Source: Watersipora subatra (lineage: Eukaryota > Bryozoa > Gymnolaemata > Cheilostomatida > Watersiporidae). From it: a DNA stretch of 64,000 nucleotides. A program made the translations under genes and the position numbers. The DNA is taken from positions 30,883,191-30,947,190 of the forward strand of contig NC_088708.1 in the NCBI RefSeq assembly GCF_963576615.1, written 5' to 3'. The notes beneath the pieces are model-generated. The model saw only the letters and a list, made by a program, of their open reading frames with translations. It made no database searches and had not been told where the DNA came from. Of this stretch, positions 1-64,000 are shown in pieces (within the stretch, counting starts at the first letter, position 1; every line of letters begins with the position of its first letter).

Positions 1-600
1 GATTGCACAAAGTTTGCAAAATGCTGACTAGGAGCCAATTAAAAGTTGTTATTCTCAGACGGCTTGTATATAAGGAGCCTCTGAAAGTGATTAAGAGAGG
101 ACAGGGGCGAGACAGAGGGAGGACAGGCCAGAGAGAGGCCAAGCCGGACAGGTCAGAGAGAGCGGACAGGCCAGAGAGAGCGGGCCAGGGAGGCCAAGTG
201 GGTGAAATTGTATACCCCTTTTACCACTATTTTACCTCGAGGAGATAAAGCCATTTGGCTGAATACTACGATAATATTTGTACGTTTCTGAGGACACATT
301 TCTATCGCTCATTTTGACGAGATATACACTTATTATACTACGAATTATTTGAACGATTTTCTTTATTCGTTTTATGCCCAAGTGAGGCTTGTTATTGATA
401 AATATACTTTATATCAAAGCCTGAGATAGGCCAATCTATTATTGATACGACAACGATATTTGAGTTTGCAACCAGCACTTGAAATTGACGCCCTAGAGAG
501 GCTATATACTGATAAAACAACACTCATTCTACAGAGGAACATACCTTGGTGCCCAAGCGAGGCAAGACAACTACTGAGCTGGCAGATAAGTATAAAATAT
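1..600 (+). repeat. Possible LTR/leader remnant of a retroelement
   Basis: A TATA-like string (TATATAAGG, near 67-75) precedes a GA-rich stretch built of short GACAGG/AGAGAG repeats (about 95-200) and an ATAAAG motif (about 244). Two similar strings, TGCCCAAGTGAGGCTTG near 374 and TGCCCAAGCGAGGCAAG near 550, occur downstream. A promoter-like box, a polyadenylation-like signal and a repeated leader recall an LTR plus untranslated leader. No partner LTR or pol gene is visible because the window begins here. The open frame at 3-248 only translates the GA-rich repeat. This is a weak call. Confidence 0.2.
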
Positions 601-2882
601 TCAGGAGAAGACAACTTGTGTCAGAATTGCAAATACGGTAACAGATCATACACAAAATTCGCAGGATTGATTTGACAGTTGATTGATATAGAGAACATTT
701 CTTTACCTGGCAGGAAGAGCCATTTTGCCAGTTCGAAAAATTTATTTGTTACGTGAGAAAAGCAGTCAGGAGTGCTACTTTACACAACATTATATAGAAC
801 CACACAAAAACACAATTGCATTTATAAGTTGTATTTTATTAAATTTTGAAACTTTCATTTAGTTTGAATAATTATATACATACATATTTATAAAATATTA
901 TTAAATTTTCTCCAGTGACAAAGCTGTAGCTTTGCACCACACTACGAGTAATTTAGCAGTACATTATATCAACAACAAAAATATATTTATATAATTTAAA
1001 TATATTGTATTATTTTATTACATATTATTTATTTATTATTTTAATTTTTCTCACAGGACAGTAGCATCCACGATGCTAGTGATACAATCATTACACTTCA
1101 GCTTTAGTGGCCGAGATACATAGCCAGTTGTAAAATAATCATTCAGTCTCCTTTTTACTTGCATACTCATATACTTGCATATACTTGCATACTCATCATA
1201 TTTAGTCATGTTTAGTTCAGCATGATATTGGTCTATTTACCTAACCAGGGTCTGGCTCTTCGGGTGGGTGGGCTATTTGCCCCCTCTCCCCTTTTCCCCT
1301 TCCCCTACTTCTTAGGAGAAGGGAAAAGAGAGAAGGGGAGAGGGGGTGGCAAATGAAGCCCTGATGGCTCATGATTTGTGTGCAACATTTCATAACTTTT
1401 ATAGTTTTAATATATGGTGGTTATCAGATATTATCACATAATTGCTTTGGCTTACTGGATTATGTATCCAAGAAGGTTTTTAGGTGAAAATAAATGTGAT
1501 TTTGCCACCTTCTCCTCATTAGCGCCAGAGTGCAGCCAAGCATTAGGTACAATACAATGACGGAACGTCATGCTATTTAAGTCTGACAAGGCAACCAACG
1601 GGAATAGCTATTATTAGCCAATCTAGGGTTATATATCTATGGTTTCATCTCTTATATACAGTACATGTATACGGCTACCGTGACATTCTAGTTCGTCGTG
1701 ATAGATTGGCAGGTGGGACGACAAAACAGAGAATATGTGGCTGGGCGATTGTTCATAAATATGTACTCAAAGGCGATCGGTGATGGGCGGAATCGGATGA
1801 AGTCGGTCCATCAATAGGAATGTCACAAGCTGGAATATCGTCGAAAGTTATCTTTTATTCTAACCTTGACACCTGGAAAACAGATGACGCCGAACAGGTA
1901 GCGCCGCTTTTCACAATAAATACGTGTATTTTTGTTTGGTTGTAGACATACGAAGTATTTGTTAATATTTTTACTTTGCAGAATAGATGTTGCCGCTTAA
2001 CAAATCGCTATAAATAAAAGTAGAAGAAGTGCGTTCCCCATCAATTTATTGTAAAATCACCGCAATCGTGACTTCTAAAACACGTGGAATTGATCAGAAA
2101 ACGTGCAAAGTTGTCGATGCAAACCAATAATAACTGCAGTTACACCATAGCTCAAAATTAAAAGGTCAAGTCTAGTTTCTTTAAGTATGGCCAAATAGAT
2201 GAGTTTGAAAAGAAATTGGAACGGATTGGGCGATGTGCATGTTTTAACTGTTCGTAAAATTCTTATCACGTAAAATTTTCTAAAACAGAATATTTACGTT
2301 GAAAAAGCGCCCACTGTATTCCTAATGTTCGAGCCCTAGCTACGATTGCCCAAGTTTCTTGTGTACTACGAATGTAACCTTCTCTCACATGTTTTTCTCA
2401 TATCCGGGGAACGCTAGTGACCAAGATAAATCATACGGTATACATTGCGGAAGCAATTAGCATAGACATGTAACCTCATCATTTAATAATGTATGATGCT
2501 GTCTAGAGCGCTATTTTAATGCTTGTCAGTATTATAGGAGGTACGTAATAGTTTCTACAGCTTTTTTGCTTTTGAAAACATAGACGTAAAAATTGGTAGA
2601 CTGGGTTTAGCCTTAGAGAACACTAGTGTGGAATACATAATATATACAGCGCCTTAGCCTAAGGCTCTTAGGGTAGTAAGTGCAGTTAGCTAAACGCTCA
2701 AACGCTGGAGCACGGCTTGGAAAATCAACTCACGTTCTGTATATATAGTTATATACGCACTCGCTCTACGGCGCTCTACGGCACTCTACGGCCGCTGCTC
2801 ACAACCTAACACGCTTTTAGAAAACTAAACACATTCGGTATAACAAATAATAAACGTTTGCATCATTGCCTAAAGTTACCTA
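600..2882. other. Intergenic, upstream of the BRAP-like gene
   Basis: No gene is recognised here. It is AT-rich and contains one long polypyrimidine/polypurine hairpin (1272-1353, listed separately). Close to the gene start there is a TATA-rich stretch (about 2738-2755) followed by three short tandem copies of CTCTACGGC (about 2763-2792). These could belong to the promoter of the gene beginning at 2883, but that is only positional inference. Confidence 0.35.
1272..1353. repeat. Polypyrimidine/polypurine inverted repeat
   Basis: A C/T-rich strand (TTTGCCCCCTCTCCCCTTTT and following) meets a G/A-rich strand ending GGGGAGAGGGGGTGGCAAA, around a short centre near 1310-1315. The arms can fold as a long imperfect hairpin, and the strand asymmetry could also allow triplex-type structure. 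No protein or RNA gene is associated with it. It may be the two ends of a small foldback element. Confidence 0.55.
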
Positions 2883-5800
2883 ATGGCTGCTGCTCAGTTG
2901 CAAAACGACTTTCGAGATGTTCTTGAATTAGGTCATACATGGGGAATGTCGAAATCTGAAATTCAAGATTGTCTGCGCGTTGTGGTAGATCTGCATTCTC
3001 CCGCTAGCATTAATGAATCGTCATCTCAGTCAGATGTGCGCCAGGAGCAGTTTCTTGCATCTGTGGGTCGCATCATGTTTCTGGTCTACCGTTTCCTAAA
3101 ATGCATCGTGATTGGATTGGTTGCTGTGGTAATTCTGTTGGTAATTATTTATAACGCCATACTCCTCTGCTGCTTCCTTTCACCCACATTTGAAAATCGC
3201 ATCGGCAAGATTACTGCACCCCTAACGTATCCAGCTATGAGATATGCTAGAATTTTTTTTAAGCCGTTAGCAGATACATTTGGAATTTCAGGTGAGCTGC
3301 CAATTATTTTTAAACACATGTATACGATATGTTCAAATCTATTTAGAATGTGCCTTAAGACACATATTTTGCTGACAGATTCAAGGAGACAGACTCTCAT
3401 GATGTACATTAGCTAATACCCAACTAAACCTTTGCATGTTAGCAAAGTTGTTGTTTTTGTATGCTTAACAGTGCAATTTTAAACTAATTTTCAGATGTTT
3501 ATTCATCGGAATGTTTAGTGGAAAATCCTTTCTTCGTGGATCCAATAGAAGATTGTGGACCCTGCCAAACCAAGTTTCGCATTGTTGAGCTAACCAGTTC
3601 CAGTGTTGATGACATGGTTGAAAGTGTTGGTACGCTTACCCCATTTTTTGTGAAGGTAAGTCGCAGAAGACACACCAATCTTAGTTTTGACAAAACTACC
3701 CTCAGAACATGTCTGCGATAAAATTTTTAGAGTGAGCATACGCAAACGCTGTTTTAGATCTAAATGTATATATATATATATATATATATCACGATATACA
3801 CTTAGATCTAAAACAGCGTTTGCGTAGGTTCACTCCTAACATTTTTAGACGAATATTTTAATCACATTTTTACAAAGTAATATGATTTTTATGGTTGTAC
3901 ATTTTTATTTTATGTATTTTTCAGTCAGCATCAGTTTTTTTATGAGCATATATACAAGCATTTTTATTTCTCTTACTGAGACGAATACACACACACTTCT
4001 TCAAAATGTTTTTTCTGCGTTGAAAAATGTTGATTTTTTGTTGTGGGATTGTTGTTACCCTTACCGAAGTGACTTAACTGTACGTTCCAGAAAAGAGATT
4101 ATTTCATAACAAACACATTTTTATTTATGATTATAACTTGTGAAACTAAAATTAAGTTGAAAGCTATTGGTTTACAACATGCAGTAAATATGTGTGCATT
4201 TGAAAGAATCTTTTCTTCATTAGCTTTTTTTATACTTCTGTGTGATACATTTCACTTAAATGCCTAAAAACTGCAAAATCAAAAACTTGATTAAACTGAA
4301 ACTTACTTGACAAAAACTTGAAAGTGCTGATCAAATTGGTTGAGCTATTCTCCTTATTCGTTAAAATTTTGTTACTTTTAGAGTTTCTCAACAAAGAAAA
4401 TAGACCTGACAGCATTACAGAAAATGTACTATGAAAATGAAAAGCAGTTCAAATTGGGTGGCAGCAAAATGTTTGCTAGCAACATGGATGATGTTTATAG
4501 CATCACAGATTTCTTTAGCAAGTACAATCATGAAGACATGATGAATGAAAGACGGGGCACCGGATATGTTGCTTGGTACACAAACAGTGTTCCAAGTTCA
4601 CAGGCTATTCGAAAATTATCTCCTCGACCGGAGTTTGTGTTAGAGCAGTCAGAAATATCTCTTTTGAAAGGGATATTCATTGAAGGGCCTTACGCTGGGG
4701 ACCATATATTGGTGAGTGCCCTCCTTTATATACATGCACGTTGAACAAACAGAGAGTTAGACATATTTGGCCTATTATATATAGTAGTTCTACCCGCATA
4801 ATCGTAAGTGGGCATTTCAGCGTTACAGTTAGCCAACTAGTTCACACTATGCTGGTAGCTGTCTGCCATCATCACTCTCTACAGTAACTAGTTCAGCCTT
4901 GCTGGATTTTTGTTTTGCCTAAACTAGAATAACTATTTTCCAATTTTTCTATAAATCATAGGAAATAGCTTGTGACTTTGAGTTTGCAGTACATTCTTTA
5001 ACAAGTTTTAAACCGCTGTTTCCTAAAAGAATTCAAAGACATTTGCACAAATATAGAAAATACTTCAAGCAATATTGAAATATTATATTGTAGCCATAAA
5101 TCAGTGGTTAGATAACACAAAGACTACTAATAAAAGCTTCAGTTCAAAGATAAACTTTAGACTTTTGTTATGAGAAATACTCAAGGTGCACAACTGGTGG
5201 AAATGTGCCAAAGTCCCTAAATCTTACATGGCCTTAGCCAATTATGATTTTCACTGAATGTGTTAATGGCATCGATTGCCAGTAGGGGTTTGTGTGCTTG
5301 AACATGTTTTCTATCAGAGTTAAAGGTTGACTTGCAATAAAATTCACATTACAGTTATTTGGTATCAAAAGATTCACCATGTCTTACTCTGTTGTGTTGT
5401 AGGTGCCAAATATGTGGGAATGTGATTACAAGCTCTTAAAAGCTCAATAACAAACAGTTAATCGCAGCCACACGAGACCGCCGTAGTTTGGATTCTCTTT
5501 CCAAAACGGCTCAAATGTGACGTAGTTGTACAAAATGGTTTCTGTTTACACTTTCATGCAACCTTATTCGTCGAAATATTTTCACAAATATACTTCACGC
5601 ATTCAATAAAACCATGTCTATTGTTCTTACGCGTCTCTTTTGTCGTCATCGTAATGCTGTCACTTTTAGCAGTGATATCCTATAACTTACCGTAAAAATT
5701 TGTTTAATTTTTTAACCTTACCTCGAAGGAGTACATATCATTGTCTAATAATCATGACGAGCCTGTTGGTCACCTATGATAGTCGAAAAGTGCTGCAAAA

Positions 5801-8388
5801 ATTATTTTCGAAGTATTGGGTCACATGATCAGATTACGACTTGACGATTGAATAATGCCGAAACGAAACTGTAAGTAGCGAGCTTCTATATATTTAATAC
5901 GGGGTCTTCGGTAAAACCCGAAGTGTGTGTCAAAAACTAGTGCTACGATAAGTTTTATATTGAGCTTTTTATTGGCCTTTCAATTCACGTGAGAACATCA
6001 CGTGACAAGACAATAACCAAATTTCATGGCTACGTCATCGAAATAAAGAGATTCCAATCTACGGCGGCTTTTCGTTTCTGAGCTTTTAAGAGCTTGTAAT
6101 CACATTTCCACATATTTGGCACCTACAACGCAACAGAGTAAGACATGGTGAATCTTTTGATACCAAATAACTGTAATGTGAATTTTATTGCAAGTCAACT
6201 TTTAAGTGTCATTATGCTTACTTTTTTTTTAGCAACCTAAAACATGTTCCTTCAATTGTGATTGCAATTGAATATGGAGTGCGAATACCAACAAGTTTGC
6301 TTTATTACCAGGTTTGGCACAAAAAGATTGCAAACTAAATTTTTACTTTAGATCGTTGATTTAATTCATGATTTGAACCATGTTTTTTTGGAAAAAAATT
6401 GAGATTTATAATTTTCTATAATCGGTGTTTTTTAACAAACAATTTTGTTTCAATGTGTGCGTAACAAGTTTGTAAAAATGGGCTTAAATATTTCATACTG
6501 TCTTTGTATGTCTTTGCCTTTCATTTGAAACTGCTAGTAGCTCTACTCCACTGACTCACATGTTGTTTACACATGATAATTTTATATCACTGTTTAACGC
6601 AAGAAATATAGGAATTGGTTAAGTTAAAGCATATTAGTTGCTAATACTGAAAAGTGGGTTTGTAAAGCATTCTGATATGCAAGACAGTTTGCATGAGCAA
6701 CAATGAACGAAAAAAATCATTGAAAAAAATTTTGAAGCTCCCTTTGGCAATCCTCGCAACAACAATAATTAGCCTCACAGAATAAGTACATGTTATATGC
6801 ATTTTGATCTGTAATACATGTATTCACAAACAATAGTGAGATGAAATTGGGAGGGGGGAGGAAGGAAATCGATGAAAGTGTATTTTAATGATAATTCTTG
6901 TTTAATTGTACAACAGCCTTTACATGCTCAACAGATCTCTGACTAGATGGATTTTGTATGTAAAGGTTTAACTGTACGTGAGTTGTACTCATGCATAGCA
7001 CACTTTGGTTGCAGCCAATTGGAGGATTTGCAAATTCCTGGTACCTGCAAGCCCAAGGTGAGCGGCGGATTACCCTCTGGCCTCACCCAGACTGCACCAG
7101 GAAATGTAATGAAATGAGCATCACCCTGCAAGCCGGAGATCTTGGTATAGTATAATGAAACTTCTGATCTAACAGATGAGTTGCATAGCGTTGCATTTTA
7201 ATGATGACGAACTTTGTCAAATTTTTAAACAAAAATCTCTGAATAATTTGAATTGTCTTTAATAGAATTTTATGATTTTTAAGATTGATTACTGTCGACT
7301 ACTCAACACCTTGACTGACTTTTAGGTCTGATGCTGTTTCCTAAGATACGAATTTTACTGCTGCTATAATACAATTGAACATATCTGAAACCAATCACTT
7401 GCAGCATCACATCCTGTTTTTTGCCCAAGAGTTGTTCAGCAATAAAGAGATAAATCAAAGGTTAAGATGATGGACAATGTTTATCCTTCTTTAAATACCA
7501 TAAAACCTCTATTTGAACGCCATGCACTCAAGTTTTAACCCTTTCCTTATGGTGGTGTTTTATTAGAAGTGACATTCAAATAGAGGTTGGTGTTGTATTT
7601 TTCAAATCACTTGTCAAATTTCCGAAAAGCTAAAATTGTCCTTCTTCCGGTCGAAATGAATCACAAACGAAACGAAGCGGCTAAATTAGTGGCTAAACAA
7701 TATTTTTAACAGAGCAAAACTTTTACGCATTGCTGTTTGAAAAACCTTTTGCCAAAATAATGATAAACATTTAGCCGCATGGGCGCAATATATAGTCTGA
7801 AAATAGTAGTAGACTGTATGGTAATTACTGTATGAACCATTCTTCTCCTATGTCAAAGTATAAAGATCACATTAAACAAGGAACTACTGTTAGTATGATA
7901 GTTATTAATTATTTTATGGCCTTTCAAGGTTTCAAAGAAAAAAACTAAGCTTTGGAGTTAAAAAACCGACTTTGTTACAAACACAACCACGGAAAAAATA
8001 AATCGTAGATCATGTAACAGAGACGTTATTAGTACCATTTTGTGTAAACTTTTCTACTGATCACTCGATATTGTGGCTTAGTAAAGATCAAAGAATGTTT
8101 AAGTGGTTGTCAGATAGAGGTGGCGTTTAATTAAAGGATGGCGCTCTACTTTTCAACCCTTTTGCTATAGTGGCGTTCAAATTGACGTGGCATTCAAATG
8201 AAGGTGGCGTTCAAATTGAGGTTTTATGGTGTGTATAAACTTTTGGCATAGCATGCAAATGTATAAATTAAGTTGTCTATTTTGTAGTGTCTTACCAAGA
8301 CCAGTTCTGGAGACTAGAATCCTCGCCAGTGATTGGACAGGGCAGCCAAGAACTCAGCATTGGATTTGCAGCGAGCTTTGCTCTTTAG
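2883..8388 (+). CDS. C6orf89/BRAP-like type II membrane protein, split gene
   Basis: Proposed exons: 2883-3291, 3495-3655, 4382-4711, 6233-6311, 7015-7057, 8288-8388 (stop TAG 8386-8388). Exons 1-3 join in phase. The N-terminus has the GMS-type helix of C6orf89 (GMSKSEIQDCL, residues ~20-30). One hydrophobic segment follows (~64-100), then a Cys-rich patch (ENPFFVDPIEDCGPC) and the QF...SITDFF stretch that aligns with the human family. Exon 4 (LKHVPSIVIAIEYG) and exon 6 (DQFWRLESSPVIGQGS) resemble the family C-terminus. In vertebrates the protein (bombesin receptor-activated protein) is a Golgi/cytoplasmic factor of poorly known function. Exon 3 leaves phase 0, but the obvious exon 4 acceptor at 6231-6232 needs phase 2, so a microexon, a weaker acceptor near 6206, or a lesion must exist. 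Exon 5 is short and tentative. Identity is fairly sure; the 3' structure is not. Confidence 0.68.
3727..3840. mobile_element. Short palindromic MITE/foldback with a TA-rich centre
   Basis: The left arm (GAGTG...ACGCAAACGCTGTTTTAGAT, from ~3729) is repeated in reverse complement at about 3800-3838, around a (TA)n core at 3766-3789. The arms match over roughly 35 bp with few mismatches. It lies in intron 2 of the BRAP-like gene. The foldback structure and lack of coding capacity suggest a small MITE or a snapback insertion. Confidence 0.6.
5324..6201. mobile_element. TTAA-site MITE, copy 1 (piggyBac-like)
   Basis: This 878-bp element is flanked by TTAA at 5320-5323 and 6202-6205. It has long terminal inverted repeats of well over 100 bp: the left end AGGTTGACTTGCAATAAAAT is mirrored at the right. 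The inner part is asymmetric and has no recognisable transposase. A second copy sits at 49619-50529 in the opposite internal orientation. The exact TTAA target duplication is the hallmark of piggyBac-superfamily elements, so this is a non-autonomous derivative. It lies in intron 3 of the BRAP-like gene, ending about 30 bp before the exon 4 acceptor. Confidence 0.8.
7497..8230. mobile_element. Non-autonomous DNA transposon, ACCATAAAACCTC termini
   Basis: The left end ACCATAAAACCTCTATTTGA (7497) is mirrored at the right end, where GAGGTTTTATGGT closes at 8230. Inside, both ends carry several degenerate copies of a GGCGTTCAAAT motif (subterminal repeats). No transposase is seen. Related sequence occurs at 60031-60170. 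The subterminal repeats resemble those of hAT-like elements, but the superfamily is not established. It sits in intron 5 of the BRAP-like gene, just upstream of the last exon. Confidence 0.6.
8236..8267 (+). repeat. Direct repeat, copy 1
   Basis: The string ACTTTTGGCATAGCATGCAA plus the following ATGTATAAAT is identical at about 8758-8789. Copy 1 lies about 20 bp upstream of the proposed last exon of the BRAP-like gene. Copy 2 is part of a hairpin. Confidence 0.65.
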
Positions 8389-8757
8389 TGGCTATAATAT
8401 CAACTATTGTCATAATATGTAAGAGTTGACACTGCTCATGGCGTGTAATGATTTTTGTTCTGTCTGAATATAGCTACTAAAACTAGTTATGCTAAGTGTT
8501 TTTAGTTTTCAAATAGCCAGAACAGGCTCGCACATGGTGTATCAGACGCTCCATTCTCTGCATTTTACGTAGAGTAATAGAAAATAGTTTGCCCAATCTA
8601 AGTGTTTAATGTTGTTGGTAGGTATTTGATTGGCCAAATCTACTTGCATACCTTTATATCACTACATTTTGCCTCAAGTTTATATCTTGTCATAGAAGTT
8701 TCTCACCGTCAAAGGACTTCCTATTTTATAGTTGGCGGTTTCCTTATTGCAATAAGA

Positions 8758-8812
8758 AACTTTTGGCATAGCATGCAAATGTATAAATATGTATGCTATG
8801 CCAAAAATCTTT
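8758..8812. repeat. Direct repeat copy 2, within a hairpin
   Basis: TTTTGGCATAGCAT is followed, after a loop of about 18 bases, by its exact reverse complement ATGCTATGCCAAAA. The left half plus the loop repeats the sequence at 8236-8267, so the upstream copy may be a truncated version of the same foldback. Confidence 0.6.
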
Positions 8813-10145
8813 TAGCTTAGGTGGTTTGGTCAATGACTGATCTTATGGCATAGAAGCTAGAGGCTGTTTACAGCCAGGAGTTCCATTTTGTACATATGTG
8901 GAGTTCTGTGATCAAAAAAATTGTAACCTTAAAAGCTTTTGTTCAAAGTTTAGATTAAAGGTTGCCACAGCAACACCAAAAGTTAACACAGCACCAACCG
9001 AGCAGCTGTACAATTCATGTATTCTGGGTTGCATAAATACCGCAAATTAGTACATTTGGCTTTACCATCAATTCTGCTATTTGTTTCAAAAGTTCAAGTG
9101 AACTCCAGAAATGAAAGATTTTAAAAAGCTATCCCGATTCAAAATGGTACGCCTACATAGGTACTAGTAAAACCCTAGTAATCCTCGTGAGGTCAATCAA
9201 CCACGAAGTCCTATTTCTCACTATTCAAATGCTCACTTTATAAATCCTCATCTCAAATAACCTTCATTTTTTTACCGATCTATTGTTTTATAGTACCTAT
9301 AAAACGCAACTTCAGCATTTTTAGTAGGATCAGCAAGCTCAGTTGAACTTTTGACCGATATATATGACTGAAAGGGTGGTGAAGTGCAAGAAAAAGTCCA
9401 TGAAAATAATTAGTTCATTTTTCAACTTAATTTCCACAACTGTTGTTTCCATAACCATGTTTTGTTGCTGATGTCAACTGCAATAGTCCAGCTAAGTTGT
9501 TTGGCTGAAGACCAATGACCTATATGGCAGGTACTACAAATCAGATTGTTTGGCTAAATTGCTCTACGCGTATGACACCAACATCTGTGCCAAAATCTCT
9601 TATGTTCAAATGTAATATCACTTACAATCAATTTCTGATGGGATTTTATCAATGAATCTTTGCATTTGCTGGTTTCCTGATCATTATCTGCTTCATTTTC
9701 ATGTTGTTTGTTACATAACACTGTTTTCAATTGCACAAATAAACTAAATCATTGATCAGCATGGCAAATAATGTTTGTAGTTCATACTAGTTTTGTTAGC
9801 TTACATGGCATAAAGTTTTCATGCTTTAAAATACCATAGCTTCCAATACTAGCAATACCAAGCTAGCAATACCATAGTCAAATTGCCCTTGAAAATTAGA
9901 ACTAGGAAAGGTATGTATTTTGCTTAACTTTATTACAATATTAACCGCTACAGGGAGTTGAGTGAGCGACATACGAAAAACATGTTAGCATTTGACAGAA
10001 AGACACAAAAAATGCATCTCAGTAACATTATTTAGACATATTCAAAATTGGCATTTATAAATAAAATTGCCTAGAGCCTATATAAAATACATTCAACATT
10101 GATAATGTCATTCCATCGCTTAGATTATGAGATTTGTTCGACAAG
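8813..10145. other. Intergenic, nothing recognised
   Basis: AT-rich sequence without a frame that looks conserved. A few short low-complexity repeats occur near 9830-9880 (variants of AATACCATAG). It separates the converging BRAP-like (plus) and TMEM41B (minus) genes. Confidence 0.4.
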
Positions 10146-13100
10146 CTATTCTAGACGATTCTTCAGCTTGGTTTTATATAGAACAGGTAGGAGGGAGAGA
10201 GTAGCGAGGCCTGCCAAGAATATAAGTCTACTCCATGTGAAATTGCTTGTTGACTCTGTCATGTCATAGAGAGTTGTGCCGGTTTGAATAGCCAAAAAAG
10301 ATGGCGGAGCAACTCCTGTATGCACAATCAATCACAATTTCGCAGTTGTCATGTTGTAATAGATATATCACATTGCTAAGTATGAACATCCATGGCGTAT
10401 GACAAGCTATTAACATCCATGGTGTATGACAAGCTATTCACTTTGGGTTTAACTTATCAACCACAAGGAACCATGAACTCACCTATAAATGTTCCCAGCA
10501 CGAACGGCATGTAATTAACGCTTATTACGGGTGAAGCGATGTTGATAAACCAATTTGGGAGGAATGGGGTAATTCTGAGGAATATCATGTAATTGAGCAT
10601 GTGTTCTCTATGCCTATCCACCTGACAAACAAACAACTGGGAAGCTATACCCTGCGACTTGATACTTGTATGTAGTATTTTACAGACATACATAAGCTAG
10701 CGTCTAATCGGAAGTGATATATAAATATTGTAACAAGACAAAAATACCAATTACACCTGATATTAAAGTCCAGCATAATACAGATCTACATGGCCATATC
10801 TCAAGACTATCTCTCAAATTTATATGATGCAAATATTTGCAATTGATAAGTGATAAAGTAATTTCTCATGAAACGGTTTCACATAGTGCTAAAAATTATC
10901 AAGTAACTTGTGACCTATGTAAACTAACCTAAGGACACAGGTCAGAGATCTTGTATATAGACATTGTAAAGAATTCAACAAACCTGGTCAGACCAAGATC
11001 TCACCCGGTCAGGAAAGTATCTCACTACCAGACCTCTACCGACAACGGAGAACAGCCCGTAACAGCAACTGGCCCCCAGAGCTGAACACTGCAAGCAATC
11101 GCACAACTATCTACATGCATGTTAAAATAAATGCATCTCAAACAGGGTTCATGTTAATATATCATCAAGTGCATCTAGCTAATGCTTTTCTTTTGCTAGC
11201 TTGTCTATATTTTTCAACTGAACCCTAAGAAGCGATCATTACAGGTTGATTTGAGAAAATGAAACCAACAGTCTCCTGGTTTGAATACAATTACAAGCAT
11301 TGACGAAAACTGAACGGCTTCTGGTAGAGTCAAACCTTGACACAGATCGATTTCATTATTTGTAGTAAGCTGAAGTTGCTGCATATTGGAGCAAGTACTT
11401 TCTTAATCTCACCGAGAAGACCTGAGCCGAAAAACACCAACCAATACATCAACATTACTGCAATATTATAATATTACTGTATATCAAACAAAATAAACAG
11501 CCTAAGCCATATGTTAACAGTACATTAATTATGTAATGTTCAGTATAAAGAGTCTTACTGCAGCATTACCTAAGAAGCTCGTAAATCGAGTTTGACTTTT
11601 CTAACGTTCACCAAACCTAGTTTAATGCATTTTTTCTTCATAATTCTTATGCTTTATTTTAAAACTCCAACAGGTTTTCTATTTTCACTTACAAAACTGT
11701 AATGGCTACAGAAAACCAGCTGTGGTATGTTAGAAATTACTGATACGTCAAGACAAATTTTTGTCCAATTATTATGTAGTATTAAAGTGTATGTAGGGGT
11801 GATAGAAGTTGAAGTCTTTACAAAACAGTTTTAGCTTTCCATTGAAATCTTTAGCAGTTGAAAAACTTGAACTCTTTAGTGCAAAATAAATTAAACACAA
11901 ATTGAAGCTCACAAGACCTGGAAAGAGAGGTAAGTACTCAATGGAAGTACAGGTACTCACAGAGCAAACAAGAAGTAGTGCCTGATAGGGAGGAAATAGA
12001 TATCCACTGAGCACACTCAGAAATATTGAGCCAGGTATGGCGAATGTTTGCAAGCTATAACCATCTAATAAGGAATCAACTGTTTCCAAGAATATTTGAA
12101 AAGACGGGCTAACAAGCAAACAAAACACCCACTAATATTATATCCCTGAACGCTAGCCCTATAACAAGGCAATGAGCCATTAGCACATCGTAAGATATTG
12201 CAGCAGCTAATGAGCATGTGTCAACGTATTATTCAGTTATTATTTAGCCTAACATCTCCGAAAATAAAGATTATACAAAAACTGTTTTTACTTCACATTT
12301 AAAAGCTCTGCCAAGGATGGCAAATCACATAGCTTGAGATCCTCAAAAAGTGCAATTAATGTCGAGTGTGAGAGCAAAGGATACAATATGTAAGTTATGG
12401 AGAAGGCAGATAGGACCTGAAGATAATATTGTGTTTTATGCTTTGTAAGGACAAGACCGAGCTGCCTTGCATCTTCCATATTCCTTGGAAGTTTCATATG
12501 GACTTTCTCCTCCCTGTCATCAGCCAGTATATCAATTTACCGTATCTTAATCAGCCACAAAAATAATATACCATCTCGCAAGCTGGTCATACCTTTATAC
12601 TCCACTATGGCCAGCGGCCGTTGCTGTTATTATCTCTATGACTAGAGTCAAAAGAGGATATTGAACTTACAACGTATGACATTATAAAAGCTTAGTGAGG
12701 CTTGTCACACGGTTTCATAGTTCAAAGTAACAATGCCTTCATTGGACAGCTGCCCTACAACCTTTAGGTAAATATGAAATGTGACAAGAACCACATGTAC
12801 CACATGTACCGGGCATGTACCTGCGTGGCATACGCTATTAAATAACCTCTAGAATGTATGGCTTCACCACTGCGGCTCAAAGCTAAGGTAGAATTAGCGC
12901 AATAACAAGTAGACATACTATCAGATAAATGGAACAGCTTGGAAGTAGTATCACAGGCTACTTACTCATGAAGCTTTGGAAAGTAGGAATAGGTTATGTA
13001 GAGTATAGCAAGGGCTGTCAGAAATGTAACGCAAAGTAGCGCTAAAGAACTCCTTTTACTGACTGTGTTTGTGCTGTCTGGGAGCTCATCTCTTTTGCTT

Positions 13101-13213
13101 TTTATCTTAGTATAGCCGTCGGATTCAGGCAAGTCTACAAGCGGTGTAACCAATTGCGAGTCGTTTATAGTGTAGTGATTACAAGCCATCTCTCCGCGGT
13201 GATCATACCCCAT
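10146..13213 (-). CDS. TMEM41B: TMEM41B, VTT-domain ER scramblase
   Basis: Exons on the minus strand: 13213-12966, 12513-12385, 12054-11961, 11088-10984, 10621-10483, 10315-10146. All have GT-AG borders and matching phases, giving 294 aa (human about 291). In this family the protein is an ER multi-pass lipid scramblase that acts with VMP1 in autophagosome and lipoprotein formation. A first membrane helix lies at ~55-76, followed by EEEKVHMKLPRNMEDA, then the core QTFAIPGSIFLSVLSG, a GASCCYGLFSVVGR loop, and the signature FLRITPFLPNWFINIASPV and GVAPPSFLAIQTG. The start at 13213 is the first ATG in the exon's frame: upstream, the frame meets a TAG without another ATG. RHREHMLNY and PNWFIN favour the B paralogue over TMEM41A. 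Confidence 0.95.
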
Positions 13214-13789
13214 GTGACTCAATTTGTCATGAGAAACATCACCTGCGCCATTACTTACTACCTCCAGCAATGATAAACTTGAATAAATACAGCTTAAAAC
13301 CTACCATTGACGAATAAAGCGCCAAGTTCAAACGTGTGGCCAGCACTAGTGTTTCAGCAATACAGTCCATTTACAAAAAGCTGATACCAAAAATTTTTTT
13401 TATTGCAATTATACAAAATAAATGAAATATTGCGCAACTTCTACTTATAAGATTCAATGACATAGAATTGAACATAGTTTTAAATTTGAAGTAACTTTGT
13501 TAATCAAAAGCTCAGAAAAACAACTCTGACGATTGTCTGGATATAAAAACAAAAACATCAAAAATGCTCTTTTTGATGCTGTGTGCGCCTGAAATAAATT
13601 GCCTAAGGTATGCTCTTTCTAATTTAGTCATGCATATTTCTGAATACATAAACAATCGTGTTAAATAAGAACAATCCCATAAAATATACTAGTAAAAAGG
13701 GTAAATATAAGTTCGATCAGAATGTTTTACTGTAGATCAACAGATAGGTGATTACTGACGTTTCTCTTAGACCATAAACAGATGCAACT

Positions 13790-13984
13790 TCAAAAAATCA
13801 TTAGCCCAGTAGATAGATTAGTGGCTTCTTCCTCTAGAAGAAAACAGGTAAGCGGAACACATATTGGCATACCATGGGTAGTGTCTGGCTCACTTCTGTT
13901 ATATAGAGGTCGTCTAGAGCGAACGTCCTGGCTACTTGACATACCATTACATTCATTCGATGCTCTGTGTGCAGCTAAAGACAT
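13790..13984 (-). other. Open frame upstream of TMEM41B, possible 5' exon
   Basis: A 64-codon frame begins with ATG at 13984 on the same strand as TMEM41B and contains several GT-rich donor-like sites. None gives a phase that joins cleanly to the TMEM41B first coding exon, and TMEM41B already has a full-length protein without it. It may be a non-coding leader exon or chance. Confidence 0.15.
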
Positions 13985-15855
13985 TCTGATGTTCTATTAA
14001 ATTAGACTAAGAGTTGAGTCACTTACTGTCTTCCTGGTATGACTTCTGCAAAATGCGAAACACAGTATTACAAACTAGGTTGTTAAGATAAAACACTAAA
14101 GACGGCCACTGTTTAATCAGTAGTATGTACTAAATGCATTAACAGTGGTTTTATAACATGTTGTATAATTATTTTAAAAACTATAAACATGTCACTTATA
14201 ACAACTTGCTTATTAACCTTTAGTGATGCGATACAACTAATTGCTTTATGATAGTGTTTGTTATTAGGCTCATTGTTAATGTTTTAGTAAAAAACATCTT
14301 TTTGAATAAAATATATCATCTCCAACTAGAATTATTATACCCATTGCAAAAAATAAACGTGATTAAATAAAACAAATGTCGTACTAATATTTTAGATAAA
14401 AGAACTAGCTACAATGATTTACATGAACATGTGGTTTATACTCAAAAATCTACATATTTTCATTAGCGATAGAGCGAGCACTTTATTCACGCGTACTCGT
14501 TTTGCAGTAGCCTAATGACTAAAGACAAAGCTGCCTGAAACGGCTAACAAATATACATGAAATTGTAAAATCAAGAGCAAAACACTATTTTAAATAGTTT
14601 ACAAATACCTGCCTCATTTCAATGAGGCATAAGTTTTGTGTGCGCTTAAAATTGTCTTCTAAAATTATGAAGTTGAAACTTTCAGCACGAAATTAGCCTG
14701 AATATCAATGATCTGTATAAAACTGCAATGACTTCGTTATGACTTACACTTTAAGTAGAGCAGTTATAGATCAACGAATAAATAGCAGTGGTTTGTGGCT
14801 TATAAAAGGTTCAACTTATTTGGCAATCGCCTATGTTTGTAGAATCATCGCTGTAAGTCTTTGGCTTTGGAGGATAAGAGGTTCACAAGTACTAATTCCT
14901 AATCGGTTATCGGTTGATATATATATAGTCCCGACAAATTAAAAAAATTAAACATTGGCTGATAGGCTAATCAGAAGTGTGAAACTTGTGGTGTGACTCC
15001 TGCAGAACAACTTCTATGAAACCGCCCATCGTCATCATTGAGCACTACTCTAAAATCGCTGCGTCTTTTTTGTACTTTTTCGACACTCACCAAATAATTA
15101 CTACGACGCGTTTCTATGGAGACAAAAACTTTCATATACGTACACGTATATAGCGTACGGCTAAAAGAACATCGATACTATTAGTATTGTCTAATACTTA
15201 TGTATATAGTTACATCAATGATATACAGCCCCCACATTAGGGGGCTGTATATCATTAGTAACATGCAATGAAGCCCGTCACTTGAACTATCTACAGCTAA
15301 TGAAAAATAATTTCAAACAAGATATTCGCCAGTTGAATGAGGATGTTGGTAAAAGAAGCTGTTTTATAATCATGTGGGATAGTACATGTATGTAGATATT
15401 CGAGGCTTCCTAGTGATTAGCCAGTAACACGGGACTGACTTTCATGGAAAGCCAGGGCTTTAACAAGCTAACTTTTTACAGGAAAGCCGAGGGACTGACA
15501 GGTCTCGATATATAAGCAGGAGTTTAACAGAAGCTTGGCAGAAGGCTCAGCGGAGAGCAAGTGAGCTGATCATCTGTATTGCCGTGCTTCTACTGACAAG
15601 CAATATGCGCTGTGAAGATTGGACTTGTGAGTCCATTGGGTAGCAATGAGGCTCCTGATTTGGTTTGCCTACGGGTTGGCAGTAGGGACTGTTGTGAGAT
15701 CGGTGACAGCATCCTGCTGTGGGCGTGTATTGCCGTGGTGGTGAAGACAGGTGGCAAAGGGAAGGTTGGTGTGTCATCGTACCAGCTTGGTGCTGCGCAG
15801 CCATATTCTTGCTATATTGCTAACAAATCAACCACCTCGCTTTTATTAGCTTGAA
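13985..15855. other. Intergenic between TMEM41B and the retroelement cluster
   Basis: No gene recognised. It contains a perfect 17-bp palindrome at 15217-15256 (listed separately). The frames at 15547-15854 on both strands show no family resemblance. Confidence 0.4.
15217..15256. repeat. Perfect 17-bp palindrome, hairpin A
   Basis: AATGATATACAGCCCCC (15217-15233), loop ACATTA, then the exact reverse complement (15240-15256). The arm resembles the palindrome at 40900-40941, which shares AATGATATACAG and CCC. No terminator, tRNA or coding context explains it. Confidence 0.8.
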
Positions 15856-16719
15856 GCAAGAAAAAGAATGCTCTTCAATACACCCGCGTATATACATTTA
15901 AAAACTTCAGTAAACTGAGAAACCTACAAAATCATGTAGGCCTGTGTAAGAAGCTTTGCCTCCTAAATCGGGTCTGGTTTTCTTAGCTTTAGTTCCTGAA
16001 ACATAGTCAGGCACTCGAGTGACGCCTGCATATACAACATGCTCTTCTTTTTTAGCTTTGAACACAGACACTGTAACTATTGGTGTTCAAACATAAATGT
16101 TACCACTCACAGGAATCATGTTAGGATGCAACAAGCTTCAGACACAGCCTCTGACATGCAGGTGTACTATTCTCTGGTACACTAATAGGGCCTGCAGTCA
16201 TCATGAGCATGCCAAGGTGTTAATTAGGAGTGTACTAATAATACAGGAGCATGAAGATAGCCTGCGAACTATATGTTAACTTAGTACTAAAATCGAAATT
16301 GGCCTTACCTGTATAGTTTGAGTTATCCTTTTTCCATACCAACTCTCTGGGCCGTAGCAGCTCTCGTCAGCCATACTTGTTATTTCCAGCCCTAACCTGC
16401 AAGTTTTGAGTACATGCCTGTTCCTGTTTCTGCCTGCTCCTGTGCCTTGACTAGGCATCTGGGTCACTCTCTCCTACCGACATCATCGGGCCATTTGAGT
16501 CATGCAGTGTGAATCCTAAGCTCTTCCTCAGAGTCTGGCTCCTCTTTTATTAGGGCATCCTGCGCCTCCATTTGCTCAGCCAATAAGTTTTTTTAAGCTA
16601 CCATGCTATCTGTTTCAGCATGGCTAGCCTCACAGCTAGTACATGTTGCTGCTGAAACAGCATATTCTGCACTTCCCTGATTTGAGATGTGGGGAGCTAA
16701 GTGAACCTTCTCCGCAGAG

Positions 16720-17256
16720 TTACAGCTGCTTGCCTGCAGATAGTTTTGCCTGAGCCTCATTAACCTCCCGGTTAGTGCATGTTGCTGCCAAAAAAGCATC
16801 CTCTGCGCTTCCCTGATAAAAGGTGTGGAGAGCTAAGTGAGCCTCCTCGCCGACAAACAGCTGGTTGTCTGTAAGTAACTTTATCTTAGCTTGAGTAGCA
16901 GGTAGCTTAGCGCCCTTCAGAACTTTGTTTTTTAAAGTAGCCAAGTTTGCCGAGGCATCCTTGAACTCCTTGAGCTCATTTCCTATGTCCAACTGCAGCT
17001 GTCTCAAACTGACCTCTACAGCTGCAATACCCTTTCTATACTGTCCTTCAATTATTGACTTGCGTTCAGCAAGGACATGTTTACACTGTTGAATGACCTC
17101 ATGTGACATGAAACCTGACTGAACCTTATTAAGGACGCTGCTCACTTGATCCAGGAAAGGTTGCGGTTCACCCTGAACTACCTCTGTATAGCCGAAGCTA
17201 CGAGTATGTGCTTTTGTTTTTGGACCCACTTCTTCTGAGCTGGTACTATTTATCAT
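16720..17256 (-). CDS. 178-aa coiled-coil-like frame inside the LTR element
   Basis: An uninterrupted frame starting at ATG 17256 lies downstream of the protease-like stretch. The protein is rich in Lys, Glu, Gln, Leu and Ala, with heptad-like runs (for example QLQLDIGNELKEFKDASANL), and has no membrane segment or zinc motif. I do not recognise a family. Its last ~40 codons are echoed just downstream (16735-16606) by a diverged tandem copy of about 125 bp, recognisable by HLALHTFYQGSAEDA against HLAPHISNQGSAEYA. It is the best preserved frame of the element. It may be a captured or element-specific accessory gene, or the remains of a structural gag-like protein. Confidence 0.4.
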   Translation of the reverse strand: MINSTSSEEVGPKTKAHTRSFGYTEVVQGEPQPFLDQVSSVLNKVQSGFMSHEVIQQCKHVLAERKSIIEGQYRKGIAAVEVSLRQLQLDIGNELKEFKDASANLATLKNKVLKGAKLPATQAKIKLLTDNQLFVGEEAHLALHTFYQGSAEDAFLAATCTNREVNEAQAKLSAGKQL

Positions 17257-17579
17257 TGATACCTTTCCTGGTCAATCTTCATTCCTGTCTTTCTCATCTC
17301 CAGAACTTTTACTTTTTCCATTAAATTTATTTGTCAAGTTTTGCAACTTGCCATCATCTGTAAGATGCAAAAATAGATTAGCGATAATGGGTCAGGAGGC
17401 AACAATATAACTGGTTTAAAACTTTTTGCACATAATGCATTTAAAACAGCTAATAATTTTAGCTACCTTAACTCATTTATGCCCACAAGGTTTTTCCTCA
17501 ATCATTTTATAACATGAACTTCAGTGACCATAGATCTGTATCTCCTTACCAATTAAATCTCTGCTTTGCCTACCACTTT

Positions 17580-18850
17580 TAACTCACAACCATTCACTGC
17601 AGTCAGAACACTTGATGGCTTCCTTGACTGTAAATCTACCATGTTGGCTACTTCTTTGGTTATTGTTAAACATTCAGCCCCTGTATCAATCACAAAATCA
17701 ACCTAGTTACCAATTATTTTTAAAGTTTTTACTATTTCATCATTTAGGACCATATAAAAAACCTATATACTCCTACTGAGATGACGGGAACAAGTGCAAC
17801 CCCTGTCTCTTCTACTTGAACCTTTGTCCATACTCCTATCAATTTCGCTACTGCTACTTCTATCATCGCAGTACCTGTTAATAGCTTGTTTCCAAGAGTC
17901 CTCAGAACCATTTTTAGCAAAGTTAACACTAGTATGACCTTTCCTGTTGCAAATAAAACACTTAGCAGCAAAACAATTGTGCAGCTGGTGTTACCAACTG
18001 CCACAGTTGTAGCATTTATCACTTTTAGGTGAAAGTTCACCCTTAGATCTAGTACGACAGTTATTTCTACCAGCACTAAAATCTCTAAAAGACCCACTAG
18101 AGTTTCTATATTGGCTCCTACATTCATGTGTAGCAGACTCATGACGCGAAGATCTACACCCAACCTTGGAATACCGCTTCTTAGACCTATTCTCATAATA
18201 GTCCTTACATTCCTACTGAGAGATTTTATTACCTTTTGCACCTTCACTAGAGTAACAACTAGCGCTTCCAGTTTTATGTTAAGATTGCCTAGAAATAATG
18301 GCCATTACTTATGAAACCTCGGTACCTCTAGCTGTAGCCTTAACATCTTTTATTACAGCTTCTGATTCATGAGCAAGTTGTTTAGTCATGAGATTATCTG
18401 ATAACCTTGCCCAATATAAATCATTTTCCTGTATCAATTGCCTATAGCTTTGACTCTCGGAGTCCATTAACATCTATCGCAAAAATTATCTTTCCTGTTA
18501 TCATCACCACTCAAGTTTAACTTTCTGCTTAGTTTCTCAACTCCTAACATATAGCCGTTTTAGTATTAATCCTATGCCTGAGAATAAGTAACGAAATTGA
18601 TAGTCCTAACATACACTGTCTCTTCTCCACCATATATTCTTTGTAGGTGTTCCATGGCATGCTCATAAATAGAGTCATGTGATTTCAAACCAAATCCTAC
18701 AGATTGTAAAGCCGCATGACCATCTTGTGCACTAAATAATGCAACCAGTTTAATGCAACCGTTAAAATTATCCTGACCTCCTTCAGTCTTACTCCTTTGC
18801 AGAGTGGTAAGTTTTACACATAAGCCAAATTCTATTAGCCAAGACTTATA
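17580..18850 (-). pseudogene. Degenerate gag-protease of the LTR element
   Basis: Reading the minus strand, the N-terminal gag region (18850-18570) includes GGEETVYVRTINFVTYSQA. A zinc knuckle CYNC-X4-H-X4-C lies near 18020-17980, with a stop codon inside it. A second knuckle (CFICNRKGH, ~17960-17930) has lost its last Cys to Phe. Further on, FVIDTGAECLTITKEVA (~17700-17650) carries the D-T-G-A signature of retroelement aspartic proteases. In-frame stops and changes of frame show it is no longer translated as one protein. Confidence 0.65.
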
Positions 18851-20094
18851 CAAATTGGCTGCATTACTATTGTTAATAATTAATAACTAATCTGGAGAAT
18901 ACATTAATATTGAACCTGAATGCACCCATCATTAAGAATATCGAAATCGCCTCTACCAGGACCACCACTCAAAAGTAATCAAATACTTACTCTCGCTCTT
19001 CCTGAAACGAACAGGTTACTAATTCTTGTGACACAATCCCTGAACACCTATCCTTACACCACTCTCAAATATGTACACGGGCACTAAACACTGTCAACAC
19101 TGTCAACACTGTCACTGAATTAACTTTTTTTGGAAACCAGGTTTGCCTACAACGTCATATTTTATAATCACTCACCACGTCTTCACGAGCCTATAGCAGA
19201 AAGAAGAATGCTCCATAATACACCCTCACATATATGCATGTATATATTTGGAGACCTCAATAAGCTGCGAAAGTTACATAATCCTGTAGGCCTGTGTAAA
19301 AGGCTTTGTCTCTTAAAGCCAATCTGGTTTCCTTAGCCTAAGTTTTTGAAACATCATCAGGCGCATGAGAGACACCTGCATATACAACAGATATCAAAAA
19401 GAAGAAATGCCTAAACCACATGGAATGTTTTGTGTTAATTGTTGGTAGATTATTTGAAAGTGTGGAAATTGCTAAGTTATCTTTCTGAGTCATACTTTGC
19501 TCACCAGAAATTTCCAGTTCGTGTTTTTTATTTCAATTACCAACATATCGGCAACTGACAATAAACGTTACTTCGGACAGCACTACTGTCAAACAAACCC
19601 AAAGCTCAACTGCCGAGTGGCCAAACAAGTGAAAAACACAAATCTCTTGCTCAGAACAGACTGTAAGTAAAGGAGAGCATTAATAAGGAGTAATTGAATA
19701 GTAGTAGTGCACTCAAAATCTCCTCTACTACTAATGTTTGTGTCCAGGTCAAAGTTTATTACGTAACATAGTTGCAAGTATCGGGGTGACTTCCTAGGAC
19801 ATTGAGAGCGTCGGGTATCTGAAATTTTCTCGTTGGTTGCATATTTGGGAGCTTCCTTTTCAACACTGCTAGCAACCTTAGTCTCCTGAGTGTGGGCTAG
19901 CTGGTGATCTGCTGACATCAGTTCGAGTGGGCGAATGTCTCTTCGATTTCTGCATATAATGTCATCGTCACTGAACAGTGAGTATGATCTGTCACTGAGT
20001 TGCTTGTCAACTACATTCTTTCTCCATTGGCGATGATGATTTTGCCAGTCGCGAACAAGTACTGGCTGTCCTTGGAGCAATAGCTGTAAATCTT

Positions 20095-20650
20095 TCATTT
20101 CTTAAATCTTTCATGCTCCGTCTTAATTGTTTTTTTTCCCCTGACGATTTTTGAGGATGCACTACCCTTTGTTGAGGAATTACTGATTTTGTTGACTGAC
20201 CCAAAAGTTGCTATATTGAACTGGTATTTGTTGCTTCTAAGGGAGTGTGCTGATATTCTAGCCGGGCAAGTTTTAGATCTGGCCATCTACATAATATGTG
20301 TCTTGCACTTTTCACTGCTGATTCAGCTTTGCTATTCAACTACAGGTGGTGTGGTGAGCTATTAGTGTGTGTAAAATGCTAGATCTTGCAAAATGTGGCA
20401 AATTGGTGTGAGGTGAACTGTGGCCTATTATTAGGTATGACAGTCTCCGGAATTCCGGTAAGTTCAGAGTTCTTCCGGTACATTGTGATTATGTATTGTC
20501 CCTTTTGCTTAGAGAGTCATGTTGGCATTCGGGACAATTTTTAACATGTTCCGTAATATCACTTGTCATTTTTAGCCAAAATACTATGTGGCGTGCTTTT
20601 CACAGCGTTGAATTGATTTCATTGTGAGCCACATACAGCAACATTAAAAG
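20095..20650 (-). pseudogene. Gypsy integrase remnant
   Basis: On the minus strand the zinc-binding end reads KMTSDITEHVKNCPECQH (~20580-20525), the HHCC motif of Ty3/Gypsy integrases. Further on, SSPHH...LNSKAESAVKSAR (~20370-20290) corresponds to the end of the DD35E core with its Glu. The downstream tail is the usual EYxxTPLE region. Stops break the frame at several points. Confidence 0.75.
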
Positions 20651-22638
20651 CTTCCTTTGCATATTACTAGAGATAACAACCCGCGAGCTTCATTCCTTTC
20701 TCTATCGGGAGCTCCTCCCTGGTTACAATATATATTTATAGGTCGAGAAATCTGTCTCTTTTAGCGGGTCTGTGTAAGACAGGATAAGTCTTGCAATTTG
20801 ACATTTTGTGCTGTGGCTGATCAATCTCTTCAATCAAGTACCCCTGTAGCGATGAGCCCTAGTTGTTTTTACAAATAGCAAAAAGGTGTTCTGAAGGCTG
20901 TGTGTATTTGGGTATCTCAAAGTAGGAGCCCTGAGAGAGTAGATCTGCTCTGTGCCGCTCTGATTCCTTCTGCCAGCTAACTTTCACGTTAGGTTATTTT
21001 TGTAGTTGGAGCAGCATAGTTTGTAATCTGTGTGAAATTTTAAGAATTAACTTTTTAAAAATCGCCACAAGATTTTTATGGGCTGTATGAATTGTCACGT
21101 CTCTCTGTCCAAATATAAATTGGTCAAAGCGTTCGACAGCAAACACAATATTAAGCATTCGAGTTCTAAAGGTAAGTAATTTTGTTCACAAGTCGTTAGG
21201 CTCCTACAGGCATACGCCATTGGCTTTTCTTGCTGAAGTAAGGCTGCACCAATGCCTGCTGTTGACGCATCAGTTTTTAACAAAATTGACTGTGCAAAGT
21301 CAAAGTATTGTAAGGTGTCTTAGTTTGTCGGTAGGGTCTTTAGTCTGTCAAAAGAGTTAGCTTAGTCTGGAACCCATTCAAAAAATGTTCTTGTTTCAGT
21401 AGTTTTCGCAGCTGTTGTGATTTGGCTGCAAGTTGTTGACAAACATGGACATATATGTCACATATCCAAGTGCTTCATTCCCTGTGAGTCTGTAGTAGTT
21501 CCATTTTTAGTATAGGTTGTATTCTATTAGGGTCTGGTTTGATTTCGCTTGAGGTCACTAGATGATTGGCATATAGTAGATCGTTTTGTAAAAACTAGCA
21601 CTTTTTCTTGGTGAGTTTGAGTCCAATAGCCTATGTACATTCAAACAGTGCTTTTAGATTGTCGCTATGCTGTTGGCGAGTTCTGCCGCAAACCAGTACA
21701 ACATCAGCCACTATTGTCATTCCAGTCAGCCTGATAAGTCCTTCAGTCAGTCTTTATTGAAACTTATCAAAGGGCATGAGGAGATAATTGTATTTCCTTT
21801 GGGTGTCCAAAAGGTAGTAAGTCCTGCCGAGCAATCATCAAAAGATATCTGGTAGAATCCTTCCTTTGCATCACACAGTAAAAAGTATATGGCTTGGTTC
21901 AGTTCCGGGTTACATCATCGATCATAGGTATGAGTGGCTGGTTGCGTTTAATTGCCTTGTTGAGATTCTGAGGGCAACTCTAACTCTCAGACTCTGATAT
22001 CCCCATTTGTTTCTCTCACCGGCTGTAGGTGGTTAATCTAGTCTGGTGCTTAATTTATGTTAGCAACTATACCACGGTCTTCAAGCTTCCTGACCTCCTT
22101 GTTTAAGTCATTTTTCATTGAAAGGAAAACTTTACGTGGTGGGACTTGTATGAGCTGGCAGCCTTTTTTTAACACAATCTTGTAGACACCGGAAAATTGT
22201 CCGAGACCAGTAAAACGTCATCAGAGTCTGTCAGAAGTTTGTGAATGTGGTTGTAACAAGTAGTTGAGATCATATGTATCGGTTTTTTAAACTGCATCAA
22301 ATTCATCTTTTGGTGTGTGCTCCATGAAAGTAGGCTGTGTTGGTTGGTGTCTATCAACAAAATTTTGCGAACAGTGTAGGTTCTATTTTTTTCCAGTACG
22401 GTCAGTTGGGTCTAGCTTCGGGAAGTGCAGAGTCAGGGTTGCGTTTGTGCATGTCAAGTGTGGTTGCCTTAATCGTTCATAGTCATAAGTGCTCAAAGTG
22501 TTACAAGAGGCAGCTGTGTTTAGTTTAAATTCTTTTTTTTTTCTTGGTTGTCTTTGGCTAAGACTGTCACCGTGGTGAGTAGTTTGTGATTTTTGACTTG
22601 CAGTTTTTCTGTTCACTTGTTCATTTTGTTGCTCCTCA

Positions 22639-23180
22639 TCACCTGATAAGTAGTTTCAAGAGAGCTACATTGTAGTTCACTGACTCCTGTGTGCTCTTGG
22701 GTGTCTGTTTAAAACAGCATACCGAGGCATAGTGGTTAAACCTGTTGCACTTATTGCACTGACGGCTGTATACAGGATACGACCTGGGTGGGTGGTTACT
22801 GCCAGAAATTTCACATGTCAGGGCTAAGGTAGTTTGGGTATTGGCCTGTGATAGTCTTGTAGGCATTTTGTAAGGGCGTTTGTGTTTTACAGAATTCACT
22901 AGTTCATTTTTAGTCTGACCAGTCATAGTTTGATAGTCCCTAGTAGTAGTTTCATCTTGTCTATAAAACTCATATGCCTTAGTCAAATCCATGTTGAGTT
23001 GTTCAAATAGCTTTTTCTGGTTTTATCATTTTCTTGTTCGAGAACCACGGCTCGCAGCATCCTTTGATCATGCATGATTTGAAAGTCACATAAGTTAGCG
23101 ATGGTATGCAGCTGCGTGATAAACTCATCTGCAGTTTTGTTTTCTTGTTTACAAGTGAATAATGCATGTGTTTTGGCCAT
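22639..23180 (-). pseudogene. Gypsy gag remnant with CCHC zinc knuckle
   Basis: Two overlapping frames (23180-22983 and 22992-22639) together resemble a Ty3/Gypsy gag: a CKQENKTADEFITQLH retroviral-gag-type helix, then a basic spacer, then the CNKCNRFNHYASVC knuckle (C-X2-C-X4-H-X4-C). The shift between the two frames near 22985 breaks the gene. Confidence 0.65.
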
Positions 23181-23795
23181 TACATTTATGCGTGGCTTAC
23201 AATATTGGTCGAACTAAGTGATCATTTTGTCGTAATTATTTTTGTCCACATCTGTCCACGTAAAAGTGTCATATATTTGGTTGCTTCGTCTTCCTATAGT
23301 TATCAATAACGGTGCAGCTTTTACCTTAGTATTTGTGTCATCTTTGAACATAGCGGTTCAGAAAAGTTCAAAGTCTTTTTCAAATGTCTTCCATTCATCA
23401 GGTAAATCAAGTCCATCAGCAATCGGTTTGAGTGTTAAAAGTTGCTCCATAATGTTGTGGTTTATTTTAAATCATTGTTTATCTAGAGTACCATGTTTTG
23501 TATGAGCTGCTGGTAGAATATTTGCTAGTAGAGTGAGGCATTACTAAGTTATCTTTCCGAGTCATGCTTTGCACTCCAGAAGTGTCTACTTCGTGCTTTT
23601 TATTTTAATCACCAGCATATCGGCAAGTGGCAATAAACAATATTTTGGCCAGCATTACTGTCAAACAAACCTATTGCTTCACTGCTGAGTGGGCAAACAA
23701 AAAGAGAACACAAATCTCATGCTTCGTACCTCATGCTCAGCACCAATTGTAAGTAAAGGCAAGCATTAATAAGGAGTAAATGAATAGTAATAGCA

Positions 23796-24940
23796 AACAA
23801 AAGGTACATTAAAGGACTATCAAGAAAAACAATAATTTCAGAAGCATCAACAAACAAATTAGGCATTTCTAGTTAAACAAATCCATCAGAGAAGATGTGT
23901 GAATTGGCCTGTCAGAAAACTGCCCAATGAAATTAGGGACAAACAGAGACAACTGTAAAAGAGAGCAGCTCCAATGACTCAAGTTTTTTCTCCTTTGTCT
24001 GCTGATCCTGTTTTTGTTCCATCTATTGAGACTCTTTCTACTGCTAAAGCCTTTTTTGTTTTAACTGTTGAGCCTTGCTATCAATGGACTGTCATGGGTC
24101 TCGTTAGACTGTCGAGACTTGTAGACGTTCGGGACTGAGCGAAAGAACATAAATGACCGTTTAGCCAAGATTGTAGCTTTCATTGGCTATTTAAACTTTC
24201 TGTCATTAGCAATATTGTTATAGAATGTTGGTAGTTGTGTATTTTAATTGTTGGTCTTGAAGATATGAAGAAGTATCTTTTACTGGTAAACATCAGTGCC
24301 ATCAGTATTGTTTGTAATAGCTTAACGATTTACTAGTGTCTGAGCCAGTATTAATCATATAAGTTCACCCAACCAAACGCACAAACTAAACATAGTCAGA
24401 ATAGAATAAGATTGTTAAGCAAATACAATACTGATGTACATACATAATTGTGTATAACATAATTCCTCCCAATCCAACATAACACACCAAGAATTGAAGA
24501 ATTAGTTAAAACGGTTATGTTAAAATAAAACACAAAACAACACAACATGTCTTAAACAAAGAATGATGGAAGGTTGACGGGCTGGAAAAACAGGCTGCAA
24601 TCAAGGCTATGAGCAATTTCATCACATCTTCTCTATTGCAGTCGTAGACGTAAAGAGTGTTAGTTTTTATTGATGAGTTCAGGATCTTGTTGCCAGAGCA
24701 GGTATATTTTTACTATTGGTATTTGAGACCGTTTGCTGTTACTTAACATTATAAACAGATATAGGCTAAATGTAATAGAGACCAATGTATGGTTGTCATA
24801 GTCTGTTCATGATTGATTGATTAATTGTTTGATCTGTCATTATTCCGCTATAAAATAGATGGCGTGTCAAACAAATAAATCATTATTTCAATTTTAACTG
24901 CTCAGTGCCGCTGTGAAACTTGGTAAAATATTAAAAAGAT
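23796..24940. other. Between retroelements, nothing recognised
   Basis: AT-rich sequence with no recognised frame. It may include the 3' end of the Gypsy fragment that lies just above it, but no LTR pair was found. Confidence 0.35.
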
Positions 24941-24949
24941 GTCCCTTTA

Positions 24950-25450
24950 GTTCTTCAATAAGAACCACCATTTGGTGCTAGCAAAATATATGAACCATCA
25001 GTCAAACCCGTGCTACTACTACGATGTTGAGTCTGTACTCTAACTATCTCTCCAGCTTCAAGGTGACTCAACAGTTTTTGATGCTGCTCACTCTACAATG
25101 ACTTTCAGAACAAATATGCTAAACCTTCAGTGTCAAGCTTCTTTGGTGCAAGCTGAGGGTCACTCATTGGTAAGGGCACCTGGCTCTTCTGCTAAGGTGA
25201 TCCCAGATCTGCTTTTGGGGTGTCTTTCTAGTTCACAAGTGATAGATACATGTATATATCACTGCCATCATAACCTTCTTGATATTTAGCACTGTTTGTT
25301 CAACAAGACCGTTTGCTTGGCTGTGTTTTGATGAATTGTAGTCTGTTCTACATTTCAGCATTTCGCAATTAGTTACAGTATATCCTTTGGAGGGATATTG
25401 AGACTCAATTCTAGAAATAGTTGGATAGTTTGTTTCGAATTTGGCAAAGT
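24950..25450 (-). pseudogene. Isolated Ty3/Gypsy integrase C-terminal fragment
   Basis: On the minus strand the sequence reads NSSKHSQANGLVEQTVLNIK (~25350-25290), the end of the integrase core with its catalytic Glu. A shifted stretch TPKADLGSP...LPMSD (~25235-25160) follows, then LEAGEIVRVQTQHRSS (~25060-25010), typical of the Gypsy pol C-terminus. Stops and frame changes are present. It does not belong to the element at 19443-23795, which has its own integrase, so it marks a third retroelement. Confidence 0.7.
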
Positions 25451-28221
25451 TGGGCCTTAACTTTTAATTATGAAGACAGTACGTTGAGGTAGGTTACCAT
25501 AATTCAGCTTGCGCAGGAATCTCCTCCAAGTAAATATCTTGTTACCACTCAAGCAAATATGTAGTTAACATAGCAAGTGGCTGATTTGGCCTTGGGTATG
25601 TTGCCCTTGGAATATTTGGTTGATGCTTTCAAATATTTTGCCATATATTGCATTTTTGTGCTAAACTCTCAATATCAATTGACGTAAAAAGGCAATACAT
25701 TATTTTCCTAGCTCTTCTTCAAGTAAGTCAATGTCAGAGTCCACTTGATACAGCAATGGTAAGTAATTTACGCAAAGTGTCTTCGGTACAATGATCTTAG
25801 TGTATCTGTACAAAATGGTGCCAACGTATCCAATTTCCTTACAAATTAGGAAATACAGTTTAGTATCAATGTAAAGTGCTGTATTCAATCTGCGCCATCC
25901 TAGTTCACGAACTTTTGCCAGTCTTCTGTATATTTGACCTTGCTCTGAGGCATGCTACATCATCAAATGTTATACAGTTTTAAACACTGTCTAGAAAACA
26001 TACCTTGATAAACTGCCATTTCCATAATAATGCCCTCTTTGAGTATCCTGAGTAGTAATATATGAGTAGCGAATACCTTTGGCATTTGAAATGGAGCAGG
26101 TCACCTCTATGTATTTGCAAGGGCCCATCAGGAGTGACTGTTGGGTTCAGAAGACTTCTCTGACTCTACTTGGCACACTCCGCATTGCCTTATCAATCTC
26201 GATAACATTTCACATAGCTGGCTACCATATAATTTAGCATTTTAGTTAAACAACTTTCTACCTAGAGACAAATACAAAGTTAATCTTCAAGCATTTGCAT
26301 TCTTTAAACTTATAAAATAATCGGTAGTCTCTAAAATTAAGAACCTTTTGCCGATGTGCCCTCGTTTGTAAAAACTAAACAATTCCTGTTTGTCACATGG
26401 CAGTCCCAGACACTCGAGACTGTTCAACAAACCTGCAAATGCAACCAAATCTAAAGTCTTTGGAAATTTTGAGCTATATACTTTTCAAAAATGCCGGAGT
26501 TACACAAAGGATTTAAAACGCCTTTTTAAGCCGTTTTTGCAATTTGTGATTGTTATAAAATTATAGGAATTAGCATCGGGCTTGTAGGGTTTTTGCAAAT
26601 GAGGGCAAGATAGTGAAACCTTTGACTATGTATGGCTGTCACAAAGTAACTATTCGTTACATATTCTATCAGTTTACGGAGCACCGAGCATTTTTCCTGC
26701 CTATTTTTATTGCTTCAAGGTGATTTTTCAATCTACCAGTATTTAAAAGTACTACTTTTGAACTATACTGCTCTATTCAATCTATCATATCAACATCAAG
26801 CACCATGGGTTTCAAACAGAGATGACCAGGTAAATGCAACTGGAGCTTGATAGAACTTTTCATTATTGGAATGAATCTTGGAGTCACACTTGTAAACCCT
26901 AAGCCAAAATCGTTTGTTCTTGGCAATCAACATGTCTAGGAACTTGTCTCTTTACAAAATGGTCAGTTTATGATCTGCTCACCGTCAAGACATATTGCAG
27001 AATTTTTTTGGGTCTCCACTCATATCAAACAGTTTTATCTTCATGGCTGCGTATCTCTGTCAATGAGTCATGATCATTAATCAAATACTTGGAACTAGGT
27101 ATATCTGGTACTAACTCTGATATAGTCTTCACACTGTGACTGCTAAGATCCATAGTAACAAAAGCCTGTCGGAGTAAAACGTACATAGCCGATGCTGAAG
27201 ATTCTGTGAACAACTGCTTTACTAGATTGAATGCCTTCAGTTGACTGTCCCACTGGCCGTTTTGCCGGATAGCAGCTATTTTTGCTCAACAAAACTTTAC
27301 AGGCCGCGCTGATAGTTTCTTTCTTAGCGGTAATTTTACAAAAAACCAAACTTATACACTTTAACAGTGCGCAACCACTCTTTTGTTGATCTTGCACAAT
27401 TTCTTCGTAAAAACTCTGAATTTTCTATACTCAGCACCCCTACATCATCCAATTGAAAATGCAAATATGTTGTGAACCTAGTTTATCTGTATTCATCTGA
27501 ACACCGCTCACTCAAGAAGTTGTTGCAACAGTGTTTTGATTACTCGTTTTAGAAGTCTCTTTCAAGTACATACTCGCTGAATTGCTTGTCTAGAATACTC
27601 TGAAACCTCATGATTTCCGCCACCCAACTACATAGACATCTGATTAGATATATTAGTTTATACACACTTAGTTCACTTGACATCAAATGAGATTGTTTTG
27701 CTGTCAGTGTGCCATTACTCTGCTTATACAGATTTTGCAAGTGTGGTCAGAATTAAATATGGCACATTGTAGGTTATTTACAAAACACAACACATCGTCC
27801 TTAATAAATAGCTTTGATGAAAAGTGTATAAAAAACAAAACTAGCAAATAAACAAATTATATTGTAAATCTCACCAAACATCACACACAAACCTTGGTGA
27901 GTTGGTGTGACTACTGCAATCATTTATCACACATCTCACCAAGTTTTTTTTAGACTGATAAGCGCAAATTCGGTAGATGTAGAAATAGACAAACTATCCA
28001 TCATTGACAAACAATCTCCTTCAGGTCATACAAAGAAAGTTATAAACACAAACTCAGTTTCCGAGACAGCATTAAATTCCAAGAACTGACAAGGATAAGC
28101 ATGATTGCGTGAATAGTCTTGCCAGTTTCACAAACATCCTTTGCCCTTCAGCATATCCATAAAACTGCAGTTAAAATGTTAGTATTTCTTCCATCTGCTC
28201 TAACAACCTTCCATTCCGCTA
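25451..28221. other. Degenerate sequence upstream of the integrase fragment
   Basis: Several short minus-strand frames (for example 27397-27143 and 27740-27549) lie where the rest of the Gypsy element would be expected, but I find no reverse transcriptase, RNase H or zinc-knuckle motif in them. The stretch also forms the 3' flank of ANAPC10. Nothing can be named with confidence. Confidence 0.3.
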
Positions 28222-31200
28222 TCAGCGTATGGCAAACTGCATCATATCGACACTGCTAAACTTGGGAGGGATAAGTGCGGTGTGCGGGTTCAATTCTGTC
28301 TGGGACATCGGCGAATGAATTTTTATCTCCCGTAAATGAGTGTCTTTACCATTCTGATGGTTTGACACAATGACGATCTACAAAAACAATGACCACTCTG
28401 TTTGGGGTAATTTTCATAAGTATTCTCACCATTCCACAACAATTTCTGACTTTTTGTGAGTGTGTTTCTCTTTTCTGCACACGGTTTTAAAGGTACTAAA
28501 AACTATGGCCAAGTTAAACAATCCGTTAACACAGCATTATGCAAGTCTTTCATGTAGAGCCTAACTTTACCTGCAGCATGAAAGCTTTAACCATCCTATT
28601 GCTACGATTGCGAAGAGGCACTCGCACCCACCCATTTGGCTCATGCAGTTCAATCAGCTCCACCTCAACTAGGTCATGGAAATGTGCACCAGCTCGAATT
28701 GATATCCTATGACAAAAAGATAGAAATGAAGGCTACATATAAAGTGGTCAATATGACTATCTCCTTTAAAATGCTAACACACAACACCATTGGCTGTTTG
28801 TATGTGACAGTAGAATCACCCAATAGCTGCAACAGTGTTCCAAAGTACAAAATACAACTAAATAGCAACAACGTACACACTGTTCCAAACAGTATTCAGA
28901 GGCGTCAGTAGATGTAGGAATAGATTAATCTTGTTTATTTACAGCTTCCCATCCCGAAAGGTATATTCTAACAGAGACTCGGAAAACTTTCATGAGGGCA
29001 TGAATAGCTGCAGATTGCGTAGATGAAGCCATTGCTCAAATGTAAAATCTTTATAACTGTAAAGTGATTTTTCTGTTTTCAAACAATTGTTTTCCGTACC
29101 AATAAATGCAAGGGAAAGTTAAAGTGGCTAGATTCCACAACAGAGCACCCATTTAGTTAGCTAGTTGATGCACAGAAAAAACTCATGGATTAATTGTAGT
29201 GTGATACTCCTGCAAGAAAGCGACCTGGGGCTGTTTCTGAGCAGGGCCTACAGACTTTTGTCTGATGCAGCCCAGACGCGATGAAAGTAGGAAACTCTTC
29301 ATAACATCACCAGTGACCTTTGTGGGACTCGAAAACTGACCAACTGATCATAAGTGGCCCTAACTACTGATGTAGAGAAAAATCTACTGCTGTATGTGCT
29401 GGCAAGTTAATCAAAGTTTGGATAACTAGGAGGAATATAACTGATAGGAGTCAGAGTATATTTGCAGTCCAACTCACTTATTGGGTGTATAGCTTTCATC
29501 ATTCTTATAGTCCATGTAGATACAAAGGTCTGATATGAGCATCTTGCGCTTAAACTGAATGTTGATGTAATGGGGAGTAGCATCATCCGATTGCCAGAAT
29601 TTTGTTGTGCTTGGCTCTCGCAACTGCTGAATTCCAAAACCTGAGAAAATTAAATTCGGATACCATATACACTGCTATATTTATAACGACAAATTAAATG
29701 GAGGCACCATTTTATGACTATATCTCCAATGTCATACTCAGTACAAGATATATTATATTACCAATGTTGCGATGTCAACCTGATAATTCTAAGTTTACAC
29801 AAGCTAGAACAAAAGTCTTACTTAGTAAACGCGTATCCTACAAGACGCATTCTCCTGGGTCAGCATATTTGAGAAGTCTAACCCTGTTCATCCAAGATTT
29901 ACATGTATTTTTATGTTACTCTTGCATGTACCTTATGCCATTATAAAGAAGGTTGTGATTGTTGTAATGTGCTATATGTTGTGAATGTAGGTTATGAATG
30001 GTTATGAATATAGGTTGTGAATGTTGTAATTGGCTATATGGATACTGACATAAATCTTATGCAGCCATACTTTACATTAAACCATAACTGTCACGTACAA
30101 TTTTTATCGTATTTTCAAAGTAAATCAGACAAGCTGATTCCGATTTTGTACTCAAAATAAAGATTGGTCTACTAACTTTTAAAGCCACAAATGCTTTTTA
30201 AAGCGTTTCAATATTCGTTTCGAAAACAACACAATCGGGACAACAAGCTCCGCCCATAAATATGTGACGTAGCCTATCTAAATAGGAAAAAAAATTCCTA
30301 ACTTCCATTCCCAAAAAGCTAGGCTACATCACACATTTATGGGCCGATTGTTGTACCGATTGTTCTGTTTTCGAGACGGATACTGAATGGTTTTAAAAAA
30401 GCCTTCATGACTTCAAAAGTTAGTGGACCAATCTTTATTTTGAGTACAAAATCGGAAACAGCGTGTGTGATTTACCTTGAAAATACGATAAAAATGTTGT
30501 GACAGTTATGGTTTAACTATTGAAGTCAGTTTGCTGTCATTGCTCTAGTATGGATTTACAGTGTGACAACACTATTGCTGCCGATAGGCTGGTTTACACT
30601 ATATCGCCGTTTGTCAGCGTTTTCCTTTCGGCGTTCATCAGCGATTATTTGAACCGTAAACTAATAGCATCAATAAAGCAGCGCGGACACGTCGGGAAAG
30701 TTTGCAGCTGTCGAACTTTTCCGATATTTCGCTGAGTATCGGCGGCCTCCTTTCGATTGTGAACCATTTTAGCGATGGTAATTTGCGGTTGTGGATAGCA
30801 TGATTTATTAATTTCCGTTTATGACAGTCACTGCGGGACTAGTATTTGATTTCAGCAAGCAAAAACAAAGGGATTTCTTCGCAAAAATTTAAAAAAAAAG
30901 AGAACACTACGTCACAGAGTATTTGCTGATGTAAACGCAGATGGGGTTTTAATAGTGTGAACATCGTTATCATCGACCATCACCGAAGTATTGTGGCATC
31001 AACGCTGAAATACGACAGTATAGTGTGAACCAGCCTTTAGCCTCAAAAAAAGCTCATGTGAAGAGTAATTATACTGCATACAAAGTAGGATGCAAGCTAA
31101 TGAATTCTCATTAATTATGGTTAGTCTTCGCATTCAATCCATAAAAGTACAAGTTATATTTGAATGAATATTTCATCTAAGATTATAAGAGTATTAATTT

Positions 31201-34200
31201 TACGCTCTCTTTCAATGATGCCAACTTGAGATGAATGATGCCAACTTGAGATGAATGATGCCTACTAAAGATGAATGATGCCTACTTGAGTTGAATGATG
31301 CCAACTTGAGATGAATGATGCCTACTAAAGATTTATGATGCCAACTTGAGTTGAATGATGCCAACTTGAGTTGAATGATGCCAACTTGAGTTGAATGATG
31401 CCAACTTGAGTTGAATGATGCCAACTTGAGTTGAACGATGCCAACTTGAGATGAATGATGCCTACTTGAGATGAATGATGCCAACTTGAGATGTATGATG
31501 CCAACTTGAGATGAATGATGCCAACTTGAGATGTATGATGCCAACTTGAGATGAATGATGCCTACTAAAGATGAATGATGCCTACTTGAGTTGAGTGATG
31601 CCAACTTGAGATGAATGATGCCTACTAAAGATTTATGATGCCAACTTGAGTTGAATGATGCCAACTTGAGTTGAATGATGCCTACTAAAGATTTATGATG
31701 CCAACATGGTTGAATGATGCCAACTTGAGTTGAATGATGCCAACTTGAGTTGAATGATGCCAACTTGAGTTGAATGATGCCAACTTGAGATGTATGATGC
31801 CTACTTGAGATGAATGATGCCAACTTGAGGTGAATGATGCCAACTTGAGATGAATGATGCCTACTTGAGATGAATGATGCCAACTTGAGATGAATGATGC
31901 CAACTTGAGATGTATGATGCCTACTTGAGATGAATGATGCCAACTTGAGTTGAATGATGCCAACTTGAGTTGAATGATGCCTACTAAAGATTTATGATGC
32001 CAACTTGAGTTGAATGATGCCAACTTGAGTTGAATGATGCCAACTTGAGTTGAATGATGCCAACTTGAGTTGAATGATGCCAACTTGAGTTGAATGATGC
32101 CAACTTGAGATGAATGATGCCAACTTGAGATGAATGATGCCTACTTGAGATGAATGATGCCAACTTGAGATGAATGATGCTAACTTGAGATGAATGATGC
32201 CAACTTGAGATGAATGGTGCCAACTTGAGATGAATGATGCCTACTAAAGATGTATGATGCCAACTTGAGATGTATGATGCCAACTTGAGATGAATGATGC
32301 CAACTTGAGATGAATGATGCCTACTAAAGATGTATGATGCCAACGTGAGATGTATGATGCCAACTTGAGATGAATGATGCCAACTTGAGATGAATGATGC
32401 CTACTTGAGATGAATGATGTCTACTTGAGATGAATTATGCTAACTTGAGATGAATGATGCCAACTTGAGATGTATGATGCCTACTTGAGATGAATGATGC
32501 CAACTTGAGATGAATGATGCCAACTTGAGATGAATGATGCCTACTTGAGATGAATGATGCCAACTTGAGATGAATGATGCTAACTTGAGATGAATGATGC
32601 CAACTTGAGATGAATGATGCCTACTTGAGATGAATGATGCCAACTTGAGATGAATGATGCCAACATGAGATGTATGATGCCTACTTGAGATGAATGATGC
32701 CTACTTGGGTTGAATGATGCCAACTTGAGATGTATGATGCCAACTTGAGATGAATGATGCCAACTTGAGATGAATGATACCAACTTGAGATGTATGATGC
32801 CAACTTGAGATGAATGATGCCAACTTGAGATGAATGATGCCAACTTGAGATGAATGATGCCTACTTGAGATGAATGATGCCAACTTGAGATGAATGATGC
32901 CAACTTGAGATGAATGATGCCAACTTGAGATGTATGATGCCAACTTGAGATGAATGATGCCAACTTAAGATGAATGATGCCAACTTGAGATGTATGATGC
33001 CAACTTGAGATGAATGATGCCTACTTGAGATGAATTATGCCTACTTGAGATGAATTATGCTAACTTGAGATGAATGATGCCAACTTGAGATGAATGATGC
33101 CTACTTGAGATGAATGATGCCAACTTGAGATGAATGATGCCAACTTGAGATGAATGATGCCAACTTGAGATGAATGATGCCAACTTGAGATGAATGATGC
33201 CAACTTGAGATGTATGATGCCAACTTGAGATGAATGATGCCTACTTGAGATGAATTATGCTAACTTGAGATGAATGATGCCTACTTGAGATGAATTATGC
33301 TAACTTGAGATGAATGATGCCAACTTGAGATGTATGATGCCTACTTGAGATGAATGATGCCAACTTGAGATGAATGATGCCTACTTGAGATGAATGATGC
33401 CAACTTGAGATGAATGATGCCTACTTGAGATGAATGATGCCAACTTGAGATGAATGATGCCTACTAAAGATGTATGATGCCAACTTGAGATGTATGATGC
33501 CAACTTGAGATGAATGATGCCTACTTGAGATGAATGATGCCTACTTGAGATGAATTATGCTAACTTGAGATGAATGATGCCAACTTGAGATGTATGATGC
33601 CTACTTGAGATGAATGCCTACTTGAGATGAATGATGCCTACTTGAGATGAATGATGCCTACTTGAGATGAATGATGCCAACTTGAGATGAATGATGCCAA
33701 CTTGAGATGAATGATGCCAACTTGAGATGAATGATGCCAACTTGAGATGTATGATGCCAACTTGAGATGAATGATGCCAACTTGAGATGAATGATGCCAA
33801 CTTGAGATGAATGATGCCAACTTGAGATGGATGATGCCAACTTGAGATGAATGATACCAACTTGAGATGTATGATGCCAACTTGAGATGTATGATGCCAA
33901 CTTGAGATGAATGATGCCAACTTGAGATGAATGATACCAACTTGAGATGTATGATGCCAACTTGAGATGAATGATGCCAACTTGAGATGAATGATGCCAA
34001 CTTGAGATGTATGATGCCAACTTGAGATGAATGATGCCTACTTGAGATGAATGATGCCTACTTGAGATGAATTATGCTAACTTGAGGTGAATGATGCCAA
34101 CTTGAGATGAATGATGCCTACTTGAGATGAATGATGCCAACTTGAGATGAATGATGCCAACTTGAGATGAATGATGCCAACTTGAGATGAATGATGCCAA

Positions 34201-37200
34201 CTTGAGATGAATGATGCCAACTTGAGATGTATGATGCCAACTTGAGATGAATGATGCCTACTTGAGATGAATGATGCCTACTTGAGATGAATTATGCTAA
34301 CTTGAGATGAATGATGCCAACTTGAGATGTATGATGCCTACTTGAGATGAATGATGCCTACTTGAGATGAATGATGCCTACTTGAGATGAATGATGCCAA
34401 CTTGAGATGAATGATGCCAACTTGAGATGAATGATGCCTACTTGAGATGAATGATGCCAACTTGAGATGAATGATGCCAACTTGAGATGAATGATGCCTA
34501 CTAAAGATGTATGATGCCAACTTGAGATGTATGATGCCAACTTGAGATGAATGATGCCAACTTGAGATGAATGATGCCTACTTGAGATGAACGATGTCTA
34601 CTTGAGATGAATTATGCTAACTTGAGATGAATGATGCCAACTTGAGATGTATGATGCCTACTTGAGATGAATGATGCCAACTTGAGATGAATGATGCCAA
34701 CTTGAGATGAATGATGCCTACTTGAGATGAATGATGCCAACTTGAGATGAATGATGCTAACTTGAGATGAATGATGCCAACTTGAGATGAATGATGCCTA
34801 CTTGAGATGAATGATGCCAACTTGAGATGAATGATGCCAACTTGAGATGTATGATGCCTACTTGAGATGAATGATGCCTACTTGGGTTGAATGATGCCAA
34901 CTTGAGATGTATGATGCCAACTTGAGATGAATGATGCCAACTTGAGATGAATGATACCAACTTGAGATGTATGATGCCAACTTGAGATGAATGATGCCAA
35001 CTTGAGATGAATGATGCCAACTTGAGATGAATGATGCCTACTTGAGATGAATGATGCCAACTTGAGATGAATGATGCCAACTTGAGATGAATGATGCCAA
35101 CTTGAGATGTATGATGCCAACTTGAGATGAATGATGCCAACTTGAGATGAATGATGCCAACTTGAGATGTATGATGCCAACTTGAGATGAATGATGCCTA
35201 CTTGAGATGAATTATGCCTACTTGAGATGAATTATGCTAACTTGAGATGAATGATGCCAACTTGAGATGAATGATGCCTACTTGAGATGAATGATGCCAA
35301 CTTGAGATGAATGATGCCAACTTGAGATGAATGATGCCAACTTGAGATGAATGATGCCAACTTGAGATGAATGATGCCAACTTGAGATGTATGATGCCAA
35401 CTTGAGATGAATGATGCCTACTTGAGATGAATTATGCTAACTTGAGATGAATGATGCCTACTTGAGATGAATTATGCTAACTTGAGATGAATGATGCCAA
35501 CTTGAGATGTATGATGCCTACTTGAGATGAATGATGCCAACTTGAGATGAATGATGCCAACTTGAGATGAATGATGCCTACTTGAGATGAATGATGCCTA
35601 CTTGAGATGAATTATGCTAACTTGAGATGAATGATGCCAACTTGAGATGTATGATGCCTACTTGAGATGAATGCCTACTTGAGATGAATGATGCCTACTT
35701 GAGATGAATGATGCCTACTTGAGATGAATGATGCCAACTTGAGATGAATGATGCCAACTTGAGATGAATGATGCCAACTTGAGATGAATGATGCCTACTT
35801 GAGATGAATGATGCCTACTTGAGATGAATGATGCCAACTTGAGATGAATGATGCCAACTTGAGATGAATGATGCCAACTTGAGATGAATGATGCCAACTT
35901 GAGATGAATGATACCAACTTGAGATGCATGATGCCAACTTGAGATGTATGATGCCAACTTGAGATGAATGATGCCAACTTGAGATGAATGATACCAACTT
36001 GAGATGTATGATGCCAACTTGAGATGAATGATGCCAACTTGAGATGAATGATGCCAACTTGAGATGAATGATGCCAACTTGAGATGTATGATGCCAACTT
36101 GAGATGAATGATGCCTATTTGAGATGAATGATGCCTACTTGAGATGAATTATGCTAACTTGAGGTGAATGATGCCAACTTGAGGTGAATGATGCCAACTT
36201 GAGATGAATGATGCCTACTTGAGATGAATGATGCCAACTTGAGATGAATGATGCCAACTTGAGATGAATGATGCCAACTTGAGATGAATGATGCCAACTT
36301 GAGATGAATGATGCCAACTTGAGATGTATGATGCCAACTTGAGATGAATGATGCCTACTTGAGATGAATGATGCCTACTTGAGATGAATTATGCTAACTT
36401 GAGATGAATGATGCCAACTTGAGATGTATGATGCCTACTTGAGATGAATGATGCCTACTTGAGATGAATGATGCCTACTTGAGATGAATGATGCCAACTT
36501 GAGATGAATGATGCCAACTTGAGATGAATGATGCCTACTTGAGATGAATGATGCCAACTTGAGATGTATGATGCCAACTTGAGATGAATGATGCCAACTT
36601 GAGATGTATGATGCCTACTAAAGATGTATGATGCCAACTTGAGATGAATGATGCCAACTTGAGAAGAATGATGCCAACTTGAGATGTATGATGCCTACTA
36701 AAGATGTATGATGCCAACTTGAGATGAATGATGCCAACTTGAGATGTATGATGCCTACTAAAGATGTATGATGCCAACTTGAGATGAATGATGCCAACTT
36801 GAAATGAATGATGCCTACTTGAGATGAATGGTGCCAACTTGAGATGAATGATGCCTACTTGAGATGAATGATGCTAACTTGAGATGAATGATGCCAACTT
36901 GAGATGAATGATGCCAACTTGAGATGTATGATGCCTACTAAAGATGTATGATGCCAACTTGAGATGAATGATGCCAACTTGAGATGTATGATGCCTACTA
37001 AAGATGTATGATGCCAACTTGAGATGAATGATGCCAACTTGAAATGAATGATGCCTACTTGAGATGAATGGTGCCAACTTGAGATGAATGATGCCTACTT
37101 GAGATGAATGACGCCAACTTGAAATGAATGATGCCTACTTGAGATGAATGGTGCCAACTTGAGATGAATGATGCCTACTTGAAATGAATGATGCCTACTT

Positions 37201-38146
37201 GAAATGAATGGTGCCAACTTGAGATGAATGATGCCTACTTGAGATGAATGATGCCAACTTGAGATGAATGATGCCAACTTGAGATGAATGATGCTAACTT
37301 GAGATGTATGATGCCAACTTGAGATGAATGATGCCAACTTGAGATGAATGATGCCAACTTGAGATGAATGATGCCAACTTGAGATGAATGATGCCAACTT
37401 GAGATGAATGATGCCAACTTGAGATGAATGATGTCAACTTGAGAGGAATGATGTCAACTTGAGATGAATGATGCCAACTTGAGATGAATGATGCCAACTT
37501 GAAATGAATGATGCCTACTTGAGATGAATGGTGCCAACTTGAGATGAATGATGCCTACTTGAGATGAATGATGCCAACTTGAAATGAATGATGCCTATTT
37601 GAGATGAATGATGCCAACTTGAAATGAATGATGCCTACTTGAGATGAATGATGCCAACTTGAGATGAATGATGCCAACTTGAGATGAATGATGTCAACTT
37701 GAGATGAATGATGCCAACTTGTGATGAATGATGTCAACTTGAGATGAATGATGCCAACTTGAGATGAATGATGCCAACTTGAGATGAATGATGCCAACTT
37801 GAGATGAATGATGCCAACTTGAGATGAATGATGCCAACTTGAGATGAATGATGCCTACTTGAGATGAATGATGCCAACTTGAGATGAATGATGCCAACTT
37901 GAGATGAATGATGCCAACTTGAGATGAATGATGCCAACTTGAGATGAATGATGCCAACTTGAGATGAATGATGCCAACTTGAGATGAATGATGCCAACTT
38001 GAGATGAATGAGCAGTAAGAAAATTTCACACCTGGTTTACATGATGATAGTGACCAGACAGCTTGACTACCGATCTCTCTCAGTTGCTTCTCTTTTTCAA
38101 ATTTCTCCACATCCAAAGTTTGCAGTCCAGTAAATTTGGTGGCCAT
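28222..38146 (-). CDS. ANAPC10: Anaphase-promoting complex subunit 10 (APC10/DOC1)
   Basis: Exons on the minus strand: 38146-38032, 29640-29478, 28706-28571, 28377-28222. All have GT-AG borders and matching phases, giving 189 aa (human 185). APC10 is the DOC-domain processivity subunit of the APC/C ubiquitin ligase and forms the D-box receptor with CDC20/CDH1. Recognisable segments: REIGSQAVWSLSSCKPG (23-39), FWQSDDATPHYINIQFKRK (53-71), DLCIYMDYKNDESYTPNK, GWVRVPL, NHQNGKDTHLREIKI (144-158), and the C-terminal IR dipeptide that docks on the TPR subunit APC3/CDC27. The first ~22 residues are divergent, as is usual. Intron 1 is about 8.4 kb and almost filled by a 20-bp satellite and two MITEs. 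All key motifs are intact, so the gene looks functional. Confidence 0.96.
30081..30512. mobile_element. Palindromic TTAA-site MITE, second family
   Basis: This 432-bp element is flanked by TTAA at 30077-30080 and 30513-30516. The ends ACCATAACTGTCAC are inverted, and similarity between the arms continues almost to the centre (near 30295), making a long foldback. It is coding-free and lies in ANAPC10 intron 1. The terminal sequence differs from the element at 5324-6201. Confidence 0.78.
30586..31036. mobile_element. MITE with AGGCTGGTTYACACTATA ends
   Basis: The left end AGGCTGGTTTACACTATA (30586) is matched in inverse by TATAGTGTGAACCAGCCT ending at 31036. The interior (451 bp in all) is non-coding and partly GC-richer than its surroundings. 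It lies in ANAPC10 intron 1 between the TTAA MITE and the satellite. Target duplication is unclear. Confidence 0.7.
31213..38010. repeat. 20-bp satellite array, ~340 copies, in ANAPC10 intron 1
   Basis: The unit is ATGATGCCAACTTGAGATGA with a few recurring variants: CCTACTTGAG, CTACTAAAG, GAATTATGCTAAC and TTGAATG. Because 20 is not a multiple of 3, the sense (minus) strand reads a 20-residue period, SSWHHSSQVGIIHLKLASFI, open for long stretches in all three frames. The plus strand is closed by TGA in every frame. Long copies of the array are duplicated: a segment near 32322-34498 recurs about 2.18 kb later, and a 240-bp block near 36670-36910 recurs at once. The array ends about 20 bp inside the intron from the exon 1 donor (38031). 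The many open frames are a property of the repeat, not genes. Confidence 0.97.
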
Positions 38147-38293
38147 TTTGCTTGTAAGACCTAATTAAAAACCTTACTGATCATAAAGGGTCTCGGAGTA
38201 ACTGCAAAATTTTATTGCTTTAGAGCAGCCATTCATTTCATACATAGCTGAGAAGTCGCGCTGAATTTTCAAAAGTGATAACAGCATTTAGAG

Positions 38294-38423
38294 TATACCG
38301 CAGTATGAACAGAACAAATTCAATGTATACTTGTCAAACATACGTTGTTAGTTTTGCAATAGTAATTGATATTATTGTTTGACAACGTTACATTGAACTT
38401 GTTCTGTTCATACCGTAGTATAC
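38294..38423. mobile_element. 130-bp palindromic MITE
   Basis: TATACCGCAGTATGAACAGA at the left is answered by TCTGTTCATACCGTAGTATA (offset by one base) at the right. The arms continue through TTCAATGTA and GTCAAACA around a short AT-rich centre. It is too small to code. The TA-rich ends would suit a mariner-type MITE; it lies ~150 bp upstream of the ANAPC10 start codon. Confidence 0.65.
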
Positions 38424-38816
38424 TGTAAACTCACTGCATTCTATTCTCTCACCAAAAATTCAAGGAGAAATTTATTCATTATCCACAAATAGGCCAACTT
38501 GTGAATTATGAGTACAGAACTTGTGTATATTCTGCACCATTAACTAACCATTTGTTTATTGCTGGGCCTAATAAAAAGTAGAAGGTAAAAAAGCTTTACA
38601 TTCAAACAACCCAAACTGCACAAATAAGTTACAAACTATATAATATGTCCTTATACACCCATACAGCATATATCCTACTGCTTCCACTTACCTACTAATG
38701 ATGGAATTCAGAATTAATACGAGTACTAAAAATGAAGTGCTCTGCAGCTATTGGAGCAACGCATAGGGTTAAAAATGGTTTCGGTTTTTTGTTAATTTTC
38801 TGTTGATTAACTATTA

Positions 38817-38865
38817 GCAGTTTCATGAATGACGTTGTTGAAGGCAACAACTGTCATGAAACTGC
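38817..38865. repeat. Short stem-loop
   Basis: GCAGTTTCATGA at 38817 pairs with TCATGAAACTGC ending at 38865. The inner GTTGTTGAAGGCAACAAC closes a compact hairpin with a two-base bulge. The size is in the range of a microRNA precursor or a small foldback element. There is no other evidence for expression. Confidence 0.5.
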
Positions 38866-39327
38866 CAGTAGTAGTAGTTCAATGATAGACTAACAAATAA
38901 GTACAATGATTTTTGTGGTCATTTTATATTTTATAAAATTCTTGTATCTTTTAATTGCTTGTACTCAAACTAAAATTATTTTGTATTTAGCGAATCGGTC
39001 ATTTATAAGAATTCAATAACTATTGCGAGTATACCATCAGAGCATGCTCGGACCGCGCACTACCTAAATACTTGTATTTCTGTTAACTGTAGATTATATC
39101 CATTTGAAAATAACCAAAAACCTTTAATAGAACATATTTTTGATTGGAACAAAAAATATTTATATAAACATGTGGGCCAGAGTTGATAAATATTTCCTTG
39201 ATCAGTAATTACCACCGTTAAAATCCAAGTAAAAACTGGGTGGGAAAACGAAGTGGAAACAATCAAAATGAAAAAATGATAATATTTCGAAACATTTTTC
39301 ATTTTGATTCTCATGCGCTGGAATCTG

Positions 39328-40840
39328 TGTTGAGATAGAGTTCGATGCCATGGATTTAATAGTGTGAGCTTTGATTAACATGTATTGCCTTCATAATTTA
39401 TACAGGATGAGAGAAACGCACAGAGGATTTTAGGATAAAAATAGTGAATATAAAATGATCACATTTAGGAGTTGTTCTTTCTTGTCCATGGTGGAGGCAA
39501 CTGCTAAACATAACATTGTAGTATAAGTAATAAAATAGCGGTTTTATTGTTAGTTTAACACACCCCCTCAATCAATAACGCTCATTCCTAGTATTCTAAT
39601 GGCAGTAAAGTGTTTGATTTTCTCAAGAGGTTTTGTAAGTACATCGGCGATGTTTGACTCGGAGGCGATGTGTTTGTAAATGATACTGGTTTGTTCTCGG
39701 ATAAAGTGATGACAAATGTTGATATGATTGGACCGCGAATGATGTCCCTCCCCTTTTGTAAGAGCCAATACACCTTGCTTATCTGAATACATAGTGTTTT
39801 GTTCGGGTTGTTTTATGTCGAGTGAGGAGCAGAAGGATCAGAGGTAAATCATTTCTTTGGTGGCCTCGCTCAATGCGACGTATTCTGCTTTGCAGCTTGA
39901 TAATACTATGGTTGATTGCTTGGTTGATCTCCAGCTGATAGGCGCTGAACCGAGTGTCATAATAAATCCTGTTGTGGAGCGACGATCGTCTACGTCACCC
40001 GCCCAGTCAGAGTCAGCAAAACCTTCGAGTATACCACTAGTTGGGCAGTAGGTTAGGCCATGCGTTACAGTACCGCTGAGATAACGTAATAAATGTTTTA
40101 CCACCGTGACTTGGGCTGGTCCGGGTTTATCAAGGTATTGCGAAAGCTTAGATACAGTCCAACTGATATCTGGTCTCATCGCTGTCGTTAAGTATATTAA
40201 ACTGCCAATTACCTCGCGATAGAGAAACCCGGATTTGCAAACTTGTTCGTATTCGTCATCGGTATAGCCTTTTGGAGTTGTATTCCGCTGGTGCTTGGGG
40301 TGAATACTGATTTGCATTCAGCCATGTCGTAGCGTGCTAGTACTTGTTTGGCATATCTGGATTGGTCGATAGTGTAGCTTCCGTCAGTGTTTCATTTGAA
40401 ATCGATACCCAGGAACCAGTTGAGCTTTTCACGATCATCGATTTCGAATTTACTTTGGAGTTGTTTGGTAGTTTCGATGTATTTTGTAGATTATCCTGCC
40501 AAGATAATGTCGTCAACTCAGAATACAAGTAAAATGTATTCCTCGCAACTCTCCTCACCGTTGGTAACACACAGGGGTCATGAGAATTTGATTTGAATCC
40601 ATTTGATTTTAGAAAGTTAGTTAGTGTTTCGAACCACATACATCCGCTGTGTATTAGTCCATACATCATTTGTTGAGTCTATATGTGAGTTTCTCGAGAG
40701 CGTAAGTTTTAGGTTCATAACCGAGCGGTGGAGCTAAATATATTTCTTTATCAATAGGAGCATTGAGATAGGCCCCTTTGACGTCTAGTTGGTGGAGAAT
40801 GAGGTTTTCGTTGGCTGCCTTCTGAATTAGACTACGAAAT
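39328..40840 (-). mobile_element. 5'-truncated Ty1/Copia retrotransposon
   Basis: On the minus strand, reverse-transcriptase fragments (QLDVKGAYLNAPIDKEIYL near 40785-40730) lead into the Copia linker and RNase H region. A purine tract (GAGGGGGTG) and one LTR (39328-39560, 233 bp) follow; the LTR begins TGTTAAAC and ends CTCAACA. No 5' LTR, gag or integrase is found, and similarity stops near 40840. It is a dead 3' fragment. Confidence 0.82.
39568..40830 (-). pseudogene. Copia pol fragment (RT and RNase H)
   Basis: The best preserved part (40317-39838) reads YREVIGSLIYLTTAMRPDIS, then SKLSQYLDKP, GFADSDWAGDVDDRRSTTGF and CKAEYVALSEATKEMIYL. The end (39792-39568) carries HHFIREQ, ESNIADVLTKPLEKIK. 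These are the standard Ty1/Copia RNase H landmarks, including the DSDWAGD and ADVLTKPL motifs. The YVDD box of the polymerase near 40525 is not intact (the frame reads LYSELTTLSW), and frame shifts separate the pieces. Confidence 0.85.
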
Positions 40841-43258
40841 TCTTAGCACACAATGCAAGCTTTGCAGCCTTATATAGTCCAAGCTGGTTGTGGGTTTAGC
40901 AATGATATACAGACCCTGTATATGGGGTCTGTATATCATTGGTTTTAGCCTGCACAGCATGAGCTCACGAAATGTTTGCTCCATATCAGCTGACGAACCA
41001 GGTATGATCATCAAGTACTGTACACTGTTTTTGAATTGTATGGTGTAGCAATGAAGTAAGTATAACAAAACAAAAACTTCTATACTGTCACAAATCCCAA
41101 ACCTCTAAGGGCTATTATAAATTTCATCACTGTATTTAGCAATTTGAACTTCAAAGAAATGGAAGCGAGCCAGTTGTATCTTGTGTCTTTACGCGATCAA
41201 GCTAATATTGCCAACTTAATCCTCATGTGATTTTACTTGATAGCAGAAAGAATAACTTATAGCTGTAGTTTTTGCTAATTTTCCCAGTAAATCCCAATTT
41301 TTCTCAGTAAATAGTCTTAAATACCTGTTTTAGCGGCCGTCCGGTAAATGTTGAGCTGTTCCGACAAAATTGCAAATTTTTAATGAAAATAAAGCTCTAA
41401 TAATTACGCGAATTCTTCGTACTATTTATTGAGTGAAAAATCCGAACCATCTATTTCAGTCTAATAGAATGATAGAATATTGTAATGGATTTGCTGAGCT
41501 GAGCTTTCTCTAATTATCATAAGTGTTCAACCATTTTCGGATTAGCCCAAAAGTTAGCTTGCGCAGAAAGCCCATAGATTAACACCCAGCACTTGCTATA
41601 TAAGCAAAGGTGCTCCAGTGTTAAGCAGGAGGGGTAAGGATATGCAACAAGAGAAGATACCCTAGTGAGAGACAACAAAGAGCACATAGCTATGTTCTTA
41701 ATGTTCATTAAGAACAGCGTGGTAACATTAACTTACCTTTGTGCAGCTTTGTATATCTTTGTAACATATATATATATCTTAACATTCTTACATTTACAAG
41801 TGTAACTGGTTGAGTATTTGTTATTAACTCATTTCAGCATTACATCTTTTCATGCTTATAAAGCTTGTGTAAATAAAGAGCCATTATTCACCAGACACCT
41901 TGCTTGCCACAATTACAGTTGTGCATGAGAGCTATTCCTCATTCGGTGTAAGGCAACTTGTACGCAGAAACCACTTGCAAGTGGCTAGTCAGCGCTGACT
42001 TCCACAACAATACTAAGAGTAGAGCTTTCAAGTTAAACAAGTTAAAATAGCGCGGTTGATAACGCCATACGCGTAGTTTTTTCTCATTAAATACACCGAA
42101 TCATGATGATAAGGTATGGTTAAGCACAAAAGTAAACCTCAAAACAACACGTACGTACACACTATTTTGGCATGAACATTAAAAAAGAGCGGAGAGCGGG
42201 TCAAAAACCAAAAACAGCTAGTCGAATATTTCCCGGTCTGTCAAAACGATTCCACTTTACTTTTTTGTAACTATTTAGTTTCTCTGATGAATTTTGCTAT
42301 TTGGTGATCGCTTACTAAGTGGGAACCCAATAGCATCCAGCGATAAACGTAAGGTAAATAGCGATTTCATTAAACAGTATTCTATCGAATAGGCAGCAAA
42401 AACAATTTTTTTCCTGTACCGATTTGTTTGTGTTATGGGATTGATTGTTACTAGTTGAAAAAGTAACGGTCACCAACAGGAGTTATTTTCGTTTGTTCTG
42501 TCTATTGATATATATAGATCAACGGTCTACTCAACACTGATGAACACCTGCGAAGAAGAGAAAGAATGTTAGTTGACATGGATATCACAAACACGTGTTC
42601 GGTGTAAAATATTTTGTAAAATTGTCTCAAGTATCAAATTTATGTTATAAGGTAAACTAATGGGTGCTTTGTGATTACATGTATGGAGTTTTTTTTGCAA
42701 ATTTTTGTAAGATTTTGCTTTTTTGTCGGTTTGGCAAGATTATTAAGGTTTAAAACGATTTTAATAACGTCATCAAAATTGTATGTTTTACATTGATTTC
42801 ACTATTTGATAAAAAGTTTGCGCTTGTAAATTGCTAATTTGAAATAAAGTTGAATATTTTTGTAATAATGAACATCTCAAAGTGGTGGTTTGCTGCCCTC
42901 AATAGCCAAATAATTGCCCAAAGTAGGTAATTTGGTGGTTCCCACCAAATGTATGGAAACTGGAAAGAATAACACACAAAAAACGAAGCTTTTTATGTAA
43001 AAGACGGATGCTTTACCGAGCTTTAATAACCGAGTTTATGTAAAAGACGGATGCATTACTGAGCTTTAATAAAATGTACCACATGTATACTAACATCCTC
43101 AGTCTCAACAGCCCTGTTAGCGTGATCAACTTTTATATCATTTAATCTGTTAATGACAATTATTTTCTAGTTCTCTTTGTCAGTTTTTAATAAGACTGTT
43201 ATGTTGCATCTGTGATTACCAAGCTTGCATTTTTAGTCTTAAAAGAAGTTTTAATATC
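40841..43258. other. Intergenic, mostly unrecognised
   Basis: Contains hairpin B (40900-40941). A stretch from about 41500 to 41930 has a TATATAAG box (near 41598) and an AATAAAG signal (near 41873), which could be a solo LTR, but no second copy is in the window. No protein is recognised. Confidence 0.3.
40900..40941. repeat. Perfect 17-bp palindrome, hairpin B
   Basis: CAATGATATACAGACCC (40900-40916), an 8-base loop TGTATATG, then the exact reverse complement (40925-40941). The arm shares AATGATATACAG-x-CCC with hairpin A at 15217-15256, though the loops differ. Confidence 0.8.
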
Positions 43259-43874
43259 CAGAGCTGTGTAAAATTATGAGACCGCCTCCGAGCTGAAGTT
43301 GTTTGCAAAGTTCTATAGGACCTTCCAACCTCCAACTCCCCCTATTGTCAATAACATATATATATATATATAGATATATATATCAATGAATGCAGATTTT
43401 TGTGCTCTATACAAAGTTATCTAATAAATTTGTGCTAAAACATTGAACTAAATCTAATTAACAGATTAGTGGCACCAGATTAAAGTAAAACAAATCTGAT
43501 CAAAGCTGAATGTGATTAATTAAATTTAAAATATTAACTAATTTCTTACCATATTTTATTCAAATGTTTATGATATTACAATATAACAATAAAATATTAA
43601 TTAACCAACCATTTAAGTTAATGTTGATATGAGTAATAACATGCCATTTGAAAAATACAAAGTGTGATAAGTTGAGTAGTAAAAAATATTTGCGTCCATA
43701 TACAGTGCACATAGTTGCACTTTATATCATTCTCTCAGCACAAAATTCTGAGTCTGTTGATATGCACATTGTAAGGACTAAAAGGAAATTTGAGGCTGTA
43801 ACTGTGATCAAAATAGAGACATTTTATGATTTTTTAAAACATAGAGGGCAGTCTCATAATTTTGCACAGCGCTG
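43259..43874. mobile_element. Tc1-like MITE or remnant
   Basis: CAGAGCTGTGTAAAATTATG (43259) is answered in inverse by CATAATTTTGCACAGCGCTG ending at 43874, next to TA. The TIR form and TA flank are those of Tc1-like elements. A (TA)n stretch lies inside (43355-43383). The frame at 43648-43935 overlaps the right end and is not a transposase. Confidence 0.55.
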
Positions 43875-46169
43875 TATTAGAGCTATCTGTAACATTGAGG
43901 CGCAGGTGCCCACTTTACAAAACCCACTGTATTAAGTATATTTCGCTAATTACTTTTTATGTTTTGTATAACACTCACTCAAAATAATTATTGCAACAGC
44001 AGTTGACAGAGATGTTTATTAGGCTTTAAAAAATTAATCCGATTCAATACTCATCAACAAGTTAACACCGAATTCTTTTGCATCATATGGCATGTGAGAA
44101 TCGATACAATTCATTGAAAAAACATCACAATTCTATTCTTAATTTTTTAGCTATCTTAACTTCGATGACTTGATTCAATTCTCCCAAATAAACAAAATCA
44201 ATTATCTATCAATTCTTACAAAACTTGACCTATTACAATATATTAAAATAAGAATAGCTCACAATCACTAATTTAGCCACACGTATTAGCTCAGTCTATT
44301 GACTGTTTGTATAGCAAGTATTAACTATTTCACTAGGGATTGCTTTTTGGGTGGAATTAAGTCATGCCTACCAATTTTTGCTGGTATACCGTCGGTATTT
44401 TGCTGTAAAAGCAGTGTTTCTGTCATATACCTCCAATTTAAAGTTTTTTAGAATCAGCAAAACATTCTACACAAGAATCAATGCATTTGAAAAACAAAGG
44501 AATGTTTAATATTTTTGTAGTTATGTAAAACCGGCTGCAAAAGAAAAACACTATCGTTTTTGGAGTTGGACATCTCAGATGCAGACACAAATTGTCTAAC
44601 GTAAAAATGTAGTGGCTAAAAATATCATTTGTCCAGTGTTGAAGGATTTCACAAGCAGAAATACATTTAGGTCGCTGTTTACAGTATTTTTTTCATTCAT
44701 CCTAAACTGAAAATTTAAAAAAGTTGAAACCACGATTTCATGCTGTTTGGTGAGTGAAAGAAAAAACTATGCAACTGGTTCGTTTTTGGCACAATAATAG
44801 CCTAACTTCCTAATTTTATTTTGGCAAGTTTTGGGTGTATCTGCTAATACTGCGATCCGTGCTCATTGTTTTTGTATAGGCGCAAAGGCGAATCACTATA
44901 AAGGCTTTTAGGCAAAATAAACAATATTCGCGAGCAGCTTACAAATAAGCTTATTGTCAGTGTGCAGGCAAACCATAAAGCTAGCGCGTATTACATATTA
45001 CTGACCAATAAAATATACGCAGTGATATCGAAACATTTTAAAAGCGTGTGCGGCTGGAAACATGGGATTGCACTAACATCTTTGTTTTGGCGCCCATCAA
45101 GTAACAGATTGTGTTACTTAGGAAATCACTCTCCGTGATGGATTTTCCGTCAACGAAGTAATTATAATGGAGTGATGCATTTTTACTCGGCGTTTTGCGT
45201 ATTGAAAATAAAGAATCGAGTCAATTCCTTTATGCTGACAGTAAAAACTTGATTAAATTCAATTGTTACTTTTACGATGCTCCGAGTCAATGCAATTCTA
45301 CAGGAAGTAAAAAATACCAGAGAATCGATTATTTTCAATTCATTTTGTGAAGTGAGCCTTAGGCTTGCTCGAGCAAGCATGTTAACTCGAGTGTCCATCA
45401 CAGACAGTTGATGACAATGAGCTCACTTCTTTTGGTTTTAGTATTTTCATTAAGGAAACTAACATGTTAAAAACATAATGTGCTTTGGTAATAGATTAAT
45501 GAACTAAAATAAAACATATACGAACTTGAGAGTTATTTTCGAAATCAGTTGTACAAGTTTTGGCCCTTTAGCTAGTATCTCTGACATTACAAACATTACC
45601 ATAGTGAGATATGATTATCATCATGCGGCTGCCACTCTCCAAATACCTCTACAGACTAACCACATACTTCCATATCGGCTATTTAAAAAGAGCTTATACT
45701 AACTAGTTCAGTGCCTCTGTAACCTGGCTGACTCAGCACACACATTCAAAAGATCAACTCATTAAGATTCTTTACACTCTTACAATTGGTGACAATTTAT
45801 TCTTAGCTAACGAGTATTAAAAATGTGGCATATTCAACATTTGTTATTTTGTGATAGCTTTAATGAAATAATCCTAGAATACAAAATTGAGAATCTTCTG
45901 CCAGGTCTAGAAATGGCTTACCAACGTTTTAACACGTTAATTGTGGTTGCTACAAAAAGCTGCACCTTCTGACTCTCAGACAGAAGAAGATAGTATAACT
46001 CCTAAATTTGCTACTAGTGTTTAATAAAATTGCCGTAAAACCACATAATGATAACCTTACATTCTTTCCTCACCTTATTCTTGAAAATAGCTGCCAACTT
46101 TTGCCAATATCTGAAAATTCTGGATTCTTGAGAGCCAGCATCGGTTGGGTTGGATAGCAGAGCATCAGT
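43875..46169. other. Intergenic upstream of RRP36
   Basis: AT-rich sequence without a recognisable gene, RNA or repeat. The short frames on both strands show no family resemblance. Confidence 0.4.
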
Positions 46170-49100
46170 ATGCATGTATTGCAGATTATGAATGAGATGG
46201 ATGAAGAAGATGCTGATGGTTTCTCACACACAGGTGATGATAATGAGCTGCTTTAATGATATATTTGCAGCCAATGGTCATTTAATTCTTGTCACGGTTT
46301 AATTTCTTACAGATCCTCTACGAATGATACATTGTAATATTTCTGAATTGGATCCTGAAAAGTCGTATTTATTAAGTTTGATTGTTTGCCTTAGTGCCTT
46401 GCATCTCCGTAATATTTATACACTTTTAGGTTTGGAGCATTTAACCTTGCAAGAGATACAGCAATTGCGTGATAAAATCGGAATCAAACAGTGAGTAAAG
46501 CAGAATCTTACCAGCATAATATAAAGGCATGGAATGAAAATAGTAGATTATTGTGTTCGAAAATGAAATTGAATTTCTTTATTATGCAGCTACGGTTTGA
46601 GGTCTATCAGTTTTTAATATTTGGACTCGCTGTATCCCTCGGGTCTTGGCCTAGTTTATTTGAACTATTTTATAAACAAGCGATGACAACAACATGTCTA
46701 TACATTTATGTGAGCTGATGACCACGGTTAAAGGCAAGGGTATTGTAAATCTTATACAACCCCTACATTTTTAGTATCACAACTTTTAACATTATGTCAT
46801 CAGTTTTCCGTGATGGAGTGTACTATTGACCAAACCCATGACCACATTTCATTGTTCCTTATTTTCAGGTATCATTTCAAGATTCTTCCTGTCAGTTATT
46901 GGCTCATTGCAGATTTAATAAAAAGTATGGCCGACAGAAAGGCATCTCTCAAAGAGGTTTTATGCAAAAGAAAAAGAGAAGCAAAGATTCCGGGTCAGTC
47001 TTCATATATATAATGTACTTAGAAAGTTGAGATAATCACTAGACCAATTTTCGTTAATAATTTGATTACTACATTACAGCCCGATGGAAATGTCATCGAA
47101 ACGTCCTAGCAACAACACAAGTACTCTTCGTAAGAAACCTGTCACTAGGGACCCACGGTTTGATGACCTCTCTGGTCAATACAATGAGCAGATCTTTAAA
47201 AGATCCTACAAATTTATAGACCGGCTCAAGGCCAAAGAGATGAAGGTAGGACCAAAGGCTTGAAATTGAAAGCAATGACTGGCAAACCTTTGTGCACAGT
47301 TTATGATTAGTATAGTCTGGATGCAAGTTGAATTGATATTGGCATCGAGGCCTTCATCGAAGTTTTCTGTTTCTTACACTGTATAACTTGGTTCAATTCA
47401 GGTAAAACCTTTGCATACATTGTTCAGCTGTATGGCCAAAATGACTATTGAATCAGCCTTTTAATTGAAAGCCTTTTTCGAAGATCAACAGAAAGTATGT
47501 CAACAGACAAGAAGTTATATTAACACCCTTTCACCAATACCAGGTTATTTCCTAGGTTATCTAGAAATAAATAAGTTGGTCATTAGATGTAATGTTTCAT
47601 ATTTGGTTTGGAATTTGGTTTGAGAAGAGGTGTAGTAACTAAGTGATACTAAGTTAAGTTACACTGATGGCACTTGATATGCCATGGGTGGTCAGCTACA
47701 CTGGTAACACCTGATATGTCATGAGTTGTCAGCTACACTGGTAACACCTGATATGTGATGAGTTGTCAGCTACACTGGTGATACCTGATATGTGATGAGT
47801 TGTCAGCTACACTGGTGACACCTGATATGTGATGAGTTGTCAGTTGCACTGGTAACACCTGATATGTCATGAGTTGTCAGTTACACTAGTGACACCTTAT
47901 GTCATGGGTGGTCAGTTACACTAGTGGCACCTGATTATGTCATGAGTTGTCAGTTACACTGGTGACACCTGATTATGTCATGCGTTGTCAGTTACACTGA
48001 TGACACCTGATTATGTCATGGGTGGTCAGTAATACTAGTGGCACCCGATATGTTGAGGTTAACAGCTCTACCAAATGTTTTTGGCATATTGTGTGTAGTC
48101 TGTTTCACCAATTCTCCTAATATACTGTCGGCGGTCAATCACACCATTAGCAGAGCTCACATGTTATGGGGTGAGACGCTGTCATGCGAGTTGCATACGT
48201 TTTGGGTGGACCATCATGGTAGTTCCCCTGACATGTTGCCAGTGGTTGTTCACACTAGTAGCAGCTAACAATGTCCTAGACTGACGCTGCAGTCAATGCA
48301 GTCCGTGGTCTCCAAGTTGCCTTATTAAAGTATCTACCTGAATGCCCAGCATTGCATGGGCAATAAAAAGTTTTTGCATAGAGAATTTATTTTTAGTTGT
48401 GCAAGTTTGTTTACCGAATGAATTTGAGTAACCAAAACTTATTTACTATAATAAGAACCGTGTCTGTCCCTCTGAAGCCAGCGTTAGACAAAAAATTGTC
48501 ATGGTCTCTCACGCAATCATGATTTTTAGGTGTGCTAGATGAATCGTGAAGCGTGCTATTTTATCCATCGACGTTAAAGATTGGCAGATGTAATAAGTAT
48601 GATGTGCACAATTATTCCATAGTATGGTCAGTTAGGAACATAGTGTAATGGATAGCACGCCTGTCTGCAAAGCTGGAGGTTCTGAGTTCAATTCCATTGC
48701 GAAGCGGTTTTTTGTTCCTACAACTTCATTGCTATAACCATACACACGAATGACAGACGACAAACAAACACTGAGATTTATATACAGTATATAGATAAGT
48801 TTTACTTTTATTATCTGCCATCTTTTGTTATTGTGGATCTGCTTGTACGCTTTAGTTGGGAGCCTTTGTTCGATTATACATCGTGTAAGAATAATAGTGT
48901 TTGTAGGTAGTTGCTATTGCTTTTAGGCTGTTAGGAAGATAGCAGATGATGAAGAAATGGATGAGGAGACGAGAAAGAAAGCAAAAGATATGCTGACAAG
49001 GATGGTGAGTACCTCCTTGAATAGAAAGAAATTTACCTGTTACAATTGGTGTGATGTTTTTGTAGCTTTATAGAAAAGCCATCTTTGGTCTAACCGAATA

Positions 49101-52100
49101 GCTATTTTTGGTTTTTGGAGCCTGTTGAATGTTAGCTTTTCTTCAAACATACATATCGAGAGACGTTTCCAATTATACATGTATGTCCACTGTAGGACAG
49201 CATGTTATATCCTGCTAATTAGAAGTATCCTACAGTACATTTCAGATATTATAAAAAGCAAAAAAATAGTTGATCACATTTGTTTCAGATACATGTAGAG
49301 GTATTGATCTACATGTATATGCCAATGGACAGAGGATGTATGTAGCATAATGCATTACTCAGGTATATGACAATTACGAGGTCTGATCCAAAAGTTCCTA
49401 GAATGGAGTTGTATACACTTGCATATTTGCACGATGGAAAATCCACTGCAGCGTTTGCCGGGAAACACCTCCAGAGTGTTGTCACAAAATTTCAGGTTGC
49501 TATGACAACGCGTCCTCACATGAGCCGATGATATGTCAAGGTCTGTCAAGTGTTTCCAGCGATTTTTTAACAAATTTATCGTCATTTCTAATCAATCGGA
49601 ACAGCGTATTTGCGTTAAAGGTTTATTTGCAACAAAATTCACATTACAGTTATTTAGTATAAAAAGATTCACCATGTCTTACTCTGCTGTGTTGTAGGTG
49701 CAAAATATGTGGAAACGTGATTACAAGCTCTTAAAAGCTAAAAAACGAACAGTTAATTGCAGCCATCACAAAACCGCCGTGTATTGGAATCAGTTTATTT
49801 CTCAGACGTACTCAAACAATTTGGTTATTGTTTTGACATGTGATGTTCTCACGTGAATTGAAAGGCCAATAAAAGGCTCAATATAAAATTTCTCGTAGCA
49901 CTAGTTTATGACTAACACTTCGGGTTTTACCGAAGAGCCCATATCAAATATAGATGCTCGCTACTTCAGTTTTGTTTCGGCTTAGTTTGATCGTCTAGTC
50001 GTAATCTGATCATGTGACCCATACTTCCTGCCAAACAGCGCGAGTAATTTCTGCAGCATTTTTTGACTATCACAGGTGACCAACAGGCTCGTCATGTTTA
50101 TCAGAGGATGATGTGCACTCCTTCGAGCCAAGGTTAAAAAATTGAATGAATTTTTACGGTAGGTTTTGAGATAGCAGTGCTCAAAGTAACAGCATTACAA
50201 TGATGACGATGAGATAGACGCGCAAGGACAATAGACATGGTTTTATTGAATGCGTGAAGTATATTTGTGAAAATATTTAGACAAATGAGGTTGCATGAAA
50301 GTGTAAACAGAAACCATTGTACTCAACAACATCCCATTTGAGCTGTTTTGGAAAGGGATTCCAGCCTATGGCGTTTTCGTGATGGCTGCGATTAACTGTT
50401 CATTTTTGAGCTTTTAAGAGCTTGCAATCACATTTTCACATATTTTTCACCTACAACACAGCAGAGAAAGACATGGTAGATCTTTTGTTATCAAACAACT
50501 GTAATGTGAATTTTGTTGCAAGTTAACCTTTAAAATTTGTGTGAAATTAGGGAAAACAAGTACTCAGACAGTTGAAATGTTAAATATTGCCTTTGGAGAT
50601 GCTGCTCTGAAGAAAACACCAGTTTTTGAGTGGCACAAACGTTTTCGTGAGGGTAGAGACAGCATTGAAGATGATGCGAGGTCTGGAAGACCAGCCTCGG
50701 CCAGAACTTGTTCGTCGATCGACAGTGTGAGGTCACTAGTCATGGCAGATTGTCGTTTATCCATTAGAGAGATATCTGGAAAGACTGGACTTAGTTTTGG
50801 TACTGTTCAAATAGTTTTAACTGACGATTTACACATGAGAAGAATCGCAGCAAAGTTTGTGCCACGTTTGCTAACTGATGACCAAAAGGAGCTCAGGATG
50901 CACACTTGCAACGATTTCAAGGAAACTTCAAAAATGATAAAACCTTTCTTTCGAAGGTAATAACTGGAGATGAGTCTTGGGTGTATGGTTATAACCTAGA
51001 GACTTAAATTCCAAAGTAGCCAGTGAAAGTCTCCGGGCTCCCAAGACCAAAACAGGCGAAGATGTCTCGGTCAGTTGTAAAGACCATGCCGATTGCGTTT
51101 TTTGATATTCATGGATTAGTACACCATGAGTACTTACCACAGGATACTACTGTGAATCAGTATGTTTATATTGAGATTTTGAGACATCTTAGGGAAAGAG
51201 TTAGGCGCAAAAGACCTGAACTGTGGCACACAAGTTCATGGATGCTGCCCCATGATAACGCACTCGCCCACACTGCATTTTCTGTGAAGCAGTATTGCGC
51301 TAAAAACAACATGGCCGTTCTACCACATTTTCCATATTCACCAGATCTGGTTCCCTGTGGCTTCTGGCTATTTCCTAAGTTAAAACTTACTATGAAAGGA
51401 ACCAGATTTGACAGGATAGAGTCGATTCAATGTGCAACAATGAGAGAGCTAAACAGCATCAACGCCGATGGCTTTCAACACTGCATGGCATCATGGCAAA
51501 AGAGGTGGGACAAGTGTATTGGTAGCCAAGGGGAGTACTTTGAAGGGGACTAACTATATAGGCAAATTGAAGCAACGCGTTTTGAGTTATAGCTCCATTC
51601 CTGGAACTTTTGGATCAGACCTCATACATATGGTTTAACACAAAATGACAGTGTGTTATTTGCATGTCAATTGATGGTATATGACATATACATGTATAGT
51701 TATTAAAATAGCATGGTGGAGTACTCTAACTCTGAATGGTTGTCACTATTTTAAAAATTTTGAGTTCTCATTGGTGGATACTCTAGTGCATTGTTTAGTA
51801 TTTATGCGATCCCTAGTCCAGCAAAGTTCATTACTTATTCAACATTACATTTGCACAAAAATTACGTAACTAAAGCTACGTGCAGATATGGTATGGATAC
51901 ATATGGTCTTGGCCTGATATACACCAGATGCATTTCAGGGACAGAAAAAGAACGCCAAAAAGGAAATGTCAGCGGCTAGTAAGGTTGAGCAGGCTCTAAA
52001 AGATGAGAGAAAAAAGGCTATTAAAGAAGGTCATAAACCATATTTTCTCAAAGATGGTGAGTTAGACCTAATGCTACTAAAACTTAGCTTAAGTCCTTTA

Positions 52101-52562
52101 AACAGTATGCGATTGCAGTTGGTAGTTTAGGAGAGTAGTGTCGCAATTTCATCATCATGAACGATACAAATTCATTGTTTAGAAGCTCGTGCTAGCGCTA
52201 TTTGAGCGTGTCTCCTCTTCATTCTGGCCCAGTGTGTCCAAAATATTTGCTCTGCTATCCACTGTTGGGCAGCTCAACCTACTGTAGAGCCGTTCTATTT
52301 GCACAGTCATTTTTGATTTAATTTCAACAAGCATACTCGAGGTTAAAAACCTTGCCCCAGCGTGAGCTCGGGTAACTAAAGCTTGGCTGACAGACGGTAT
52401 GCAGTGTGTCTTTGCCTTGTAGCTGAGAAGAAAAAATTGGTGCTGGCAGAGAAATATAAAGATTTGAAGAAAAAGGGGCAGTTGGATGCCTTTATGAAGA
52501 AGAAAAGGAAGACCAATGCCAAGAAGGACACAAGAATGATTCGTATGTCATCCGCACGGTAG
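46170..52562 (+). CDS. RRP36: RRP36, small-subunit rRNA processing factor
   Basis: Exons: 46170-46233, 46430-46490, 46913-46993, 47080-47245, 48927-49004, 51939-52056, 52423-52562 (stop TAG 52560-52562). All junctions keep phase, giving 235 aa (human 259). RRP36 acts in the nucleolus in the early cleavages of the 18S rRNA precursor. Landmarks: LTLQEIQQLRDKIG (~25-38), PMEMSSKRPS, then the signature VTRDPRFDDLSGQYN (~90-104). A charged helix AVRKIADDEEMDEETRKK, EGHKPYFLKD, and the basic C-terminus LAEKYKDLKKKGQLDAFMKK follow. The start is bounded by an in-frame TAG five codons upstream; the ATG at 46188 is an alternative. Intron 4 carries a minisatellite and a SINE, intron 5 a mariner with a nested MITE. 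Confidence 0.95.
47655..48055. repeat. 37-bp minisatellite in RRP36 intron 4
   Basis: About ten tandem units of the form GTCAGCTACACTGGTAACAC-CTGATATGTCATGAGTT, with scattered substitutions (ACTAGTGGCACC, GATTATGTC). Decayed relatives continue to about 48250. The frame at 48038-48268 only reads the decayed edge of this repeat. Confidence 0.85.
48411..48798 (+). repeat. SINE-like element with internal tRNA-like promoter, copy 1
   Basis: An A-box-like TAGTGTAATGGATAGCACG and a B-box-like GGTTCTGAGTTCAATTCC (48653-48705) lie in a longer unit, from TTTACCGAATGAATTTGAGT to ACTGAGATTTATATA. The unit recurs at 60457-60818. The anticodon-loop position reads CTGCAAA, suggesting a Cys-tRNA-like ancestor, although the acceptor stem is not well formed. 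The tRNA-like part lies inside the unit, not at its edge. Confidence 0.6.
49580..51553 (+). pseudogene. Inactive mariner transposase
   Basis: The coding region is interrupted by the MITE at 49619-50529; the first part reads SNQSEQRICV and the rest begins ICVKLGKTSTQT at about 50534. Landmarks: FEWHKRF-type (VFEWHKRFREGR), DDARSGRP, AAKFVPRLLTDDQK, ITGDESWVYGY (first catalytic Asp, ~50955), LPHDNALAHTAF (second Asp) and YSPDLVPCGFWLFPKLK. In the last motif the third catalytic Asp, expected in the xxD(F/Y)xLF position, is Gly. A one-base shift lies near 50932, and stops follow ETxx (~51004) and ~51016. The element cannot encode active enzyme. Confidence 0.9.
49619..50529. mobile_element. TTAA-site MITE, copy 2, nested in mariner
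   Basis: This 911-bp element has TTAA at 49615-49618 and 50530-50533. It shares termini and interior with 5324-6201, with the interior in opposite orientation. Removing it with one TTAA leaves the mariner transposase frame continuous (RICVKICVKLG), which proves the insertion and its exact TTAA duplication. It is younger than the mariner copy. Confidence 0.9.
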
Positions 52563-52862
52563 CACAATGATTCAACAGGAAGGTGTCATGGCATTACTTG
52601 TTGGACCTTCAGTGTAGATATATAGTTTGTTTGTCTGTGTTTATAATGCTGGTTATAACTCATCAAATCTACCCTTATTATTTTCAGATATAAAATAATA
52701 CAAGTATTAAAAGTCTATAAAAAAATAATTTACGATTATTTATGAAAAACCAATACTAAAAAGATATTAAATGCTAGCCAATTAATCTTTGGATGAATAC
52801 CACTCGGACTGCATTAGCCAGTCATGTGGCGAGTCAAGCATTATAGAGGCTAGAAATATTGC

Positions 52863-55800
52863 CTATGTCCTGCTGGACAACTTGACCCATATGCCTGCTG
52901 ACGGTTGTAAAACCAGTCCTGGGTTAGGTTTCACCTCATCTCTTTTCTGTGTAGACACCAAGTTGAAGTTGAGGAGGATGGTAGCCATTATCACCTTTAG
53001 TTCCATCATGGCAAATTTTTGACCTAGGAAGAAGACAACATTGAGCGCATCAGAGCTGGCTCACATTGTTGAGTACAACGGTTGAACAACACAAATACCC
53101 CTCATCCTGCTGATGACATAATATTGAGTTTACCATAAAAATTATATCACCGAATATGAATTAACCAATTGGGAATGCAACAGAATATGTGTAAGCATTC
53201 TTAATAATATTCAATTATTAAGAATGCAGCAGAATATGGATCAAACAATTAGAGTGAGGATGCTTCTAAAACATTTGTTATGGGCTTGTCAAATTTATTA
53301 TCAAAAATTGTGGTTGTCTGCTCTTGGATAACAAAACTTGCTGAGGTAACTAACTCATCTAAAATACGCAGCTCTGTTTATTGCATCGTATATTTAAGGA
53401 GGACTGTGAGTCTGGGATTTACCACTATGATGAAACGCTCTTCTGAGCAGAGTTGACAAACCTTTTCAGGGAAAAGGGGTGGCAGATAATGCGGACAAAC
53501 AAGGATGAATGAGTGATAACTAATGAAATCATGTGCAACTAATGCAGAAAATAAATTTTTAATATACATAATTTTTTATAGGCAAAGTGAGAGTATTGTG
53601 AATATATACGGCTGCCATAACCTGAAAGAAAGGTACATTTAATTTAGCCTATCCACCGTTATAGAGAGGCTAACAAACAGGTATAAATTTAAATTCAAAC
53701 CACTTTGCTTTTACTTACTTGAAAAACATAACGCAAGTTGTATTTAGCCTTGAAAAGATCTCTATGTTCTTACTTAAGACTGTTCTCCACATTTATCATA
53801 ACCAGAGTTTGAATATCTAAGAATGGGGAGTCGGCAGCAATCTAATACCAGCCCTCAATAGAATACTGATCCTAGGAAAAATGCTACATTGATTTTTAGA
53901 GAGGGTTCTTTCTAGGATGCATTTTGTACAGGAACAATATAAATAAAACATTAATGTGGCCTTACACAACCCCTTAGAATGATTTTAAAAAGCTAAATTG
54001 ATATGAGTGGGACAGCAATACTTTGCCAGCACTGAAAGTGTTAATTTAATCTAACATGATCGATGGGCAGTACCTAAATGCTTTAATGAAGCTTTGTGAT
54101 TTAAAACATATTACTTGAGCAGTACAAAGGCATGTTAAGGTAAATTAATTTAATACACTATTCACATTGCGCATTAAATAAACCTGAAAATCCTAATCGT
54201 GCATTCTTAGAATTAGTCACTTACATATAACTTAATAATTCTGAATGTGACAGCAAAACATTTAGCAATTATCAATAGTATCAACTATCAAAATGTGACA
54301 CCTATCAGGCACATGAACGTTGATCAAATTTCTTGCTCAATATTTTAATTTTTAGAACATTTAAATAAGCCAAATCAGGTTTTTTCCTTGTTTCTCACCT
54401 ATGCAGTTGCGTGGCCCGGCACTGAATGGAACATAAGCATACGGGTGTCTGTTAGCACATTTATCTGGAGAAAACCTTGTTGGGTCAAATGTTTCTGGGT
54501 CAGGAAATATAGCAGGATCCCTATGGAGTGAAATAGTGAATACCGCGGCAGTAGTACCCTTGGGAACTGTGTAGCCTCCTGCAAAAGAATATTCAGTTAC
54601 CTTTCCGTACTGCCATTTGCAGCAAGTATAATGCATCTAGCATTAGTTATAAGTACTGGTAATGCTTGCGGGACAACTTAAAGTAGTGCTCAACAACCTT
54701 TGTTTTCCTTAAAACAATTTCTTTTATGATTAAAACTGACAGAAACGGGAGAACAGAGCTAAGACAGTATTAATCCCGCGGCATTAATTTCATAATTATC
54801 AGAAAGTTTTTGGTGCAATTGTCCACTCATAACACCAATATTGGGAATTCCATTTAGCACCATTCCGTTTGTTCTGTATTTAGATTTTTCATAATAAGAT
54901 TGCCCACTCATAACACCCAATACCTGTATTGGGAATTCCATTGTTTCTATCAGACTCCCTGTTGTGGTGGCAGTTTTATTTCAAAATAACGATCAATTGT
55001 GAAGATGATTTTACTTATAGAAAAAAAACATGCTTATGATTGCCTACATTACAAACAGGTTCAACCGCAGTTCAATATAGCTTTAAATTAAAAAGATGCA
55101 ATAGTTGTGTTACCACAGACTAAGGAGACTCGTTTCATATGGCTCTAGGAAAGAAGGCTAAGAGTCTTCTTCAAACTAATGAAAAATTAAGGTCTTTGCA
55201 ACAAACTAGGGTATTATTCTTGTCCAATTTACTTTTCCGGTCAATCCATTGCTTTGCTCCTTTATAAGAATGTTGAATATTTTGGAATAGCTCACCACCA
55301 ACTTTAATAAAAACTGGAAAGCTGTTGAATACCTCATCATTTTTGGTTCATTCATATAGGTCAAAATGCAAAAAACAACACGCGACTGTCTATCTTAACA
55401 TTTCAATGTGTGCAGACCGAAAACTAGCGAAAATAATTAAAATGAGGTAGTTTGTGGTATTTTTTATTTACCGGTGGAAATATCAATAATAAGCATCACA
55501 AGAAATTTTCATTTACCAATTTTTCGCATATTCAAAAAATATATGTTTTCTACCCCATCAATTATAATGAGTAAAAGAGTGGGACATGCGCGTGTTGGTA
55601 CTAATACTAGCTGATTCAGTGAGGACAAGCCATTTAAAGTATATTAAGAAGTTGAGCCCTGGTATTACAATAAGAGTAAAACTTACTGTGTTGATAGTGA
55701 CAGCCACTATCTGTAGCCAAAAAAGGTTGTTAGAATCTAGATTTGAGCTAAAACTTGTCATCATCAGGGATCATGGTTCAACACGTATTGATCTTACCTA

Positions 55801-58800
55801 ACATCAATATATTGTATCTTCAACACACTAAACTAATCTAATTTGAAACTGGGAGAGTTTCCTTTGAGCGGGCTGTCTCAGGAATGTGATTGCTACATAA
55901 GCATACAGATGTTATCCGAACATAAAATATGACTGTTCGTCGTACAAAGGGCTAAACATTATCTTGAGAAATAATTGGCAGAGGGCCAAGTGTCATAGAC
56001 TGATAGGCGTACCAAAATCAGTGTCTTCAGCGAGAGCTCTACCAAACCACGGAACTGATGGAAATAGCCTCAGTGACTCCTTTATGCACCAATCCAGGTA
56101 CGTCATCTTTGCTAAGTCATCCATGGTGAAGTCTCTAGGGCTATCTATGATGGCAAGAAAGCAATTGAATTTAATCTAAAGGTGTCAGTGAAAACAGTTC
56201 TATCAGTGAGAAATCACAAATGATGGTAAGACATTTTTTGCTTTTCCCAAAGAGTTATCAGCCCCTAGAATGTGAACTAAACAATACTTAATAATATTTG
56301 TGAAAGTTTAAAAACTACTTAACCTACCTCAATCCATAGAAGTATCTAGTTTTAGGAAATTACAGCTACAAGACCTCTCCTAATAATAAAGGGCACTAAC
56401 AAATTTATTTTATAAACACTATAAAATACAATTCTATAATTCACCTAGTAAAATGTAAGTAATATAACTTCCCGCATGCAGCAACCTAAAGCAGGGCTTA
56501 TCTTATCTAAAAACTAAACCCAGATAGTCAACAGCCATATCTAAGCAGAGGCTTTTACTGATTGCGGCAACTAGTACAAGTGTTTGCTTTACCCATTATC
56601 TCATCCAGCTCCTTTTGACACCTGCGTTGAGCATCAAGATTGGCTCCAAGTAAATGAACTGTGTGCGCTGTAGCTGCTGACACAGTATCATGACCCTGCA
56701 ACATTGTAAAGCAGGTTAGACTGTTCTACAGCACTGTACGACCGGTGGTATCAGAGAAACTCCAGAGAAACAACTCTACCTCACCTAGTCTGAGAACATT
56801 AGCATTTACGATAATTACATCAGCTCCTGCAATACATGTACAACCATTTCTTCTCAATGCGCGCTTGACTTGGTTTTCAAACTAAATCCCATAATGCATA
56901 GCTGTGGCGCATAACTAAGAACAGACAAGAGAACAGTTCTCTTGCTATGAGATATATCTATCTACATACTTATAAAACTCTGATCATCCTGTAATTTTAC
57001 ATGTACTTGAAACCATTGCATTGAAGAAATAATATATAGGTGATTAAAGCTTGATAAAATATTGCATTTAACGGGTCTCGAACTCGTAGCATTCAGATAT
57101 GTTGACCAGCTGCTACAATACGACCGCCACATGAATGAGCAGACTAATCTGTAGTATAAGAAAAGTGATGATCTGTGATGTTATGAAAGTTCTAGAATGA
57201 GGGAAGAGTTATAAGATTAGACTAACTAAGGCTTAAGTTAATGTGTAAAAGTGGGTCAACTTCAAACAATGGCAGGCTTAGTTGGCAATCATAGAACTTT
57301 TGTTTTTCATATAAATATGCCACACGATCTATCGGATTAGAAACTCAAGAATTCATCTTTGCACGTGTCAAGGACAGTTGTTCTCAATGAATCCGTTCAT
57401 GGATTTTTGTCATGAAACAAATTTTTGTTGAAAATGAAAGAAATCCTGAGCATCGCTGGGCATTCACCTAGTAATATATAAACTATGGTTACTTTAATAT
57501 CTTTCCATGTAAACTAAGCATTGTGTAAACATCAAAAATAAAAAGGCCAACATTGAGATGTTATGAATTTAGCCTTCACAATACCACAGTCAACCTGCCT
57601 GTAATCGTAATCGCGTCTAACCATTCTTAGTCTCTGTTTACATAGACTAAAAAACAGTGTGGAACAGTTAGTGAAAAAGCTCCACAACCCCAGCCCTATA
57701 GCCCCAGCACCTCAAACATGAATGTATCAACTTCTTCTCGAATCTCCTCATCTGTCAAGGCGTTGCCATGCTCATCTCTACACTCCAGTAGAATATCGAG
57801 AAATGCTTTGTGCTTGCCTCCAAACTCTACCTCACCTTTCATCTCCTGCCGCTCTCTTATAACCTGCCATATCATTGGCTACTCATTTAATATCAGCCAA
57901 TAGAAGTCAGTGTGAAACTAGTACACAGATGATAGGCCAAAGAAGGCTTTATTCGCCAATTTTTATATGATCAAAAATTGGATGTTTCCTAACCACATCC
58001 TAATGCCAGTCACAAAGTTTTAGCAACGAAGTGGCATGCAGATGGCCAATTCTTGATTATTGATTCTCACTAAAACCACAACAGTTGCAATAAAAACAAA
58101 AAGCAAATGAGTTGGATTTTTTTCGCTAAACCAAGGTCAATTATAAAACTAAAAGTAACATCAAGGCGTTGGCAGGGCTGGTGTGTTAGTACTAACAATA
58201 CCAGATTCAGGGAAGACAAGCTATTTAATGTACCCAACCCCTAAGGAAAATAGTACAGATACCAAAGCTAGATGAAGTTGTTGAAGCTAAATATCTCAGA
58301 AAAGACCTACTATAATTGTTAGCAAGTAGTTCTAAAAAGCATGTAGTATTCTAAAGAAATTGTAGAAGAATAAAGTAAAACTCGTCAGCATGCAATATGG
58401 TTCGTAGTATTCATCAACTACCCTGCCTAGGACCCTGGTACTAGTACTAGGAGCCTGGTACTAGTACTAGGACCCTGGTACTAGTACTAGGACCCTGGTA
58501 CTAATACTAGGACCCAGGTACTAGTACAAGGACCCTGGCTTTAGTATTCATCAACTACCTTGCCTAGGACCCTAGTACTAGGACCCTGGCTTTAGTATTT
58601 AAGTAAATCTGTGCATTGAGTAAGGGCCAAGAAGATTGTACCTTGTAGGCATATTGATGCATCGTGTCTATTGCTTTGTTCACTTTGCGACCAACTGGAA
58701 GAGAGTTGTATATAAAATCAGGCCAATACCACGGGGTTCGTTGTCTCACAGCCACAGCTTCTTTTACCAAATAAACGGCCTTCACATAGTCAGATTCTCC

Positions 58801-61538
58801 ATCATGGAGAGCTCCCATGTCCACACCCATAGCCGTATCTGCAGGAAAACAAAATGGCTACGAAGTCAACTAAAATGTGATACTTTATAACACATCTTAA
58901 TTTGTTATTGCACATGAACACTGGTAAAACCTAGAGCATTAAAAAAATCTGTGAAGGATAGATTATCAAATCATTGAAAGAATTGGCTTATTGTTAAAAT
59001 GAACATAATAGGGGCGAACTGCTATACTTTATAATTACCTCTCAATTTTTCCTTTAGAAAATATTATCAACATAAAGCAAAAATGATTAAATTTACAAAA
59101 CCTAAGATCAATTGCATATCAAACCATGTTTGTAAATATAACATAGAACTCCTCTAGCAAGACATTATCTAAACGCCACACTAACAACGCACCGCATATC
59201 ATGTCCAAAGAATTGAGAGTGATTATTGGAAACACGTCAGTAGAACCCTTGTCACATGCGTCTTCTTGAAGTTTGTCCTTGAGTGTCGCAGCGTGATTGT
59301 TCATGGTCAGCAGGAAATCTTGGAGTATATTGAAATGAAAGCTTGGGGTCAGCATTCTTCTCCTGGTCTTCCATTTAGCACCCGTGCTGAAGGAAAGTTG
59401 AACAACTACTCATATTTCTGGTTACTTGGATGTTACTCTTTGAGATATAAATATAAGTGAACATGGAATTTCAGCAGACGGTTTCAAAAATGAGTTTACT
59501 GACTAAATCTTCATGTGTATTTATAAATATACAATGTCTTGAATCTGTCAACGATATAGCTATATCTCAACATCCAGCATCCATTTATGACGAAATAATA
59601 TATGCTATGGAAGGTACAAAGGTCTTGATAATTCCCTATATTATGTTGGACTCAATACTGAGAGGAATTTTTATAAAGACAAAACACGTTTATTAACTGC
59701 ATTTAACAAACTTGAAGATGATTAGAGTCTATAGAGTAAGATGGTCGATTGATCATGACAAACAATTAAAAGCCTAAAAATTATATAATCTCTAGCAAGC
59801 CTCCAAGCATTTCATTTGAATATACTCTGGTGTCAGCACCTTGACTTTCTTAAAGTCTGTGAGGCAACGTAGGAGTTTCATAGCAGGAAGTCAACTCTCA
59901 TTGGCAATGAGATTTGTCTCCCTTGCCTGCTCTGAGCTGCACTGATGAGGCTTCACTAGCCGAAACAGTAGTCTGTAGCGTGAGTGTATATATATATATA
60001 TATGCATAAAGCCGCTAATATATACATATTTGAGGTTTTACAGCATATATATATATACCGTAAAACCTCTAATTGAACACCATGGCGCTAAATTTTTCAA
60101 CCCTTCCTCTATAGTGGCTGTCAATTGGAGGTCGCATTTAAATAGAGGCTGGCGTTGTATTTTTTAAATGGCTCATCAGAATTTTTGAAAGATAGGAAAT
60201 TTAATTTATGGAGGACAATTGTCCTTGAATACGAAAGTTCTATGATGGCCAATTGAGTCTACCATTGCTTTAAGTGGGCCTGCTTTTTCACATTACATGA
60301 GATGTAGTGATTCTGCTCTTTTAACTCTCTCCTCATACAAAAACTGTTCAACATCACGGAACACCGCTCTTATTATACTAAAATTATCCTGCTATGATAG
60401 ATGCATATATATACATACATAAAAGTATTTTCGACATTGCACAGGTAATAAATTAATTACCCAATGAATTTAAGTAGCTCAAGCTAGTAACTTGAGCTAG
60501 TCTAAGCTAGTTGTGTCCATCCGTCTGAAGCCAGCTTGAGCTTATAAGTGTGCTTATAATCGTTATGCATCATGATCTCTCACGAAATCATGATTTTCAA
60601 CCAGCTAGTAGTAACCAATAGCATTTTAATCAGTGTAATAAGTATGTACACAATTATTTCAGTGTAGCGTAGTAGTGAGCTCGCCAGTTTGCAGAAATGG
60701 TAGTTCTGAATTCCATTCCAGTGCCAAAAGGATTTTTTGTTTTTCAAATGGTAATCGCTATAACTGAATACACGAACGACAGACAAACAACCACTGAGAT
60801 TTATATATTCATATGTAAATATATACTCTTGTTACATATTTCAACGCAATAAATTTTGCAAGGAAAATTAAACTCCATCTTCAAATAAAGTGTACCAGTA
60901 GAAGAATGTGCTGCTTTATTAAAAACTTACACGATCTGTTTTAGTATCGATGAATATATCTAAGAATAGTTATCTGTCATTTCATTTATAGATACGTACC
61001 TAGTTAACAGGCCAAAGCCAAGCCAAGGATGTAGATACTCGTAATCATCCGACTTGTCTATCAATACATTGCTTCTCAATAGTTTCTCAGAATCCTCTGG
61101 TGTATAGAGACAAATTATCGCCCATATTCCTATGCGTATTTTGCAAGTAGTTATTTTTCGTAATCGTGCTTCTGTCAAAAGCTCAATCACTTGGTCATAA
61201 AATTCTACAAAATGAAAGTTTTTCTATTATTTGTTGTAATGAACACAAAAAAAACAAAAGAAAGTTTATTGGAATTCAAATAACAAGAAATTCAACAAAT
61301 TTATACCGATGCTAAATCAACAAGCGATGGGATGAAGCTAAATAATAGCCTCACCAACAGGGTCTCGTTTCAAGTGTAAAACATCCCCAACGATAGGCCA
61401 GTCTTTGTAACCAGGTATCTTGTCTAACAGACGCTTGCCTCGTCCTAACTTTAACAGGTAGAACCCCCACAGACACAAAAATGCTGCTAGCACTTTAGCC
61501 AAATCAAGGAAGAACCAGAGAGAGAATGTTTCCAGCAT
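52863..61538 (-). CDS. CYP4-clade cytochrome P450 (CYP4V-like)
   Basis: Exons on the minus strand: 61538-61355, 61204-61000, 59386-59193, 58838-58642, 57863-57711, 56695-56593, 56144-56013, 54578-54399, 53023-52863. All have GT-AG borders and matching phases, giving 502 aa. These enzymes are ER-bound monooxygenases, usually omega-hydroxylating fatty acids or related lipids. An N-terminal membrane anchor (~8-25) precedes the PGY..WPIVGD hinge. [14 protein letters not shown], the CYP4 stretch [11 protein letters not shown], and the I-helix FEGHDTVSA (311-315, with the Glu that can link covalently to heme in CYP4) follow. Then come ExxR (KESLR, 368-371), FDPTRF and the heme loop [11 protein letters not shown] with Cys ~447. 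An acceptor-like CATTCCAG just before the ATG hints at a 5' UTR intron. All key residues are present. Confidence 0.95.
54815..54942. repeat. Short tandem duplication in CYP4 intron 7
   Basis: The string CCACTCATAACACC...TATTGGGAATTCCATT occurs at about 54822-54854 and again at 54902-54941, about 80 bp apart. The unit is a diverged twofold tandem copy. Confidence 0.55.
57062..57140 (-). repeat. tRNA-like sequence, probable SINE head
   Basis: On the minus strand, TAGCAGCTGGTCAA resembles a D-arm/A-box and CTACGAGTTCGAGACCCG a T-arm/B-box, with about 15 bases between for an anticodon arm. The acceptor stem does not pair convincingly and there is no clear anticodon loop, so a tRNA-derived SINE remnant is more likely than a working tRNA. 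It lies in CYP4 intron 5. Confidence 0.4.
58433..58595. repeat. ~20-bp minisatellite in CYP4 intron 4
   Basis: Five to six tandem copies of CTAGGACCCTGGTACTAGTA, each with the inner palindrome TACTAGTA, are followed by a partial second round containing CTTTAGTATTCATCAACTAC. It is unrelated in sequence to the ANAPC10 satellite. Confidence 0.75.
60031..60240. mobile_element. Two facing ends of the AAAACCTC transposon family
   Basis: GAGGTTTTAC (60031-60041) faces GTAAAACCTC (60059-60069) across a short TA repeat. The right-hand copy continues with AATTGAACACCATGGCGCTA, like the element at 7497-8230, and fades near 60240. It is a fragment in CYP4 intron 2. Confidence 0.5.
60457..60818 (+). repeat. 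SINE-like element, copy 2
   Basis: This aligns with 48411-48798 across TCTGAAGCCAGC, CATGATCTCTCACGAAATCA, the tRNA-like centre (60660-60720, decayed) and the ACTGAGATTTATATA end. It lies in CYP4 intron 2. Confidence 0.6.
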
Positions 61539-64000
61539 ATCGTGCAATCTGGAATGCAAAAACAACTTGTCTTGATTTTTGGTATGACTTGAGTATATTA
61601 TATAATGAAAAATAATAATATGTATTAGGTTTCTAATACAAAAGACAAGCTCATAGATAAAACTTGATTTTACCTATATGTATAATATATATAAATATCA
61701 GGGTTTGTTTGTCTATTGTCTGTGTCCCAAAGAGCTGTGCGTAATTTGGTTATTTTTCCTACTCTATATTAACGATTTACTATGACATAATAGAATATAA
61801 CCCTGCTCTATTTTCAAGGTTACTGCTAAAGCACAAGAGCATCAATTTTAATCTGGGATTTCTCACAGCCTACACCAGCTTTTAACCCTCAATCAGAGAA
61901 TAAATGAGCATTATAACCTAATAGACAGATGATCTACAGTCTTAACAACACTGCAGGGTACTGAAAAAGAATGCAGCAAGTGCCGCTAACAAATTTAGCA
62001 TAGAATTTATAGAAACCAGATACAAAAATTGTAAAGTTTCTCTCTTCACAAAATTACTGTATGATAAAAAGTGAACCTGAATCATAATTGTGAGCCGTCA
62101 ATCAGCTCATGAACATGTGGCTACATGCAGTCAATGCTTATCGCATGCATGGTGAGCACCATGTCATTTAAGCTCCAAAATCATTAAAGAGAATTTATAC
62201 AATGATGCATCTCTGTAAAAAGGCTCTCATATGCTGAATTAACCCTGACTAAAATATAGAAATATGTAGTGAGATATGCACCAATATCAACAAAAATTAG
62301 ACTTAAAATTGTCAATATTGTTAACTGATCAAGTTGATTAGCTTGATTAGTTGATTGCGTTGTAACTACCGTAAAAGATTGTCGTCTCTCATGGTTAAAT
62401 CGTAACATCTATGACAAAAATACAATATTCTCCTTTCCTGAAATAAAGAGTTGCAGATGAAGTTACTGATTGTGTGATCATTGAGGCAATGCAGAGGGAA
62501 ATCATTACAGTTGGACTTTTTTGCAAAATATAACTGAAGTTGTCCAAATCGCTATGTAGGCAAACCTTAGTGGTGACATGTTTCTGAAAACTAGTTTGAC
62601 ACTGGCATGTCATCAGTGGTGTCATTTCTTGTTGTAGGTGATCTGAAAGTAACATGATCAGATACTGCCATGTCATCATTATCCATGTTATAATTGGTTT
62701 TATCAAGCTTGAGAAGTACCCAGATTTTATCTGACTACTGTGGCACCAGTGTCCATAAGATAGAACTCTAAAACCTTTTTGACAATCATTTTACCCAGCT
62801 CCTCTGTCTTCGGTATTCAATTCTCACAAACACATCCAGAAGGGTAGGTGGATCTAGCAGGTACTATGCAGTTTTGTCATACAGCTTTTTGCGATATTTT
62901 GTTTTGTTTCAGTTGATCCGCAACAAATATTGCTTTCAATGTCATAATAATGCCAAAGGATGACCTGCTTTTAATCATTGGGTTTTAGATATTGTGACAG
63001 ACTGTCCACTACTAAAAAAGGTTGCTTCTTTTAATAGGCTATATACATGGCTAGAACCTTCAAGGATAGCTCAAATTCATAATGATCCCATAAAGTGTCC
63101 TTTCGTGTCTGCTGCTGGAGACAGCACACTCCAAGTAAAAACATACATTAAAATATCTATCCTCCATAACAGATTGCAGGCTAGAACACATACCTGGCAG
63201 CAGGCTCTCTGCTTTTTATATACCTGATGTCCAGTGCGAACCATAAAAATAATCCTTTTTACTGCTGGCGATACCGCTAATCTCTGACCAAGATATATAG
63301 AAACATCAATGTCATACAGTTAATCTTTCAAGATTAATATGGTTATAGAAACTGGTACTTGAGTTTTGCACTTCCAATTCAAGCCATTGCAGTTGATTTC
63401 CCTTAAGTCTTTCATCATCATATTATCAGAGAAAGTCATTCTTAGTTCTTCAACGGACTAGACTAAAACTTGTAAAGTATTAACTATTATTATTTCACAA
63501 TTCTATTCTTTCTGCTCTATTAAGTCATTGTCATTGAAAGCATGGGAATGTATCAGCCAAGTAGAGTAATTTGCATGGAACATTGTACCAATGCAACTTT
63601 ATATCTTTGCAGTTTAATTAAGAGTCACTGCAACCTGAGTGTACCTGCAATCTCAGGTAAAAGTTTGTTTGTGAGAGACAAGTGGTTTACGATAGGCCTT
63701 GACATAGATGGGGTGACCATATAAGTATGCATAGCTGTAAAATCGCTAGCATTTAAAAACAACTGCAAAAAATTCTTTGTCTATCTGAAAGTAGTTGGTT
63801 TCAGCGTTGGATAGAGCCCTTAATGCATAAGCAATCGAGCATCCTTCTTGAAGTAATAAACCTACTAAATCGGCTTGAGAAACATTCCCTTTCAAATGAG
63901 CCTTTTTTGGCCCATCAAAATATGCAAGAAATGGTTCACTGATGAGAACTCAAGTAATATATTGCTGAGATACCAACCATTGCAGAAATCATCTGAAACC
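61539..64000. other. Region upstream of the CYP4 gene
   Basis: No gene recognised. Frames at 62706-62395 (minus), 62994-63227 and 63542-63724 (plus) lack family resemblance and obvious splice partners. The CYP4 promoter and any 5' UTR exon should lie in the first few hundred bases. Confidence 0.35.

Follow-up and report, generated by a model that had tools for sequence, protein, structure and literature searches.

The first intron of ANAPC10 holds a 6.8-kb array of a 20-bp tandem repeat, and we consider it highly probable that this array is a locally grown, passive and tolerated minisatellite, which lies in an intact gene, is spliced out and most likely does nothing for APC10. The window, i.e., the whole stretch of 64,000 nucleotides that was analysed, is located at 30.88-30.95 Mb of a 79.4-Mb contig in an assembly of 784 Mb and 239 contigs. 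The array presents a clear and bounded case of a locus-private minisatellite that takes up the greater part of an intron in a conserved cell-cycle gene, with the splice sites and coding exons untouched. For a single-locus intronic minisatellite, it is ordinary, though large.

The array and its host gene

The gene, its first intron and the array are placed in the window as follows:

38032-38146, minus strand: coding exon 1 of ANAPC10, from the ATG, with the donor gtgtga (gene model)
29641-38031, minus strand: intron 1 of ANAPC10, 8,391 bp, phase 1, 81% array, reading gtgtga ... ttctcag between exon 1 (38146-38032) and exon 2 (29640-29478) (gene model)
31214-38011, minus strand: single-locus minisatellite array, 340 monomers of 20 bp, sense unit CATCTCAAGTTGGCATCATT (TRF, segmentation and genome-wide counts)
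29478-29640, minus strand: exon 2 of ANAPC10 (gene model and profile match)
28571-28706, minus strand: exon 3 of ANAPC10 (gene model and profile match)
28222-28377, minus strand: exon 4 of ANAPC10, with the stop codon and the C-terminal Ile-Arg (gene model, Pfam and profile match)

TRF detected a single long array in the window (31214-38011; period 20, 340.2 copies, 92% matches, score 11496). Of the 340 monomers that segmentation found in its 6,798 bp, 337 have the full 20 bp, while two measure 17 bp and one 19 bp; for an array of such size, a test against chance is unneeded. The exact consensus on the minus strand, which is the gene strand, is CATCTCAAGTTGGCATCATT and accounts for 137 of the 340 monomers, followed by the variants CATCTCAAGTAGGCATCATT (56) and CATCTCAAGTTGGCATCATA (36). 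The array is separated from the 5' splice site by 20 bp and from the acceptor by 1,573 bp. These results confirm the observation of the first-pass annotation, which had placed about 340 units in ANAPC10 intron 1, roughly 20 bp from the 5' splice site, and whose interval of 29641-38031 is exactly that intron. A length of 8.4 kb is ordinary for an intron in animals.

The four exons on the minus strand have GT/AG borders and produce a complete open frame of 189 residues, with introns of 8,391, 771 and 193 bp; the coding exons are thus intact, as had been proposed. The predicted protein matched Pfam PF03256 (APC10 Doc domain) over residues 20-171 with 221 bits (E=1.3e-65), and 84 of its 158 aligned residues were identical to those of the solved chain 5a31_L (APC subunit 10), which upholds the identification of the gene as ANAPC10. 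In this alignment, the border between exon 1 and exon 2 is crossed without a gap. Moreover, Glu87, Ser88 and Asn147, which are described as D-box contacts, and the final Ile-Arg, which is described as the IR tail (PMC5717348), are all present. Exon 1 encodes the conserved stretch REIGSQAVWSLSSCKP and is also the only place where a search of the window in six frames found the motif W[ST]LSS, so a complete APC10 should need exon 1 joined to exon 2. We infer from the sequence that the two exons are joined, i.e., that splicing takes place across intron 1.

A profile search of the 784-Mb assembly returned four matches. Three were exons 2, 3 and 4 (73.1, 48.6 and 30.8 bits), while the fourth, at 22.38 Mb on contig 1, scored 33.4 bits, which is more than exon 4, and contained two stops. 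Within the limits of the profile search, no second intact copy of ANAPC10 was seen in the assembly. The match at 22.38 Mb was rejected as an ANAPC10 retrocopy that would prove splicing, as it had no DNA match to ANAPC10 and its best tblastn hit reached an E value of 3.3 over 7 residues. It may be another Doc-type domain or an old pseudogene.

A single locus in a genome with array-rich sampled stretches

Minisatellites, which belong to the VNTR class, consist of head-to-tail tandem units of roughly 10-100 bp, while a satellite DNA family forms many or megabase arrays that are typically pericentromeric or heterochromatic. With its 20-bp unit and 340 monomers, the ANAPC10 array has the structure of a minisatellite. 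When up to one mismatch was allowed, the unit had 279 matches in the 784-Mb assembly (278 on the minus strand and one on the forward strand) and 278 in the window array alone. Additionally, a two-unit pattern with up to three mismatches matched 297 times in the assembly and 297 times in the window. The window thus accounts for 278 of the 279 single-unit matches and for all 297 two-unit matches. By these equal counts, no other array of the 20-bp unit was found in the 784-Mb assembly, in which withheld stretches are given as N, and the array is therefore a single-locus minisatellite and not a dispersed satellite. The term "satellite", which had been used for it initially, does not hold, since its unit is arrayed nowhere else in the assembly and since minisatellites are frequent in 20 sampled stretches of the genome. 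In other sequence collections, the exact unit was found 0 times in viral contigs and once, as an isolated 20-mer, in a bacterial bin, and by our estimate about one match is expected by chance in that much DNA.

Intron 1 contains two further elements, both of which sit in its last 1.6 kb, between the array and the acceptor:

30077-30516, no strand assigned: palindromic MITE-like element in intron 1 with 18-nt perfect terminal inverted repeats
30586-31036, no strand assigned: second MITE-like element in intron 1 with 36-nt terminal inverted repeats that are 83% complementary

The label of both elements is ours and was derived from their structure at the locus. Without the array and these two elements, about 0.7 kb of the intron is left. 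MITE-like elements were also observed upstream of the ANAPC10 ATG.

That such elements share the intron with the array and also lie upstream of the ATG would be in line with an array that was carried in by a transposable element, which, together with descent from a dispersed satellite family, is an alternative to local growth at this locus. However, by the equal counts, no further array of the unit was detected in the assembly, and the two-unit pattern, which as a transposon-borne repeat should recur in other copies of the element, is found in this array only. A comparison of the flanks of the array (38012-40000 with 29001-31213) also gave no significant match, with a best E value of 0.12. The genome-wide counts have thus largely refuted a dispersed or transposon origin, which we regard as extremely improbable.

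The background was sampled in 20 stretches of 10 kb that were spread over contig 1, all of which were analysed using TRF, and an array was assigned to the minisatellite type when its smallest period was 10-100 bp. Tandem arrays of any kind of at least 300 bp were present in 13 of the 20 stretches, and minisatellite arrays of at least 300 bp in 11 (24 arrays in total). Arrays of at least 1 kb were found in four stretches when all kinds were counted and in three when only minisatellites were considered. The longest sampled array was 3,075 bp and none reached 6.8 kb, in a sample that comes from one contig and whose 10-kb stretches cut arrays off, with two arrays beginning at the first base of a stretch. 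When the 24 sampled units and the window unit were compared, none of the 300 pairs had a 10-mer in common. Tandem repeats of all kinds made up 27,116 of the 194,690 readable sampled bases (13.9%) and only 1.4% of the window outside the array. Because similar arrays are frequent in the sample, the ANAPC10 array is a large member of a common class. Where sampled stretches are this rich in arrays, a single large array needs the genome background before it is called special.

Block structure and proposed growth of the array

Alignment within the array revealed a pair of long blocks in the arrangement of a tandem segmental duplication:

34470-36566, minus strand: block A, monomers 72-176 (counted from 0), 2,097 bp (alignment to block B)
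32293-34469, minus strand: block B, monomers 177-285, 2,177 bp, directly adjoining block A (alignment to block A)

The two blocks were identical at 2,047 of 2,057 aligned bases (99.5%), with gaps of 120, 20 and 20 bp, and their best ungapped score was 118.1 compared with at most 17.9 in 30 shuffles of the monomer order. Weaker similarities were found within each of the blocks (96-98% in three comparisons), and comparisons with segments from outside the blocks gave 92-94% (three comparisons). The array is most uniform at its exon-1 end, where the first 13 monomers show 1 difference (permutation p 0.00015), and most diverged at its far end, where the last 34 show 47 differences (p 0.0024); the lengths of the tested ends were chosen after looking. 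The uniformity of the exon-1 end is as expected if the array was recently homogenised near exon 1.

The pair of blocks may have arisen through genuine segmental duplication, or the assembler may have placed two alleles in tandem. In the latter case, part of the array would be an assembly artefact, with the block of about 2.1 kb present once per haplotype and a true array nearer 4.6 kb. The direct adjacency of two blocks with such a high identity in their aligned bases fits this explanation, and their differences, which amount to 10 substitutions and gaps of whole units (120, 20 and 20 bp), are such as alleles might show. However, the weaker block similarities also occur inside blocks A and B, and tandem block duplication is also a normal growth mode of such arrays, which counts against an artefact. 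We judge the artefact to be unlikely; it can also hold alongside the explanation of the array as a passive minisatellite.

The history that we propose for this passive minisatellite is one of local growth. Tandem duplication of a short piece of ANAPC10 intron 1, close behind the 5' splice site, would have come first, with replication slippage or unequal exchange then raising the number of copies. Homogenisation would have made the array partly uniform, with its strongest effect near exon 1, before the duplication of a single block of roughly 2.1 kb added about one third of the present length. The two MITE-like elements would also have entered the intron. As part of the pre-mRNA, the array would be transcribed and then spliced out in the ordinary way, since it leaves the donor and acceptor of the intron and its last 1.6 kb untouched and since its sense strand is free of strong processing signals.

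The sense transcript and possible effects on APC10

The poly(A) signal A[AT]TAAA, the motifs GTRAGT and AGGT and the acceptor-like Y7NYAG with its long pyrimidine run were all absent from the sense array, while elsewhere in the window they occurred on the minus strand at 2.1, 0.5, 3.7 and 0.35 per kb, respectively; the shorter GTRAG was also absent from the sense array. Weak acceptor-like TTTAG sites were present 15 times (2.2 per kb compared with 1.8 in the rest), as was the looser YYYNYAG, and the branch-point-like motif YTNAY was found at 38.5 per kb compared with 23.7 in the rest. Judging from these motifs, cryptic splicing at the TTTAG sites is possible. A 400-nt piece of the sense RNA folded worse than all 100 of its dinucleotide shuffles (z +5.05), whereas the antisense of the array piece folded slightly better than most shuffles (z -1.95). 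The sense-strand GC skew of the array is -0.25, i.e., the strand is C-rich, and together with the weak folding this gives no reason to expect G-rich R-loops or stable hairpins.

Several roles for the transcript were considered on this basis. Recursive splicing requires AG|GT and was rejected, as the sense array contains no AGGT. R-loops that are formed by G-rich sense RNA follow the sign of the GC skew and are unsupported here, since a sense skew of -0.25 has the wrong sign. A transcript selected to be "transparent" was compared with a control in which 1,500 20-mers from the window were tandemised and set against the consensus unit. The motifs A[AT]TAAA, GTRAG, AGGT and YYYNYAG, a set close to that used for the array, were absent from 79.8% of the control 20-mers, while 27.6% showed folding as weak as that of the consensus unit and both properties were combined in 22.4%. 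Selection for transparency was rejected because 22.4% of the control 20-mers match the unit in both folding and the absence of motifs and because the real array itself has 15 YYYNYAG from the control set. Most of this combination of absent motifs and weak folding is a near-default for a tandem 20-mer. The frame from exon 1 is open into the array and the consensus unit is stop-free in all of the sense frames; in the real array, however, the exon-1 frame stops after 150 residues. A retained-intron protein was rejected as coding in view of this stop and of the 22.4% of the 1,500 control 20-mers that are stop-free. Rfam gave no matches in the window at the gathering cut-off.

The suggestion in the first-pass annotation that the array could affect APC10 dosage, pausing or chromatin finds no support in these properties, with a sense array that lacks strong processing signals and folds weakly. 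Such an effect is possible. Transcription and splicing over the array "in every cycle" is an assumption.

Among the systems that are known, the closest in kind is the intronic 30-bp VNTR (TRACT) of human CACNA1C, which spans 3-30+ kb and shows an association of its long alleles with lower expression in fibroblasts and testis (PMC13131567). Both are kilobase-scale arrays of a short unit in an intron of a conserved gene, with mixed unit variants and runs of identical units (PMC13131567). However, length polymorphism and a link to expression are known for CACNA1C, whereas the ANAPC10 array is known from one assembly, has a 20-bp unit with other letters and lies 20 bp from the 5' splice site. The Drosophila Y genes kl-3 and kl-5 have gigantic introns with megabases of simple satellites (PMC6508621; PMC11207136). 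They resemble ANAPC10 in having tandem repeats in the introns of protein-coding genes, and transcription of the repeats with the gene, which would be expected here, has been seen there (PMC6508621; PMC11207136). Unlike these megabase satellites, for which a special expression programme has been proposed, the ANAPC10 unit is private to its locus and fills 6.8 kb of an 8.4-kb intron; gigantic introns measure hundreds of kb to Mb (PMC11207136), and ANAPC10 intron 1 measures 8,391 bp. In Tribolium, dispersed copies of the satellite TCAST1, likewise tandem repeats close to genes, accompany an increased suppression of neighbouring genes after heat (PMC4537270), but TCAST1 is the major pericentromeric satellite with dispersed copies, whereas the unit in the ANAPC10 intron is found at one locus. 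All that the ANAPC10 array has in common with these systems as a set is a tandem repeat near or in a gene. In literature searches of partial coverage, no paper about this array was found for ANAPC10 with intron and tandem repeat, as judged by titles and the start of abstracts; it was absent from the titles among the matches listed for intron satellites, minisatellites and euchromatic satellites, and no paper on invertebrate intronic minisatellites was found.

The CACNA1C association (PMC13131567) and the enhanced suppression near Tribolium satellite copies after heat stress (PMC4537270) would favour a functional regulatory VNTR, whose length or unit make-up tunes the output of ANAPC10 via pausing, chromatin, or cryptic or delayed splicing. 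The location of the array in intron 1, towards the promoter, and the 15 TTTAG sites with the excess of branch-point-like motifs point in the same direction. However, the sense array has no strong processing signal, its transcription-easing properties hardly depart from the default for a tandem 20-mer, arrays of this kind are common in the sampled stretches, and the Tribolium effect belongs to a major pericentromeric satellite and not to a unit at one locus. We thus consider a regulatory VNTR improbable and prefer the passive minisatellite; the array would matter more if its length were polymorphic and tied to ANAPC10 output.

A more specific form of regulation would involve Nova/Pasilla-type splicing proteins, which act just inside the 5' splice site. 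Nascent intron 1 could be a putative binding platform for such a protein, with the array length setting its recruitment and thus the splicing efficiency of ANAPC10, which we hold to be highly improbable. The motif YCAY occurs 582 times in the sense array (567 of them as UCAU), i.e., at 85.6 per kb compared with 16.1 in the rest of the window, and was not found on the other strand of the array; the run of sites starts directly behind the 5' splice site. After allowing for the number of motifs that could be picked, this excess is a weak basis; two YCAY per 20-bp unit were reached by 4.0% of 114,310 control 20-mers.

Minisatellites in the window and along contig 1

Two small minisatellites lie elsewhere in the window:

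47657-48053, small minisatellite, 37-bp unit, 10.7 copies
58427-58538, small minisatellite, 20-bp unit, 5.6 copies

Their units differ from that of the array in ANAPC10 intron 1, as is predicted by the single-locus picture of that array. The sampled parts of contig 1 are rich in minisatellites: among 20 stretches of 10 kb from the same assembly (L026-L045), 11 held minisatellite arrays of at least 300 bp, 24 arrays in total, and no two of these 24 had a 10-mer in common. The more interesting question may be a genome-wide tendency towards making minisatellite arrays.

ANAPC10 and a second profile match

If intron 1 were retained, the reading frame of exon 1 would continue into the array (frame 37694-38164), giving a hypothetical product of 150 residues, the tail of which has a 20-residue periodicity. 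Around the start of the gene and at a second site on contig 1, the following were found:

38287-38429, hairpin element of 143 bp, arms of 54 nt that are 85% complementary
L004 (stretch of contig 1 around 22.38 Mb) 1501-1863, second match to the ANAPC10 profile, 33.4 bits, two stops

Approximately 140 bp separate the hairpin from the ANAPC10 start codon downstream of it; the element lies within the promoter or the 5' UTR. A DNA comparison of the 22.38-Mb profile match with the ANAPC10 gene in the window gave no match; the 22.38-Mb site may represent a different Doc-type domain or a pseudogene of old origin.

Mobile-element-like sequences

The reading frame at 39838-40317 looks like part of a Copia-type polyprotein, a label that is our own; a Pfam search of this frame (E 0.01) returned no families. 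Further elements were as follows:

5320-6205 and 49615-50533, two mutually inverted copies of an approximately 0.9-kb element, 84% identical
50505-51553, mariner-like stretch split across two frames, with a Mos1-type HTH and Transposase_1

The copy at 49615-50533 has inverted ends of approximately 165 bp and overlaps the start of the mariner-like stretch by 29 bp.
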